Source of the DNA: Candidatus Abzuiibacterium crystallinum | GTDB lineage: Bacteria > Omnitrophota > Omnitrophia > Omnitrophales > Abzuiibacteriaceae | DNA: 61,462 nt | Direction of reading: 5' to 3' | Assembly: GCA_002787155.1 (NCBI GenBank) | Contig: PCVY01000047.1 | Location: 1-61,462 of the forward strand | Shown: positions 1 to 61,462 of the stretch, piece after piece | Position numbering within the stretch: position 1 is the stretch's first letter | Layout of the letters: every line of letters begins with the position of its first letter | Translations under genes and position numbers: made by a program | Notes under the pieces: model-generated | Seen by the model: only the letters and a program-made list of their open reading frames with translations | The model's database searches: none | Told to the model about the DNA's origin: nothing

Positions 1-18
1 AACGAATATTTTTAAAAC

Positions 19-52
19 AAGGCTCTCGGTTTGTTGTTGACAGAGGGCTTTT
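19..52 (+). promoter_or_regulatory. Possible hairpin in the rpsO leader
   Basis: Bases 19-27 can pair with 43-50 (eight pairs, one bulged G, one G-T pair) around a 15-base loop, and a T-run at 49-52 follows. It sits just before the rpsO ribosome binding site. S15 genes in several bacteria are autoregulated through leader structures, and the T-run would also suit an attenuator. The pairing is weak and the upstream transcript is not visible. Confidence 0.25.
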
Positions 53-66
53 CATGGGAGGTTTTA

Positions 67-336
67 ATGAGTATTACGAAAGAGAAGAAAAAACAGGTCA
101 TTCAGAGTTATCAAATTCATGCCAAAGATGCGGGTTCAAGCGAAGTGCAGATTGCGCTTTTAACCGAGCGGATCAATGATTTAACCGGGCATTTGAAAGC
201 GCACCAAAAAGACAAGCACTCTCAGCGCGGTTTGATGACCATGGTTGAAAGACGTAAACGGCTGTTGGCTTATTTGGCAAAAGTTAATCCTGATTCATAT
301 GCAAAATTAATTCAAAAGCTAAAGATCAGGAAGTAG
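67..336 (+). CDS. rpsO: 30S ribosomal protein S15
   Basis: S15 binds the central domain of 16S rRNA and helps nucleate the small-subunit platform. The 89-residue product has the normal family length and the typical helical S15 sequence, with the conserved HxxDxHSxRGL-type loop near residues 46-54 and a basic C-terminus. A longer reading from base 31 exists, but the ATG at 67 lies just after GGGAGG at 56-61 and gives the canonical MSIT start. It is followed 57 bases later by pnp, the usual bacterial order, so cotranscription is likely. Confidence 0.97.
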   Translation: MSITKEKKKQVIQSYQIHAKDAGSSEVQIALLTERINDLTGHLKAHQKDKHSQRGLMTMVERRKRLLAYLAKVNPDSYAKLIQKLKIRK

Positions 337-393
337 TAGTCGTCATTTAAAGGGATTCATAGAGGAAAAGGAAAGGGATTAGGTTAAAAGAGT

Positions 394-2499
394 ATGATTA
401 CACGAGTGAGTAAGAAAATCGGAAAAGAAGAATTGATCATTGAAACTGGCAAATTGGCTAAACAAGCAGATGGTGCCGTTTTAGTCACTTACGGCGGAAC
501 GGTGGTGTTGGTGGCTGTTTGTGTCGCTCCAACGGTAAAAGAAGGGCAGGATTTTTTCCCGCTAACCGTCGATTACCGCGAAAAAACATACGCGGCCGGT
601 AGAATTCCCGGAGGCTTCTTTAAGCGCGAAGGGCGTCAAACCGAGAGAGAAATCTTAACCAGCCGGTTAATTGACCGACCCTTGAGGCCTCTTTTCCCAG
701 AGAACTATTTAAATGAAGTGCAAATCACCGCTACCACTATTTCAGTTGACGGCGAAAATATGCCCGATATCTTGGCCATTATTGGGGCATCAGCGGCTTT
801 GGCCATTTCAGCCATTCCATTTTCAAAACCGGTGGGCGGTATTCGTGTTGGTTCGAAAAACGGCGAGTTTTTCTTAAATCCAACGTTTACTGATTTAGAG
901 ACCAGCGATTTAGATCTCGTGGTGGCTGGCACTAAAGACAATATCACCATGATAGAGGCCGGCGCTCAGGAATTGAGTGAAGAAGACTTTTTAAAAGCCA
1001 TCGAGTTCGGCCACGCTGCGATTAAAGAAATAACAGCTTTACAAGCAGATCTTGTTTCAAAATGCGGCAAAAAGAAGCAAGCCGTTGAACCCCGTACAAT
1101 TGATGCAGACATTGAGAAGAAAGCGGCTCAAAAAGTGGGCAAACGATTCTTTGACATTTTCAAATTGTCTACGAAGGACGAAAAAAAGAAAGCCAGGGAA
1201 GAGCTGTACCAAGAAGTTTTGGCACAATTTGATGTGAAAGCAGAAGGCTTCAAGGAATCGGAAGTAAAACATGTCTTTGACGGTATCGAACAGCAAGATG
1301 TCCGCGCTTTGATTGTGGAACAGAAAAAGCGTCCGGATGGGCGGAAATTCGATGAAATCAGAAAGATTACCTGTGAAGTCGGTCTTCTGCCGCGAACGCA
1401 TGGATCCTCGCTTTTTACACGAGGTGAAACACAAAGTTTAGGGACTGCTACTTTAGGCAGCGGCACGGATGAGCAGCGAATTGACGCATTAGAGGGCGAA
1501 TTGTTTAAGCGGTTTATGCTTCATTACAATTTTCCTTCCTTTAGCGTCGGTGAAACCAAGCCAAATCGCGGTCCGGGAAGACGAGAGGTTGGGCACGGTG
1601 CATTGGCTGAACGTGCGTTAAAGGCTGTTATGCCGAATCAAGAAGAGTTTCCGTACACAGTGCGGCTGGTTTCCGAAATCTTAGAATCTAACGGATCAAG
1701 TTCAATGGCCTCCGTTTGCGCAGGCACTTTAGCACTGATGGATGCGGGTGTTCCCATTCACAGACCTGTCAGCGGCATTGCGATGGGTTTGGTGACCGAA
1801 AGTAAAGGCTGGGAAATCCTAACAGACATTGCCGGTATTGAAGACCATTTGGGTGATATGGATTTCAAAGTGGCAGGAACGACTGAAGGCATTACGGCTT
1901 TACAGATGGATATCAAGATTGAAGGCGTAACTTCTGAAATCTTGAAAAAAGCATTAGCGGATGCCAAAAAAGCTAGGTTGAAAATTTTAGAGACCATGCT
2001 TCAAACGCTGCCCGAAGTCAGGAAAGAAGTATCGCAGCATGCGCCGCGCATCATTACGCTCCAGATCAATCCCGAGAAAATCGGTGCTTTAATCGGGCCG
2101 GGCGGTAAAATGATCAAAAAGATCATTGCTGAAACGGGCGCCAAAATTGATATTGATGATGACGGCAAGGTCCACATTGCAACGAATGATAGTCAAGCAG
2201 CTCAAGCTGCTATCGATCAAATTGAAGCCATCACGCAGGAAGCGCAGATCGGAAAGATTTATCAAGCGAAAGTTAAAAAGATCATGGCTTTCGGTGCTTT
2301 TTGCGAGATCATGCCTGGCATTGAAGGTTTGTGCCACGTTTCCGAGCTTTCTGACGGTTTTGTCAAGAAAGTGGAAGATCACATTAAGTTAGGCGATGTG
2401 TTTCCTGTTAAAGTGATCAAAATCGATGATAATGGGAAAATAAGTCTCAGCAAGAAAAAAGCGCTTCAAGAAGCACAGGGATCTGGTGTCGAGCATTGA
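394..2499 (+). CDS. pnp: Polyribonucleotide nucleotidyltransferase (PNPase)
   Basis: PNPase degrades RNA 3'-5' by phosphorolysis and can add heteropolymeric tails. The 701 residues show the full architecture: first RNase PH-like domain (about 10-220), helical linker, second RNase PH-like domain (about 315-540) with the conserved GTDEQ and SNGSSSMAS segments, a KH domain from about 554 with the GPGGK loop, and a C-terminal S1 domain (about 624-690). Length is normal for the family. It lies between rpsO and dut and its stop codon overlaps the dut start, so the three genes probably share a transcript. Confidence 0.98.
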
Positions 2500-2957
2500 A
2501 CGAACCTGTCGAAATAGCTGTTAAATGTTTGCCGCACCACGAAGGTTTAGCGCTCCCGGCAACAAAAAGTAAGGGAGCGAGCGGCGTTGATTTGTCGGCA
2601 GCCATTTCCGAACCCATCACGTTAGATCCGTTGGCGCGCACACTTATACCAACCGGGATTGCCATCAGCTTACCGGCTGGCTTTGAAGCACAGGTGAGAC
2701 CGCGAAGCGGTTTAGCCTTGCGTCATGGCATTACCATCCTAAATTCGCCCGGCACGATTGATTCTGATTACCGGGGCGAAATCCAGGTGATTTTAATCAA
2801 CCTTTCCCAAGAACCTTTTCAAATTAACAGGGGCGACCGAATTGCGCAAATGGTTATCGCCCGTTCTGAGAAGGTGGGCTTTAAGATTATTGAGGAATTG
2901 GACGTTACATTAAGGGGAAAAGGTGGTTTTGGCCACACTGGTGTTTCGCATACATGA
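2496..2957 (+). CDS. dut: dUTP diphosphatase, trimeric type
   Basis: The enzyme hydrolyses dUTP to dUMP and diphosphate, keeping uracil out of DNA and supplying dTMP synthesis. All five motifs of homotrimeric dUTPases are visible: GVDLSA near residue 30, RPRSGLA near 68, the [10 protein letters not shown] segment near 86, RIAQMVI near 115 and the flexible C-terminal [10 protein letters not shown] loop. Length (153) is normal. The start is a TTG at 2496 sharing bases with the pnp TGA stop (TTGA overlap), so translation is probably coupled to pnp. The stop overlaps the ftsK ATG in the same way. Confidence 0.95.
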
Positions 2958-5236
2958 AGCAGGAACGCATTAATGAAATCTATGGCGTTTTATTCCTGTT
3001 AGCAGGGCTTTTTATCTTAATTGGCCTGCTATTTCATAACCCGTCTGACCATCCTTACTACACGAGCGTTCCCAATCAAACCATCGAAAATCCTACCGGC
3101 ATTATTGGTGCTTATGTTGCGCATTATTTGTTGTTAGCATTCGGCTTGAGTGTTTATAGCGTTCCTTTCTTATTCTTGTTTTGGTCCGGCTGCTTCTTTC
3201 TCCAAAAGACCCCTAACCAAAAATTGATCGAGTTTGTCGGCATCATCGTTGCTATTTTCTCGCTCGCAAGTTTGTTGGCGTTAGTCGCAGCGTCGGCCTG
3301 GAAGGTAAAGGCGGGTGGCTTGATCGGGTATTTGCTTGGTAATTTTCTCGAACACTATTTTGGTTTAGTGGGAGGCGTTATTTTTTCAGTTTCCTGCCTG
3401 ATGTTGGCTACCCTCTTATTTACCGATTTTCTCCTTTATCCCATTTTCGAGAAATTAATGGGGATGGCAAAGGAATGGTTCCAATCTCGGTTAGCCAAGA
3501 AGACCATTCGTGAATCAAAAGTTGATGCTAAAACGAAGCGTCTTAAACCAGAAAAAACCGAAGAAAAGAAGAGTCGGTTTGGAGAGGCAATCCCTTTGCG
3601 TGTCAAACAATACCAAGCTGCCTCAACAGATGAAAAAGAAGAAACAACGCCGGCACCCGAAAAAGAAAAGCCGGTTTTGAAGAAAATTACGTTACCGCCT
3701 AGGCCGAAACAAGAAGAGAGAAAACAGGCAAGTGAAAGTCCGGCAGAGGAAACCATTCAGATACCGAAGCAAGCGGAAAATCTGTCAGGCAAATACTTTT
3801 TCCCTTCGCTTGATTTATTGGCTTCGCCATCAAGAGATGCGCAGCCGGTAAGCGAAGATTTTCAAAAGAATTCAAAAATTCTTGAAGATACATTAAGAGA
3901 TTTTGGTATTGAAGTTAAAGTGGTTGAAGTTGAGCAAGGACCTGTGTTAACCCGCTATGAAATAATGCCGGCACCGGGTGTTAAAGTCACCAGAATTTTA
4001 TCGCTCTCGGATGATTTGGCTCTTGCCATGAAAGCCACCAGCATTCGGATTATCGCGCCCATTCCTGGGAAATCAGTTGTGGGCATTGAAGTGCCTAACT
4101 CTGTGACGACCAAAGTGTTTCTCAAGGAATTACTACAATCGAAAGAATACCGAAATAACACGCATAAATTTCGCTTGCCGCTCACGCTCGGCAAAGACAC
4201 CAGCGGTAAAAGTTTAGTAGCAGATTTATCGGATATGCCGCATTTGTTAATTGCAGGGACGACAGGCAGCGGAAAAACCGTTTGTGTCAATGCGATTATT
4301 GCGGGTTTGCTTTATTCAAAGTTACCCGACAATTTAAAATTTGTTATGATTGATCCTAAAATGGTTGAATTGGCGGTTTACAATAACTTGCCGCACATGC
4401 TCACTCCTGTGGTAACCGATATACGAAAAGCTGCTGCAACGCTTAATTGGGTGGTTCAGGAAATGGAACGCCGTTATAAATTATTTGCGCAATGCGGTAT
4501 CCGTAACATTCAGGCATTTAATGCACGTCCACAATCAAAAGATCCGGAGCTGCTCAAAGACGATATCCCCGGTCACTTGGCCTACATTGTGGTCGTGATT
4601 GATGAGTTGGCTGATCTCGTGATGGTCGCACAGGACAAAGTGGAGGGAGCGATCACGCGATTGGCGCAATTATCACGCGCCGTCGGAATTCATCTCATTT
4701 TAGCAACTCAGCGCCCGTCAGTCGACGTCATCACGGGAGTGATCAAAGCAAATTTTCCTGCACGTATTTCATTTAAAGTGGCGTCCAAAACAGACTCAAG
4801 AACCGTGTTGGATGCGAATGGTGCCGATCAATTGATCGGAAAAGGGGACATGCTCTTCCTGGAACCCGGCCGTGAAAAGCCGGTGAGAGGCCAAGCAGCG
4901 CTCGTGACAGACGAAGAAATATTAGCCTTGGTTGATGCATTTAAAAAACAAGGCCCGCCTCAATACCATGAAGAAATTCAAAATATTCAAGAAGGTAAGA
5001 CAGTTAACTATGGCCATGAAAAAGACGAGCTTTATGATGAAGCCGTGCGGGTTATTTTAGAGTCAAAACAGGCCTCCGTTTCCATTTTGCAAAGACGGCT
5101 CAGGCTCGGATACGGCCGGGCATCCAGAATTATTGATATGATGGAAGAAGAAGGCATCGTCGGTCCGCATCAAGGAAGTAAGCCTAGGGAAATCCTGGTG
5201 GACAGCGTTGAAGAGAACGTCCAAGAAACCTCATAG
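2954..5236 (+). CDS. ftsK: DNA translocase FtsK/SpoIIIE
   Basis: FtsK pumps chromosomal DNA through the closing septum and promotes dimer resolution. The 760-residue protein has an N-terminal membrane region of four hydrophobic segments (about residues 10-165), a charged Lys/Glu/Pro-rich linker (about 175-275), and a RecA-like motor with Walker A GTTGSGKT near 435-442 and Walker [10 protein letters not shown] near 545. A C-terminal winged-helix gamma domain (about 690-755) reads DNA polarity sequences. The linker is short compared with the E. coli protein, as in many bacteria. The ATGA overlap with dut indicates coupled translation. Confidence 0.97.
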
Positions 5237-5265
5237 CACCCAAATTCAGTACCCGGAATACGATC

Positions 5266-5979
5266 ATGCCAATCAGAAACGCGCTTATCATTAAGCATGT
5301 GCCGCACGAAGGCGGCGGCACTCTCGAAGAGTACTTAAAAAATCAATCAGTCACCATTGATTGTTGCGAACTTAGCCAAGGTCAAGTGTTGCCGAAAGAT
5401 CCTTCTGCTTATGAGTTGATTCTTATCATGGGCGGACCGATGAATGTGGATGAACATCAAAAATACCCTTTCTTACCGCTCGAAAAAGCATTTATTCAGC
5501 GCACGCTCAAAAGTCAGGTGCCGATGGTTGGGATTTGTTTGGGCGCACAGCTGATTGCGCAAGCCTTAGGCACACGCGTCTATCGGGGACCTCAAAAAGA
5601 AATTGGATGGAAACCGATTGCTTGGACACAGGATGCTCAAGAGGATGAGGTCTTAAAACCTTTTGCCAAAACCCCCTTAACGGTTCTTCATTGGCATGGC
5701 GATACCTTTGATTTGCCAAAAAAAGCAAGACGCTTGGCCTCGACAGATTTATACGAGAACCAAGCTTTTCGATTTGGTGAGCGGGTTTATGCTTTTCAAT
5801 TCCATATTGAAACCACGCCCGCCATGTTAAAAGTTTGGTTTAAGGAGGATCTGGAAGATTTAAAAAGCGTTCCCCATCTAACACCGGCGTCTATCGAAGA
5901 AGATACTCAAAGATACTATCCTCAGTTAGAAAAAGAAGCTTTTGCTATTTATGAAAAGCTGTTTAACCGATGGGGATAA
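5266..5979 (+). CDS. Class I glutamine amidotransferase domain protein (GMP synthase-like)
   Basis: This stand-alone class I glutaminase resembles the amidotransferase half of GMP synthase. The catalytic triad is visible: nucleophile Cys91 in GICLGAQL, and His180 and Glu182 in FHIET. The GGPMNV segment near residues 60-65 fits the oxyanion strand. There is no synthetase domain, so the acceptor of the released ammonia is unknown. Relatives are often annotated as GuaA-like proteins or gamma-glutamyl hydrolases. It begins 29 bases after ftsK and ends 20 bases from the convergent diguanylate cyclase gene. Confidence 0.85.
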   Translation: MPIRNALIIKHVPHEGGGTLEEYLKNQSVTIDCCELSQGQVLPKDPSAYELILIMGGPMNVDEHQKYPFLPLEKAFIQRTLKSQVPMVGICLGAQLIAQALGTRVYRGPQKEIGWKPIAWTQDAQEDEVLKPFAKTPLTVLHWHGDTFDLPKKARRLASTDLYENQAFRFGERVYAFQFHIETTPAMLKVWFKEDLEDLKSVPHLTPASIEEDTQRYYPQLEKEAFAIYEKLFNRWG

Positions 5980-5999
5980 AATAACGAAAGGCGCTCAAC

Positions 6000-7037
6000 T
6001 TAATCAAGTCGCGCTACTACTTGATTTCGCCCCCCTCGTTTAGCATCATAAAGCAGGGTATCAGCTTCACTGATTAATTGCGTAGCGGTGCAATCACGAT
6101 CTCCAATGCTCAGAAAAGTAACGCCAATGCTGACCGAAATGGTTATTTCGCGTCCGTTCCAGTTGACCGCCATGCTGGCAATGTTGTCTTTTAAGCGTTT
6201 AATCAATCGCAAAATGGTTTGGGTGTAGTCAATATTTTCACTGACCAAGATTGAACCGTCACGGCGTACCAAATCAGTAAAAAGAATACAAAATTCTTCA
6301 CCGCCATAGCGGAAACACAGGTCGCTTGAGCGTACATTTTTCTTTAGGTTTTGACTCACTGCTTTCAAGATCTCATCTCCGGCTTGATGACCCAATCGGT
6401 CATTGATGAGTTTGAAATAATCGATGTCAATCATGGCCAAAGCCACTCGATTGCTTTCTCGGTTCCCTCGCTTTAAAAATGCCTGCTGCAAGGCTTCTTC
6501 CAAGTATTTTCGATTGTATAGCCCGGTTAACGGATCAGTAATTGAATGTAAATAATATTGCTCTTTTTGACATCCCACGGCAATTTCATTGGTAATGGTT
6601 TGGAAAAATCTGACGGTTTCTTGATCATGTTTTTTCCCGTCGCGGCGCGGGCCGATCATTAAAATACCCGTTAATTGATCCTGGATGAAAATAGGGAAGC
6701 ACATTTCGGCATTAAAACGTTTCATTTCAGTTCGCGTGTCATGGTCACATTTTTCAAGCGATAGGTTGATTTTGAGATCGCGAATCAAAGGACTATTCTC
6801 GTCTAGCTTAACCAATTTTTCAGGTACTTGGCAGTCATCCGTCGACATCTTAACAAAATAAGAGTTTTTATCCCGGTCGTAGACCAGCACCGCCACATGC
6901 GACGTAAAGATGCTGTCTGCCAACGATGTTTTGAGCTGATCAAGAAACTTTTGCGTCGACATGGTCTTCAGCAGCCAATCGCTCGTTGCTTCTAAGATCT
7001 GCTGTCTAACCTTCTGCTCATCCCTTGGTTTAGGCAT
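6000..7037 (-). CDS. Diguanylate cyclase with GAF sensor domain
   Basis: The protein should make cyclic di-GMP from two GTP. The 345 residues hold a GAF-like sensory domain (about 28-158) and a GGDEF domain (about 165-343) opening with the typical DPLTGLYNR segment. The active site is GGEEF at 245-249, an active variant. An RxxD inhibitory site (RSSD, 236-239) sits exactly five residues upstream, so product feedback is expected. No membrane segment or signal peptide is seen, so it is probably cytoplasmic. It is one of only two protein genes on the - strand here and is divergent from the ATPase gene. Confidence 0.92.
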   Translation of the reverse strand: MPKPRDEQKVRQQILEATSDWLLKTMSTQKFLDQLKTSLADSIFTSHVAVLVYDRDKNSYFVKMSTDDCQVPEKLVKLDENSPLIRDLKINLSLEKCDHDTRTEMKRFNAEMCFPIFIQDQLTGILMIGPRRDGKKHDQETVRFFQTITNEIAVGCQKEQYYLHSITDPLTGLYNRKYLEEALQQAFLKRGNRESNRVALAMIDIDYFKLINDRLGHQAGDEILKAVSQNLKKNVRSSDLCFRYGGEEFCILFTDLVRRDGSILVSENIDYTQTILRLIKRLKDNIASMAVNWNGREITISVSIGVTFLSIGDRDCTATQLISEADTLLYDAKRGGRNQVVARLD

Positions 7038-7106
7038 CTTGGTTTTTCTTCCGTTGGTTGTAAAGGATCAATTTAGTTAAGCAACTAATTCTCTGTCCCT
7101 ATTTAA

Positions 7107-7136
7107 ATTCTACCTATGTTATTTTTCAGTTTGCAA
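7107..7136 (-). promoter_or_regulatory. Candidate promoter of the diguanylate cyclase gene
   Basis: On the - strand a TTGCAA element (7131-7136) and a TAGAAT element (7107-7112) are separated by 18 bases, a reasonable sigma-70 match. Transcription would start near 7100. A 6-bp inverted repeat with a 4-base centre (7073-7088) lies in the resulting leader and could be an operator. Confidence 0.4.
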
Positions 7137-7272
7137 GTTTGAGCACTTTTTAATTCAATTTAAGAAGTTGCTGCGGTTTGTTTGTGAATAGCGGGGAGGG
7201 GATAGCGGATCTCTAACCCCTAAAAATACGCCTAGCAGCCCCTACTTTTTGATGGAAACCGCTAACCCTGTT

Positions 7273-7281
7273 TGTTATACT
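7273..7281 (+). promoter_or_regulatory. Extended -10 promoter element upstream of the ATPase gene
   Basis: TGTTATACT matches an extended -10 (TGn plus TATACT). No good -35 exists at normal spacing; TTGATG at 7249-7254 is 21 bases away. That is acceptable for an extended -10 promoter, which may need an activator. A copy of the local TAGCGG-type motif overlaps the -35 region. The likely start point near 7288 leaves a leader of roughly 107 bases before the chosen ATG. Confidence 0.4.
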
Positions 7282-7394
7282 GACTCCTTCGGCAGCAGGC
7301 TCTGTTGGGCTTTATTATATTTAATTCTGATACTTTAATGACCGTTGCAATACCTTCTGAGAGATCCTGCCGCCACACAATAGAGATTAATTTC

Positions 7395-9029
7395 ATGATG
7401 GCACCTGATCCGATTACGGACACCTCTTTCTTCGGGCGAGAAGAGATTTTAGGTCTACTTCGCAAACGAACAGAAGCATTTCGAAAAGGGTACCGCCAGA
7501 ACATCGGTTTAATCGGCGAGCCGTTCATTGGTAAGACGTCAGTTCTCATTCATTTTTTACGTCATTTTCCGCACGACGATATCATTCCAATTTTAATCAA
7601 AGTTAATGAGGCGGAGTCTTTCCAGGTATTTCTCCAAAAATGGCTAGGAGCCATTCTGTACGGCTATCAACAATTTTTAGGGATGCCGGTTGTCAATGAT
7701 TACCAAATGCTGGTCAAACAAATGCGCCGTTTATCTCCCCGCGTCGTCAAACAAATGCGCTATGCCCGCCGTCTTGCTGAGGGACAGCAATATGATGAAA
7801 GTTACCGGGAACTTCTTAATTTGCTGCAAGTTTTGAAGCAAGAGACCAATCGGCAGATCCTCTTAATCATCGAGGAGTTTGATCGTTTGGTACACTTACC
7901 TCTGAGTGATCCTTTTGCTCAAATGGGGAAAGAGGTGATGGTTCAAAAAGATACCATGTATGTGGTGACAAGTTCGAAACCGACTTTTGCTCGTGAAATC
8001 TTTCGGGACAAATTGTCGTTTTTGTTTTCAAATTTTGAAATTGTTGATCTTCGGATCATGCCTCAAGAAGAAGCGGAGGCTTGGATGGCGCGGCAATTTG
8101 CGTGTTTAGAGCATGATGCGCTGGTTCGCAAAGTGGTTTATTTAATTACGCACGGACACCCGTATTACATGCGGACATTGCTCACATGTATCGGAGAATT
8201 ATTAGCAAGTCGTCAGCTGTCAGATATCAGCGAATCGATTTTGATTGAAGCGCTCACGAAAGAATTTTTTGATCAATCAGGGGTCATCCATCAGCACTTT
8301 ATGATGAAGATTTTCTCCGTGACCCGCAATCGATTTGGCTTGCTTTACGGAGATGTCCTCTTAGCCATCGCACTTGCTAAGAAGAAAATGGCTCAAATTG
8401 CGCATTATTTAGGTAAACCTCATGGTGAAATAAAAAAGATTCTGCAGCGGTTAATCCTGGAAGGTTTTATTGTGAAACGAGGGTCGTTTTTAGATTTTAC
8501 CGATATGACACTCCGATTTTGGATGTCGGAAGTTTACTTTCGAAAGCGGGCTTCGTTGAGCTTAGATTACGAAGACGAGAGAAATCAATTCCGATCGTCT
8601 CTCAAGCAGTTTATCCAAACCGTCTCAGACGAAATGAGACGAGACCTGCCATTGCGGATCGAAGCTTTATTTAGACAATTCAAAAATGAAGTGGTGGATT
8701 TAGGCCGGCACCGTATCAAGTGCCCGCGTTTTCAAGTGATCACCACCAAACCTTCCAATGGACGGATGTTTCCGGTATTGGCTGAGAGTCACAGCACCCG
8801 CTGGTTATGTCAAGTGGTTAAAGAGCAAATGGACGAAGATGACGTCCGTGCATTTGTGAATGATGTCAAACGACTCAGGAAACCGCTTCAAAAGAAAATA
8901 TTAATTTCATTAAAAGGCACGGATCTCAATGCTAAGATCCTGGCACAGGAAGCCAAAATTCAAATTTGGGACATTGGCGAGCTCAATTTGATGATGGATT
9001 TATACGGCAAACAAAAAGTGGTATTTTAA
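7395..9029 (+). CDS. P-loop ATPase with winged-helix and possible nuclease-like C-terminal domain
   Basis: The 544-residue protein resembles archaeal-type/STAND-like ATPases. It has an FFGRE entry motif near residue 10, Walker A GEPFIGKTS near 41-49, and a Walker B strand ending in EEFD near 155. A winged-helix-like segment lies near 325-375, and the C-terminus (about 430-544) resembles the Mrr/restriction-endonuclease-like fold, with a CQVVKE strand and a late WDIGELN segment. The nuclease resemblance is by eye and active-site residues are uncertain. A TTG frame opening at 7305 is less likely than this ATG. Neighbouring dgt follows 18 bases later, so the two are probably cotranscribed. Function is unknown. 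Confidence 0.7.
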   Translation: MMAPDPITDTSFFGREEILGLLRKRTEAFRKGYRQNIGLIGEPFIGKTSVLIHFLRHFPHDDIIPILIKVNEAESFQVFLQKWLGAILYGYQQFLGMPVVNDYQMLVKQMRRLSPRVVKQMRYARRLAEGQQYDESYRELLNLLQVLKQETNRQILLIIEEFDRLVHLPLSDPFAQMGKEVMVQKDTMYVVTSSKPTFAREIFRDKLSFLFSNFEIVDLRIMPQEEAEAWMARQFACLEHDALVRKVVYLITHGHPYYMRTLLTCIGELLASRQLSDISESILIEALTKEFFDQSGVIHQHFMMKIFSVTRNRFGLLYGDVLLAIALAKKKMAQIAHYLGKPHGEIKKILQRLILEGFIVKRGSFLDFTDMTLRFWMSEVYFRKRASLSLDYEDERNQFRSSLKQFIQTVSDEMRRDLPLRIEALFRQFKNEVVDLGRHRIKCPRFQVITTKPSNGRMFPVLAESHSTRWLCQVVKEQMDEDDVRAFVNDVKRLRKPLQKKILISLKGTDLNAKILAQEAKIQIWDIGELNLMMDLYGKQKVVF

Positions 9030-9047
9030 TAGGGCCGGTACACGCTG

Positions 9048-10169
9048 ATGACGCTTATAACGCGGGCAAATATCGAAGAAAGGGAGAGGCAGTGGCTGAG
9101 ACCTGCCGCGCTTCGCAGCGGCGAATCTCAAGGCCGGCGTTACACCGAAAAAGAACATGATTATCGAACGGCTTTCCAAAGAGACCGCGACCGGATTATC
9201 CATTCCACTGCTTTCCGACGATTGGAATATAAAACACAAGTTTTTGTTAACCACGAAGGAGACCATTACCGAACTCGTTTAACCCACACCTTAGAGACCA
9301 ATCAAATCGCCAGAACCATTGGCCGGGTTTTGAGGCTCAATGAGGACTTAATAGAATGTATTGCGTTGGCGCATGATTTAGGCCACGGTCCATTTGGACA
9401 TGCCGGACAGGATGCTTTGCAAGTTTTAATGAAACAATATGGCGGGTTTGAGCACAATCAACAATGCCTTCGAATTGTTGAATTGTTAGAGGATAATTAC
9501 AGCACCTTTCCCGGATTAAATTTAACGGCGGAAGTGCGTGATGGTTTAAGAAAACATCAAAAAAAAGCCGTCCCGTCTCTTGAAGCGCAAGTGGTTGATT
9601 TGGCGGACGAAATCGCTTATGACAGTCATGATTTGGATGATGGGTTGCGGGCCGGATATTTTCATGAGAAAGATTTGGACAATCTTAAGTTGTGGAAGAA
9701 AAATAAAGATTATTTAAGGCGGCATAAAGTTAACATACAAGAGACTCACGGGCGTAAAGCTGCTATTCGATTGATTATCAATCAACAGGTGAATGATCTT
9801 TTAAAAATGACGGAACGCCAGCTTGCACGGTTTAAAAATGTCAAACCCTCAGTGGTTCGGGCTAAAGCCGAAGAGATGGTTAGGTTCTCACCGCAAATGA
9901 AGCGTGACAAAGCAGAACTTAAACGTTTTTTGCATCGCGAACTTTATCATCATTATCGAGTGGTGCGCATGACCGATAAAGGGAAAAGGTTTATCGAAAA
10001 TATTTTCCGGGCTTACCTAAAAGAACCAATGCAATTACCCCCGGGTATCCGTCTGCGGCTCAAAACGGATCCGCTCGAGCGTGTTATATGTGATTATGTA
10101 GCTGGTATGACCGATCGATTTGCATTGGACGAGTACAAACGGTTATTTGAACCTTATGAGCGTGTGTAA
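9048..10169 (+). CDS. dgt: dNTP triphosphohydrolase (dGTPase family, HD domain)
   Basis: It hydrolyses dGTP or other dNTPs to the nucleoside and triphosphate, tuning dNTP pools. The 373 residues match the shorter type-2 Dgt group, with the conserved RTxFQRDRDRIIHSxAFRRL segment near residues 40-60 and the HD metal site formed by RLTHTLE (about 78-84) and AHDLGHGPFGH (about 107-117). No ribosome binding site stands out; the start fits the family N-terminus. dNTPases of this family also occur in phage defence, but most are housekeeping. Confidence 0.92.
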   Translation: MTLITRANIEERERQWLRPAALRSGESQGRRYTEKEHDYRTAFQRDRDRIIHSTAFRRLEYKTQVFVNHEGDHYRTRLTHTLETNQIARTIGRVLRLNEDLIECIALAHDLGHGPFGHAGQDALQVLMKQYGGFEHNQQCLRIVELLEDNYSTFPGLNLTAEVRDGLRKHQKKAVPSLEAQVVDLADEIAYDSHDLDDGLRAGYFHEKDLDNLKLWKKNKDYLRRHKVNIQETHGRKAAIRLIINQQVNDLLKMTERQLARFKNVKPSVVRAKAEEMVRFSPQMKRDKAELKRFLHRELYHHYRVVRMTDKGKRFIENIFRAYLKEPMQLPPGIRLRLKTDPLERVICDYVAGMTDRFALDEYKRLFEPYERV

Positions 10170-10195
10170 AAAAGAAAAACCTTAATAGTTTACCA

Positions 10196-11737
10196 ATGAA
10201 AAAAGTGTTAACCAAGACCGCGATAGAAAGATTTATGCTGACCAATAAAAGTTGGTCAGATGGCTACCGCCGCTTTACGCGTCTATTGGGGAATCCTTCC
10301 GGCTGGCTGTGCGTTTTTATTGACGGTCATATTAAGATCATGCGGTTGGATCACAAGAAAACGAATACCTTTTTTTCAAAATCAAAGGAAAACGAGGAAG
10401 CTTATACACAATTTCTTCATAAATATTTTACCCAGTTGCGTGACAATGAAGAGCAGCAAAAACAACTTCCTTATTTCTTCAGATGTGCCTATGGACGGCA
10501 AAATGCCATCTTTGGCTTGTGGCACTTGGATCAGCTGAGAGGATTTCTATTTTTGTCAGATGTTAATCGAAAATTAAAAGACATGACTCAAAACCTTTTC
10601 CTGGTTAATTATTTTCTAACGGGTCAGGTGGAATTGGCGTATAAGAATTATGAGTTGCATAATTTTTATGAGACTGTCCACCCCAGGGCACTTGCGCTTT
10701 CAACCATGCATTCGGTGAACCGAATCATTAGTTCACAGCTGAGATTGAGGGAACTCTTGCCTCAAATTGGCAGACTTTTTGCGCAAGTATTAAAATGCGG
10801 TGACTGTGCTATTTATTTTGTTGATGGTGACGGCGCACATTTGTCGCCGCAATTCATATTGCAAGACCGTAAAGCCGTTCAAAATAAACACCGAATTAAA
10901 TTGGGCAGGGGGCTCGAGGGCAGGGTAGCAGAGACGGCAGAATTTTATTTCTCTAAGAAAGCAATTTGCATTCCTTTAATCGGCGAGGATGTGCTGGGCA
11001 TTGTCACGATGTCAAATAAAATGGATCAGCAGCCTTTTGCAGAGATGGATTTAGAGATTTTAAAGGCCTTATCCGAACAAGCGGTCGTTGCGATCCGAAA
11101 TGCTAAACTTTTTGACGAAACGGAAGCTTTAACAGTTAGCAGTATTCAGGCGATCAATCAGTTATTGGAATTGAGTTATGGCAACTCGCATGCGCGTCTG
11201 CCATTATTTGGTGAAATGGTTTTTGAAATCGGCAGAGATTTGAAGTTTTCAAGCATGGAACTGACACATCTCCATCGCGCTACTTTTATTATTGATACGG
11301 GGCATTTGGTGGTGCCTGAGAAGATCCTGACCAAGAAAACAAATTTAACCAAATTGGAGTATGATCAAATTAAGCGGCATCCGCAATTAGGCGCTGACAT
11401 CTTAAACAAAGTAGGTGCGCTGCAGCCTGTCATTCCCATTATTTTGAATCACCATGAACGCTATGACGGAAAAGGTTACCCGAACGGTTTAAAAGGCGAT
11501 CAAATACCCTTTGGCGCGCGCGTTATTTCGCTTGTGGACGCGTTTACGGCGATGTTGTCTTATCGGCCATACCGCAAACAGAAAACCCTCAAGGAAGCTA
11601 TCGGTGAAATCAAGCATCATGCGGGCACTCAGTTTGATCCCCGTGTGGTTGAGAGTTTTCTGAAAGTTGTTGGAAAACCCGAAATTCTCAAGAAGGCCCG
11701 TCGTTTGCTGGACAGGAAAGGGTATGAAGCTGATTAG
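10196..11737 (+). CDS. GAF/HD-GYP domain protein with altered HD motif
   Basis: The family hydrolyses c-di-GMP. This 513-residue protein has a unique N-terminal region (1-170), a GAF-like domain (about 177-305) and an HD-GYP domain (about 330-500). The GYP signature HHERYDGKGYP is intact at 419-429 and an upstream His332 is present. However, the HD dyad reads Ile366-Asp367, so the metal-binding His is missing, and the following GK is GH. Activity is therefore doubtful; it may be a c-di-GMP sensor or scaffold. It lies 26 bases after dgt and may be in the same operon. Confidence 0.88.
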   Translation: MKKVLTKTAIERFMLTNKSWSDGYRRFTRLLGNPSGWLCVFIDGHIKIMRLDHKKTNTFFSKSKENEEAYTQFLHKYFTQLRDNEEQQKQLPYFFRCAYGRQNAIFGLWHLDQLRGFLFLSDVNRKLKDMTQNLFLVNYFLTGQVELAYKNYELHNFYETVHPRALALSTMHSVNRIISSQLRLRELLPQIGRLFAQVLKCGDCAIYFVDGDGAHLSPQFILQDRKAVQNKHRIKLGRGLEGRVAETAEFYFSKKAICIPLIGEDVLGIVTMSNKMDQQPFAEMDLEILKALSEQAVVAIRNAKLFDETEALTVSSIQAINQLLELSYGNSHARLPLFGEMVFEIGRDLKFSSMELTHLHRATFIIDTGHLVVPEKILTKKTNLTKLEYDQIKRHPQLGADILNKVGALQPVIPIILNHHERYDGKGYPNGLKGDQIPFGARVISLVDAFTAMLSYRPYRKQKTLKEAIGEIKHHAGTQFDPRVVESFLKVVGKPEILKKARRLLDRKGYEAD

Positions 11738-11819
11738 TTTTGATGAAGAAGAGGTTTATTTTAAACAGATTTTGTGATACAACTAACATCATTAACTCAT
11801 GAAGCGTACAAGGTGACCT

Positions 11820-12032
11820 ATGGCCGATTTATCAGCTGAAAAGTCAATTAAAATAGGGCTCAAAATTGCCAAACCCCAAGTCATCAATATTCATCCAATA
11901 TATGTCTTGATGGCGGCGATGTCATTTGCTTTGATTGGGTTAACGCTGTGGCTGTTGGTATTGGAATATATGGGCCAACCGCCTTTTCCGTGGCTGCGTT
12001 CTTTTGTCGAAGATTTGACGCTGTCCATCTAG
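11820..12032 (+). CDS. Small single-pass membrane protein, unknown function
   Basis: I do not recognise this 70-residue protein. A charged N-terminal cytoplasmic part (about 1-25) precedes one hydrophobic segment (about 28-50) and a short Pro/Trp-containing tail. An AAGGTGA ribosome binding site lies just upstream of the ATG. It is the first of three small envelope-type genes spaced only 5-6 bases apart and leading into murE, so a role in envelope assembly is a guess from context. Confidence 0.6.
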   Translation: MADLSAEKSIKIGLKIAKPQVINIHPIYVLMAAMSFALIGLTLWLLVLEYMGQPPFPWLRSFVEDLTLSI

Positions 12033-12038
12033 TTCAGC

Positions 12039-12503
12039 ATGCAAAAAATAAAAACCATCCTGACGCAACTTATTGCGCTAGTCATTGTTATTTCGCTGTA
12101 TTTGGGTGTTGTTTATTTACCGGTTTGTTTTTTACTGAAAGAACTAAAAACAAAACCTGAAATCCAAATAAGCGGCTGGTGGGTACCAACCTCCTTTTTA
12201 CCTGGCAAGTATCGCGTCATATCGCCTAAGATTTCATGGAAGGAAAAATTTAATTTATTATCCGGAGAAGTTCAAATCGCATTGGATCAGAAAAAATTAT
12301 TCACCACGAATCAACTGATTACTTTGTCGGCAAAAGATATCACCGTTCAGTTGGATCAGGATCTCTCTTCGTTCTCACCGAAGCATCAATTTGAAATTGA
12401 ACACGTCAAAGCAGTGCTTGAGATGGTTAATTTTGAAGACCCGGTGATTCATTCAATCGAAATTCAATCACCCGAATTACAATTTCGGTTTGCGCCTAGG
12501 TAA
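12039..12503 (+). CDS. Membrane-anchored periplasmic protein, unknown function
   Basis: The 154-residue product has one N-terminal hydrophobic segment (about 8-32) and then a likely exported beta-rich domain with alternating hydrophobic residues. The segment ISWKEKF followed by LSGEVQI loosely recalls AsmA/TamB-like repeats, but the match is too weak to name a family. It lies 6 bases after the small membrane protein and 5 bases before the TonB-like gene. A shared operon, and perhaps a shared complex, are likely. Confidence 0.6.
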   Translation: MQKIKTILTQLIALVIVISLYLGVVYLPVCFLLKELKTKPEIQISGWWVPTSFLPGKYRVISPKISWKEKFNLLSGEVQIALDQKKLFTTNQLITLSAKDITVQLDQDLSSFSPKHQFEIEHVKAVLEMVNFEDPVIHSIEIQSPELQFRFAPR

Positions 12504-12508
12504 CGAAA

Positions 12509-13225
12509 ATGTTTAATTTGATTACAGGAGAACAAAAGCTTGCCCTTGCCCTATCAGTGATGTCCCACGCTGTTTTTTTAACAATTGGCACACCGCATTT
12601 GATGAATGCTTTTAACACAGTTTCAAAAGAAGCGGTATCAATTCAATTAGAATTTAATACCTTCCAAGCACCTGTCAGCATTAAGACCCCTTTACCATCC
12701 AAAGAGCAGCCCCAACCCAAGCTAGAAGCGGATGAGCGGACGCAGGAGGCATCTAAACCCGAAGTGAAAGAGGATTACCAAAAAATAAAGGAAGAGATCC
12801 GCGTCAAACAAGAAGCGCTTGAAAAGAAAATTAACGCCATCCGCGCGCAGCTAAACCAAGCCATCCAAAACCAACCCGCTCCCGCTGAGCCTGAATATGG
12901 GGTGGTTTCGATTAAAAATGCAGGCCGCGTATGGGATCAATACCTTGAAAAAATTCGGCGCCGAGTTATCCAGTCGTGGCATCCCATGGTGATTGAGAAT
13001 GAAGAGAATTTAGAGCCAAGTGAAGTGCGGCTCGATTTTATCGTTGATCCAACCGGTCAGGTGCTCTCATATGGCATTGTGGAGTCAAAAGGTTCTTCTG
13101 CCTTCAAGGTCATTGCACTTAAGTCCTTTCAATCAGCACTTCCGTTTGAACCGCCTCCAGTTGAAGAGATCAAACAAAACAAAAAGAAATCCTACGCCAT
13201 TTCATTTTATTTTTATTATCGCTAG
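12509..13225 (+). CDS. TonB-like energy transducer family protein
   Basis: The 238-residue protein has an N-terminal membrane anchor (about 10-32), a Pro/Lys/Glu-rich linker with a coiled-coil stretch (about 85-125), and a C-terminal domain (about 140-238). That domain shows the TonB/TolA-type pattern of W..YL..IR..V...W followed by VxLDFIVDPTGQV and a SFQSALPFEPPP ending. TonB proteins pass proton-motive force to outer-membrane receptors, and TolA-type relatives act at the septum. No exbB/exbD or tolQ/tolR gene is nearby. Its place before the division genes makes a TolA-like role conceivable. Confidence 0.75.
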   Translation: MFNLITGEQKLALALSVMSHAVFLTIGTPHLMNAFNTVSKEAVSIQLEFNTFQAPVSIKTPLPSKEQPQPKLEADERTQEASKPEVKEDYQKIKEEIRVKQEALEKKINAIRAQLNQAIQNQPAPAEPEYGVVSIKNAGRVWDQYLEKIRRRVIQSWHPMVIENEENLEPSEVRLDFIVDPTGQVLSYGIVESKGSSAFKVIALKSFQSALPFEPPPVEEIKQNKKKSYAISFYFYYR

Positions 13226-13246
13226 CATTGTTCGCCAAGCCGCTCT

Positions 13247-14734
13247 ATGAAGACAAGCTCATCAGCTAAAACCATCGAATCCCTGTTAACATCACTTTCT
13301 TACGAGTGGAATCATCACGGCTCACTTGATCAGCTTGTCAAAGGCGTGACGGCAGATTCCAGAGAGGTGAAAGAAGGGGATCTTTTCGTGGCCATTCAAG
13401 GCCCGGTGCTCGATGGCCATGAATTTATCGAAGATGCGATTCGACGCGGCGCGGTTGCCATTGTGACAAATCGACAAAAAGAAAAGGCGCTTCAGCTCAC
13501 GCATGTGATGGTGGAGGATACCCAAAAAGCTTTTGCTCAAATGCTGCTCAGGTTTCACGGTTTGGACTTATCGCAAATACAGCTTATTGGGATTACGGGA
13601 ACAAATGGCAAGACAACCATCGCTCATTTGTTGTATTTTTTACTTAACCGCCTTTCATCGGCGGGGATGATTGGTACGATTGACTGCCAATGGAAAAATA
13701 AAACGCTGAAGACGCCCAATACGACACCGGGTCCCGCTTTTCTTTTTCCTGTTTTATCCCAAATGATCAAAGACGGTATCCAATACGGCATCATGGAAGT
13801 ATCGAGCCATGCCCTTGATCAAAAGCGAACTTCTCAATTATATTTTTTTGTCCGTGTCTTTACCAATCTAACCCAAGATCACCTAGACTACCATCCCACC
13901 ATCGATGATTACTTTCTGGCAAAAAAATCGCTTTTCACCCAATTGCCAATGCCCCAATGCGCCGTCATCAATCAAGACGACCCTTATGGCCGACAATTAG
14001 TAAAAGCGCTGGATCCGTCGATTATTTTAACTTACGGGAAAGATTCTAAGGCGCAATTTTCCGCAAGTCATATTGTCTCAACACTTGATTCGACTCGATT
14101 TATCCTGCAGTTTCAGGGAGAAACTTGCCCCGTTGAAGTCCCTCTTGTCCTTGAACATAATGTTTCGAACGTGCTGGCTGCTCTTGCTGTGATGGAGGCG
14201 ATCGGGTTTTCTATTAAACAAGCCACCGAGCATTTAAAAAGTTTTCCAGGCGTTTCGGGACGCATGGAAGCCGTTCCTTCCGGAAAAGATTTTCACGTTT
14301 TCGTTGACTATGCGCATACGCCTGATGCTTTTCAACACGTCTTAAGCGGCATTCGGCCCTTAATTAAGAACCGGTTGATCGTCGTTTTTGGATGCGGCGG
14401 TAATCGGGATAAAGGGAAAAGACCTCGAATGGGAAGAATTGCGAGCCAATATGCCGATCTTTTGATTCTCACCAATGACAATCCGCGTTTTGAAAATCCG
14501 GCAGAAATCTTAACTCAAATTCAAGAAGATCTGGTGCCCGGATTTAGAACCAAGCATGAAGTTGTGCCGGACAGGCGGACCGCTATTCAGAAAGCCATTA
14601 ACGAAGCGAAGGCGGGAGATGCGGTTTTGATTTTGGGTAAAGGGCATGAAGCTGAGCAAATCGTAGGCAGTACCAAATTGGCTTTCTCTGATCAGTTAGT
14701 AGCACGGGAATGCATACAGGCGAGAGGCTGTTGA
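13247..14734 (+). CDS. murE: UDP-MurNAc-L-Ala-D-Glu:meso-diaminopimelate ligase
   Basis: MurE adds the third stem-peptide residue to the cytoplasmic peptidoglycan precursor. The 495 residues show the three Mur-ligase domains: a UDP-binding N-terminus with VTADSREV, an ATP-binding centre with GITGTNGKTT near residues 115-124, and a C-terminal domain with DNPR at 411-414. DNPR is the signature for meso-diaminopimelate rather than lysine, so the wall is of the DAP type. The stop overlaps the murF start (TGATG), which opens a tightly coupled run of cell-wall genes. Confidence 0.97.
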   Translation: MKTSSSAKTIESLLTSLSYEWNHHGSLDQLVKGVTADSREVKEGDLFVAIQGPVLDGHEFIEDAIRRGAVAIVTNRQKEKALQLTHVMVEDTQKAFAQMLLRFHGLDLSQIQLIGITGTNGKTTIAHLLYFLLNRLSSAGMIGTIDCQWKNKTLKTPNTTPGPAFLFPVLSQMIKDGIQYGIMEVSSHALDQKRTSQLYFFVRVFTNLTQDHLDYHPTIDDYFLAKKSLFTQLPMPQCAVINQDDPYGRQLVKALDPSIILTYGKDSKAQFSASHIVSTLDSTRFILQFQGETCPVEVPLVLEHNVSNVLAALAVMEAIGFSIKQATEHLKSFPGVSGRMEAVPSGKDFHVFVDYAHTPDAFQHVLSGIRPLIKNRLIVVFGCGGNRDKGKRPRMGRIASQYADLLILTNDNPRFENPAEILTQIQEDLVPGFRTKHEVVPDRRTAIQKAINEAKAGDAVLILGKGHEAEQIVGSTKLAFSDQLVARECIQARGC

Positions 14735-16140
14735 TGGCGTTTGCGCTGAAAGAGATTGTAGAAATAACACAGGCACAATGCTTGGGAACTTTGGCCGGTC
14801 AACGCATAGAGGCGGTCTCAATTGATACCCGCACTTTGAAACCCGGAGCGCTTTATGTGGCACTGAAAGGAGAAAAGTTTGACGGGCATGATTTTATTCA
14901 AGAAGCTTTTCGACAAGGCGCCGTTGCCTGCCTGGCGAGTCAAACCTTTGTGAAAAGTCAAGCGCCGGCAAAAAATGACCAGCCTTTGTTAGCCGTGCCT
15001 GATGTTTTGAGCGCCCTGCAACAGATTGCGCGGGCGCATCGAAGACGTTTTCATATTCCTGTCATTGCTGTGACGGGCAGCGTCGGTAAAACATCAACGA
15101 AAGAATTTATCCATCATCTGTTAGGGAAGAAATTTAAGGCATATGCGAATCAAGGCAATTTCAATAATCATATCGGATTACCGCTCAGCCTGTTGGGGTT
15201 GAATGCCAATGATCACATGGCTGTGTTTGAAATGGGGGCTAATCATGCCGGTGAAGTTAAAGTGCTTTGCGAATTGGCAGAACCCTCTTTTGGAGTCATC
15301 ACCGGTGTTTCGCCATCGCACTTAAAAGGTTTTGGATCACTGGACGCCATTTATGGAGCAAAACTTGAATTGGCAGATTATTTGGGTCTGGCGCATGGCC
15401 GGTTAGTCGTTAATGGGGACGATCCTAAACTCATCGATGAAGTTAAAAAGAGGGACGTTTCTTACACAACTTTCGGTGAAAATGAATCCTGCAATGTTAA
15501 GCTCAGTCAAATAAAGCAAACGGAAAGCAGTATTCAATTTACGATTAATGATCGCCATGTTTTCAACTTAAAAGGCCACGGTCTTTTTCAAGCCCGCAAC
15601 GCAGCCGCTGCTTTATCCATGCTGCATTTGTTGGGGTTTGATTTTGCGGAACTTAGTGAATATTGGAAAGAGCTGCCTGTGATTGCTAAAAGATTTCAAT
15701 TGGACAAGTGGCCTCGAGGTATCCGGGTTGTTCAGGATTGCTACAATGCAAACCCGGCTGCTTTTAATTGTGCCATACAGTCTTTTGTTGCGATGGAAAC
15801 GACAGGGCGGCGGATGGTGATCGCGGGTGATATGCTTGAGTTAGGGGATTGGTCGGAACGTTACCATGAGATGTTAGGGGAAGTGTTGGCAAGCTATCCG
15901 ATTGATGCGGTTGTTGCGATTGGCCGGTACGCGGGATTTATTAAAAAAGGCATTCAAAACAAGAGACCGCTGATGCACGTTGAAATATTTGCCGATAATG
16001 AAAAAGCAGCCAATTACTTATCGAACCAGTTAAAGCCAATGGATCATTTGCTCGTGAAAGGGTCCCGTGCCTTAAAGTTAGAAACATTGGTTGAATCGCT
16101 TAAATTAAAATTTGAATCAATCGCAGCGTTGAAGGGATAG
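14734..16140 (+). CDS. murF: UDP-MurNAc-tripeptide:D-Ala-D-Ala ligase
   Basis: MurF adds D-Ala-D-Ala to complete the UDP-MurNAc pentapeptide. The N-terminal domain carries VSIDTRTLKPGALYVAL-type sequence, the central domain the P-loop TGSVGKTSTKE near residue 115, and the C-terminus the conserved DCYNANP segment. A longer frame opens at 14710, but the ATG at 14734 overlaps the murE stop as TGATG and starts at the usual family N-terminus, giving 468 residues. It precedes mraY by 6 bases. Confidence 0.96.
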   Translation: MAFALKEIVEITQAQCLGTLAGQRIEAVSIDTRTLKPGALYVALKGEKFDGHDFIQEAFRQGAVACLASQTFVKSQAPAKNDQPLLAVPDVLSALQQIARAHRRRFHIPVIAVTGSVGKTSTKEFIHHLLGKKFKAYANQGNFNNHIGLPLSLLGLNANDHMAVFEMGANHAGEVKVLCELAEPSFGVITGVSPSHLKGFGSLDAIYGAKLELADYLGLAHGRLVVNGDDPKLIDEVKKRDVSYTTFGENESCNVKLSQIKQTESSIQFTINDRHVFNLKGHGLFQARNAAAALSMLHLLGFDFAELSEYWKELPVIAKRFQLDKWPRGIRVVQDCYNANPAAFNCAIQSFVAMETTGRRMVIAGDMLELGDWSERYHEMLGEVLASYPIDAVVAIGRYAGFIKKGIQNKRPLMHVEIFADNEKAANYLSNQLKPMDHLLVKGSRALKLETLVESLKLKFESIAALKG

Positions 16141-16146
16141 GAAGCC

Positions 16147-17235
16147 GTGTTTTATCATTTTTTGTATCCGCTTAAATCTTATTCCATTGTTTTTAATATT
16201 TTTAGATACATTACGTTTCGTGCCATCGCGGCCAGCGTGACCGCTTTCCTGATATGCCTCATTCTGGGACCTGTTTTAATCCGTTATTTAAAGAAATTGA
16301 GCATCACCAACGAGATCAAACGCCCGCACGCGGACTCTATTCATCAATTCTACGCACACAAAGGAGATGTTCCCACCATGGGCGGTGTTTTGATTGTAGT
16401 CAGTGTTTTGCTGAGTTCATTTTTGTGGGGTAATTTTAACAATTCCTTTTTTATTTTATGTGTGGTTTCGCTCATCGGTTATTGCATCGTTGGCTTTATG
16501 GATGATTGGATGAAATTAAAAGCGCAAAATTCTAACGGTCTTGGTGCGCGCGTGAAATTATCGAGTCAGGTTTTAATAGGGCTTGTGCTCGCGTTTTATT
16601 TATTCTTGGATCCTACTTTCGATAAAAGTATTTCAGTCCCATTTTTAAAAAATACACAATTGTTGCTGGGGTGGGTATTTCTTCCTTTCACCGTTTTGGT
16701 GCTAGTCGGCACATCAAACGCTATCAATTTAACGGATGGTTTGGATGGCTTAGCGGTTGGCTGCTTTGTGATTGCGGCAGGGATGTTTGGCTTGATGACT
16801 TACGTGGCCGGCCGTATCGATTATTCAACCTATTTGGGAATTACTTACATCGAAAAAGCAGGGGAAATGTCTGTTTTTTGCGCTGCTTTGGTTGGGGCGG
16901 GTTTAGGGTTTCTGTGGTTCAATTCTTTTCCGGCAACCATTATGATGGGAGATACAGGCTCTCTTTCTTTAGGCGGCGCTTTGGCCACGGTGGCTATTTT
17001 GGCTAAAAAAGAAATTATTCTATTGGTGGTGGGTGGGGTCTTTGTCTGGGAGGCTTTGTCCGTGATTTTGCAAGTGACCTCGTTTAAGCTGTTCAAGAAA
17101 AGAATATTTAGAATGGCACCCTTTCACCACCATCTTCAATTAATTGGGTGGCCGGAATCCAAAGTAACCATTCGTTTATGGATCATCGCATTTATTTTGG
17201 GGCTGATTGGCATGAGCATGTTGAAGTTAAGGTAG
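16147..17235 (+). CDS. mraY: Phospho-MurNAc-pentapeptide transferase
   Basis: MraY transfers phospho-MurNAc-pentapeptide to undecaprenyl phosphate, forming lipid I at the inner membrane. The 362 residues hold about ten hydrophobic segments, the PTMGG loop near 75-80, the catalytic Asp pair in GFMDDWMK near 117, the NLTDGLDGLA motif near 195-204, and the HHH motif of PFHHHLQ near 320. The start is GTG at 16147 with AGGAAG just upstream, and the protein begins with the usual YHFLYPL-type sequence. Confidence 0.97.
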   Translation: MFYHFLYPLKSYSIVFNIFRYITFRAIAASVTAFLICLILGPVLIRYLKKLSITNEIKRPHADSIHQFYAHKGDVPTMGGVLIVVSVLLSSFLWGNFNNSFFILCVVSLIGYCIVGFMDDWMKLKAQNSNGLGARVKLSSQVLIGLVLAFYLFLDPTFDKSISVPFLKNTQLLLGWVFLPFTVLVLVGTSNAINLTDGLDGLAVGCFVIAAGMFGLMTYVAGRIDYSTYLGITYIEKAGEMSVFCAALVGAGLGFLWFNSFPATIMMGDTGSLSLGGALATVAILAKKEIILLVVGGVFVWEALSVILQVTSFKLFKKRIFRMAPFHHHLQLIGWPESKVTIRLWIIAFILGLIGMSMLKLR

Positions 17236-17240
17236 TCTGG

Positions 17241-18509
17241 ATGGATTGGCAGCATAAAAAAGTCACGGTGCTGGGTCTGGGTAAAAGCGGATTTGACTGC
17301 GCGTTTTTTCTGAAAGAGAAGGGCGCAGATGTTTTTGTGAGTGAATTGGCCCAAACGGAATCAGTACTGGAAAATAAAAAAAAAATAACGGCAGCCGGCA
17401 TTGCTTGCGAGGTAGGTCATCATTCTACCAATCTCATTCTAAAGTCGGACATTATTATCATCTCACCGGGCATTTCACCTCAGCAACCCATCTTTCAGCA
17501 GATAACGGCCGCTCAAATTCCTGTTTGGAGTGAAATTGAACTTGCTTACCAGGGTATGCCCGGACGTGTGGTGGCAGTGACGGGGACCAACGGCAAAACA
17601 ACCGTTTCAACGTTGGTTTCACAGCTATTGAGCGAAGCGGGTTATCCGGTTGTATTATGCGGCAACATCGGAAACACTTTTATCGGGTGTTTGCCGCAAA
17701 TGAAGCAGGATTCCATCGCAGTGGTTGAGGTCAGTTCTTTTCAGTTACAGCAAACCTTTTCATTTCGGCCTTTTGTGGCTGTCATGCTCAACTTAACGGA
17801 CAATCATTTTGATTGGCACGGCAATTTTGAGCATTATGCTGCGGCCAAATTTAGAATTTTTAGTCAGCAAACGCAAAGTGATTTTGCCGTTTTAAATGCG
17901 CGCGATCCTGAGATCAAGAGGCGGCTTTCATCCGTTAAGTCGCAAAAACTTTTTTTTAATGAATCAGGCGGGGGGAATCCAAACGAAGAAGTGTGTTTTG
18001 CCATTGGTAAGATATTTAAAATTCCGATGCCGAAAATACAGCAAACCTTATCAAATTTTAAAGGCATCCCGCACAGACTAGAGCTGCTGAACATTAAAAG
18101 TGATATTCAATATATCAATGACTCAAAATCTACTACCATCGCATCGCTGAAATGGGCGCTGGAACGTATGGAAAAGCCCGTCGTCTTAATTGTAGGGGGA
18201 CAGTTTAAGGGTGGAAGTTTTGAATCATTGAAATCATTGGCGGCCTCAAAAGTTGCTCACGCCGTCTTAATCGGTGAAGCGGCCGAATTGATCCGCAATG
18301 CTTGGCAGGATGTTGTCCCCATGACCGTGAGCGGTTCATTTCGTGAAGCCATTCAGAATGCAAAACAAAATGCAAAAAAAAATCAAACCGTTCTTTTATC
18401 GCCTGCTTGCGCGAGTTTTGATATGTTCAAAAATTACATTGACCGCGGTAATCAATTTCGTCAGGTCGTACAAGAAATAGAAGGTGTCTACACCAAAACG
18501 GCACGGTAA
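17241..18509 (+). CDS. murD: UDP-MurNAc-L-alanine:D-glutamate ligase
   Basis: MurD adds D-glutamate to UDP-MurNAc-L-Ala. The 422-residue protein has an N-terminal Rossmann-like domain (VTVLGLGKSG near residues 8-17), the Mur-ligase P-loop VTGTNGKTT near 112-120, a conserved SSFQLQ segment, and a C-terminal domain with NDSKSTT and VGG motifs. The reading frame is open further upstream inside mraY, but the ATG at 17241 follows AAGG by about 8 bases and gives the family-typical start. It sits 5 bases after mraY. Confidence 0.96.
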   Translation: MDWQHKKVTVLGLGKSGFDCAFFLKEKGADVFVSELAQTESVLENKKKITAAGIACEVGHHSTNLILKSDIIIISPGISPQQPIFQQITAAQIPVWSEIELAYQGMPGRVVAVTGTNGKTTVSTLVSQLLSEAGYPVVLCGNIGNTFIGCLPQMKQDSIAVVEVSSFQLQQTFSFRPFVAVMLNLTDNHFDWHGNFEHYAAAKFRIFSQQTQSDFAVLNARDPEIKRRLSSVKSQKLFFNESGGGNPNEEVCFAIGKIFKIPMPKIQQTLSNFKGIPHRLELLNIKSDIQYINDSKSTTIASLKWALERMEKPVVLIVGGQFKGGSFESLKSLAASKVAHAVLIGEAAELIRNAWQDVVPMTVSGSFREAIQNAKQNAKKNQTVLLSPACASFDMFKNYIDRGNQFRQVVQEIEGVYTKTAR

Positions 18510-18515
18510 GCACTT

Positions 18516-19637
18516 ATGCCATCAGAATCCAGAAAAATTATTTTAATTATGTACTCGCTGATTGCGATCGGTATCGTCATGACTTACAGTGCAAGCGCTG
18601 TTTATGCTGATCAATATTTCGGAAGCGCAACTTATTTTTTTAGACGTCAGCTTTTTTATGTGCTGGTTGGTACCGTCATTTTCAGTTTTTTAATTCACCT
18701 TAATCCTGACAAACTAAAACAATATGCCAAGCAACTGATGGTGTTAGCAATTTTGATGTTGGCGTTGGTTTACATTCCGCCGTTTGGCCAATCGGCGGGG
18801 GGCGCTCGAAGATGGATTCACTTAGTTGCATTTAATTTCCAGCCTGTTGAATATGCCAAATTAGCCGTCTGTCTTTACTTGGCAGATTATTTGTCTCGAA
18901 AACTAAAACCCATGGCCGAAGGGAAAATAATGGTGTTGGTACCGCCCTTGTTTGTGATCGGGACAATTTTGGTGCTGGTCATCGCACAGCCTGATTTAGG
19001 TTCCTGTGTTTTCATTCTCATGGTCTCAGGCCTTCTTTTTTTTCTGGCGGGAATCAAGCTGCGCTTTGTGGCGATTGCGACAATTCCGGTGATGGCGGGC
19101 TTTATTTTCTTGGTGATCAGTGCTCCTTATCGTCTGAACCGGATAGCTGCTTTCCTTGATCCCTGGAAAGATCCGTCCGGAAGCGGTTTTCAAATCATTC
19201 AGTCTTTTTTAGCGTTTGCTTTGGGCGGTATTAATGGTGTTGGTTTAGGCCAGAGTACGCAAAAACTATTTTATTTGCCGCAAGGGTATACGGACTTTAT
19301 ATTTTCGATTATCGGGGAAGAACTTGGTTTAATCGGAGCCATGACCGTCTTGATTTTATACGGCGTGTTTTTATTATTTGGCATTAAAATTGTCAACAAA
19401 TGCCGAGAGCCTTTTTATCGGTTGTTTGCGCACGCGTTGGTGCTGATGATTGTTTTGCAAGCACTCTTAAATTTACTCGTGGCAACCGGCATGATTCCGA
19501 CCAAGGGCTTGCCGCTGCCCTTTATCAGCTATGGCGGAACGTCACTCATATTTAATATGATTACAGTGGCTATTTTAATTGCGATTGATCGAAAAAATTC
19601 CAGCCGTTCTTCACCCATGAGCCATTCATCGTTATGA
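18516..19637 (+). CDS. ftsW: SEDS-family peptidoglycan polymerase FtsW
   Basis: FtsW is the division-specific SEDS glycosyltransferase that polymerises lipid II with its partner class B penicillin-binding protein. The 373 residues contain about ten membrane segments and SEDS landmarks: MTYSASAV near the N-terminus, GARRWIHL near residues 88-95, QPVEYAKLA, FLDPWKDPSGSGFQIIQS, and the C-terminal KGLPLPFISYGG loop. Position between murD and murG favours FtsW over RodA. Its partner ftsI is not in this window. Confidence 0.95.
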   Translation: MPSESRKIILIMYSLIAIGIVMTYSASAVYADQYFGSATYFFRRQLFYVLVGTVIFSFLIHLNPDKLKQYAKQLMVLAILMLALVYIPPFGQSAGGARRWIHLVAFNFQPVEYAKLAVCLYLADYLSRKLKPMAEGKIMVLVPPLFVIGTILVLVIAQPDLGSCVFILMVSGLLFFLAGIKLRFVAIATIPVMAGFIFLVISAPYRLNRIAAFLDPWKDPSGSGFQIIQSFLAFALGGINGVGLGQSTQKLFYLPQGYTDFIFSIIGEELGLIGAMTVLILYGVFLLFGIKIVNKCREPFYRLFAHALVLMIVLQALLNLLVATGMIPTKGLPLPFISYGGTSLIFNMITVAILIAIDRKNSSRSSPMSHSSL

Positions 19638-20800
19638 AACTAATGCGCCGGATTGTGATAGCAACAGGGATGACAGGAGGCCATTTCTTTCCGGCGCTTG
19701 GATTAGCGCAAGCTTACCGGAAAGAAGATCCTGAAATGGAAATCATTTTCCTCGTCTTTAAACGGTACGAGGTTTTCCCAATTGAATCATATCTGAATGA
19801 CTTTAAATGGCAGGCAATCGAAATCCCTTCGCTATCGCAGTTATATTCAGTGCACGGCCTTCAATTTCTTACCGATTACATTCGAAGCTGTGTTTCTGCA
19901 CGCCGTTTTTTGCAATCAATCCGGCCGTTAGCGGTCATTAGTTTTGGAAGTTACGGTACATTTCCGGCTATTTTAGCAGCGCATGGAAAAAAAATTCCCA
20001 TTGTCATTCATGAACAAAATCGCTTATCCGGCTGGGCCAACCGCGTTGCCTCCTTTTTTGCCAAACGAATCACCACAAGTTTCCCCGATACCATTGGCAT
20101 CTTTGGGAGAAAAAAAGTACAATATGTCGGCTATCCCCTTAGAGATCCCCTGAGTCAAATAAGCGGTCATAGATATGAAGTGAGTGATAGGGGTGGGCAT
20201 CGCAAGCATTGGATCTTGGTTTTAGGGGGTTCACAAGGTTCCGCAGTTATTAATAGGATCAGCCGGGAATTTTTCACTAGTTTAAACAGTGCGGAAAGAG
20301 AAAAAATTGCCGTTATACATATCACGGGGAAAAAACAAATGGCAGAATTCCAACAGCTGTATCAAAGGCTAGGCATCGAAAGCGAAGTGTATGATTTTTG
20401 TCTTGATGTCGCACCTTTGTATAAGCGGGCCGATTTAGCTTTGGCGCGCGCCGGTGCCGGCACCGTGTTCGAATTAATGGCTTACCGGATTCCAGCCGTC
20501 TTGGTGCCTTATCCTTACGCGTATAACCATCAAAAACACAATGCCGTTTACTTTGCGTCTCAGGGCGGTGGAGAAGTTTTTGAAGAAAAGAACTTGAGAA
20601 GCGTTGATATCAACGGGGCAATTCGTTCATGGTTATACGATGAGAAAAAATTGACGCATGCACGTAACCGATTGATGCGTTCAGAAGAAACGGAAGCAGG
20701 GGTTCGTTTGGTCAAAGTGATACAAGAGGTGATTCAGCAAACTCAACCGATCAGCATTTCGATGAACGGCAATGGTACCGATGAAAGGGCCGCCACATGA
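19634..20800 (+). CDS. murG: Lipid II synthase (UDP-GlcNAc transferase)
   Basis: MurG adds GlcNAc to lipid I at the inner face of the membrane. The 388 residues show the two-domain GT-B fold. The N-terminal Gly-rich loop is present as a TGGHFFPAL variant, the domain link contains YVGYPLRD, and the C-terminal domain starts with LVLGGSQGS and carries the donor-binding region RAGAGTVFEL with VPYPYAYNHQKHNA. Translation overlaps ftsW and murC through ATGA junctions at both ends. Confidence 0.96.
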   Translation: MKLMRRIVIATGMTGGHFFPALGLAQAYRKEDPEMEIIFLVFKRYEVFPIESYLNDFKWQAIEIPSLSQLYSVHGLQFLTDYIRSCVSARRFLQSIRPLAVISFGSYGTFPAILAAHGKKIPIVIHEQNRLSGWANRVASFFAKRITTSFPDTIGIFGRKKVQYVGYPLRDPLSQISGHRYEVSDRGGHRKHWILVLGGSQGSAVINRISREFFTSLNSAEREKIAVIHITGKKQMAEFQQLYQRLGIESEVYDFCLDVAPLYKRADLALARAGAGTVFELMAYRIPAVLVPYPYAYNHQKHNAVYFASQGGGEVFEEKNLRSVDINGAIRSWLYDEKKLTHARNRLMRSEETEAGVRLVKVIQEVIQQTQPISISMNGNGTDERAAT

Positions 20801-22212
20801 CAGCCACTGCGCAAACCGATGTTAAACTACAAGATTTGTTGAAAGCCGGCAATCGCGCTTATTTGATTGGTATCGGCGGGGTTGGTATGAGCGGTTTAGC
20901 AAAAGTGCTAAAATCACGAGGTCTTCACGTCGCGGGATCAGACCAGCAAGAAAGCGAAACAACGCGGGATCTGATTCAATCGGGTATTCCCGTGTACATC
21001 GGTCATGATCTTAATCATGTTCATCACCACGATTTCGCTATTTATTCTTCGGCCATCACCATCAGTAACCAAGAACGACGCGAAACCATTTTAAGAGGGA
21101 TCCCTTCTTTTCACCGCGCCGATGTTCTTTCGGCGTTAATGAATCAAAGTATTTCAATTGCGGTGACAGGGACACATGGGAAGACAACCACTTCGGCGAT
21201 GCTCAGTACCACTTTGACTTTGGCGGGGTTAAAACCAACTTGTTTGATAGGAGGCAAGGTAAAGAATTTCGGCACAAACATTAAATTAGGTGATCCGCAT
21301 TTTATGGTAGCCGAAGTGGATGAAAGCGATAAATCACACTTGCTATATCGGCCTGATTACCTGGTGTTGACCAATTTAGAAGAAGACCATTTAGATATTT
21401 ATGAAAACTTTGATAATTTGAAGCAATCGTTTGTGGAATTATTGAAAAAAGTCGGAAACAGCAGCCACATTATTTATAGCGGACATGATGTTTGTTTGAA
21501 AGAGCTTGTACAAGTGGTAAGCAAGAAAACGTCATTCGGTCTCTCTAAGCAGTTTGACTACGGTGCAGAAAATATCACGATCCAGAATTTAAGGACACAA
21601 TTTGATTTATTTGAACTAGGCCAACGCTTTACACGTGTCACACTGCAGGTAGCCGGAAAACATAATGTCATGAATGCATTGGCAACCGTGGCTACTTTGA
21701 GAGTTTTTGGCTTATCGATGGCAAAAATTACCCAGTACTTAAGTGAATTTGTAGGCGTGAAACGGCGTTTGGATGTTATTTTGTCATTACCACAAATAAC
21801 CGTGATTGATGATTATGCACACCACCCGACAGAAATCGCCGCTTCCCTGCAAGCCATCAAGACCTTGCAGCAAAAGCCCTTGGTGGCGGTGTTTCAACCG
21901 CACCGTTACTCACGCATGCAGCACATAGGACACCAATTCCCAAAAGTGCTAGCGCTTGCAGATCGTGTTATCATTACTGATATTTACGCCGCAGGCGAAA
22001 CGAACACCTACGAGACACATGCGCAGGATTTAGAGCAGATGATGAAAAGCGCTGATTATCCTAATGCCGTGTATGTGCCTAAAAATGAGTTAATTGATTA
22101 TTTGGTTAAAAATACCGGTTTAGAAGGCGTCATGGCTTTTATTGGCGCCGGGGACATCACTGAGGTTGCTCATGAATTTGCCGATCGAATTACAAACCCT
22201 GATCCAGTCTAA
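20797..22212 (+). CDS. murC: UDP-MurNAc:L-alanine ligase
   Basis: MurC starts the stem peptide by adding L-alanine to UDP-MurNAc. The 471 residues show an N-terminal nucleotide-sugar domain with IGIGGVGMSGLA near 21-32, the P-loop VTGTHGKTTTSAM near 124-136, an EVDESD segment, and the C-terminal DDYAHHPTE and FQPHRYSR motifs typical of MurC. The start overlaps the murG stop (ATGA), and about 40 bases of its 3' end overlap murB in another frame. Confidence 0.97.
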   Translation: MTATAQTDVKLQDLLKAGNRAYLIGIGGVGMSGLAKVLKSRGLHVAGSDQQESETTRDLIQSGIPVYIGHDLNHVHHHDFAIYSSAITISNQERRETILRGIPSFHRADVLSALMNQSISIAVTGTHGKTTTSAMLSTTLTLAGLKPTCLIGGKVKNFGTNIKLGDPHFMVAEVDESDKSHLLYRPDYLVLTNLEEDHLDIYENFDNLKQSFVELLKKVGNSSHIIYSGHDVCLKELVQVVSKKTSFGLSKQFDYGAENITIQNLRTQFDLFELGQRFTRVTLQVAGKHNVMNALATVATLRVFGLSMAKITQYLSEFVGVKRRLDVILSLPQITVIDDYAHHPTEIAASLQAIKTLQQKPLVAVFQPHRYSRMQHIGHQFPKVLALADRVIITDIYAAGETNTYETHAQDLEQMMKSADYPNAVYVPKNELIDYLVKNTGLEGVMAFIGAGDITEVAHEFADRITNPDPV

Positions 22213-23122
22213 TGTGCCGCTGTGCCGATTCTCAAATTTTCAAATTGGCGGGCAGGCCGAACTCTTTGCCCAGCCTCAGACACGCGAAGAACTTAAATAT
22301 CTCCTTCAGTTCCGACAAGATTTCCGCTTACCGCTGATTGTCATTGGGCGCGCTTCAAATTTGCTTTTTTCAGATGAAGGTTTTGAAGGTCTTGTTATTT
22401 CACTCATGAAATTCGAAAAAGATCGCGTTTCATTTCGTGAAACAGACTCGGTTAAAGCGTCTGCCGGAACCGGTTTATTTAAGTTGTCCCAACTATGCCA
22501 AGAAAAGGGTCTCGGCGGACTAGAATTCTTATGTCATATTCCAGGAACAGTCGGCGGGGCCGTCCGGATGAATGCCGGGTTCAATCGACCGGGAAAAGCG
22601 TATCGCGAAGTAAAAGATGTTCTGATAACCGCCACGGCGATTGATTTAAATGGATCAGAAAAAGCATTAGCGTTAGACGACATTGATTTTCGTTATCGTG
22701 AATCTAATTTAGATGACAGAATTGTTTTAGATGCAACATTCAAACTGAAGCCATCAACACCGGGGCAAGTGCGGGAAGAGATCAGAGCTAATTTTGCCTA
22801 TCGCAATTCCGTTCAGGATTTGCAATATCCCAGCGTTGGTTCAATTTTTAAAAATCCGAAAAAACAAACCAACCTGACAAGCGGACAATTGATCGAGAAA
22901 GTTGGTCTGAAAGGCTTTCAGGTGGGAGGCGCCATGTTTTCGCTCAAGCATGGTAATTTTATTCTTAATATAGGCCATGCGAAAGCCCAGGATGTATTGG
23001 AATTGATTGCGGTTGCGCAGACAAAAGTTCGCGAGGCGTTTGGCGTTGAATTAGAAACAGAAGTAAAAGTGATTCCTGCAAGACCGACCAACGAAGCGCT
23101 TGAGGTAGGAATGATAGCGTGA
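22172..23122 (+). CDS. murB: UDP-N-acetylenolpyruvoylglucosamine reductase
   Basis: MurB reduces the enolpyruvyl ether to make UDP-MurNAc, using FAD and NADPH. The 316 residues include the FAD-binding stretch with IGRASNLL, the GTVGGAVRMNAG motif, YRESNL, and the catalytic Ser loop in PSVGSIFKNP. The ATG at 22172 has a GAGG ribosome binding sequence 6-9 bases upstream, better than an in-frame TTG at 22142. It overlaps the end of murC by 41 bases, and its stop overlaps the GTG of ddl. Confidence 0.95.
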   Translation: MNLPIELQTLIQSNVPLCRFSNFQIGGQAELFAQPQTREELKYLLQFRQDFRLPLIVIGRASNLLFSDEGFEGLVISLMKFEKDRVSFRETDSVKASAGTGLFKLSQLCQEKGLGGLEFLCHIPGTVGGAVRMNAGFNRPGKAYREVKDVLITATAIDLNGSEKALALDDIDFRYRESNLDDRIVLDATFKLKPSTPGQVREEIRANFAYRNSVQDLQYPSVGSIFKNPKKQTNLTSGQLIEKVGLKGFQVGGAMFSLKHGNFILNIGHAKAQDVLELIAVAQTKVREAFGVELETEVKVIPARPTNEALEVGMIA

Positions 23123-24048
23123 AGTTCTTTCGCCGTGTTTGTGTGCTCTATGGCGGCACCTCCGATGAGCGGCCTATTTCAATCAAGTCAGGCAAAGCAG
23201 TTTATCAAGCGCTGCTGTCCGTTCAGATTCCAACCATAGCCCTCGACGCCCGAGGCAGTTTTCTCAAACGTATCAAACAATACCAGCCGGACATGGTTTT
23301 CGTTGCGCTGCATGGCCAAGGCGGCGAGGATGGTCTCATCCAGCAAAAACTTCAAAGGGCTGATATCCCATTTGTTGGTTCTGATGCCCGGTCAAGTCGA
23401 AACGCCTTTGACAAAGTCCTATCCAAACGTATTTTTAAACGCCATCGAATCCCAACCCCGGCTTGGCGTCAGGTGACGCTCAGAAACTTAAATGCTGCAC
23501 TGCCCAAAATTACCTTGCCGACAGTCATCAAGCCAACCCGGAATGGATCTTCGATTGGGATTGAATTAATTGATGCCAGAGATCAGCTGGCCAAAAAAAT
23601 TCGAAAAAGTATTAAGCAATTTAAGACGATAATATTAGAGGATCGTATTATCGGGAGGGAGTTTACGGTCGGCATTCTTGGTAAACAAGCCTTGCCGGTT
23701 ATCGAGTTAAAGCCAAAGCGTCAATTTTACGATTATAAAGCTAAATATACAAAAGGCATGACGCGTTATTTGGTTCCAGCTCCGATATCGAAGCAAGCAG
23801 CCGGACGGCTGCAAATTCTGGCACTCAAAACGCACCGCGCGCTGGGCTTGAGCGATTTCTCTCGTGTTGACATGATGGTTGATCGACAGGGTAGACCATA
23901 CGTACTTGAAGCAAATTCGATTCCTGGTTTTACTGAGTTTAGTTTACTCCCAAAAGCAGCGCAGTTGGCTGGTATTTCATTTTCTGAATTGTGTCAAACA
24001 TTATTAAAATTAGCAGCACAACGATATAAAAATAGCAAGAAGATATGA
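23119..24048 (+). CDS. ddl: D-alanine-D-alanine ligase
   Basis: Ddl joins two D-alanines with ATP to supply MurF. The 309 residues show the ATP-grasp fold: an N-terminal domain with VLYGGTSDE and ALHGQGGEDG, the VIKPTRNGSSIG phosphate-binding loop, a flexible loop containing YDYKAKY, and the C-terminal metal site VLEANSIPGFT. The start is GTG at 23119, overlapping the murB TGA (GTGA). The stop overlaps the ftsQ ATG. Position inside the mur/fts cluster supports a cell-wall role. Confidence 0.95.
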   Translation: MKFFRRVCVLYGGTSDERPISIKSGKAVYQALLSVQIPTIALDARGSFLKRIKQYQPDMVFVALHGQGGEDGLIQQKLQRADIPFVGSDARSSRNAFDKVLSKRIFKRHRIPTPAWRQVTLRNLNAALPKITLPTVIKPTRNGSSIGIELIDARDQLAKKIRKSIKQFKTIILEDRIIGREFTVGILGKQALPVIELKPKRQFYDYKAKYTKGMTRYLVPAPISKQAAGRLQILALKTHRALGLSDFSRVDMMVDRQGRPYVLEANSIPGFTEFSLLPKAAQLAGISFSELCQTLLKLAAQRYKNSKKI

Positions 24049-24845
24049 AGCGTAAATCTTCCGGAAAAAAAAGAAATAAATCACAAGGTGTTATTGGGTT
24101 TCTCTTTCGGACTGCATGGAAAGCGCTCCCTTTCGTTTTAATTTTAACAGTTCTGGCTTCAGCATGGATTGGCGCCAAGCAGCTGCTGTATGCCGATCCT
24201 TATTTTCAAATTTCGGCGATCACCATCTTTCCAAGGGGCGTCCTCAGTCAAACGGAATATGAAAGACTTGAAACAACTTGCCGTAGTCAAAACCTCCTTG
24301 AAATTAATTTAGATCAAATCAACCGCATTGTTCGGTCAAACCCAAACGTTAAAGACGCCAGAATTTTGCGAAAACTTCCGAATGAAATTGAGATTTCATT
24401 GATTAGCCGCAATCCTGTTGCACAGCTTCAGTTGATGCCAAACGGGCATTGGTATTTGCTGGATGAAGAAGGGATTGTAATGGAAGTGCTGAAGGCGGCG
24501 AAAAGCGAATTCTTAATGCTGACTCAATATGATTATCAAACCAATAAGTTGGCTCTCTTTGATCGTTATCGAGATGAGTCTCTGCCGCGTATTTTAAAGT
24601 TTCTGGAAATTTTTAAACAAAACAGTGTCTCCAAGAATGAACAAATTGATTCAATTGCCATCCGCCAGAATGACATGTATTCCATTTTCTTGCACAAAGG
24701 ACCGGAGCTTAGAATGTGCGGTAATTTATCATTAGGCTTTGAGAAAATTGATGCCATTGAGCCCTTGTTAAAGGGGCCTGAGCGGTTTGGATTATCATAT
24801 GTCAATTTATGTTTAGATGATGTTGTGGTTCAAGAAAAAGGCTAG
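24045..24845 (+). CDS. ftsQ: Cell division protein FtsQ (POTRA domain)
   Basis: FtsQ is a bitopic divisome scaffold that links early and late division proteins. The 266-residue protein has a very basic cytoplasmic N-terminus, one membrane segment (about 27-48), a POTRA-like domain (about 53-125) with VRSNPNVKDARILRKLPN, and a beta-rich C-terminal domain. The sequence is diverged, but the layout and position between ddl and ftsA are diagnostic. The start overlaps the ddl stop as ATGA. Confidence 0.9.
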   Translation: MKRKSSGKKRNKSQGVIGFLFRTAWKALPFVLILTVLASAWIGAKQLLYADPYFQISAITIFPRGVLSQTEYERLETTCRSQNLLEINLDQINRIVRSNPNVKDARILRKLPNEIEISLISRNPVAQLQLMPNGHWYLLDEEGIVMEVLKAAKSEFLMLTQYDYQTNKLALFDRYRDESLPRILKFLEIFKQNSVSKNEQIDSIAIRQNDMYSIFLHKGPELRMCGNLSLGFEKIDAIEPLLKGPERFGLSYVNLCLDDVVVQEKG

Positions 24846-24869
24846 AAGTTACTTGTTGAGAGCACTCCC

Positions 24870-26093
24870 ATGATTGAATATTTATTACATATCGGCACCA
24901 GCCGCCTGACATGCCTCAAAACAAGAGTGGATCGCCATGGCCACAAGAACATCGAAGAGATCAAGACACGCTCGGCGGATGGATTTGACAAAGGAATCGT
25001 TAAAGATTTAGGGAAAGCCTCAGAAACCTTGAGAAGCATTTTCCATGAAATGGACAATGCTAACAAAGAAACCATTTATCCAATCAAAACCATTTTATCC
25101 CACCATTCGCTTAAGAATTTTATTTATGGCAGTTCTATTTATTTCCACGGTACGCCAAGGCCGATTACCATGAAAGATGTCCGCGAAGTCATTGCGCAGA
25201 CGCGCAGTGTAGCGACTATCCCGCTGGATCAAATTATTGTTCAAGCAGTTCCGCAGGAATTTATCGTGAACGATATGTCAGGTATTTACAACCCCATTGG
25301 ATTGGAGGCGACGCGCTTGGGTGTCATGTTGAGGTTGTTTACGATGGATTACTCAGTTTGTAACAATTTAATCAGAGCCATGGAGCGCGTGGATATTGAG
25401 TCACGGGAGTTTATCCCCGCCTCGCTCGCAGCAGGTCAAGCTGTATTAACCCCTGAAGAAAAAGAAGAAGGGGTGATTTTGGTTGATATCGGGGGGTATG
25501 TGACACGTCTTGATTTTTATAAAGACTCCATTTTGGTAAAGACTGTTACCTTAGAAAAAGGCTCCGAAGACATCACGCAGGCAATTGCCAAACAGGTTGG
25601 TCTGCGTCCGGATCATGCCCGGCAGTTAAAAGAAAAATTTGGAACCGCAGCACTGGATGCGGATTTTCAGGAAGAATTGATACCGATTACGACTGCTACT
25701 AATGGCGAAAAACGCCATATCGCGCGCAAACAATTGGAAGCAGAATTAAAAGAACCAGTCGAACAATTATTAAGCAGCATCACACACGCCATTCAGGAGA
25801 TGACCAATACAACCTCGCCCATCGGCCATGTGGTTTTTACAGGCGGCGGCGCCAAACTAGATGGGTTATTAGACCAAATGCAGGAGCGTATCTCGTACTC
25901 GCTCCGGCTAGGAGTGCCGAAAAGCAAATTTCAGATACCGCCGTCACTGCAAGATACCGCTTATTCCTGCGTGATCGGTGCTTTGGATTATAGCAGTTTG
26001 ATTCTCGACCCCTTAGAAAATAATGCCGCCGGTGATAGTGTTTTAGCCCGCGCCGTTGATTCTGCTAAGCGGTGGGTTGCCGAATACTTTTAA
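24870..26093 (+). CDS. ftsA: Cell division protein FtsA, divergent
   Basis: FtsA is the actin-like protein that tethers FtsZ to the membrane. The 407 residues show phosphate-2 (VDIGGYVTRLDF, about 205-216), the adenosine motif FTGGGAKL near 322, and a C-terminal amphipathic helix ending SAKRWVAEYF that fits a membrane-targeting sequence. The first phosphate motif reads HIGTS, with His7 where FtsA normally has Asp, so nucleotide handling may be altered. It closes the cluster 24 bases after ftsQ; ftsZ does not follow. Confidence 0.9.
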   Translation: MIEYLLHIGTSRLTCLKTRVDRHGHKNIEEIKTRSADGFDKGIVKDLGKASETLRSIFHEMDNANKETIYPIKTILSHHSLKNFIYGSSIYFHGTPRPITMKDVREVIAQTRSVATIPLDQIIVQAVPQEFIVNDMSGIYNPIGLEATRLGVMLRLFTMDYSVCNNLIRAMERVDIESREFIPASLAAGQAVLTPEEKEEGVILVDIGGYVTRLDFYKDSILVKTVTLEKGSEDITQAIAKQVGLRPDHARQLKEKFGTAALDADFQEELIPITTATNGEKRHIARKQLEAELKEPVEQLLSSITHAIQEMTNTTSPIGHVVFTGGGAKLDGLLDQMQERISYSLRLGVPKSKFQIPPSLQDTAYSCVIGALDYSSLILDPLENNAAGDSVLARAVDSAKRWVAEYF

Positions 26094-26138
26094 AACACAT
26101 CTCAAGCACCATGCCTCCTTTTCTGCTGTGCTAAAGCT

Positions 26139-26166
26139 TTGCTTTCCGACTCGCCAATGCTATAAT
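26139..26166 (+). promoter_or_regulatory. Strong sigma-70-type promoter of the glycine cleavage operon
   Basis: A TTGCTT -35 (26139-26144), a 16-base spacer and a perfect TATAAT -10 (26161-26166) preceded by TGC (extended -10) lie between ftsA and gcvT. The predicted start near 26173 leaves a leader of only about 19 bases, too short for a glycine riboswitch. It separates the division cluster from the gcv operon. Confidence 0.7.
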
Positions 26167-26191
26167 GCCCCCTTATTATTTTGAAACGGCC

Positions 26192-27307
26192 ATGACGACA
26201 GATTCAATGACTGCGCACAAACAACTTCCAGTTCATACAGAACACCTGGCACTCGGCGCCAAAATGGGTATTTTTGGCGATTGGGAAGTACCGCTTTATT
26301 ACCGGTCGGTTATTGAAGAACATGATTGGGTGAGAACAGGTGTCGGTGTCTTTGACATCTCCCACATGGGCGAATTCTTTGTGCGTGGCAAATCAGCTGA
26401 AATCTTTTTGAATCAAATCGTCACCAATCAAGTGAGTCGTTTGGAGGATGGAAAGGCATTGTACACGCCTGTGTGCCGTCCGGACGGCGGTATCGTAGAC
26501 GATGTGATAGTTTACCGCTTAAAAGCGGATTCTTTTTTGGTGATTGTTAACGCCGCTAATGTAGAGAAAGATTTTGAATGGTTTGTCAAAAACAACCAAA
26601 CCGACACAGTCGTGAGTAACGAAACGGATCGTTTTGCCTTGTTTGCTGTTCAAGGGCCTCGCTCTACGGCCGTGACGGAGAGGTTGCTTGAGCAAACCGT
26701 TAGTGAGATGCCTTATTATTCGATTAGACAAGCGGCGCATTGGAAAACAGGTTATGTTGCCCGAACAGGTTATACCGGTGAAATTGGTTATGAAATCCTT
26801 TGCCCCGCAGAACAAGCAACCAAAATTTGGCGTGCATTGATGGCTGCAGGTAAAACCGAGGGCATTCAGCCGATCGGATTTGGCGCACGGGACACGTTGC
26901 GCTTAGAAGCCGGGATGTTGTTATACGGCCAAGACATGACGGATGAAACCACGCCTTTGGAAGTGGGTTTGGAGCGAACTGTTTTCTTTGAGAAAGATTT
27001 TATCGGTAAGCATGCTTTGTTGAATCAAAAAAAGAGTGGTGTCAAAAAAAAGTTGGCGGCGTTTGAACTCTTAGAACGCGGAATCCCGAGACATGGTTAC
27101 GATGTTTATGTGAATGGTCAAAAAACGGGTGTCGTGACAAGCGGATCTTATTCACCGACCTTGAAGAAGAATATCGGTTTAGCTTTGCTGGAACAGCCGC
27201 ACGTTCAGGCAGGTGAGATAATTGATATTCAAATTAGACAGAGCCAAGTCAAAGCAAAAGTAGTAAACTTTCCATTTTATAAACGTCAAAAGAAGGAGAA
27301 AGGATGA
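26192..27307 (+). CDS. gcvT: Glycine cleavage system T protein (aminomethyltransferase)
   Basis: GcvT moves the methylene group from the aminomethyl-lipoyl arm of GcvH to tetrahydrofolate and releases ammonia. The 371 residues carry the family N-terminus with HLALGAKMG and a following DWEVPLYY, the FDISHMGE motif near 60, RTGYTGEIGYEI, and GARDTLRLEAGM near 230. The reading frame opens at 26165, but that ATG lies inside the -10 box, so I place the start at 26192; 26207 is an alternative. The stop overlaps the gcvH start (ATGA). Confidence 0.93.
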   Translation: MTTDSMTAHKQLPVHTEHLALGAKMGIFGDWEVPLYYRSVIEEHDWVRTGVGVFDISHMGEFFVRGKSAEIFLNQIVTNQVSRLEDGKALYTPVCRPDGGIVDDVIVYRLKADSFLVIVNAANVEKDFEWFVKNNQTDTVVSNETDRFALFAVQGPRSTAVTERLLEQTVSEMPYYSIRQAAHWKTGYVARTGYTGEIGYEILCPAEQATKIWRALMAAGKTEGIQPIGFGARDTLRLEAGMLLYGQDMTDETTPLEVGLERTVFFEKDFIGKHALLNQKKSGVKKKLAAFELLERGIPRHGYDVYVNGQKTGVVTSGSYSPTLKKNIGLALLEQPHVQAGEIIDIQIRQSQVKAKVVNFPFYKRQKKEKG

Positions 27308-27693
27308 ATATTCCGAAAGATTTACGTTACACCAAAACTCATGAATGGATTAAGCCCAATCAAGAAACCGTGACAGTCGGCATTACAGATTACGCGCAGC
27401 ACGAGATTTCCGACATTGTATTTGTTGAGTTGCCAAAAGTGGGACAAGAAGCTGCGCAAGGAAAGGCTATATGCGTGGTTGAATCGGTGAAAGCAGCGTT
27501 TGATATTTACGCGCCCGTTTCCGGTGTTGTTAAATCAATCAATACCACATTGGAAAGTGATCCGGCCATGGCCAACAAGGATCCTTACGGCAACGGTTGG
27601 TTTTTTGAATTAACTCCGGCAGATTCTGAGGAAATTAACAATTGTTTATCGCACTCTGAATATGAAGATTTCCTTAAACAGTCAACGCACTGA
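27304..27693 (+). CDS. gcvH: Glycine cleavage system H protein
   Basis: GcvH is the small lipoyl carrier that shuttles the aminomethyl intermediate between the P, T and L proteins. The 129 residues have the hammerhead lipoyl fold. The lipoylated lysine is Lys63 in VESVKAAFDIYAP, and a KTHEW N-terminal segment and a DPYGNGW segment are also typical. A strong GGAG-type ribosome binding site precedes the ATG at 27304. The downstream LipM-like gene probably provides its octanoyl group. Confidence 0.96.
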   Translation: MNIPKDLRYTKTHEWIKPNQETVTVGITDYAQHEISDIVFVELPKVGQEAAQGKAICVVESVKAAFDIYAPVSGVVKSINTTLESDPAMANKDPYGNGWFFELTPADSEEINNCLSHSEYEDFLKQSTH

Positions 27694-27699
27694 TTAATC

Positions 27700-29043
27700 A
27701 TGCGATATCTCCCGCTATCTCAGGAAGACAGGCAAGTGATGCTCGATACCATCGGGGTGGAACACTTTGGTCAAATGCTCCAAGCCATTCCCGCCAGTTT
27801 ACGCAATCCTGAAATCCGTATTCCGGAAAGTTTAAGTGAGCATGAAATTCGCGATTTGCTGGGAGGACTTGCCAAAAAGAATTTAAATTCGAAAGACCAC
27901 AAATCTTATTTGGGAGCGGGTGCTTATGAACATTACATTCCCTCCGTTGTTCAAATGGTTTTGATGCGGAATGAATTTTATACGGCCTACACACCCTATC
28001 AGGCGGAAGCGTCACAAGGATCCTTGCAAGCCATTTTTGAATATCAAAGCATGATTTGTGAGTTGACAGGTATGGATGCGGCCAATGGATCGCATTATGA
28101 CGGGTCAACAGCCGTAGCAGAAGCTGTTTTGCTTAGTTTAAGCAAAACCAGACGCCGGAAAGTATTAATTGCCCGGAGTTTAAACCCTGAATATAAGCGC
28201 GTGATTCAGACCTATCTATCAGAATCAAACTTGGCATATGCGGAAATTCCCTTCGACGCCAATGGGGCATTAGATCGCGAACAGCTTAAACAGTTACTCA
28301 CCGATGAAATTGCCTGCGTGGTGGTCGCGACACCAAATTTTCTCGGTTTGGAAGAAGATTTAACTAACATGGCGTCATGGGTGCACGAAAAGGGTGCTTT
28401 ATTCATTTTGGTTTCGAATCCGCTCGCGCTTGGCTACTTTAAAACGCCAGCTGAATGGGGTGCTGACATTGCCTGCGGCGAAGGTCAGCCGCTGGGCATT
28501 CCACCCAGCTTGGGCGGCCCGTGGTTAGGTTATTTTGCTACTACCAGGGCACTTGTGCGGCAAATTCCCGGGCGTTTGGTTGGTTTAACGAAAGACACGA
28601 TGGGAAATCGTGCGTTTTGTCTTACATTACAGGCACGGGAGCAGCACATTAGAAGAGAGCGTGCGGCATCTAATATTTGCACCAACCAAGCGTTGTGTGC
28701 CATTGCTGCTTGCGCTTATTTATCGTGCTTGGGCAAAGAAGGGCTCAAAGAGGTTGCTGCTCTCAATATGGATCGTGCTTGGTATTTTCGGGACGAGATA
28801 ATCAAACTCCCGGGTGTTAAATTGATCACAAAAGGGCCTATTTTCAATGAATTTACCGTTCAGCTGCCGAAATCCGTTTCAGCGGTGAATCAAGCTTTAT
28901 TGTCGCATGGAATCATGGGAGGCTTTGATCTTGAAACCGTTTATCCCGAACTCACGAACACAACAGTCCTGTGTGCAACGGAAGTCAAAACCAAGGCAGA
29001 CATTGATTTCTTTCTCGAATGTTTGAAGGCGGTGCTTTCATGA
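27700..29043 (+). CDS. gcvPA: Glycine dehydrogenase (decarboxylating) subunit 1
   Basis: This is the N-terminal half of the split P protein, which with subunit 2 decarboxylates glycine. The 447 residues have the typical GcvPA start ([10 protein letters not shown]), a [14 protein letters not shown] segment near 67-80, [11 protein letters not shown] near 89, and the DGSTAVAEA region. It is a PLP-fold domain without the PLP lysine, as expected for this subunit. It lies 6 bases after gcvH and overlaps gcvPB by ATGA, favouring equal synthesis of the two subunits. Confidence 0.96.
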
Positions 29044-30569
29044 TAACAAAACCGCTGACGGGTTTGATGACGAAAGATGAGTTGATTTTTGAGCGAAGCA
29101 AAGCAGGAAAGAAAGGCATTTCGTTCCCAAAAGAGAGGATTTTTTCTAAGCCATTAGCGGCCCGAATCCCCGATCTTTATCAGCGAAAACAAACGACGGC
29201 ATTGCCCGAAATAAGCGAGCCTGAGATTGTGAGGCATTTTGTAAATTTGTCACGCAAGAATTTTAGCATTGATACACATTTTTATCCGCTTGGCAGCTGC
29301 ACCATGAAATATAACCCCAAAATTAATGAGGAAATCGCGCGGCTGGACGGTTTTGCCTGGATCCATCCCTTTCAAACACCCGAAACCATTCAAGGGGCGC
29401 TTCAAGTTTTATTTGAATTACAGGAGATGCTTTGCGAAATAACGGGGATGGACGCGTTTTCTTTACAACCCGCGGCGGGTGCGCATGGTGAATTATGCGG
29501 CATGATGCTGGTCAGAGCCTATTATCATCAGCGCCAAGATTTTAAACGAACAAAAGTGATTGTACCGGATTCAAGTCACGGTACGAATCCTGCCAGCGCA
29601 GCACTTTGCGGTTTTGAAGTAGTGACAACGCCATCCGGACCGGATGGCCGGGTTGATTTGATTGCACTTGAAAAAGCGATGGACGATCATACCGCTTGTC
29701 TGATGCTGACCAATCCCAATACACTTGGTCTTTTTGAAAAAGATATTCTCCAAATTACGCGGCTGGCTCATCAAAAAGGGATTTTGCTCTATTATGACGG
29801 AGCCAATTTAAATCCTTTGCTTGGCATTGTCAGACCGGGTGATATGGGCTTTGACATTGTGCATTTAAATTTACATAAAACATTTTCAACTCCGCATGGC
29901 GGCGGAGGCCCTGGCGCAGGGCCCGTGGGTGTTAAAAAATCACTGATTCCATTTTTACCAGTTCCGGCTATCAAGAAAAAAAATAGTGTTTTCGAGTTGG
30001 ACTCAAATCAGCCTCATTCAATCGGAAAGGTGAGATCCTTTTTTGGTAATTTCGGCGTTCTTTTACGCGCTTATGTTTACATCCGGACCATTGGCTCAGA
30101 TGGTCTAACCCAAATCAGCCGTGACGCTATTTTGAATGCCAATTATTTAAGGCGGCGATTAGAAAAACTACTCGAAATTCCCTATAATGATTATTGTATG
30201 CATGAATTTGTTGCCACCGTTCGGCAATATAAGTCGAAGGGGCTGCACGCCAGTGATTTTGGGAAGCGAATGCTTGATTTTGGCATTCATGCGCCCACGG
30301 TTCATTTTCCGCTGGTGGTAGAAGATGCCTTAATGATTGAACCGACTGAGACGGAATCAAAAGAAGTGTTAGATCAATTAGTTGAAGTTTTTGAAATCAT
30401 GGTCAAAGAGGCAAATGATGACCCTGAAAGTTTGAAAAAAGCACCTTACACCATGCCGATTCGCCGGCCTGACGAGGTTCAGGCTGCACGAAAACCAATT
30501 CTGAGTTGGCGTGATTATAGTCAGGATCTCAAACGGCCGTCTTCGCCCGATATGCCGAGCACCGGTTAG
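29040..30569 (+). CDS. gcvPB: Glycine dehydrogenase (decarboxylating) subunit 2
   Basis: This catalytic half of the split P protein binds pyridoxal phosphate, decarboxylates glycine and passes the aminomethyl group to GcvH. The 509 residues include the [14 protein letters not shown] motif near 84-97, the [11 protein letters not shown] loop, and the PLP lysine Lys280 in [14 protein letters not shown]. The ATG at 29040 overlaps the gcvPA stop; an earlier in-frame start at 29019 would need a longer overlap. The next gene begins 4 bases downstream. Confidence 0.96.
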
Positions 30570-30572
30570 ATC

Positions 30573-31340
30573 ATGTCAATCCTTTTGTCCTACCCGACTG
30601 AATTAAAAGACATCACCTTTCAAATGGCGCTCGATGAAACAATTCTAGAGTATGCCGTTCAGATGAGAAGCTTGGCAGTTCACCTGCGTTTCTATCGTGC
30701 TTATCCGAGTATTTCGATTGGGTTTAGTCAGCGGCACTCGGAGATGATTCAACTTTTATCGCACTCTGGCCAGCCATGGGTGCGTCGGATCACGGGTGGC
30801 GGGCTTGTAGAACATCAAAACGACCTTATTTTCTCTATTTGCACACCCATTCAAATGAATCCAATCTTCTCGTCTCCGTCCGTTTCTTACCGAGCGATAC
30901 ATGAATGGCTCAAGCAATCGATGTTAGCTGTTGGTATTCAAGCGGATTGGCGGCGTCCATGCCAAGCAGAGGTGCGAAAGCCGGATCACATGGTCTGCTT
31001 TACTCACCCAATTTGCGATGACCTGTTGGTGAATGGCAGGAAAGTGGCGGGGGGTGCACAAAAACGCACACGCGGATATCTGCTGCACCAAGGCTCCATT
31101 CAACTTTATCAGCATTCCCAAATTTCTCAATTAACGCATGAGCAAACCACCAGGATGATCAAGCAATTTCAAGATGAAATGTGCCATTCGCTTGAGCTCT
31201 CAGTTTCAGAGCATAATATGGACGAAGCACTAAAAGGACAGGCGGAACTTTTAGAACAACAGAAATATAAATCAATCGAATGGAATCACAAAGGGCGGTA
31301 TGTTGTTGAGTCACACCAGCTCCAAACAGTTTTTTTGTAA
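30573..31340 (+). CDS. LipM-like octanoyltransferase / lipoate-protein ligase family
   Basis: The family transfers octanoyl or lipoyl groups to lipoyl domains. The 255 residues show RRITGGGLVEH near 73-83, NGRKVAGGAQKRTRGYLLHQGS near 151-172, and a Cys142 in VCFTHP at the place where Bacillus-type LipM carries its catalytic cysteine. That cysteine favours octanoyl transfer over ATP-dependent LplA ligation. It follows gcvPB by 3 bases, so GcvH is the obvious acceptor. A lipoyl synthase (lipA) would be needed to insert sulfur and is not in this window. Confidence 0.82.
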   Translation: MSILLSYPTELKDITFQMALDETILEYAVQMRSLAVHLRFYRAYPSISIGFSQRHSEMIQLLSHSGQPWVRRITGGGLVEHQNDLIFSICTPIQMNPIFSSPSVSYRAIHEWLKQSMLAVGIQADWRRPCQAEVRKPDHMVCFTHPICDDLLVNGRKVAGGAQKRTRGYLLHQGSIQLYQHSQISQLTHEQTTRMIKQFQDEMCHSLELSVSEHNMDEALKGQAELLEQQKYKSIEWNHKGRYVVESHQLQTVFL

Positions 31341-31342
31341 AC

Positions 31343-31738
31343 ATGTCTAGATTAACACCAAACTCGGCAATAGCCATTCAGATCTCAAAGTTACCGCATC
31401 TCGATCAGCCTTATGCTCTCGAGGCGTATATTTTTATGCTTGAGGCGGTTGATTATGCACTCAAAAAACTGGCGAAGCCCCGTCATCTGACGGCAGTAGA
31501 GTTGTTACGTGATATTCGTGAATATGCCTACAGGCAATTTGGGCCGATGAGCGCGCTCGTGTTAGAAAAATGGCAAATTCAGGACACCCTTGATTTCGGG
31601 CGCATTATTTTTGATTTAATCGAAGTGGAGCTTCTCAGAAAGCATGAAAAGGATTCGCTGGAAGATTTTAAGGATATCCGCGAGTATGATGACATTTTTC
31701 AGTGCCGATATGAATTTGACGATATTGACTACGTATGA
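31343..31738 (+). CDS. Conserved hypothetical protein, Minf_1886-like (PVC-associated family)
   Basis: The function is unknown. The 131-residue acidic, soluble protein matches my memory of a family named after Methylacidiphilum Minf_1886, found mainly in Planctomycetes, Verrucomicrobia and relatives. Shared features are a YALEAYIFMLEAVDYAL helix near 24-40, RHLTAVELLRDIREYA near 47-62, FGPMSALVLEKW near 66-77 and DFGRIIFDLIE near 84-94. It lies between the lipM-like gene and the helicase and overlaps the latter by ATGA. It is mainly useful as a taxonomic hint. Confidence 0.75.
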   Translation: MSRLTPNSAIAIQISKLPHLDQPYALEAYIFMLEAVDYALKKLAKPRHLTAVELLRDIREYAYRQFGPMSALVLEKWQIQDTLDFGRIIFDLIEVELLRKHEKDSLEDFKDIREYDDIFQCRYEFDDIDYV

Positions 31739-33783
31739 ACGAGACTTCTATCCTCCAAGGCTTGAATGATGCCCAGCGGCAAGCTGTTACGGCTGAATTT
31801 AAGCCGTTGTTAGTCATTGCCGGTGCCGGCAGCGGGAAAACGCGGATTTTGACCCGCCGGATTGCCTACCTAATTTCACAAAACGTTCCCTCGTTTCATT
31901 TGCTCGGTATTACTTTTACCAACAAAGCAGCCGGGGAAATGCGGAAAAGAGTTGACGCGCTCGTTAAACAGTTTGTCTGGGTATCCACTTTTCATTCGAC
32001 TTGCATGCAGATTTTACGGCATGACGGTGAAGTCATAGGACTCAAGCGTCATTTTTCGATTTATGACGAAACCGATCAGCTGGTCTTAATTAAAGAATGC
32101 ATGAAAGAACTCTCCATCAACGACCGGCAAGTCAATCCGAAAGCCATTCGGGAAATTATTCAGCGCGCCAAAGATCAGCTCACGGATCCCGTTCAGTTTC
32201 AATTGTCCGCACATGATTACTTTGAAGAGATGGTGTCAAAAGCGTATCAGCTTTATGAGCAAAAACTAAGCTTTATGAACGGATGTGATTTTGGGGATTT
32301 GATTCTAAAGGTGGTACGGCTTTTTGAAAAAGACAACGTTGTTTTAGAGCGTTGGCAAGACCGTTTTCGGCATGTTTTGATTGATGAGTATCAAGATACC
32401 AACCATGCACAATATCGTTTGATTCAGTTGATTGCCTCACGCTACCGCCAATTGACGGTGGTGGGCGATCCCGACCAATCGATTTACGCTTGGCGCGGAG
32501 CTGATATTAAAAATATTTTACGGTTTGAAGAAGATTATCCGGATTGTCAGATCTTGAAGTTGGAACAAAATTACCGTTCAACCAAAGTCATTCTGGAAGC
32601 CGCCAATCATCTCATCCAACATAATTATCAGCGGAAACCAAAGCAATTATGGACCGAAAATGACGAAGGGGAACAGATCGCTTTGTATGAGGCAAGCGAT
32701 GAAAAAGATGAGGCCGGTTATGTGGTTAAAAAAATCAAAGAATACCAGCGGCAGGGTTTTCCTTTGACCGACATGGTTATTTTTTATCGAGTTCATTCGC
32801 AATCACGTGTTCTGGAAGATGAATTGAGACGTCATAAAATCAATTATAAGATTGTGGGCGGAATCCGGTTTTATGACCGCCGCGAAATCAAGGACTTAGT
32901 CGCCTATCTAAAATTTATTGCATCGCCTGATGACGAAGTCAGCTTAAAGAGAATCTTGAACGTTCCGAGCCGCGGGGTCGGTAAGAAGGCCTTTGAGGCG
33001 ATCGCCGAATATGCCGCACAGCATCAAAAAACTTTGGGCGGTGCCTTGGGTGGCATTGAGCAAGTGACAGGCGTTAGTTCTAAATCTAAAAAAGCGATCA
33101 GAATTTTTTACGAACTCATCACCTGGTTACGGGCAAATCACGCACATTTGAATATTACAGAACTTCTCGAAAAGATTCTTCATGAGACGGGCTATTTGAA
33201 TGAATTAGAAGGCGAAAAAACCATGGAAAGCCGAGTGAGGATCGAAAACATCAAAGAATTTTTTTCAGCTGTACAAGAATTTGAAGAGACGTGGGAACCT
33301 TTTTTAGATGAATTGCCGTCTCATGCTCAACCCGCACCATCGACGTCTATGCTGCAAAATTTTCTGGAAAGCATCAGTTTGCAAAGTGATATCGATCGGT
33401 GGAGCCAGGACAGCGAGCAATTAACTTTGATGACACTCCATAGCGCCAAAGGATTAGAATTTCCAATTGTTTTCATGGCAGGTTTGGAAGAGGAAATATT
33501 TCCGCACGTGAATGCATTAGGCGAAGCTGATGGGGAATTAGAAGAAGAAAGGCGTCTTTGTTACGTGGGGATGACACGGGCAAAGCGGAAGCTTCATATG
33601 ACGTATGCGAACAGCCGGCGGTTATATGGATTTCGCAATCACAATCTGCCTTCTCGGTTCTTGAACGAAATTCCTCAAAATTCATTTGAAGCGCCTGACC
33701 GTTTTGATTTTCGAGTCGAGTTAGATGAATTCGATGATTTTGACGAATTGGACGATCCTAAACGCCGTATTCTTTACGATTAA
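31735..33783 (+). CDS. pcrA: ATP-dependent 3'-5' DNA helicase, UvrD/PcrA family
   Basis: This superfamily-1A helicase unwinds DNA in nucleotide-excision and mismatch repair and clears stalled complexes. The 682 residues contain the Q motif (LNDAQRQAV, 10-18), Walker A AGAGSGKT (29-36), TFTNKAA, Walker B DEYQDT near 217, GDPDQSIYAWRGA, the NYRST motif, TLHSAKGLEF, and VGMTRAKR near the C-terminus. It is slightly shorter than typical PcrA/UvrD and ends in an Asp/Glu-rich tail without an obvious Tudor-like domain. UvrD and PcrA cannot be separated by sequence alone here. Confidence 0.93.
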   Translation: MNETSILQGLNDAQRQAVTAEFKPLLVIAGAGSGKTRILTRRIAYLISQNVPSFHLLGITFTNKAAGEMRKRVDALVKQFVWVSTFHSTCMQILRHDGEVIGLKRHFSIYDETDQLVLIKECMKELSINDRQVNPKAIREIIQRAKDQLTDPVQFQLSAHDYFEEMVSKAYQLYEQKLSFMNGCDFGDLILKVVRLFEKDNVVLERWQDRFRHVLIDEYQDTNHAQYRLIQLIASRYRQLTVVGDPDQSIYAWRGADIKNILRFEEDYPDCQILKLEQNYRSTKVILEAANHLIQHNYQRKPKQLWTENDEGEQIALYEASDEKDEAGYVVKKIKEYQRQGFPLTDMVIFYRVHSQSRVLEDELRRHKINYKIVGGIRFYDRREIKDLVAYLKFIASPDDEVSLKRILNVPSRGVGKKAFEAIAEYAAQHQKTLGGALGGIEQVTGVSSKSKKAIRIFYELITWLRANHAHLNITELLEKILHETGYLNELEGEKTMESRVRIENIKEFFSAVQEFEETWEPFLDELPSHAQPAPSTSMLQNFLESISLQSDIDRWSQDSEQLTLMTLHSAKGLEFPIVFMAGLEEEIFPHVNALGEADGELEEERRLCYVGMTRAKRKLHMTYANSRRLYGFRNHNLPSRFLNEIPQNSFEAPDRFDFRVELDEFDDFDELDDPKRRILYD

Positions 33784-33788
33784 TCCTT

Positions 33789-34898
33789 ATGACATCTATC
33801 GAAAATAATCAAACGAAAGCAAAATCATACCAGCGGGTCAAGAACATCGTTTTGCTCATTCATTACGTTTTATTACTCGTTCTCTTTCTCATTATTTTAT
33901 TGCCGCCAAAATCCCTCATTGTTATCCCTGAAAGTCTTCGCTCGTTATCTCCTTATATTCAGTTGGCGGCGTTTTTTGGTCTATTTTCATTTTATTTTTT
34001 TCTAGGTCGGTTACCGCTCAGCATCTACAGCGGTTATATTTTAGAGAAGCAGTTTGAGCTTAGCCGCCAAACCTTTTGGGGCTGGTTCCTGAGATCATTA
34101 AAAGCCGAAATGATTTCTTTTGTTTTCATGGGTGTGTTGGTTATTTTACTTTATGCCCTTATTTGGCACGCGGGAGATCTTTGGTGGTTTTATGCGTGGA
34201 TTTCCTATGCCCTGGTTTCTTTAGGGATGGGGAAATTATTTCCTGTTTTAATCGTGCCTCTTTTTTATCGCTACACACCGCTGCCAGAAGGGAGCTTGAA
34301 AACCCGTATCAAAGAATTGACAGAGCGGTTTCAATTGAAAATCAAAGATGTTTATTCGCTTAACTTGAGTCAAACAACTAAAAAAGCCAACGCGATGTTC
34401 TGCGGTATTGGTAAAACCAAGCGGATTGTGATGTCTGACACACTGCTCGAAAACTTTACAGATGACGAAATCATGGCGGTTTTGGCGCATGAGCTTGGTC
34501 ATTATTGCCATCGGGATATTTGGCGGCAATTTTGGTTTGGGTTTAGCATGTCGTTCCTAACTTTTTACATAAGTTTCTTATGGCTCAAAACATGGGTACC
34601 GGAGTTTGGCATTCATGCCACCTCAGATATCAAATCATTTCCCATCCTATGCTTCATTATGTTTATGCTTAGCTTTGTTTTAACCCCCGTTGGCAATTTA
34701 TTTTCAAGGTGGTTAGAACGAGCAGCTGACCGCTTTGCCATTGACACCCTCAAGGAATCAGCACCGTTTATTGATAGCATGAAGAAGCTGGCGCAAATTA
34801 ACTTAGCAGATATGGATCCTAATCCCGTCATAGAGTTTTTATTTCATAGCCATCCTTCAATTCGCAAGAGGATTCAATGGGCAGAGCAGTTGCAATAA
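33789..34898 (+). CDS. M48 family membrane zinc metallopeptidase (Ste24/HtpX-like)
   Basis: The 369-residue integral-membrane protease has several hydrophobic segments (about 20-170 and 250-305) around a zinc site. HELGH is at 234-238, and the third ligand is Glu310 in the LERAADRF motif, giving the ExxxD pattern of M48. Overall layout and the MFCGIGKTKRIVMSDTLL segment resemble the Ste24/CAAX-protease branch rather than short HtpX. In bacteria such enzymes are thought to take part in membrane-protein quality control; the substrate is unknown. Its last 22 bases overlap the next gene. Confidence 0.88.
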   Translation: MTSIENNQTKAKSYQRVKNIVLLIHYVLLLVLFLIILLPPKSLIVIPESLRSLSPYIQLAAFFGLFSFYFFLGRLPLSIYSGYILEKQFELSRQTFWGWFLRSLKAEMISFVFMGVLVILLYALIWHAGDLWWFYAWISYALVSLGMGKLFPVLIVPLFYRYTPLPEGSLKTRIKELTERFQLKIKDVYSLNLSQTTKKANAMFCGIGKTKRIVMSDTLLENFTDDEIMAVLAHELGHYCHRDIWRQFWFGFSMSFLTFYISFLWLKTWVPEFGIHATSDIKSFPILCFIMFMLSFVLTPVGNLFSRWLERAADRFAIDTLKESAPFIDSMKKLAQINLADMDPNPVIEFLFHSHPSIRKRIQWAEQLQ

Positions 34899-36274
34899 GA
34901 AAAATCATTCCTTTGATTTGTTTCCTCCTATTGCTTGGGGGAGCCAGACAGCTTGACGCGGGCGCTGATGAAGCTGAGTCAAATCAATTGTATTTAAATT
35001 TAAAGAATCAAGCCACAACTCTCATGAATGATAAGGCCTATTTGCAGGCGATACCGGTTTTGGAGAAATTGTACGAGATGAAACCGGATGACGGCATGGT
35101 GAGTATGTTTTTGATTGATGCTTATGAAAATCAGGCAAGTTTGATTTCACAAAAAGGTTTGACCAACGAAGCGCTTTCTTATTTGGAGAAAGCCAAAAAG
35201 ATTTCAGAGGCCATTCAGCCGGAAACAATTCAGGAGATTCCGCCGTTGGATGCTAAATGGCTTGATCCTGAGTTGATTCACCTCCAAAAGTATGTGGTTT
35301 CAAAAGATGGTAACAATGCAGATGAGGTGTTGGCCGAAACGCGTGCGCGTATTTTATTCAGTCAGGCTCTCGATTATTTTGTTTTAAAACAATACGGATT
35401 GGCGCGCGCCTTGCTTTTGGAAGGCCTAAAATATAATCAACAGAATTCTTTAGCTTACGAATTGTTAGGTGATATTGAGTACTATTCTCAAAATCTGGAT
35501 AAAGCCAAGGAGGCATATAAGAAATCTTATTTGGTCGAAGCGCGTGAACGTGTTCATCAGAAGTTGGATAAGTTGAGTAAAGAAGAAGCGATGGAAAAGC
35601 ATTTAGCCGAGTATATGGATGAGCATTTCATCATTCGTTACAGTCGAGAAGAAGAATTAGGAGGTGCGGACATTCGTGAAATGCTCCGGAAATCGTACCG
35701 ACTTATCTCAAAAGATTTCGGACACTACCTTTCTTACAAAACAGTGGTTATTCTCTATAATGATGCCGATTACCGGCAAATCTCTGATATCCCTCATTGG
35801 TCTGGCGCCTTATTTGATGGCAAGGTGCGGCTGCCGGTTTATGCAAGCGGCACCGATACGCTGAAGATCCAAAAATTGATTCAACATGAAGTAACGCATG
35901 TGTTTGTTAACGATTTGAGTCAGAATTTATGTCCGGTTTGGCTTCATGAAGGATTGGCGCAATATGAAGAGAATAAAATCATACCAGTTAACACTTCTTT
36001 AATTCCATTGGCTGCCAAAACCAATTCACTGCTCTCGGCCGATCAGTTGGCGCGCGGCGTCATCGAAGTTAAAAGCTCTGTTGAGGCACTTTTGTTTTAT
36101 GCAGAGTCTTATTTGTTGACCAAGAAACTGATTGAAACGTATCGCTTTTATAAAGTGCGCGAATTATTGCAGGCCATTGGGACTAAAAAACCTTTCAATG
36201 AAGCATTTGAAGAGGTGTTTCATATTTCTTTTGAAGAATTTGTCGATGAATGGCTCCAGTCTGTTAAAAAGTGA
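34877..36274 (+). CDS. Secreted TPR protein with peptidase MA-like zinc protease domain
   Basis: The 465-residue protein begins with a signal peptide (about 1-28) and contains TPR-type helical repeats (about 35-235). A C-terminal gluzincin-like domain has HEVTH at 337-341 and the downstream zinc ligand Glu358 in WLHEGLAQYEE. This arrangement fits the peptidase MA-like family, and the active site looks intact. It is probably periplasmic or outer-membrane associated. The ATG at 34877 lies inside the end of the M48 gene, so two unrelated metallopeptidases are translationally linked. Confidence 0.8.
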   Translation: MGRAVAIRKIIPLICFLLLLGGARQLDAGADEAESNQLYLNLKNQATTLMNDKAYLQAIPVLEKLYEMKPDDGMVSMFLIDAYENQASLISQKGLTNEALSYLEKAKKISEAIQPETIQEIPPLDAKWLDPELIHLQKYVVSKDGNNADEVLAETRARILFSQALDYFVLKQYGLARALLLEGLKYNQQNSLAYELLGDIEYYSQNLDKAKEAYKKSYLVEARERVHQKLDKLSKEEAMEKHLAEYMDEHFIIRYSREEELGGADIREMLRKSYRLISKDFGHYLSYKTVVILYNDADYRQISDIPHWSGALFDGKVRLPVYASGTDTLKIQKLIQHEVTHVFVNDLSQNLCPVWLHEGLAQYEENKIIPVNTSLIPLAAKTNSLLSADQLARGVIEVKSSVEALLFYAESYLLTKKLIETYRFYKVRELLQAIGTKKPFNEAFEEVFHISFEEFVDEWLQSVKK

Positions 36275-36319
36275 CCCACGGCGTTATTAGGCGGTGTCCC
36301 ACCTTAAGATTTGCGTCGA

Positions 36320-36348
36320 TTGACTTCAAGCAGTCCATCCAGTAAAAT
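36320..36348 (+). promoter_or_regulatory. Promoter upstream of batD
   Basis: TTGACT (36320-36325), a 17-base spacer and TAAAAT (36343-36348) form a good sigma-70-type promoter in the 129-base gap after the peptidase gene. The predicted start near 36355 leaves a leader of about 49 bases. It would drive batD-batE-trpB-trpA-ruvX, which are joined by overlapping start and stop codons. Confidence 0.65.
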
Positions 36349-36403
36349 CTCTTGTTTAAACTGTTATCCAGAGAGGATTTAGAGTTACACGCCACCCGTT
36401 TCT

Positions 36404-38311
36404 ATGATTAAAAAGATTTGTTATACCTTACTCTTTATTATTTCCGCGCTGACACTGCCACCGGCTGGATGGGCGGCTAATGTCCAGATTTCAGCATCTG
36501 TCGATAAGCAAACAGCTTACCTCAACGAAGAAGTTTATTTAAGCATTCGCATTAATGGTGGAAAGGGAAATATTGCAGCACCTCAAATTCCTCATTTGAA
36601 TGCGTTTGACGCATTTTACTCGGGCAGAGCTTCCCAATATTCATTCATTAACGGGCAAAGTCAGTCAACGACTGAGTTTAACTATGTTTTGATTCCAAAA
36701 GCGAGCGGCGTTTTTTCAGTCGGCCCCATTGAAGTGCAAATAGAAGGCCAAGTGTACCGAACCCAACCAATTCAAATTGAAGTGTTAGGGCAGGCAACCC
36801 CGGCTAGTGCACAGCCTCAACCGGCTCCGGCTTATGTGCTGCCCAACGTTCCTTCGAGCGCGCCGCCGGCAGCAGTCCAGCCGATATCTGCGCCGACCCC
36901 GTCAAGTGAATATGACCCTAATATTTTTGTTCGCGTACAAGCAAGTAAAAGGCAGCTGTATTCCAACGAACAAATGGTGTTAACTTACTCATTATTAACC
37001 AGGTATGACACGCGCTATGAAGGTTTTTCAGAAGAACCTCAAACCAGCGGTTTTTGGGTTGAGGAATTTCCGATGGAACGGGAGATTGAAAAGCGCAATG
37101 AAATTGTCAATGGTAAGAAATACTTAAGAGCTGATGTTAAGAAGGTCGCTTTATTTCCGACAGCGCCCGGTGAGTACGTGATCAAACCGGGGGCATTGAA
37201 GGCGAGTGTTCAAATTGATCAACGGCCCAATAGTTTTCTGGATGAGTTTTTTAGTGATAGTTTTTTTAGCAATGCCGGTTTGTTCGCAAGGCGTGTTGAT
37301 AAAATCTTGACTGCGGATCCAATCACGATAACCGTTAAACCGCTGCCCGAAAAAGGAAAACCAGAGAGTTTTTCGGGCGCAGTGGGGCAATTCAAAATTT
37401 CTTCTTCAATTGACAAGCGCGCAGTCAAACAAAACGAACCGGTTGCGCTGACGGTCATTATTGAGGGTGAAGGCAATATTGAAACGCTGACTCATCCCGC
37501 CATACCGGTTTTAGATGATGTGAAAGTTTACGATTCAGACGCCAAGAGTGAATTCTACAGGGTAAAGGATTTAATTGCCGGTAAGAAGACTTTTGAAATT
37601 ATTTTGATACCTAAATCAGCTGGGACGCTTAAAATTCCCGCGCTTCCATTTAGTTACTTTAATCCGCAGGCCGAGCAATATGTCACACTTTCAACGCCGG
37701 AATATGTTATTCAAGTCGAAAAATCTGCTGAAGCACCTGTGATACCGGTAAGTGCGGCGGCGGGCCTTCCCGCAACACCCCAAAAAGATGTGGAGCTGCT
37801 GGGGCGCGATATCCGCTATATTCATGAGCGGTTGAATTTACCGTCTCACCAAACAAAGTCACCTATGTTTTTCCTGGGGGCCATGGCGATTGGACTAAGC
37901 GGTATTTTTGCATTTCTACTTTGGCGGACACGTGAAGTTGAGGCGTGGGATGTTAGGCGATCAGTGATGCGCCAGCGGTATGCCAAGCGAACGGCTTATA
38001 AATCGCTCCATCAATTAAAGCGTCTCATGAAGAAAAAAACCAGCGAAGAACATCATCAGTTTTTTGATGAAGCTGAACGGCTGATGAATCAATATTTGGC
38101 TGATCAATTGAACTTGTCACCGCATGGTTTAACCTTACCCGTGATTGAAGAGCAATTGATTCATCGTCAGGTGCCTGGTGATATGATTAAGTCCATTGAG
38201 AATTTCTACGAGACGTGCGGATTTATCCGGTATGCCAAGTCCGAAGCTTTTATGGCGAGCGCACAAGAGATGATGGGTCAAATAGAACGGATCTTGAAGG
38301 AGAAAATATGA
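36404..38311 (+). CDS. batD: BatD-like protein (oxygen tolerance family)
   Basis: BatD proteins belong to the Bacteroides aerotolerance (Bat) set and are membrane-anchored periplasmic proteins of unclear molecular function. The 635 residues show a signal peptide (1-24), Ig-like beta domains with the family pattern of a VQISASVDKQTAYLNE start and YVLIPKASGVFSVGP near 95-110, and a Pro-rich linker (about 130-175). A membrane segment follows near 485-505, then a cytoplasmic helical tail. Normally batA, batB and a MoxR ATPase accompany it; here only a BatE-like gene follows. Confidence 0.85.
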   Translation: MIKKICYTLLFIISALTLPPAGWAANVQISASVDKQTAYLNEEVYLSIRINGGKGNIAAPQIPHLNAFDAFYSGRASQYSFINGQSQSTTEFNYVLIPKASGVFSVGPIEVQIEGQVYRTQPIQIEVLGQATPASAQPQPAPAYVLPNVPSSAPPAAVQPISAPTPSSEYDPNIFVRVQASKRQLYSNEQMVLTYSLLTRYDTRYEGFSEEPQTSGFWVEEFPMEREIEKRNEIVNGKKYLRADVKKVALFPTAPGEYVIKPGALKASVQIDQRPNSFLDEFFSDSFFSNAGLFARRVDKILTADPITITVKPLPEKGKPESFSGAVGQFKISSSIDKRAVKQNEPVALTVIIEGEGNIETLTHPAIPVLDDVKVYDSDAKSEFYRVKDLIAGKKTFEIILIPKSAGTLKIPALPFSYFNPQAEQYVTLSTPEYVIQVEKSAEAPVIPVSAAAGLPATPQKDVELLGRDIRYIHERLNLPSHQTKSPMFFLGAMAIGLSGIFAFLLWRTREVEAWDVRRSVMRQRYAKRTAYKSLHQLKRLMKKKTSEEHHQFFDEAERLMNQYLADQLNLSPHGLTLPVIEEQLIHRQVPGDMIKSIENFYETCGFIRYAKSEAFMASAQEMMGQIERILKEKI

Positions 38312-39054
38312 GACTTAAGCTGGCTATGTTGACAGCACTTCTCTTGGCTTGTTCATCGGTGTGGGCTGATGAGGCAGTCGTGAGCACGTTTCAATCTGCG
38401 AATGAGGCTTATCGACATGCTCAATTTGAAGAAGCGTTCAAAAAATACGAACAAGCAGCGCAAAAAATTAATGATGCGAATGTGTACTACAATATGGGTA
38501 ATGCGGCATTTAAGATGAATAAAGTAGGGCTGGCTATCTTGAATTATGAACGTGCCCGGCAGCTGAACCCGCGCAATCGGGACATTTTGGAAAATCTCCA
38601 ATACGTACAAAGCGGTCTGGAATACAAAGTCGAAGATAAAAGAAGTTGGTTTGTCAGATGGAATGATCAATTGCTTTCTTGGGTAAAATTGCGGGAATTT
38701 GGTTATGCGCTCTTAGTCGTATATATTCTCTTGTTGGGACGCGGATGTTTAGGGCTCATTTTAAAGAAGCAATTAACGTTCAAAAGTTTTGATCGATTTT
38801 TAATTATTTGTTTGATTCTGATAGCGATTGGAATGGGCTTAAAATATTTCAACCAACAAATTCGCCAAGATGGCGTGGTGATCGAGCCTAATGTGAAAGT
38901 ACATTTTGGGCCGTCTGACGATGATCGGGTTGCCTTTCGGTTAAATGAGGGAATGCAGGTAGATGTGATCGATAAAAGTAATGATTGGTATCGGATTTCA
39001 CTCGTGAACGGCGAAATCGGATGGGTTCATAGGAAAGGGCTTGGATTGGTATGA
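38308..39054 (+). CDS. BatE-like TPR/SH3 membrane protein
   Basis: The 248-residue protein has a signal peptide or lipoprotein-like N-terminus ([10 protein letters not shown]) and TPR repeats (about 25-100) with the [12 protein letters not shown] segment. Two membrane segments follow (about 125-145 and 160-180), then a C-terminal SH3-like domain ending [11 protein letters not shown]. This layout matches BatE-type proteins. GGAG precedes the ATG at 38308, which overlaps the batD stop; a longer frame from 38215 inside batD is not credible. The stop overlaps trpB. Confidence 0.82.
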
Positions 39055-40235
39055 CCAATTATCATTTTCCTGATCAACATGGATTGTTTGATCAATATGG
39101 CGGACGTTTTGTGCCTGAAACACTTGTGTACGCGCTCGATCAACTCACCAAAGCTTATCGAATCATTAAAAAGGATCGAAGCTTTCAAAGAGAGTTAGCG
39201 ATATTGTTACGCGATTATGCAGGCCGCCCGACCCCTTTGTACCATGCAAAGCGGTTGAGTCAAAAGGTGGGTGGGGCGCAAATCTATTTTAAAAGAGAAG
39301 ATCTGTGTCATACCGGTGCACATAAAATCAATAACGCAGTTGGGCAGGGTCTTTTAACAGTTCGGCTGGGCAAAAAAAGAATTGTAGCGGAGACTGGCGC
39401 GGGTCAGCACGGCGTCGCAGCAGCGACGGCGGCTCGGTTGTTTGGCTTGTCTTGCGATGTTTACATGGGTGCCGAAGATGTGAAGCGCCAAGCGCTTAAT
39501 GTTTATAAGATGAAATTGCTGGGCGCTTCCGTCATTCCGGTTCATTCCGGCTCCCGGACATTGAAAGATGCGACGAACGAAGCCATCCGGGATTGGGTCA
39601 CGCATGTAGATGATACGCACTATATGATCGGATCAGTGGTAGGACCGCATCCATATCCGGCATTGGTCAGAGATTTTCAAAGTGTAATCGGCAAGGAATT
39701 AAAAATCCAAATGAAAAAACAACTCAAGAAATTACCCAAAGCCCTGATTGCTTGTGTGGGCGGCGGCAGCAACGCCATGGGGTTCTTCTATCCGCTCTTA
39801 AGTGCGAAAATAAAAATGTACGGGGTTGAAGCGGCCGGACAGGGTATTCAAACCAAATATCATGCAGCCACACTGGGCAAGGGTTCGGTTGGTATCTTGC
39901 ACGGGATGCGCAGCTACTTACTTCAAAATAAAGAAGGACAGGTTTTGGAAGCTCACTCAATTTCAGCCGGACTGGATTATCCATCTGTTGGCCCCGAACA
40001 CGCGCTTTTAAAAGATTTAAAGCGGGTCACTTATACGTCTGTTACTGATCAAGAAGCGGTTAGGGCATTTCACGAATTAACCCGCACCGAAGGGATTATG
40101 CCGGCTTTAGAAACGGCACATGCCGTTGCTTTTGCGATGAAACTTGTGAAACGAATGAACCGAAAAGACAGTGTGGTTATTTGTCTGTCCGGACGCGGCG
40201 ATAAAGACATTGATACCATCAGGAAATTTTCATGA
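39051..40235 (+). CDS. trpB: Tryptophan synthase beta subunit
   Basis: TrpB condenses indole with L-serine to make tryptophan using pyridoxal phosphate. The 394 residues show the N-terminal FGGRF-like [10 protein letters not shown] segment, the PLP lysine Lys92 in [19 protein letters not shown], and the phosphate-binding loop [10 protein letters not shown]. Length matches TrpB1, the form that pairs with TrpA. The start overlaps batE (ATGA) and the stop overlaps trpA, so it is translated as part of the bat transcript. The other tryptophan genes are absent from the window. Confidence 0.96.
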
Positions 40236-41026
40236 ATGCGCTAGAAAAGAAAATTATGCAGCAGCACAAGCAAAAGAAAAAAATTGTTTGCGCTTTTTTG
40301 ACCTTGGGATATCCCACACTTCAAGCAACCGAAAAACTGATCATTGAATTTGACAAACTGGGAGTTGATGTGATTGAAGTGGGATTTCCCTTTTCGGATC
40401 CGCTGGCGGACGGTCCCACCATTCAAGCGTCATCTGATTACGCATTGGCACGGCACGTCAAGTTTCAGGATGCCGTCCGGCTCGGGAAGCGATTACGGCA
40501 GAAAAAATGCCAAATACCGCTTATCTTCTTCTCTTATTTCAATCCCATTCATCATCACGGCGTTCTTCCGACAGCCCGCTTGCTCAAACAGGCCGGTTTT
40601 GACGGTGTGATTATTCCTGATTTACCGCCTGATGAGAGCAAGATGTATGAAAAAATATTTCGAAAACAAAAAATGTCGTTGGTTTACCTTATTGCACCGA
40701 CGACAACGCCGCTGCGAAGCCGTTGGATTGCGCAAAAATCAAAACCATTCATTTATTATGTGTCTTTGCGAGGTGTGACGGGGGCACGAAAGCAATTAGA
40801 CAGTCGTTTGGCGGAACAAGTTCGCTCGTTGAAACGTTTAACCCGAAAGCCGGTTTTGGTTGGTTTTGGCATTTCGACAGAGGCGCATGTTAAGCAAGTG
40901 AGCCGATTTGCGGACGGCATCATTGTTGGGAGTGCGATTATTAAACATTTAAGTAAGGGGCAGAATCGCTTAAAGCGTACCGTCTTATTTATGAAACGTC
41001 TTCTCAAAGCGGCTCGTACGTCATGA
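40232..41026 (+). CDS. trpA: Tryptophan synthase alpha subunit
   Basis: TrpA cleaves indole-3-glycerol phosphate to indole, which is channelled to TrpB. The 264-residue TIM barrel contains the catalytic Glu in [16 protein letters not shown] (about 48-63), PDLPPDES near 130, the [12 protein letters not shown] loop, and the phosphate-binding GFGIST and GIIVGSAII segments. Length is normal. Both ends overlap neighbours (trpB and ruvX) by ATGA. Confidence 0.96.
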
Positions 41027-41457
41027 CGTGTTTGGGTGTTGATTACGGCGAACGCCGTATCGGTTTCGCGGTTTCTGATGAATTGGGAATGACGGCGGAT
41101 CCGCTGATGACCTTATCCTATCGGGAGGCGGCGGAAGTTTGGAAAAAAATGACGGAACTGCTTCGAGAATTAAATATTGACATGATTGTGGTAGGTATTC
41201 CGAAACGGACCAGCGGTGAAGAGGGGCCGGAGGCAAAGAAAGTTCGTGCGTTTATTGAAGAATTAAAGCACCATATTCAATGCGCTGTTGAAACATGGGA
41301 TGAGCGATTTTCATCACGCGAAGCTGATCGACTCTTACAAGAGCTTGAGATATCACCCGCGCGTAAAAGACAGAAACGGGACGCAATAGCGGCTAAGATT
41401 ATGCTGCAAAACTATCTTGATTTTAAACGAATCCAAGGTCAATCATGTACCAACTGA
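41023..41457 (+). CDS. ruvX: Putative pre-16S rRNA nuclease / Holliday junction resolvase-like YqgF
   Basis: YqgF/RuvX is an RNase H-fold protein involved in 16S rRNA 5'-end maturation and sometimes described as a resolvase. The 144 residues show the LGVDYGERRIGFAVSDE start with the first catalytic Asp6, the VVGIPKRTSGEEG segment near 57, the WDERFSSREAD motif near 90, and KRDAIAAKIMLQNYLD near the end. All usual acidic residues appear present. It overlaps the M16 peptidase start by 13 bases. Confidence 0.93.
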   Translation: MTCLGVDYGERRIGFAVSDELGMTADPLMTLSYREAAEVWKKMTELLRELNIDMIVVGIPKRTSGEEGPEAKKVRAFIEELKHHIQCAVETWDERFSSREADRLLQELEISPARKRQKRDAIAAKIMLQNYLDFKRIQGQSCTN

Positions 41458-42716
41458 CACAGCTGCCCAGCGGGATCAAAGTGGTGAGTGGTTTAATGCA
41501 GGGACGGCAATCCATCGGCATCGGCGTTTGGGCGAAGGTAGGAGCGCGTTTTGAGAATAAGAAAAACAGCGGCATTTCACATTGTTTAGAGCACATGCTT
41601 TTTAAGGGCACAAAACACCGATCAACCCGAAAAATTAAGGAAGATGTGGAAGGGGTGGGCGGTGTGATGAATGCTTTTACGAGCGAAGAGTCAACTTGCT
41701 ATTTTGTTAAAATCACAAACGAACATCAAGAGCAAGCGTTTGACGTTTTGGCTGACATGGTAAATCATGCCAGCTTAAAGGCCGCGGAATTTGCGCGTGA
41801 GAAAACCGTGATTCTAGAAGAAATTAAAATGTATCTTGATTTACCGTCACACCAAGTACATGAACTCATTAACGAGTTGATGTGGCCCGAACAACCGCTT
41901 GGCCGGCCGATTGCAGGCACTGAATCATCTGTGACAGGCATTCAGGCGCAGGATCTAAAACGGTACATGGGGCTTTATTACAAGCCGCAAAACTTAGTCG
42001 TGTCATTCTGCGGCCAATCTCCTCATGATGAAGTGTGCGATTGGGTAAAAGACAGGTTTCAGCATAAAGGTGCTTTTCGTGCCCAATCGTTTTTAAAAGC
42101 TGAGTCCAGTCAAAAAAAGCCGCGGTTTCATTTGCTCAATAAAAAGACGGAACAAATGCATTTTGTCATTGGGTTTCACGGACTCTATAAAAATCATCCC
42201 CACCGTTACCAGCTGGGTGTGCTGAATGTTATTTTGGGAGCCAATATGAGTTCCCGCTTGTTTGAGGAAGTGAGAGAAAAAAGAGGTCTGGCTTACGAAA
42301 TAAAATCTGGCTTGGCTTTTTTTGAAGATACCGGCGCCGTAGGTATTTCGGCCGGTGTCGAACCTAAGAAAGCGGCGCTTGCCACGCGTGTGATTATGCG
42401 CGAACTTAAGCGGCTCAAGCAGACTTTGGTTTCACGGGATGAATTACGGCGTGCCAAGGACTACTATATCGGTCAATTGCGGATGGGTTTGGAAGACACG
42501 TTAGATCATATGCTTTGGATTGGAGAGCGCTGTCTTTACCGCAATGAATTACCGGATCAAAATAAAATTATTCAGGAAATAGAAGCGGTGAGCGCTGACG
42601 ATGTTCAAATATTAGCAAAACGCCTTTTTCGAACGAAAGGTGTTAACCTGGCTTTAATTGGCCAGTTTGATAAATCGTTTGAGAAACAAATGCAGCAGGA
42701 GTGTGACTGTGACTAA
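41445..42716 (+). CDS. M16 family zinc peptidase (processing-peptidase-like)
   Basis: The 423-residue protein is a pitrilysin-family (M16B) peptidase related to mitochondrial processing peptidase. The inverted zinc motif HxxEH is at 46-50 (HCLEH), and the distal ligand is expected in the KTVILEEIKMY segment near 123-133. The C-terminal half holds the second M16 fold with SSRLFEEVREKRGLAY. The metal site looks complete, so an active protease is expected; bacterial substrates are poorly known. It runs into rpe with a short overlap. Confidence 0.93.
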   Translation: MYQLTQLPSGIKVVSGLMQGRQSIGIGVWAKVGARFENKKNSGISHCLEHMLFKGTKHRSTRKIKEDVEGVGGVMNAFTSEESTCYFVKITNEHQEQAFDVLADMVNHASLKAAEFAREKTVILEEIKMYLDLPSHQVHELINELMWPEQPLGRPIAGTESSVTGIQAQDLKRYMGLYYKPQNLVVSFCGQSPHDEVCDWVKDRFQHKGAFRAQSFLKAESSQKKPRFHLLNKKTEQMHFVIGFHGLYKNHPHRYQLGVLNVILGANMSSRLFEEVREKRGLAYEIKSGLAFFEDTGAVGISAGVEPKKAALATRVIMRELKRLKQTLVSRDELRRAKDYYIGQLRMGLEDTLDHMLWIGERCLYRNELPDQNKIIQEIEAVSADDVQILAKRLFRTKGVNLALIGQFDKSFEKQMQQECDCD

Positions 42717-43371
42717 ATGGCATCAGGCAGATCGAGTTTTGATTGCACCCAGTATTTTATCTGCCAATTTTTCAAAACTGGCTGCTGAAATCCAGGAAGT
42801 TGAGCAAGCAGGGTGTGATTTGATTCATGTGGATGTGATGGATGGGCATTTTGTTCCCAATCTGACGATTGGTCCGGTGGTGGTCAGCGCAGTCAGACAA
42901 AGCACAAAACTGCCTTTGGATGTTCACTTGATGATCGATGATCCTGGTCAATATGTTGAAGAATTTCGAAAAGCCGGAGCTGATTGGCTGACCATTCATG
43001 TTGAAATTAAAGGTGACGTGGCGGGCACCTTAAAAAAAATACGTCAGCTGGGCGCTAAACCGGGCATTTCACTTCGGCCGAAGACAAATTTAAGTGCCCT
43101 TAAACCTTATTTGTCACTGGTTGATTTGGTTTTGGTCATGACGGTAGAGCCTGGATTCGGCGGACAAGCTTTTATGCCGGACATGCTGGCTAAAGTTAAA
43201 GAATTAAAGAAGGGCTACAAAGGTCACATTTCAGTTGATGGTGGAATTGCGGCGGCTACCATTCGCCAAGCCAGGAAAGCAGGTGCAAACCTTTTCGTGG
43301 CAGGGAGCGCTATTTTTGGAGCAACTGACCGGAAAAAACAAATTGATGAATTGCGACGTCTGGCAGGGTGA
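42709..43371 (+). CDS. rpe: Ribulose-phosphate 3-epimerase
   Basis: Rpe interconverts ribulose-5-phosphate and xylulose-5-phosphate in the pentose phosphate pathway. The 220-residue TIM barrel starts with IAPSILSANF and contains HVDVMDGHFVPNLTIGP near 38-54 with the metal-binding His and Asp, DVHLMI, VMTVEPGFGGQ, and the late SVDGGI and VAGSAIFG motifs. I chose GTG at 42709, because AGGAG at 42697-42701 lies 7 bases upstream; the frame extends further up inside the peptidase gene. The length then matches the family. Confidence 0.95.
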   Translation: MTKWHQADRVLIAPSILSANFSKLAAEIQEVEQAGCDLIHVDVMDGHFVPNLTIGPVVVSAVRQSTKLPLDVHLMIDDPGQYVEEFRKAGADWLTIHVEIKGDVAGTLKKIRQLGAKPGISLRPKTNLSALKPYLSLVDLVLVMTVEPGFGGQAFMPDMLAKVKELKKGYKGHISVDGGIAAATIRQARKAGANLFVAGSAIFGATDRKKQIDELRRLAG

Positions 43372-43374
43372 TCG

Positions 43375-45156
43375 ATGGACGTTGCAAAAATTAGAAACTT
43401 CTCAATTATCGCCCATATTGACCACGGTAAGTCCACATTAGCCGATCGGTTTCTTTTGCTCACCAAAGCCATCTCTGAAAGAGAATTTCACGCCCAATTC
43501 CTGGATGATATGGATCTGGAGCGTGAGCGCGGCATTACAATCAAATCGCGTGCTGTGAGAATCAATTACAAAGGTTACCAGTTAAATTTTATTGACACGC
43601 CAGGTCATGTCGATTTTACTTACGAAGTCTCGAAGAGTTTAGCCGCATGTGAAGGCGTTATTTTGCTGGTGGATGCCGCACAGGGGATCGAAGCGCAGAC
43701 AATGACTAATTTGCATTTAGCCATGGAGCAAAACCTCACCATCATCCCTGTAATGACAAAAATTGATTTACCAAGCGCAGAGCCGGTAAAAGTCAAAAAT
43801 GAAATCTGCAGCGTCTTATTGATTGATGAGCATGAAATCTTAGCGTGCAGTGCTAAAAGCGGAGAAGGCGTTTCAGGCGTGTTGGATGCCATCATTGAAC
43901 GCATTCCTCAGCCTAAAGGAGATCCTGAAAATCCGCTTCAAGCACTTGTGTTCGACTCAAAATATGATACTTATCGCGGCGTGGTTACGTATTTCAGGGT
44001 GATTGATGGGAAAATAGAATTAGGTAAACCTGTCAAGTTTATGCAGACAAATCAGACCTATCTGGTTGAAAGTCTTGGCGTTTTTACGCCGCACGAAAAA
44101 CCCATTGATCGCCTGGGACCGGGAGAAGTCGGATTTTTTTCAGGCAATATTAAAGAAGTATCCCATGTGCAAGTCGGTGATACGATTACCACCCCGGAAC
44201 GCCCGTGCCAAAAACCACTGCCAGGCTACAAAGAAGTAAAGCCCATGGTGTTTTGCGGCTTATATCCTGTCAACGCTAAAGATTTTATTACACTCAGAGA
44301 AGCGCTTGAGAAATTGAAACTGAACGACTCTTCTTTTTCGTTTGAACCCGAAACTTCTTCCTCGCTTGGGCTGGGATTTAGGAGCGGATTTTTAGGTTTG
44401 CTGCACATGGATATTATTCGAGAACGATTGGAGCGTGAATTTAATTTAGATTTGCTTGTAACGGCCCCTAACGTGGTTTGCCGAATCGTAAAAACCAATC
44501 ACGAAGTTTTGTTTTTAGATAACCCGACTAAAATGCCGCCAATGCAAAATATAGAAGTGATTGAAGAGCCTTACATCAAAGCTCATATTGTGATTCCAGG
44601 CAGTTCGCTGGGTGCTGTTATGCAGCTTTGTCAGGAAAGACGCGGACAGTATTTAAGCACCGAATATATCGATCCAACGCGGGCTATTTTGGTTTACGAT
44701 CTGCCTTTTTCAGAGGTGTTGGTCGATTTTTACGATAAAATTAAATCGATTACCAGCGGCTATGGTTCCTTAAATTATGAATTTATCGGTTATCAACCTT
44801 CCGACATCATTAAAATGGATATTTTGATTAATGGCGATCCGGTCGATTCATTATCCATCATCACACACCGTGACAAATCCTATTACAAAGGCAAAGCCGT
44901 AGCGGAGAAATTAAAGGAAGTGGTACCGCGTCAATTGTTTGAAGTTGTCATTCAGGCTGCGATTGGGTCAAAGATTATTGCAAAATCTGTTGTGAAACCG
45001 CTTGGGAAAAATGTGACAGCTAAATGTTATGGGGGTGATATTACCCGCAAGCGAAAGTTATGGGAGAAGCAGAAAGAGGGAAAGAAAAAAATGAAACGAA
45101 TCGGCAAGATTGATTTGCCTCAAGAGGCTTTTATGTCCATTTTAAAACTCGACTAA
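43375..45156 (+). CDS. lepA: Elongation factor 4 (LepA)
   Basis: LepA is a ribosome-associated GTPase with roles in back-translocation under stress and in ribosome assembly. The 593 residues show G1 AHIDHGKST near 13-21, G2/RGIT near 46, G3 DTPGH near 70, G4 TKID near 124, and the LepA-specific C-terminal domain with HRDKSYYKGK and the AKCYGGDITRKRKLWEKQK motif. It starts 3 bases after rpe and precedes lepB, a common lepA-lepB pairing. Confidence 0.97.
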   Translation: MDVAKIRNFSIIAHIDHGKSTLADRFLLLTKAISEREFHAQFLDDMDLERERGITIKSRAVRINYKGYQLNFIDTPGHVDFTYEVSKSLAACEGVILLVDAAQGIEAQTMTNLHLAMEQNLTIIPVMTKIDLPSAEPVKVKNEICSVLLIDEHEILACSAKSGEGVSGVLDAIIERIPQPKGDPENPLQALVFDSKYDTYRGVVTYFRVIDGKIELGKPVKFMQTNQTYLVESLGVFTPHEKPIDRLGPGEVGFFSGNIKEVSHVQVGDTITTPERPCQKPLPGYKEVKPMVFCGLYPVNAKDFITLREALEKLKLNDSSFSFEPETSSSLGLGFRSGFLGLLHMDIIRERLEREFNLDLLVTAPNVVCRIVKTNHEVLFLDNPTKMPPMQNIEVIEEPYIKAHIVIPGSSLGAVMQLCQERRGQYLSTEYIDPTRAILVYDLPFSEVLVDFYDKIKSITSGYGSLNYEFIGYQPSDIIKMDILINGDPVDSLSIITHRDKSYYKGKAVAEKLKEVVPRQLFEVVIQAAIGSKIIAKSVVKPLGKNVTAKCYGGDITRKRKLWEKQKEGKKKMKRIGKIDLPQEAFMSILKLD

Positions 45157-45163
45157 GGATTTT

Positions 45164-45802
45164 ATGACTATCTATATTCCCGTCATTATTATTGCCATTC
45201 TAATTATTTATCGGCGCACCATTTGGAACGATCTTGTTTTTTTAAAACAAGATCCAAAAGCGTGGACTTTTCACAAGTGGAAAGAGTGGGGCGAACCATT
45301 TGTTGTTGCCGTCATTCTAGCGGTTATTATCCGCACTTTTATCATCGGTCCCTACAAAATCCCAACCGGATCAATGCGGCCGACTTTAATCGAAGGCGAC
45401 CGCATTTTTGTCGAAAAAGTAACATATCGTTTTCATGATATGAAGCGGGGCGATGTCATCGTATTTAAATACCCGCTTGATTCCAAGAAAGATTTTGTTA
45501 AGCGCTTGATTGCATTTGGCGGTGAAGAAGCAAAGATTAAGGACGGACAAGTTTATATCAATGATGTTCTGATAGATAGCAACGAAAGTATCCAGAAAAA
45601 TTATTACTACAATCGCAATGACTGGCAATATGGCAAAGAGGGGATGGCTATCCGAGTGCCGGATGACTCGCTCTTTGTCCTCGGTGATAACAGTGCTCAT
45701 TCGAGCGACAGTCGCAACTGGGGATTTGTGAAGAAACGAGACGTGATTGGAAGAGCGGTTGTCATTTGGTGGCCGCCGAACAGAATCGGAAAAATTCACT
45801 AA
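45164..45802 (+). CDS. lepB: Signal peptidase I
   Basis: The enzyme removes signal peptides from exported proteins at the outer face of the inner membrane. The 212-residue protein has an N-terminal membrane segment, a second one (about 46-63), the catalytic Ser70 in PTGSMRPTL and the general-base Lys113 in FVKRLIAFGG. The conserved GDNSAHSSDSRNWG box lies near 177-190. It starts 7 bases after lepA and is the last gene of this run. Confidence 0.95.
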   Translation: MTIYIPVIIIAILIIYRRTIWNDLVFLKQDPKAWTFHKWKEWGEPFVVAVILAVIIRTFIIGPYKIPTGSMRPTLIEGDRIFVEKVTYRFHDMKRGDVIVFKYPLDSKKDFVKRLIAFGGEEAKIKDGQVYINDVLIDSNESIQKNYYYNRNDWQYGKEGMAIRVPDDSLFVLGDNSAHSSDSRNWGFVKKRDVIGRAVVIWWPPNRIGKIH

Positions 45803-45868
45803 AAATATGAAGAAAAGTACTAAGTTTTTGATTGATTCTGCCGTTATAAACTTACACGGGAATTTTCT

Positions 45869-46489
45869 ATGTTACAACATGAACTGTTTAATGAAAGTCA
45901 AGCTGGTTTACAAGGCAAAAGAGTTACTTCATTCTTTTCAGAGAACAAACTGGTTATTGGCTTTGATAAGGTTATTCTGTTATCCATCGGCTGTCTGATT
46001 CTGTTTGTGCTTGTATACTCATTTGGTTTTGAGCGGGGGCGAAGAGCGGCAGAGCATCACTTTAAGGCTTTAACGGGTAACGTTGAGACCATTCCTTTAA
46101 TGAAGGCGCCACAGCCTACGGTAGCAACCCCAAGTGAAACTTTACCCATTCGCCAGGAAACATTAAGTGATGAAGCTGTTAATCAGCGCAGTGTTGACGC
46201 CATCCGGATGACGATCAAATCAACTGCGCCAGCCGAAATAACCCCCAATACGGGCAAGTACACCATTCAGGTTGCAACCATTTTAAGCCGTGAAAAAGCA
46301 GACAAAGAAATTGACCGGTTAAAACGTAAAGGTTTTGAAGCATTTGTTATTGAGCGGGGACGGTTCTTTGAGGTGTGCATTGGATCATATCCCTCACTCA
46401 CCCAAGCCAAATCTCTTCTGCGGCAATTCCACCACGAAGGCCCGTATTTCGATGCTTTTCTCAGACCAAATCCCAATTATATGGGCTAG
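45869..46489 (+). CDS. SPOR-domain membrane protein
   Basis: The 206-residue protein has a short cytoplasmic N-terminus, one membrane segment (about 33-52), a low-complexity linker, and a C-terminal SPOR domain (about 130-205) beginning KYTIQVATILSREKADKEI. SPOR domains bind denuded peptidoglycan at division septa, so a role in division or wall remodelling is likely. A second SPOR protein lies 1 kb downstream. A TATAAA at 45845-45850 may be the -10 of its own promoter. Confidence 0.82.
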   Translation: MLQHELFNESQAGLQGKRVTSFFSENKLVIGFDKVILLSIGCLILFVLVYSFGFERGRRAAEHHFKALTGNVETIPLMKAPQPTVATPSETLPIRQETLSDEAVNQRSVDAIRMTIKSTAPAEITPNTGKYTIQVATILSREKADKEIDRLKRKGFEAFVIERGRFFEVCIGSYPSLTQAKSLLRQFHHEGPYFDAFLRPNPNYMG

Positions 46490-46595
46490 GTTCTTTCCGT
46501 AAGTTATTTATTTTAAAATAGTTATGTCATTTTTGAGGGAAGATAAGAATTTACTGAAAGTCGTAATTTACCTAGCTAAAATTGATGTTAACCGC

Positions 46596-46601
46596 TATAA
46601 T
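46596..46601 (+). promoter_or_regulatory. Candidate -10 element for the small basic protein gene
   Basis: A perfect TATAAT lies 49 bases before the start codon in the 160-base gap after the SPOR gene. No good -35 is visible at 16-18 bases. The leader carries a near-perfect TAAGGAG ribosome binding site at 46638-46644, among the strongest in the window, suggesting high expression. Confidence 0.4.
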
Positions 46602-46649
46602 AACCACACTTTTTCGGATTGTAATGTTCATTAGTTCTAAGGAGTCATT

Positions 46650-46907
46650 ATGTCGCAACATCCAAGTTTAAGGGTCTCGAGCGTTGGCGCTAAACACCGA
46701 AATGTTTTCAAGAGACATGAAAAAATAAAAAAACTGCAAGAAAACGAAAATTGGTTAGAGCATAAAACTGCTTTTAAATTACCGAAAATTAAATCGGTCA
46801 AAGTGAAGGTTAAGAAAATCAAAGCAGAAAAAGCTGAAGGAGCTGAAGGCGAAGCCACAGCACCGGCAGCGGCTAAACCAGCGGCAGAAGAAAAGAAAGC
46901 CAAGTAA
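46650..46907 (+). CDS. Small basic protein, Chlamydiae/Verrucomicrobia-type family
   Basis: The first 55 residues match my memory of a small basic protein family shared by Chlamydiae, Verrucomicrobia and relatives: MSQHPSLR, a GAKHRNVFKRHEKIKKL stretch, a W..H segment and a FKLPKIKSVKVKVKK ending. It is probably a ribosome- or RNA-associated protein, but its role is not established. Here a 27-residue Ala/Glu/Lys-rich tail extends beyond the usual Lys-rich end. The perfect ribosome binding site fits an abundant product. Confidence 0.8.
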   Translation: MSQHPSLRVSSVGAKHRNVFKRHEKIKKLQENENWLEHKTAFKLPKIKSVKVKVKKIKAEKAEGAEGEATAPAAAKPAAEEKKAK

Positions 46908-46922
46908 CCGGACGGACTAGGT

Positions 46923-47405
46923 GTGAAGGTGAATATTCGGGCGTATCAACCAGAGGATGATGGTGCCATTCAAGGCTTAATTGCGGACATCATGGATAAA
47001 GAATTTCCGCAGACCAAAGCGGCTTATCCCATGGATGATTTAACTCATATTTCCACGGTGTACGGCGGTCCGGGAGATGCTTTTTTTGTAGCGGTTGACC
47101 ACCACCAAATTGTTGGAACGGTTGCCGTCAAACACGAAGATAAAAGGGTGGCGCTTTTGAGACGTATTTTTGTTGCACCAACTCACCGAAACCAAAAGTT
47201 AGGCATCGGTCTCATTGAAAAAGCCATTCAATTCTGTAAAGATAACGGCTATCAGGAACTCGTTTTCAGGACCTCAAGTAAAATGGATCGGGCGATCCGG
47301 CTCTGTCAGAAAAAAAATTTTCAGCAGCGTGCCAGCCTTGAAATTGGCGGATTGGAACTTTTGAAATTCGTGCTTTTCTTAGGGAACGGCGAAGCAAAAT
47401 CATAA
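46923..47405 (+). CDS. GNAT family N-acetyltransferase
   Basis: The 160-residue protein has the GNAT fold. The acetyl-CoA binding motif A region is visible as LLRRIFVAPTHRNQKLGIGLIEKA (about 76-99), with the Q/RxxGxG/A pattern in NQKLGIG, and a later motif B segment RLCQKKNFQQ. The substrate is not predictable. The start is GTG at 46923; a second GTG at 46929 is also possible. It follows the small basic protein gene by 15 bases. Confidence 0.82.
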   Translation: MKVNIRAYQPEDDGAIQGLIADIMDKEFPQTKAAYPMDDLTHISTVYGGPGDAFFVAVDHHQIVGTVAVKHEDKRVALLRRIFVAPTHRNQKLGIGLIEKAIQFCKDNGYQELVFRTSSKMDRAIRLCQKKNFQQRASLEIGGLELLKFVLFLGNGEAKS

Positions 47406-47426
47406 TCAGAAGCAGGTGATTTATTC

Positions 47427-48419
47427 ATGTGGTTTATTTTTAAGAAAAAGAACAGTAATGCTCCCTTAAAAACATTAAACGAGCAGGAAATACAAGAAAA
47501 GTTGTATGGCAGGTACCATCAGAAACAAAAGGCAAGCAATCATTTTGGCACGCTTGGGAGTTCTGATGAGACGTTGACGTTATCCGCTGATAATCAAATT
47601 AATCTGCAAACAAAAAAAGAAAATAAAACACGTCCCGCCAATACGGCTGTTCTTGACTTGCCGAAGGTTGCCAAAGCTGAAACGCCGCCCAGCCATAAAA
47701 CGTATTCAATCCCGTTGGCACCCACTCCCATTAAAACAACCCCAAACCTGTGGGGTTATGTGCGAGATTTGACCAACCGGATTTTTTCGCTCTTCTCGTG
47801 GCGTTATACAGTCGCCGCAATGATTTTGCTTGCCGGCATTGGCTTATTAAGCCTGATTCCTTGGGACAAATTTAAATCCCGTGAAATGCCGCCTCCTGTG
47901 ATTCAGCGTGACCGCGCAGTTCTCAGGACGCCTATCCCGCAAGAAACGCAGACGCCGGCTGTTGTTACCAAAATACCTGCCACTGCGGAAAATCCTGATA
48001 AAAAAGCAACCGCAGAAGAAAGTGCACAGGGAAGTAAGGTAGAAGAAAAAGCACAACAAACTATTTCCACGGAGACCGAAAAACAGGCAATCTCTGAGGC
48101 TCAAGGAAAAAACATGGGCGAACCTCCGGTTTCTGACGTTTCTTCTGCCGCAGCGACTCAGAAATCCTACACCATACAAGTTTGTACTTATGTGCAGGAA
48201 GCAGATGCTAAAATGCTTGTCGAAAAACTGGAGACTGAGAATCTTCCGGCTTTTTATCAAGAATCGGGGAATACTTCAGGCGCCAGCGCAGGCCGGCAGT
48301 TTTACGTTGTGTTTTTGGGAAAAGACAAAGGATATTCTGAAGCAAAAGAACGATTAGCCGCGTTTAAGAAGCTTTCTGTTTCGAAAGATTTTTCCGACGC
48401 ATTCATTCGAAGGTTATAG
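47427..48419 (+). CDS. SPOR-domain membrane protein, second copy
   Basis: The 330-residue protein has a cytoplasmic N-terminus with a short LNEQEIQEKLYGRYH helix, one membrane segment (about 132-148) and a long Thr/Glu/Ala-rich periplasmic linker. A C-terminal SPOR domain (about 248-328) starts KSYTIQVCTYVQEADAKML. The SPOR domain should bind septal peptidoglycan. It differs in length and sequence from the other SPOR protein, so recent duplication is unlikely. It precedes a PilZ gene by 2 bases, linking a wall-binding protein with c-di-GMP signalling. Confidence 0.8.
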   Translation: MWFIFKKKNSNAPLKTLNEQEIQEKLYGRYHQKQKASNHFGTLGSSDETLTLSADNQINLQTKKENKTRPANTAVLDLPKVAKAETPPSHKTYSIPLAPTPIKTTPNLWGYVRDLTNRIFSLFSWRYTVAAMILLAGIGLLSLIPWDKFKSREMPPPVIQRDRAVLRTPIPQETQTPAVVTKIPATAENPDKKATAEESAQGSKVEEKAQQTISTETEKQAISEAQGKNMGEPPVSDVSSAAATQKSYTIQVCTYVQEADAKMLVEKLETENLPAFYQESGNTSGASAGRQFYVVFLGKDKGYSEAKERLAAFKKLSVSKDFSDAFIRRL

Positions 48420-48421
48420 TT

Positions 48422-48775
48422 ATGTGGCAGGGATTTGAAGGGCGTCAATTTCCTCGTATCCAAACCGATTGCCGAATCTACATTACCAAAGATACGCATC
48501 ATCAGCCCATCACGGCACGCACAGAGAATATTGGCGCAGGCGGGATTTGCGTTTTGCTGGATGAACCGCTTCCCAAACTGAGCATGGTCAATGTGAAATT
48601 AGACATCGATGACGGCGGACAACCCATTTCATGTGTGGCGCAGGTAGTTTGGACAGTTGAGCGGAAGGAATTTAATGCCAAAAAGAAACTGCACGATATC
48701 GGTATGTCCTTCATTGATCTAGACGACGCTTCTAAACGACGAATTGAAGAAATTATCAAGACAACAACCAATTAA
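48422..48775 (+). CDS. PilZ domain protein (predicted c-di-GMP receptor)
   Basis: A 117-residue stand-alone PilZ domain. The c-di-GMP-binding RxxxR motif is Arg8-Arg12 (RQFPR). The second motif reads NIGAGG at 36-41, matching [D/N]xSxxG except that Ser is Gly, so affinity may be altered. A beta-barrel core ending in GMSFIDLDDASKRRI is typical. It lies 2 bases after the SPOR gene and 11 bases before yajQ, implying cotranscription. Confidence 0.85.
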   Translation: MWQGFEGRQFPRIQTDCRIYITKDTHHQPITARTENIGAGGICVLLDEPLPKLSMVNVKLDIDDGGQPISCVAQVVWTVERKEFNAKKKLHDIGMSFIDLDDASKRRIEEIIKTTTN

Positions 48776-48786
48776 TTCAGCGCACC

Positions 48787-49287
48787 ATGCCCAGTGAATG
48801 CTCCTTTGATATTGTTTCCGAAGTCAATCTCCAAGAAATTGATAATGCTGTCAATCAAGCGATGAAAGAGTTGAAAAATCGTTTTGACTTTAAAGGGAGC
48901 AAGAGCGAAATCACCTTTAATCGGAATGAAAAAAAGCTATCAATATTGGCCGATGACGAATTAAAGTTGAAGAGTTTGAAAGATGTTCTCAGCACGCGCT
49001 TGGCTAAACGGTCAGTTTCAATGAAAGTACTGCAATACGGAAGTGAAGAAAAAGCTTTGGACGGCATGGTCCGCCAGAGCGCTGAGATCATTCAGGGGAT
49101 TCCTCAGGAGAAGGCGAAAGAACTGGTTCGCATGATCAAAGACATGAAGTTAAAAGTCCAGCCAAGTATCCAAGGCGAAAAAATTCGTGTTAGCGGTAAG
49201 AATAAAGATGATTTACAGGTCGTTATGCAAATGGTTAAAAGCGCTAATTTGTCTATTGCAATTCAGTTTGATAACTTAAGAAGCTAA
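48787..49287 (+). CDS. yajQ: YajQ family nucleotide-binding protein
   Basis: YajQ proteins are small double-RRM-like proteins; members in several bacteria bind c-di-GMP and act in gene regulation, and others bind GTP or tRNA. The 166 residues match the family over their whole length: the SFDIVSEVNLQEIDNAVNQA start, KNRFDFKGSKSEI, and the C-terminal KLKVQPSIQGEKIRVSGKNKDDLQ segment. It sits between two PilZ genes, which supports a c-di-GMP link here. Confidence 0.95.
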   Translation: MPSECSFDIVSEVNLQEIDNAVNQAMKELKNRFDFKGSKSEITFNRNEKKLSILADDELKLKSLKDVLSTRLAKRSVSMKVLQYGSEEKALDGMVRQSAEIIQGIPQEKAKELVRMIKDMKLKVQPSIQGEKIRVSGKNKDDLQVVMQMVKSANLSIAIQFDNLRS

Positions 49288-49561
49288 ATTTTTTTTATCT
49301 TATTTATGTATAATAATTATATTCATAATAATTTTAAATAATATAATTTATTATTTTATCTGTAAAAATGAGATCGGAAGGCAATAAAAAAAAGTTTTAT
49401 AAAACCTCTTATTAACTAAAAAAAACCGCTCATCTATTGTATTACCTGAAGGCTATGCTATACTCAAAATAACAGCAGCAACAAAAAGTTTTTGAAAATC
49501 ATATCAATCTATCATCACAATTGCCGTTACATTAACAGCAAGGTTAGAGGAGAAACCAAAC
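49288..49561. other. AT-rich intergenic spacer with promoter
   Basis: This 274-base gap is extremely AT-rich in its first 90 bases, with alternating AATAAT/ATTATA runs, then contains A-tracts at about 49386-49393 and 49420-49426. Such DNA is likely curved or bound by nucleoid proteins. A promoter lies at 49437-49464. No stable GC hairpin terminator and no RNA gene are visible. Confidence 0.5.
49437..49464 (+). promoter_or_regulatory. Promoter of the second PilZ gene
   Basis: TTGTAT (49437-49442), a 16-base spacer and TATACT (49459-49464) preceded by TGC (extended -10). The predicted start near 49471 gives a leader of about 90 bases with a GAGGAGA ribosome binding site. The AT-rich upstream DNA could act as an UP element or a nucleoid-protein site. 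Confidence 0.6.
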
Positions 49562-49954
49562 ATGGATAAAGAACGAAGGCGCTTTAAACGGTTCGATGCT
49601 TTTATGAGTGTGAAGTGCGGTTTACCAAAAGCAACCGAAAAAGAATTAGCGCTCAGTCTCACGAAAGATATTTCTCGTGAAGGTTTGTGTGTTAACTCTA
49701 ATACCAGCTTCAGTCACGGCAGTGTTGTGAATCTTGAAATTAATCTCCCGGATGACCCGCGTCCTATCCGTTCTTCGGGCAAAGTAGTTTGGTCGAAAAT
49801 ATCGAGCCAAGAAGAAGGGATTGATTACGGTATTCAGTTTGTCAACATTGACCCGATTGATAAATTTAGGGTGCTGGATTTTGCCTACAATCATTGGCTT
49901 GAAACCAAAGTCAATGACTTTGCTGATCCTGAAGATGTTACAAAATTGAATTAA
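49562..49954 (+). CDS. PilZ domain protein, second (predicted c-di-GMP receptor)
   Basis: A 130-residue PilZ domain protein. Both ligand motifs are canonical: RxxxR at Arg6-Arg10 (RRFKR) and DISREG at 36-41. The domain ends with DYGIQFVNIDPIDKFRVLDF. It is probably cytoplasmic and should bind c-di-GMP more reliably than the first copy. GAGGAG precedes the start. It has its own promoter and is followed after 109 bases by the cNMP/patatin fusion gene. Confidence 0.87.
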   Translation: MDKERRRFKRFDAFMSVKCGLPKATEKELALSLTKDISREGLCVNSNTSFSHGSVVNLEINLPDDPRPIRSSGKVVWSKISSQEEGIDYGIQFVNIDPIDKFRVLDFAYNHWLETKVNDFADPEDVTKLN

Positions 49955-50063
49955 GCCTTCACTAACCGTTTCCATCAGGTAAGTTTTCCACCTTATTTAG
50001 TTATATTTCTACGTTAAACAGCCGATAATCATATCAAGATAACTAATTGATCTTGAGGATGAA

Positions 50064-52127
50064 ATGGCTTGGTTTAATTTCTTACGAAAAACTCAGACAA
50101 AAACAGATTACGAAATTAGTCTGTTCCCCATATTTTCTGAATTAACACCCGCCGAAATTAACGTTGTTCAATCAAAAGTTCGTTTGGTTGAATTTAAAAA
50201 AGGCGAGACGATTTATAATAAGGGAGAAGAATCGGACGGATTTTATTTGATCCTAAGAGGCCGCATTGTTATTTTGAAAAGCGACCGGCAGGTCATTAAC
50301 CATCTTCATGCAGGCGACCATTTTGGCGAAACATCGCTCTTGGCAGGACGTCCGCACAGTGCCACAACCGAGGCTCAAAATGATTCAATCCTGCTTAAAA
50401 TTGCCAAAAAAGATTTCCTTCTCCTCTTAAAAGAAATTCCGTCGCTCAGTTTAAACATTAGTCGAACGTTAGGAAGTCGTTTGACAGGCACCCTGGATGA
50501 CCGGACGTTATCAGGCGAGTCAAAAATCATCACTTTTTATCATTCTGTGCCAGGGATCGGAAACTCCACTTTTGCAATCCACCTAGCGGCTGCTCTGAAA
50601 CGGGAAACGCAAAAAAAAGTTATTTTCCTGGATTTTACTTCTCTGTCAGATAAACGAAACGGTAATCAGCCTTTTAAACGTGCCAAGCATTTTCAATTAT
50701 CCGATTTTGAAGTAACTAATACCCACAAAATCGAACAAGCCATTGTGAAAGACCAGGCTAATTTTCATGTTTTCAAATTGGGCGACGAGCGAATCGAAAA
50801 AGACATCGAAAAAGATTTACCGCGGCTCATTTCATATTTTTTAAGCCATTACCATTTCATTTTAATTGACTTGCCCGTCATTGTGAATCCGCTGGTCCGA
50901 AAAGCCATTCAGCAGGCGGACATTCTTTATTTTCTGATCGATGAAGATTTGAGAGGCGTCCGAGAGGTTATCGAAAAGATTAAAGAATTTAGATTGTCTT
51001 TTGGATTTACGGAAGATCAATTTAGGTTAATCTTGAGAGAACGGAAACAGCAGCCAAAGCTGCAGGCTTTCTACGATGAATACTCAGATGAGACCTTGCC
51101 GATATTTGCAACCTTGCCCGAAACCGAACTTTTTGATCAAAAATCTTTCACGGAGCAAAAACTGGAACAGACCGATGATGAACAGTTTTATTCCAAAACA
51201 ATGCGTCATCTGGCGCGTGAGTTAGCAGGAAAGCTGGTGGGGCTGGCTTTGGGCAGCGGGGCTGCTTTTGGTTATGCCCATGTTGGCGTGTTAAAAGTTT
51301 TGGAAGAAGAGGGGATTAAAGTTGATATGATTTCGGGCTCTAGCATCGGTGCAATTATCGGCGGCATGTGGGCAGCGGGTATACCGGCAAAGCAGTTGAT
51401 TGAAATTCTTTCAACGCTTGACCGAAAAACAACTTTTTTCAAACTATTCGGTTTTAGAGATTTATCAGCGGCTCATAAAGGATTTTTCAAAGGCGACCAA
51501 GTAGTCCGGTTCTTAAAACACTACTTAAAAGGCATTACGTTTCGTGATCTTAAAATCCCTACTAAAATTATCGCAACCAATTTGGCAACGGGTGCGCCGA
51601 TATTGTTTGATGACGGCCCGCTTGTGACAGCTATTCGAGCCAGCATTTCAATTCCCGGAATTTTCAGGCCGCTCGCGATTGACAATAAATATTTAATTGA
51701 TGGCGGGATTGCCGAACCGCTGCCGGTCCAGGTTTTGAATCGGTTTGGTGCTAAGAAGATTATCGCCGTCAACGTCCTCCAATCACCTGATGATCACTAC
51801 CGCCGGAGCGTTCGAATTGAAGAAAAAAATAAAAAACTGGATGAAAGTATGAAAAAGCGAAATGCCCTCATCCGTACTTTTTATCACGAGCGTACCAAAT
51901 TTATTAATAGACAAAGCGCTAACATTTTTAACGTTTTGATGAAGACCATTCAATTCATGGAATTTATCATGGCGAATGCCGCTGCCGAGCAAGCTGATAT
52001 TACCCTTAATCCGGTTGTAACGGATGCGCACTGGGCGGAATTTTTTACGCATCGGAAATTTATTCACCGCGGAGAAGAAGAGGCGCGCCGCTGGCTGGAT
52101 GACATTAAGGAACTTGTTAATGAATAA
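50064..52127 (+). CDS. Cyclic-nucleotide-binding / MinD-like / patatin phospholipase fusion
   Basis: The 687-residue protein joins three parts. Residues about 20-140 form a cNMP-binding (CAP-type) domain with the GDHFGETSLLAGRPHSAT loop. Residues about 153-360 look like a MinD/CpaE-type P-loop domain, but the expected deviant Walker A (KGGxGKT) reads VPGIGNST (162-169), without either lysine. Residues 391-570 form a patatin-like lipase: oxyanion GSGAAFG, nucleophile Ser427 in GSSIG, and Asp546 in DGG. The lipase site looks intact, the ATPase site dead. The nearest known type is bacterial NTE/RssA-like patatins with cNMP domains. No membrane segment is evident. Confidence 0.88.
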   Translation: MAWFNFLRKTQTKTDYEISLFPIFSELTPAEINVVQSKVRLVEFKKGETIYNKGEESDGFYLILRGRIVILKSDRQVINHLHAGDHFGETSLLAGRPHSATTEAQNDSILLKIAKKDFLLLLKEIPSLSLNISRTLGSRLTGTLDDRTLSGESKIITFYHSVPGIGNSTFAIHLAAALKRETQKKVIFLDFTSLSDKRNGNQPFKRAKHFQLSDFEVTNTHKIEQAIVKDQANFHVFKLGDERIEKDIEKDLPRLISYFLSHYHFILIDLPVIVNPLVRKAIQQADILYFLIDEDLRGVREVIEKIKEFRLSFGFTEDQFRLILRERKQQPKLQAFYDEYSDETLPIFATLPETELFDQKSFTEQKLEQTDDEQFYSKTMRHLARELAGKLVGLALGSGAAFGYAHVGVLKVLEEEGIKVDMISGSSIGAIIGGMWAAGIPAKQLIEILSTLDRKTTFFKLFGFRDLSAAHKGFFKGDQVVRFLKHYLKGITFRDLKIPTKIIATNLATGAPILFDDGPLVTAIRASISIPGIFRPLAIDNKYLIDGGIAEPLPVQVLNRFGAKKIIAVNVLQSPDDHYRRSVRIEEKNKKLDESMKKRNALIRTFYHERTKFINRQSANIFNVLMKTIQFMEFIMANAAAEQADITLNPVVTDAHWAEFFTHRKFIHRGEEEARRWLDDIKELVNE

Positions 52128-52146
52128 AAAGTTAAAATTAGGTGGT

Positions 52147-52175
52147 TTGACGGACGAAAATCACTATGTTAGACT
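52147..52175 (+). promoter_or_regulatory. Promoter of the lipid-use operon
   Basis: TTGACG (52147-52152), a 17-base spacer and TAGACT (52170-52175) lie in the 89-base gap before the thiolase gene. The predicted start near 52182 leaves about 35 bases of leader with an AAAGG ribosome binding sequence. Confidence 0.55.
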
Positions 52176-52216
52176 TTGACCGTGGCAACCCCTAAAAACA
52201 AGAAAGGTTCATATTT

Positions 52217-53407
52217 ATGAAATCAGTTGTCATTGTAGACGGGGTTAGAACTCCGCAAGGAATACTCGGCGGTGCGCTGAAGTCATTTACCAACCAAAAA
52301 CTGGGTGAAATTGTTACCCGCGCTCTCCTCGAACGCACAAAAGTCAAACCGGAGCAGATCGAAGAAGTTATATTCGGCTGCGTTGGACAAGCCAGCGATG
52401 CGGCCAATGTGGCCCGTGTTATTAGCCTCATGGCAGGAATCCCGCACTCGGTGACAGCCTTTACGGTTGCGCGGAATTGTGCTTCCGGGCTTCAGGCCAT
52501 TGTGTCAGCTTATCAAATGATTACGGGCGGCGAAGCGGATATCATTATCGCCGGCGGTGCGGAATGCATGTCGATGGCGCCCTATGTGAATCGCGATCTT
52601 CGGTTCGGTAAAAAATTAAGACATTCCACCATGATAGATTCGTTATGGGAAGGGTTAACAGACCCTGTCTGTAAGATGATCATGGGAGAAACAGCAGAAA
52701 ATTTAGTGGATGAGTTTAAAATTTCACGAAAAGATCAAGATGCATTTGCGATGATTTCTCATCAACGGGCTTTTCGAGCGACACGGGAAGGTAAATTTAA
52801 AGATGAAATTATCAAAGTCATAATTCCAAAAAAAGCAGCCGGAAAAGAAATGCCGCCCGAGACATTCACCGAAGACGAGGGTATTAACATGGCATTAACT
52901 GAGCAGATATTATCGCAATACCCGACGATCTTCAAAGAAAATGGATCTGTCACGCCGGGGAATTCATGTCCCATTTCGGATGGCGCAGCGGCTGTGTTGG
53001 TGATGAGTGAAGAAAAAGCAAAAGAACTGGGATTAAAACCGCTTGGTTATATTCGGAGTTACGCCTTTGCAGGTGTTGAACCGGAACGGATGGGAATCGG
53101 GCCTACCTGCGCGGTCCCTAAGGCTTTAAAAAAAGCAGGTTTATCACTCAAAGATATCCAGTTAATGGAGTTGAACGAGGCGTTTGCCGCGCAATTTATC
53201 GCTTGCGAGCAAGTAATGAAGTTTGATCGGAACATCGCGAACGTCAACGGCGGCGCCATTGCCTTGGGCCACCCAGTAGGGGCCACAGGCGCACGAATCA
53301 CGGTGACGCTTTTGCACGAAATGAAACGGCGTAATTTAAATTTAGGACTGGCAACCATGTGTGTTGGCGGCGGACAAGGCGGCGCAATTATTATGGAGAG
53401 GAAGTAA
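52217..53407 (+). CDS. Acetyl-CoA C-acyltransferase (thiolase)
   Basis: Thiolases cleave 3-ketoacyl-CoA in beta-oxidation or condense two acetyl-CoA. The 396 residues show all catalytic elements: acylated Cys88 in NCASGLQ, His352 in GHPVGATGAR and Cys382 in CVGGGQGG, and the NEAFA motif near 318. Length fits the degradative/acetoacetyl-CoA group (AtoB/FadA-like); chain-length preference cannot be read. It is the first gene of a run with matching 3-hydroxyacyl-CoA dehydrogenase and enoyl-CoA hydratase. Confidence 0.94.
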   Translation: MKSVVIVDGVRTPQGILGGALKSFTNQKLGEIVTRALLERTKVKPEQIEEVIFGCVGQASDAANVARVISLMAGIPHSVTAFTVARNCASGLQAIVSAYQMITGGEADIIIAGGAECMSMAPYVNRDLRFGKKLRHSTMIDSLWEGLTDPVCKMIMGETAENLVDEFKISRKDQDAFAMISHQRAFRATREGKFKDEIIKVIIPKKAAGKEMPPETFTEDEGINMALTEQILSQYPTIFKENGSVTPGNSCPISDGAAAVLVMSEEKAKELGLKPLGYIRSYAFAGVEPERMGIGPTCAVPKALKKAGLSLKDIQLMELNEAFAAQFIACEQVMKFDRNIANVNGGAIALGHPVGATGARITVTLLHEMKRRNLNLGLATMCVGGGQGGAIIMERK

Positions 53408-53409
53408 TC

Positions 53410-54627
53410 ATGTATATCTACAAGGCGGGCGTGATTGGCGCCGGTGCGATGGGGGCAGAAATTGCACAGGTCATTTCCTATGCAGGATTGCCGGTGGTTT
53501 TAAAAGATGTGAACCAAGAATTGGTTGACAAGGGAATTGCTAAGATACGGGCTATTTATGACGGGCGCGTCAAAAAAGGAAAAATGTCGCCGGAAGATGC
53601 CGAAAAAAAAATTGCGCTTGTTATTCCATCCACAGACAACAATAGTTTTAAAGATGTGGACATCGTCATTGAAGCTGTGCCCGAGAAAATGGCCATCAAG
53701 CAAAAGGTTTTTCAAGAAGTTCAGGATATCGTACCTGAAACGGCCATTTTAGCGACAAACACCTCAGCGTTGTCGATTTCTGAATTGGGATCGGCGACGA
53801 AACGGCCTGGCCGAGTCGTGGGCATGCATTTTTTCTATCCTGCGCATGTTATGAAGCTGATCGAAGTCATTCCCGGCTTAGCCACCGAAGAAGAGGTGGC
53901 GGCAGATGTTATGACATTCTCTGAAACATTGCGCAAGATTCCCGTCAAAGTAAATGAGTGCGCTGGTTTCTTAGTCAACCGGCTCTTAATGCCCTATCTC
54001 AACGAAGCTGCTTTCTGTCTACAAGAAGGGGCAGCAACTGTAGAAGAGATCGATCAAGCCGCTGTCGCGTTCGGTTTACCAATGGGTCCATTTACATTGG
54101 TAGATAATTTGGGCTTGGACATTTGCTATGATGTTGTGCAGGTCTTGCTCAATTCATACGGCAGCCGGATGAAACCTGCGGAATTGTGGATGCATTTCTA
54201 TGAAGCCAAACGATTTGGCCGGAAAACAGGAGGCGGTTTTTACCCATATGAAGATACGGATACAAGCAAGATCAAAGCGCTCATTTCAAAAGCACAGGCA
54301 ACATCGCCTAAGAAAAATACAAAATTCAGTATTGAGCGATTAATCTATCCAATGGTCAATGAAGCGATCATGTGTGTCGAAGAGCATGTTTCGACAGCGG
54401 CTGATGTCGATTTAGCCATGCTGGCAGGTGTAGGCTTCCCACAAGAGAAAGAGGGAATTCTGCATTATGCGGATGCGACCGGTTTAGACAAAGTGTTGGC
54501 CGAGTTGATGGCCCTACATGAAACTCATGGTGATCGATTCTGGCCTGCAACAAGTTTGCGCCGCTATGTTGCTGCCAAATTTTTGGGTAAAAAAGCAAGC
54601 CGCGGTTTCTTTGAATACAGCACATAA
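53410..54627 (+). CDS. 3-hydroxyacyl-CoA dehydrogenase
   Basis: The enzyme oxidises L-3-hydroxyacyl-CoA with NAD. The 405 residues contain the Rossmann motif GVIGAGAMGAEIAQV near 8-22, the IEAVPEK and FYPAHVMKLIEVI segments with the catalytic His, and two C-terminal 3HCDH helical domains, the layout of the dehydrogenase half of FadB-type proteins without the hydratase part. The separate hydratase gene follows. The ATG at 53410, after GGAGAGGAAG, is preferred over a frame opening at 53359 inside the thiolase gene. Confidence 0.93.
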   Translation: MYIYKAGVIGAGAMGAEIAQVISYAGLPVVLKDVNQELVDKGIAKIRAIYDGRVKKGKMSPEDAEKKIALVIPSTDNNSFKDVDIVIEAVPEKMAIKQKVFQEVQDIVPETAILATNTSALSISELGSATKRPGRVVGMHFFYPAHVMKLIEVIPGLATEEEVAADVMTFSETLRKIPVKVNECAGFLVNRLLMPYLNEAAFCLQEGAATVEEIDQAAVAFGLPMGPFTLVDNLGLDICYDVVQVLLNSYGSRMKPAELWMHFYEAKRFGRKTGGGFYPYEDTDTSKIKALISKAQATSPKKNTKFSIERLIYPMVNEAIMCVEEHVSTAADVDLAMLAGVGFPQEKEGILHYADATGLDKVLAELMALHETHGDRFWPATSLRRYVAAKFLGKKASRGFFEYST

Positions 54628-54641
54628 CCAAAAGGTGATTT

Positions 54642-55430
54642 ATGGGGGATGACGGAAAAAAAGTAAAATTCAAGCTGGATGAAAATGTGGGTATCATTAC
54701 GATCGATAGACCGCCTGTCAATGCGTTAAGCAGTGAAGTGATGCAGCAACTCAATGAAACGCTTGAAAAATGTTTAAGCGATTCAAATGTTAAAGTGATG
54801 GTTATTACGGGCGCCGGATCGTTTGCATTTGTGGCAGGTGCCGATGTAAAAGAAATTAATGGCATTTCGGATGCCAAAGAAGGTGCTCGATTAGCAAGTG
54901 AAGGGCAGGCTATTTTAAAGAAGATTGAAAGTTCAAAAAAACCGGTAATCGCTGCTATTAATGCGGTTTGCCTGGGCGGCGGGAACGAATTGGCGCTGGC
55001 TTGTCATCTCCGCATCGCATCAGACCGAGCAAAATTTGGCCAGCCCGAGATTAATTTAGGCATCATTCCCGGATTTGGCGGGACGCAAAGACTCACAAGG
55101 CTTTGCGGGATTGCTAAGGCCCGCGAGCTTTGCTTAACGGGTGATATGGTAACCGCACAAGAAGCGCTTCGAATCGGGCTGATAAATAAAATGGTACCGG
55201 ACAGTGAGGTGCTAAAACAATCTGTCGGGTTAGCAAAGAAAATTGCAAAGAAAGGACAGCGAGCAGTTCAACTGGTCCAGCAAGTGATTACGGAGGGATT
55301 TTCAAAAACCTTGGATGAGGGCTTGGCATTGGAAGCACAGTTGTTTGGCGAGGTTTGCACCACCCAAGATAAAAAAGAAGGTGTACAAGCATTTTTAGAA
55401 AAAAGACAACCTAATTTTACTGATTCCTAA
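54642..55430 (+). CDS. Enoyl-CoA hydratase/isomerase (crotonase family)
   Basis: It should hydrate trans-2-enoyl-CoA to L-3-hydroxyacyl-CoA. The 262 residues show the oxyanion-hole segments (FVAGADVKEI near 64-73 and CLGGGNELALA near 110-120). Both catalytic glutamates of true hydratases are present, Glu116 and Glu136 in QPEINLGIIPGFGGTQRL, twenty residues apart as in the rat enzyme. It lies 14 bases after the dehydrogenase gene and completes a hydratase-dehydrogenase-thiolase set. Confidence 0.94.
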   Translation: MGDDGKKVKFKLDENVGIITIDRPPVNALSSEVMQQLNETLEKCLSDSNVKVMVITGAGSFAFVAGADVKEINGISDAKEGARLASEGQAILKKIESSKKPVIAAINAVCLGGGNELALACHLRIASDRAKFGQPEINLGIIPGFGGTQRLTRLCGIAKARELCLTGDMVTAQEALRIGLINKMVPDSEVLKQSVGLAKKIAKKGQRAVQLVQQVITEGFSKTLDEGLALEAQLFGEVCTTQDKKEGVQAFLEKRQPNFTDS

Positions 55431-55441
55431 GAAAAGGCAGG

Positions 55442-56098
55442 GTGTTTTACCGCATGAGGCAACAAGCAAAATTTGAAATTTTTTTCATCATTTGTTTTGC
55501 AATGATCAGTTTAGGAGCCGGGCAAGAATTTCAATGGCCTTGGCAAAAAAAGCAGGCAAAACAAGAAGAAAAGAAATTACTGGTTCAGCATACCGCACGA
55601 ACCCTATCGGATCAAAATGCGCAGCCGGAGGAACCAAAAGAAAAAGAGTCTGTTCGTTCTGAGAAAGAAGAAACAGCCGTACAGGTAAATCCGATCGCAG
55701 CAGCGCGGCCTGTCGCGGCAATCCCAAAGCCGCCGCCCACACGACCCATTTTTGATTCGCCTGAACAGGAAATCAGTAAAATTCAGGACGACTTAAGTCA
55801 TTTAACGAAACAGTCACAAGCCATTCAAGCTCAGGGGATAGCAGACCGGCAAAAGCTTCAATCCATCATGGAGAAAGTGCGGATTCAGCAGAAATTGCTT
55901 AAGAACTTGCAGCCGCCGACTGCGCAATTAAAAACACCAACCAGCAGCGCTGAGGAAGTATTGCGCAACACAAAAGTAAGATTGATTGCGGAGGATGTGA
56001 AAAAAACGCAGGCAGATTTGGAGCGAGTCGCAACGATCACACCAATCCGAACCAAAAACGTTCAACCCATCGTAGCAAAAAAGATTCAAACACACTAG
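55442..56098 (+). CDS. Secreted or membrane-anchored coiled-coil protein, unknown
   Basis: I do not recognise this 218-residue protein. A hydrophobic N-terminus (about 10-28) is a signal peptide or anchor. A WPWQKKQ segment, a charged Pro/Glu/Lys-rich part (about 38-105) and a predicted coiled coil (about 105-150) follow, with a basic C-terminus. The start is GTG at 55442, with AAAAGG upstream; ATG 55454 is an alternative. Its position between the hydratase and acyl-CoA synthetase genes suggests an envelope partner for lipid handling, but there is no direct evidence. Confidence 0.65.
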   Translation: MFYRMRQQAKFEIFFIICFAMISLGAGQEFQWPWQKKQAKQEEKKLLVQHTARTLSDQNAQPEEPKEKESVRSEKEETAVQVNPIAAARPVAAIPKPPPTRPIFDSPEQEISKIQDDLSHLTKQSQAIQAQGIADRQKLQSIMEKVRIQQKLLKNLQPPTAQLKTPTSSAEEVLRNTKVRLIAEDVKKTQADLERVATITPIRTKNVQPIVAKKIQTH

Positions 56099-56113
56099 CG
56101 TTATCAGAATGCG

Positions 56114-57919
56114 ATGACAATCTTCCCAAGTGTCCCCCGCATGTTTCTGGCGAAAGCCAATCATTTAGCGAAACAAACTATCTTTAAATATAAACATCAA
56201 GGCCAATACCAAGATATCACCTGGTTTGAAGCGAGGGAACAAGTTGCCTTAGCCGCGTTAGGATTAAAGACGTTAGGAATTGGAGCAGGTGAGCGGGTCG
56301 CTATTTTGTCTGAAAATCGACCCGAATGGGCGATGGCCGATTTGGCAATTCTAGGGCTAGGTGCAAGCGATGTTCCGATTTACGCGACTTCCTCACCCGA
56401 AGAGGTAGCTTATGTCGTTCGTCATGCTGCTGCGAAAGCTATTTTTGTATCTAATGACGAACAATTACAAAAAATTATCCCGCAATTAAGCGAACTTCCC
56501 AGCTTGAAAACAATTATTATCTTTGAGGATGATGCCAATCGAGCGCCTCAAGTCTTTTCTTGGCTTGCTTTGCAGCAATTGGTCAAAGTGAGTGCTTCAG
56601 AAGCATTAAATGCTTTTGAGGATGAAGTCAAAAATGTGAAGTGTGATGATTTGGCCACCATTATTTACACGTCCGGAACAACCGGTCCGCCTAAAGGCGT
56701 GATGCTCACACATCAAAATTTCTTGATTAATTGTGAAGACGCAAAAGAAGCCATCCGATTGGGCCGAAATGACCAAACCTTGTCGTTTCTGCCCCTAAGC
56801 CATGTCTTTGAACGAATGGCCGGTTTTTATTTTCCTTTGATGGTAGGAGCGCCGATCGCATATGCAGAGAGTATGAACACGGTTCCGGAAAACTTGCTAG
56901 AAGTCAAGCCGACCATGGCGTGTGCCGTACCGCGCTTTTACGAAAAAATTTATCAAAAAATCATGACATCCGTCGAGCAGAGCACGCCTATCAAGAAAAA
57001 ACTGATCAAATGGGCACTCACTGTTGGCTATGCCACCATTCCGTATCGCCTGAAGCGGTTAACGATGCCATCTTGGCTTTATTGTCAATATCAGATAGCC
57101 AGATTACTTGTTTTCAAGAAATTGAAGAAAAGTCTGGGAGGGCGCCTCACCCAATTTATTTCGGGAGGAGCGGCACTCCCCCGGTATCTGGGCGAATTTT
57201 TCTACGCAGCTGGCATCATGATTTTGGAGGGCTATGGATTGACCGAGACATCACCCGTTATTGCAGTGAATAGAGAGCAGCAATTAAAATTTGGGACTGT
57301 CGGGATACCGTTTCAGCATGTTGATGTCCGGATTGATTCGGAAACTAAAGAAATCTGTGTCCGCGGTCCCAGTGTCATGAGAGGTTATTACAAAAATGAA
57401 GCGGCAACGCAAGAAGTTATCCGCGATGGCTGGTTCCACACCGGAGACATTGGCTGCTTGGATGAAGAGGGTTTTCTTACCATTACTGACCGGATGAAAG
57501 ATATCATTGTCACCTCAGGCGGCAAAAATATTTCGCCTCAAAACATTGAGAATACCATTTTAAAAAGTTCTTTTATTCAGCAAATGGTGGTGCTTGGGGA
57601 TGGCCGCAACTATCTTGTTGCGCTCATTGTCCCTGATTTTACGGCCGTACAAGATTATTTGAAATTGGCACACTTATCTAAAGAACAAATCATTAAAGAG
57701 GAGAGGGTCAACAAACTGATCCAAGAAGAGATAACACGGCTCACCAAGACTTCTGCCGGTTACGAACAGATAAAATATTTTAGATTACTGCTTTCTGAAT
57801 TCACACAAACGAGCGGCGAATTGACGCCCACTCTTAAAGTAAAACGAAAAATAGTTCAGAAGAAATATGCGTCTTTAATTGATGAGATGTACCAGACGGG
57901 CGCACAATGGAAATCGTGA
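56114..57919 (+). CDS. Long-chain acyl-CoA synthetase (AMP-binding family)
   Basis: The enzyme activates fatty acids to acyl-CoA through an acyl-AMP. The 601 residues belong to the COG1022-type long-chain branch: an A3 phosphate loop YTSGTTGPPKG near 190, the FLPLSHVFERMAG segment, GYGLTETSP near 375, and the A7/A8 HTGDIG and DRMKDIIVTSGGKNISPQ motifs. It may be membrane-associated. It provides the entry step for the beta-oxidation enzymes encoded upstream. The stop overlaps the ATG of the lipase gene. Confidence 0.93.
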   Translation: MTIFPSVPRMFLAKANHLAKQTIFKYKHQGQYQDITWFEAREQVALAALGLKTLGIGAGERVAILSENRPEWAMADLAILGLGASDVPIYATSSPEEVAYVVRHAAAKAIFVSNDEQLQKIIPQLSELPSLKTIIIFEDDANRAPQVFSWLALQQLVKVSASEALNAFEDEVKNVKCDDLATIIYTSGTTGPPKGVMLTHQNFLINCEDAKEAIRLGRNDQTLSFLPLSHVFERMAGFYFPLMVGAPIAYAESMNTVPENLLEVKPTMACAVPRFYEKIYQKIMTSVEQSTPIKKKLIKWALTVGYATIPYRLKRLTMPSWLYCQYQIARLLVFKKLKKSLGGRLTQFISGGAALPRYLGEFFYAAGIMILEGYGLTETSPVIAVNREQQLKFGTVGIPFQHVDVRIDSETKEICVRGPSVMRGYYKNEAATQEVIRDGWFHTGDIGCLDEEGFLTITDRMKDIIVTSGGKNISPQNIENTILKSSFIQQMVVLGDGRNYLVALIVPDFTAVQDYLKLAHLSKEQIIKEERVNKLIQEEITRLTKTSAGYEQIKYFRLLLSEFTQTSGELTPTLKVKRKIVQKKYASLIDEMYQTGAQWKS

Positions 57920-58776
57920 TGGGAAAGCGAGAAGGATTTTTTAATGCGCCTGACGGAACCGAGTTGTTTTACCAAACTTGGGAAAGAGATGCCGAATATG
58001 CCTGTTTGGTGTTTCATGGGTTTGGCGAACATTCCGGCCGTTACGCTCGATTGGTCAGTGCGCTTTCTGACCTTCCCATTTCATATTACGCCATGGATGT
58101 GCGCGGCCAAGGACGATCAGGCGGTGAACGTGTTTATGTGGAATCATTTTCGCAATTTATCGAAGATGCGCAATGTTTCCTGGATTATTTAACTGCCGAC
58201 ACTGAATTCAAACGGAAAAAACTGATTTTGTTTGGTCATAGCCTGGGCGGCGCAATTGCGCTACAATGGTTAAGTCAGAAAGCCAATCCTTGGATAGGTT
58301 TTGTTGCAACATCACCATGTTTTCAAGTCTATGGCATTTCATGGACCAAGCCGGCCAGAGGCTTGGTAAGGAAACTTAACCAAATATATCCGCATGCGGT
58401 GATAACAAATCCCGTGAAACCACGATTTTTATTTAAAAATGAGCAGCTGATGCGCGACTATTTAAAAGACCCATTGATTCAAAGGAAAATTACGATTCAC
58501 ATGGCGGATGAAATTATACGGGCTTGTGAATCCATTCAGTCTATGTCTTTCAATCTCAATGTACCGATGTTTTTTCTGGCCAGCGGGAATGATCGAATCG
58601 TTTCTTTGTCAGCGACACGCCATGTTTATGAAAAGACAGCGGCGCCGATTAAACGTCTATATATTTATCCGGAGCTATACCACGAAATTTTAAATGAAGA
58701 ACAAAATAATGAGGTCGTGAGAGATCTGAAACAATGCTTTCAAACAATTTTAGGAGGTGGTTATGAAAACAATTAA
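57919..58776 (+). CDS. Alpha/beta hydrolase, monoacylglycerol lipase-like
   Basis: The roughly 285-residue protein matches the monoacylglycerol lipase/lysophospholipase group. It has the HGFGEHSGRY oxyanion segment near 32-41, MDVRGQGRSGG, nucleophile Ser in GHSLGG near 109, an Asp in the SGNDRIVS loop and a late His in LYHEILNE. It should release fatty acids from monoacylglycerols or lysophospholipids, feeding the acyl-CoA synthetase encoded just before it. The start at 57919 overlaps that gene's stop (TGATG); ATG 57907 is an in-frame alternative. Confidence 0.88.
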   Translation: MGKREGFFNAPDGTELFYQTWERDAEYACLVFHGFGEHSGRYARLVSALSDLPISYYAMDVRGQGRSGGERVYVESFSQFIEDAQCFLDYLTADTEFKRKKLILFGHSLGGAIALQWLSQKANPWIGFVATSPCFQVYGISWTKPARGLVRKLNQIYPHAVITNPVKPRFLFKNEQLMRDYLKDPLIQRKITIHMADEIIRACESIQSMSFNLNVPMFFLASGNDRIVSLSATRHVYEKTAAPIKRLYIYPELYHEILNEEQNNEVVRDLKQCFQTILGGGYENN

Positions 58777-58900
58777 AGCGCTGACACTTTGCGTATTAGC
58801 ACTCATGATTTTGTCTGCCTGCGGGGAAACCGTACGGGGAATCGGCCGCGACATGTCGCGTATTGCGCATGGAACAAAAACTATTTTTGTTAGCGAGTAA
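58763..58900 (+). CDS. Entericidin-like 45-residue lipoprotein
   Basis: A short gene overlapping the end of the lipase gene by 14 bases. GGAGG lies just before its ATG. The product has a signal peptide with lipobox LSAC (lipidated Cys20) and a mature part of 26 residues starting CGETVRGIGRDM. That start resembles the TVxGxGkD pattern of entericidin A/B lipoproteins. Entericidins are tiny lipoproteins linked to envelope stress and lysis. The mature end (HGTKTIFVSE) is not typical, so the match is partial. Confidence 0.7.
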   Translation: MKTIKALTLCVLALMILSACGETVRGIGRDMSRIAHGTKTIFVSE

Positions 58901-58914
58901 TAAGTCACAGGACC

Positions 58915-59568
58915 ATGAAACGAATTCTCCCGGCAATCATCGCTTTATCCATTGTATTCAATGGGTGCGCTCAATATAAACGTCCGCCTTTGTTGATTAA
59001 GGTGCCTGAATATTACCAAAACTATTCACAGGCAGAGGAGTTATCGGTGGCGGTAGAACCTTATTTCAAGGAAGAAAAAGCGGTTTACCTTTTTAATAAC
59101 CATCCATTAAAAAAGGGAATTTTACCCATTCTTTTAATTGCTTTTAATTACGGTGATCATGCATACGACATGTCTAAGGTGACTATTAGCATCATCCGAG
59201 ACGATGGTTTTGAATATCAGCCCATGGTGCCTAAGAGGGTGGCGCGTGAAGTGTTAAAGAACACCCCCTTGCGTATGATCGGATGGGGATTTGCGGGGTT
59301 AATTGTCTTGAGCATACCGCTCTCCATGATGGCGGGAATCGACTCTTATCGGGCTAATAAAAACACAAAAGACGCCGTTTTGAATGAATCGATGAAAGTG
59401 AACCGGATTGATCCCAAGGAAGTGGTGGATGGTTTTTATTTTTTTAGGATCGCGGACAAAAGCAGGGAAGTAAAGGAAATATCGCAGCACCAATATCAAA
59501 TCAAGATTACAGGGGTTGTCAATCAAAGCACTTTAAAAACATACGAGTTTGTATTGGGGTTGAATTAA
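58915..59568 (+). CDS. Lipoprotein of unknown function
   Basis: The 217-residue product has a lipoprotein signal peptide with lipobox FNGC (lipidated Cys18). A mature domain contains a PPLLIKVPEYYQNYSQ segment near the N-terminus, a beta-rich part, and a hydrophobic stretch (about 120-142, IGWGFAGLIVLSIPLSMMAG) that could be a membrane segment or a buried helix. I know no named family. It lies 14 bases after the entericidin-like gene and may belong to the same operon. Confidence 0.7.
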   Translation: MKRILPAIIALSIVFNGCAQYKRPPLLIKVPEYYQNYSQAEELSVAVEPYFKEEKAVYLFNNHPLKKGILPILLIAFNYGDHAYDMSKVTISIIRDDGFEYQPMVPKRVAREVLKNTPLRMIGWGFAGLIVLSIPLSMMAGIDSYRANKNTKDAVLNESMKVNRIDPKEVVDGFYFFRIADKSREVKEISQHQYQIKITGVVNQSTLKTYEFVLGLN

Positions 59569-59580
59569 TAAAGGTGTTTT

Positions 59581-60453
59581 ATGTCAGAGAAAGGTTTACA
59601 TGTTTCGATTCCGGCATTTTATTTTGACAGGGAAAAACTGCTTCAATTAGCAAGAGATAATCACAACACTTTTACCCATGCTAATCCATTTCCGCACATT
59701 GTGTTTGACAATTTCATTCCCGTTGAACTTATCTCATTGTTAGCGGATGAATTTCCGCGTGTTGAAGAAGGTAAATGGACATTTTGGGGGCCTGGCGACA
59801 CCATTCAGACGAAGCGGCAATTTGAGAAATTTGGCACATCGGATGAGACCCAATTTGGGCCATTTACACGGCATTTTATGATGCAATTAAATTCTGACAC
59901 ATTTTTGAGATTTTTGCAGATATTAGCAGGGATAGAGCACTTGATTCCCGACCCCAGTTTCAACCGATGCGGGATGCACTCAACTGGAATGGGAGGAAAA
60001 TTGATGATTCATACCGATCAAAATCGGTACCCAATTGAAGGCCGTTTCCATCAAATTCTAAATGCGATTTTCTTTATTAATCCAGATTGGAGAGAAGATT
60101 ATGGTGGTCATTTGGAGTTGTGGAACAAAGATCTCAGCAAGTGTGAAGCCAGCATACTTCCGATCGCTAATCGATTAGTTATCTTTGAAACTGGACGTTT
60201 TTCGTTTCATGGACATCCGAACCCAGTTACCTGCCCGCCGCATCGAAGACGCAATTCATTGGCGGTTTACTATTATATGTGGGACCGTCCAGAAGATGGG
60301 CGATATCAGGGTTATCAAGAAGGTGTTAACTGGTATGCAGTACGTCCCGAAGAGAAGCTTGTCGGAAAGTGGATTAAACTGAAGCGCATTATCAAGAAAT
60401 TTGTTCCCCCTATTTTAATGCAGGTCTACGACAAAATCATAGGGAAAAAATAG
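59581..60453 (+). CDS. 2-oxoglutarate/Fe(II)-dependent oxygenase (prolyl-hydroxylase-like)
   Basis: The 290-residue protein shows the double-stranded beta-helix iron site: HTD at 144-146, a distal His210 in FSFHGHPNPV, and an arginine in the RRRNSLAVYYY strand to bind 2-oxoglutarate. This is the layout of the prolyl 4-hydroxylase-like 2OG-Fe(II) family. Relatives often occur in surface-polysaccharide or glycosylation regions; here a glycosyltransferase gene lies downstream on the other strand. The substrate is unknown. The C-terminal 40 residues are Lys/Ile-rich and may contact the membrane. Confidence 0.85.
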   Translation: MSEKGLHVSIPAFYFDREKLLQLARDNHNTFTHANPFPHIVFDNFIPVELISLLADEFPRVEEGKWTFWGPGDTIQTKRQFEKFGTSDETQFGPFTRHFMMQLNSDTFLRFLQILAGIEHLIPDPSFNRCGMHSTGMGGKLMIHTDQNRYPIEGRFHQILNAIFFINPDWREDYGGHLELWNKDLSKCEASILPIANRLVIFETGRFSFHGHPNPVTCPPHRRRNSLAVYYYMWDRPEDGRYQGYQEGVNWYAVRPEEKLVGKWIKLKRIIKKFVPPILMQVYDKIIGKK

Positions 60454-60472
60454 TTTTAGCACACATTTTTGA

Positions 60473-60478
60473 TATAAT
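60473..60478 (+). promoter_or_regulatory. -10 element of the tRNA-Ala gene
   Basis: A perfect TATAAT lies 15 bases before the tRNA 5' end, so transcription would start about 8 bases upstream of mature position 1. No strong -35 is visible at the right distance. Confidence 0.5.
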
Positions 60479-60493
60479 ACTGCTTCTTTATTT

Positions 60494-60566
60494 GGGCCGG
60501 TAGTTCAGTTGGGAGAACGCCACATTCGCATTGTGGAGGTCAGGGGTTCAACTCCCCTCCGGTCCA
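60494..60566 (+). tRNA. tRNA-Ala (anticodon CGC)
   Basis: A complete 73-base cloverleaf: acceptor stem GGGCCGG with CCGGTCC, D-stem GTTC/GAAC, anticodon stem CCACA/TGTGG with loop TTCGCAT, five-base variable loop, and T-stem AGGGG/CCCCT with loop TTCAACT. The anticodon CGC reads GCG (alanine), and the G3-U70 wobble pair, the identity element for alanyl-tRNA synthetase, is present. The 3' CCA is not encoded and must be added after transcription. Confidence 0.97.
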
Positions 60567-60567
60567 G

Positions 60568-61462
60568 TTAATTCTTTATCATTTGTTCGAAAAAGTTTAG
60601 ATATTCCTGTGCGCGTTGTTTCGAGTCATAACCCGAAAGCACAAAATACCTTACACGCTGTGCATATTGCAAGCGAAATTCTTTTTCATTAACAAAGTGC
60701 TCAATCGCAGCACACCAATTTTGCGGTTTATTTTCAACCGCAATACACGCATTTTGTTTGGCGATAAATTCAAAAATACCGACCTTACTGCAAATCGCAG
60801 GAACCCCAAAAAACCCTGCTTCAATTACTTTCAATTCGGATTTACAACGATTAAAGCGTGTATCAGCTAATAATGCCAGATTACCATTTAAAAGCCGAAT
60901 TAAAGCAGGAAACTCCTGCCACGGGATGTTTTGAGTAAAAGCAATATTAGTGGCTTTTAAATTGGAAAGGGGCCCCTTTGGAGAGGTGCCGATAAGTAAA
61001 AAGGAGACTTTCTTATGAAGCGGATTCGGAAGCGCTTGGTAAATAGAATGAAACAATTCAAGATCAACTTGTTGTGCGTGTCCGGCAACCCATCCAAGAA
61101 CGATGCGTTTTTCATTTTGCCATCGTGTGATTTGTTTAGCTGCTGAATGTGCCGCCAAAGATTTAATTTGAGCGCTCTGGTAACGATTAAAATCAATCGC
61201 ATTGGGTATAACATAACAGGATGAATTAAAAGGACGCAATTCATTAGCGAGTTGGGCTGTGGTTGTGGAAACAAAATGAGATTGCTTTAGAAGTTCGGGG
61301 AGTAACGTTGAGTCAACGCCGGTGGGATATTCATTTTCATCAAGAAAAATAAAATCATCCAGATCGACACCCGTTTTCTTTCGCTTCGCCGAGTAGGTGA
61401 ATAAGTTTTCGATTTTTTTCTGAAAAAATCCTGTCGGTAGATGGAGTTTCTTTAAATACCAT
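60568..61462 (-). CDS. Glycosyltransferase, group 1 family (5' end outside window)
   Basis: The frame is open on the - strand from the stop at 60568-60570 to the window edge, giving about 297 residues of a longer protein. Visible features are a segment reading VSTTTAQLANEL then VIPNAIDFNRY (the usual GT-B linker to the C-terminal domain), VLGWVAGH at the nucleotide-sugar domain start, and the acidic SELKVIEAGFFGVPAI motif near the donor site. It should transfer a sugar from a nucleotide donor, probably for a surface glycan. The internal TTG at 61237-61239 is not the true start. Its stop lies one base from the tRNA 3' end. Confidence 0.85.
   Translation of the reverse strand, partial: WYLKKLHLPTGFFQKKIENLFTYSAKRKKTGVDLDDFIFLDENEYPTGVDSTLLPELLKQSHFVSTTTAQLANELRPFNSSCYVIPNAIDFNRYQSAQIKSLAAHSAAKQITRWQNEKRIVLGWVAGHAQQVDLELFHSIYQALPNPLHKKVSFLLIGTSPKGPLSNLKATNIAFTQNIPWQEFPALIRLLNGNLALLADTRFNRCKSELKVIEAGFFGVPAICSKVGIFEFIAKQNACIAVENKPQNWCAAIEHFVNEKEFRLQYAQRVRYFVLSGYDSKQRAQEYLNFFEQMIKN

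Follow-up and report, generated by a model that had tools for sequence, protein, structure and literature searches.

A CNB-MinD-like-patatin protein of Omnitrophota with a degenerate P-loop and a conserved fatty-acid oxidation neighborhood

One gene in the window (the whole 61,462-nucleotide stretch of Candidatus Abzuiibacterium crystallinum DNA that was analyzed) codes for a 687-residue protein uniting a CRP-like cyclic-nucleotide-binding (CNB) barrel, a MinD/CpaE-like domain lacking both P-loop lysines and a patatin domain with an unchanged catalytic dyad, an architecture that is conserved across the Omnitrophota and encoded in a conserved operon (Table 1). On balance, and with modest confidence, we read it as an intracellular patatin phospholipase feeding β-oxidation, in which the CNB sensor is non-canonical and a pseudo-ATPase domain provides the coupling. 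Under this proposal, the patatin serine phospholipase would act on membrane phospholipids to release fatty acids (or lysolipids), and the freed fatty acids would pass to the adjacently encoded acyl-CoA ligase and β-oxidation enzymes. The activity of the lipase would be set by the N-terminal unit, namely the CNB barrel, which is probably no longer responsive to cAMP, and the MinD/CpaE-descended domain on which it is stacked and which in the window's lineage would serve as a folded coupling or dimerization module without ATP turnover; the resulting conformational state would reach the patatin domain via a conserved linker helix.

Domain architecture and distribution

The Pfam models cNMP_binding (residues 42-123, 5e-20), AAA_31 (153-310, 1e-7) and Patatin (394-558, 2e-35) all match the protein above their curated cut-offs, AAA_31 with 32.4 bits where 27 are required, and thus bear out a sequence-only reading that had proposed this three-domain fusion in exactly this plus-strand frame. 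A GAGGA ribosome-binding-like motif lies just 5′ of the ATG, no competing long frame was found on the minus strand across 50064-52127, and a promoter and terminator scan came out near shuffled expectation. Full-length orthologs, one per genome and 37-59% identical, occur in 34 of 39 related genomes, with pieces in three more, and a full-length ortholog is present in about 93 of the 145 sampled Omnitrophota genomes; the nearest relatives from named genomes belong to Candidatus Omnitrophota MAGs (59% identity). Given this distribution, the co-occurrence of the three domains is far beyond chance. Several Omnitrophota families (f12, f15, f17, f22, f24, f35, f45) show only a patatin of 300-370 residues that matches this family, without the CNB and MinD-like domains, which might reflect either domain loss or an ancestral stand-alone paralog. 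In one related genome (G033, contig C31:18889-20881) the CNB domain is encoded in one frame and the MinD-like and patatin domains in another that abuts it, either because the gene is split or because of a frameshift in sequencing.

Patatins catalyze with a dyad of Ser and Asp rather than with a triad. The intact lipase triad claimed by the sequence-only reading is hence better described as an intact dyad, comprised of Ser427 of the GxSxG motif and Asp546, both unchanged in all 91 orthologs. The domain retrieves PlpD (5fya) in Foldseek searches (E 2.7e-18, TM 0.85 by target), and lipase or phospholipase activity is predicted. It scores 142.7 bits against the RssA/YlbK-type model PRK10279, far below the 272-bit cut-off of the RssA equivalog NF007623.

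Table 1. Features of the CNB-MinD-like-patatin gene and its neighbors (window coordinates)
Feature	Position	Strand	Basis or remark
PilZ, YajQ and PilZ genes, upstream	48422-49954	+	Conserved as a block only within the window's order
cNMP / MinD-like / patatin gene, 687 aa	50064-52127	+	ORF; full-length orthologs
CRP-like CNB barrel, residues 42-123	50187-50432	+	PF00027 5e-20; Foldseek to CRP and PKA-R structures
His98 codon, at the cAMP phosphate-binding Arg position (PKA Arg209)	50355-50357	+	His in 90/91 orthologs
Predicted MinD/CpaE-like SIMIBI domain, residues about 153-390	50520-51233	+	AAA_31, AlphaFold2, Foldseek
Degenerate P-loop VPGIGNST, residues 162-169	50547-50570	+	Val162 at the signature Lys position, Asn167 at the Walker Lys position
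Asp190 codon, retained, following strand 2 in the MinD-like domain	50631-50633	+	Ortholog alignment
Asp269 codon, retained, Walker B position (ILIDLP)	50868-50870	+	Ortholog alignment
Linker helix FYSKTMRHLARELAGK, MinD-like domain to patatin	51186-51233	+	Model helix 375-388
Patatin phospholipase domain, residues 391-687	51234-52124	+	PF01734 2e-35; Foldseek PlpD 5fya
Ser427 codon, nucleophile of GSSIG	51342-51344	+	Invariant, 91/91 orthologs
Asp546 codon of DGG	51699-51701	+	Invariant, 91/91 orthologs
Thiolase and 3-hydroxyacyl-CoA dehydrogenase, immediately downstream	52217-54627	+	TIGR01930 470 bits, PRK05808 375 bits
Enoyl-CoA hydratase (crotonase)	54642-55430	+	Conserved next in line
Small gene inside the cassette, Pro- and Lys-rich, partly coiled-coil-like	55442-56098	+	Relatives in the same place in L005, L036, L038
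Long-chain acyl-CoA ligase	56114-57919	+	Adjacency conserved
α/β-hydrolase, lysophospholipase/monoglyceride-lipase type	57907-58776	+	Domain matches

The MinD-like domain and its P-loop

The MinD/CpaE layout that had been read from the sequence is upheld by structure prediction: an AlphaFold2 model of residues 140-392, built with 22 homologs (pLDDT 81, pTM 0.84), places residues 153-390 in the SIMIBI (ParA/MinD) fold. The best PDB match of this model in Foldseek is 3ea0, a Chlorobium ParA family ATPase (E 2.5e-10, TM about 0.7), followed by MinD, FleN/FlhG, Soj, BcsQ and the nitrogenase Fe protein; the ortholog-family profile likewise matches 3ea0 (2.7e-18) and a Geobacter CpaE (2e-23). Mean pairwise identity across the orthologs is 25% in this domain against 43% in the cNMP and 44% in the patatin domain, while core residues of the fold are kept, viz., Asp286 (98%), Tyr376 (97%), Pro352 (94%) and Leu178 (91%). 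This faster drift with a retained core would fit a structural role.

The P-loop VPGIGNST indeed lacks both lysines, as had been noted from the sequence, with Asn167 in place of the Walker A lysine and Val162 in place of the signature (deviant) lysine. As GxGxST, Asp190 and Asp269 are still present, the window protein reads as an intermediate, having lost the lysines and retained the rest of the site. Close homologs from the same order carry a normal Walker A, which the sequence-only reading had named as a finding that would speak against it, so that the dead P-loop is not family-wide. Across the 91 orthologs the residue at the Walker lysine position is K in 22, R in 16, S in 16, M in 11 and another in the remainder, and the signature position has K in three, with both lysines found together in a single protein (L012). 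A strict G-K-[ST] pattern is present in 16 of the 89 Omnitrophota orthologs; carriers in the window's own order include L010, L012, L014, L019 and L020, and the same-order loops read GIGKTT, NMGKTT, GIGKTS, AIGKTT and, in the protein with both lysines, KEGVGKTT. On an ortholog tree built without the middle domain, which cannot tell gain from loss, this trait needs at least six changes. With 16 of 89 proteins bearing the motif and this number of changes, loss of the P-loop looks recurrent, a derived state rather than a property of the family. Since several re-creations of a full P-loop are unlikely, we infer that GK[ST] was ancestral and was lost repeatedly among the Omnitrophota orthologs. The mode of decay differs by clade and includes GRT (K to R), GSST (K to S/G) and erosion of the whole loop, the last being found in most of the window's order, with the domain itself retained throughout; in two Chloroflexota relatives (L057, L074) the P-loop segment is deleted and the architecture persists.

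These patterns bear on whether nucleotide still matters to the domain. Asp269 is kept in all 16 GK[ST] proteins as against 43 of the 73 others, and a comparison of independent pairs, of which there are too few for a verdict, points in the same direction for the Walker Lys-Asp269 link. Given that 16 of 89 orthologs keep GK[ST], all of them with Asp269, nucleotide binding may still be relevant in those lineages. One could go further and suppose that the MinD-like domain of the window protein itself binds ATP without the lysines, in the manner of TadZ and CpaE, and that ATP-dependent dimerization or membrane attachment places or switches the lipase. We hold this to be doubtful, if worth serious consideration. 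The persistence of GxGxST and both aspartates in the window protein and the canonical GKT of some ortholog clades argue for it, as do altered P-loops elsewhere: TadZ, with an atypical MinD domain and Walker A, is reported to bind ATP for dimerization (PMC13170226), the Liberibacter CpaE loop is KGGVGSS (PMC8513845), and those of 3ea0, the closest structure, and the Geobacter CpaE are KGGDGGSC and SGGMGATT. However, TadZ/CpaE-type proteins retain the signature lysine or some other compensation, whereas the window protein has neither lysine, and the architecture endures despite erosion of the loop in most of the order and its deletion in the Chloroflexota relatives. We prefer the pseudo-ATPase coupling reading, in which ATPase activity would have been lost, because the lipase dyad is invariant while the middle domain drifts, its loop erodes and the core of its fold stays.

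The CNB domain, its ligand and the gene neighborhood

The sequence-only reading had also called the cNMP domain intact, which is correct for the fold and incorrect for the ligand-binding residues, which are largely lost. In the canonical motif FGE[LIV]AL...[PV]R the Arg makes the key phosphate contact (PMC2246266). His98 replaces it in the window protein, in a register that agrees with a phmmer alignment to PKG, and His is present in 90 of 91 orthologs. The Gly position that co-evolves with this Arg is Ser57, with Gly in just four of 91, and Glu89, present in the window protein, is kept in 47 of 91. The search for cyclases covered class I in the window's genome and class III in 39 genomes: neither class was found in the window's genome (94.9% complete), and class III enzymes are present in 16 of the 39 related genomes, with none detected in the other 23. 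Given His98, Ser57 and the missing class I and III cyclases, cAMP appears an unlikely ligand. The CNB fold with its Pfam match, the presence of Glu89 and the class III cyclases of some relatives would be expected of a cAMP- or cGMP-gated phospholipase, as the sequence-only reading had implied, but the residue replacements, together with retention of the gene in genomes without a detected class III cyclase, make such gating quite improbable. Because the near-invariant His98 sits where CooA has its heme-coordinating His (PMC2246266), a non-nucleotide (heme or gas) or nucleoside ligand can be considered as the gate of the phospholipase, with the MinD-derived domain as a former ATP switch turned mechanical coupler. 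Trypanosomatid PKA, which has lost the same Arg, binds nucleosides (PMC10959531). We regard this scenario as rather unlikely; if true, the Omnitrophota family would show stages leading from a MinD-type ATPase to an NTE-like lipase linker domain. Elsewhere in the window's genome, on contig C10, a 2707-residue open frame (L117) has several cNMP domains, two of which, unlike that of the window protein, retain the phosphate-binding Arg (PRTATV, ERTATV).

The strongest neighbor of the gene is the fatty-acid oxidation cassette of thiolase, dehydrogenase, crotonase and ligase, members of which lie directly 3′ of the orthologs across most of the order and also in deep lineages (L041, L043, L051, L096). 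The sequence-only reading had pointed instead to the PilZ and YajQ genes, and the two PilZ genes and YajQ are present as described but conserved next to the lipase gene in the window's order only. A biosynthetic role would likewise be compatible with the conserved operon. With its listed GTG start, the dehydrogenase gene (53359-54627, plus strand) shares 49 bases with the thiolase gene; because the dehydrogenase match sets in about 18 residues after that GTG, an internal ATG is probably the true start. With eight GGDEF matches in the genome, c-di-GMP is likely available as the signal for the PilZ and YajQ proteins; adjacency alone ties it to the patatin protein. One GGDEF domain is encoded within the window at 6021-6542 on the minus strand.

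The PADLOC models for Pycsar TIR effectors match the CNB domain (2e-15) and those for phospholipase effectors the patatin domain (2e-10). These are domain-level matches only, and an anti-phage effector of the Pycsar or CBASS type, destroying the membrane upon a cyclic-nucleotide alarm, is scarcely credible here: the neighbors of the gene include no nucleotide cyclase, the family is a vertically inherited, single-copy and phylum-wide one in a metabolic operon, and the CNB ligand residues are lost. We rejected this reading on the metabolic operon and the missing neighboring cyclase.

Comparison with NTE, CpaE/TadZ and other patatins

The closest parallel in overall layout is the NTE family (PNPLA6/7, SWS, yeast NTE1), which shares with the window protein CNB, a P-loop-like domain, a linker helix and a patatin domain with GxSxG and DG[GA] motifs. 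For the P-loop-like domain of NTE (neuropathy target esterase) Pfam has the model NTE_Ploop (PF24179), and in one alphaproteobacterial order 57 of 61 genomes encode cNMP-patatin proteins with this domain between CNB and patatin; the bacterial versions aligned here lack a Walker A, as does the window protein. A patatin also occupies the C-terminus (858-1158) of a 1162-residue frame from Labrys sp. (L112), behind a long N-terminal part. It is quite plausible, if somewhat short of probable, that the window protein is the bacterial counterpart of NTE, both going back to one ancient cNMP/P-loop/patatin fusion in which the Omnitrophota middle domain stayed more MinD-like. Consistent with this, the R-x-x-AR-x-x-x motif of the linker helix recurs in Chloroflexota and NTE-like proteins, a profile-profile comparison (hhalign) of the family with NTE_Ploop aligns P-loop on P-loop (E 2e-4, probability 46%), and a tree with all cNMP-patatins as one clade is not rejected (p-AU 0.58), its fit exceeding that of the free quick tree by 4.3 log units. 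On the other side, a larger profile lowers the hhalign probability to 22%, so that the profile comparison is at best suggestive, PF24179 finds no match in ten Omnitrophota genomes including the window's or in 25 genomes of other relatives, the NTE-like patatins fall apart on a long branch in the free patatin tree, and the fusion may have arisen twice. A search of the PDB with the family profile at E 1e-15 gave 66 matches, and the best 60 of them include no solved NTE structure. The protein is hence an NTE-like phospholipase by layout, with its membership in the NTE family unproven. In place of the three CNB domains and the transmembrane segment of eukaryotic NTE (PMC6995513), the window protein has a single CNB domain and no evident hydrophobic anchor, and its middle domain, in contrast to that of the NTE_Ploop proteins, is still recognizably MinD-like.

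Our literature searches brought up no work in which patatin occurs together with MinD and CNB, PNPLA6 with a P-loop, or Omnitrophota with a relevant patatin, and we found no paper explaining the role of the P-loop-like domain between the CNB domains and the lipase of NTE. The Omnitrophota family combines the NTE layout with a plainly MinD-like middle domain, and among close relatives within it some P-loops are intact and others broken. It therefore offers a natural test of whether control of the lipase ever needed nucleotide binding, and the same series could reveal what a MinD-like domain does once its nucleotide site is lost. The labels 'cAMP-regulated' and 'ATPase', which automatic annotation would readily give these proteins, are also corrected.

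CpaE and TadZ, the type to which the best structure and profile matches belong, resemble the window protein in placing a MinD-like domain, its Walker A altered, behind a sensory-type domain. The window protein differs from them in the replacement of the receiver domain by CNB, the fusion to a lipase, the loss of both lysines and the lack of a Tad pilus context, there being no Tad genes among the neighbors at 43375-60453. The RssA/YlbK-type patatins and PlpD (5fya) share the patatin domain and are without the N-terminal CNB and MinD-like domains. Nearest to the Omnitrophota group outside the phylum in the patatin tree are the two Chloroflexota CNB-patatins (support 81), which share the CNB domain with the window protein and have a short Rossmann-like middle region; unlike it, they have deleted the P-loop segment and kept the Arg of the phosphate cassette.
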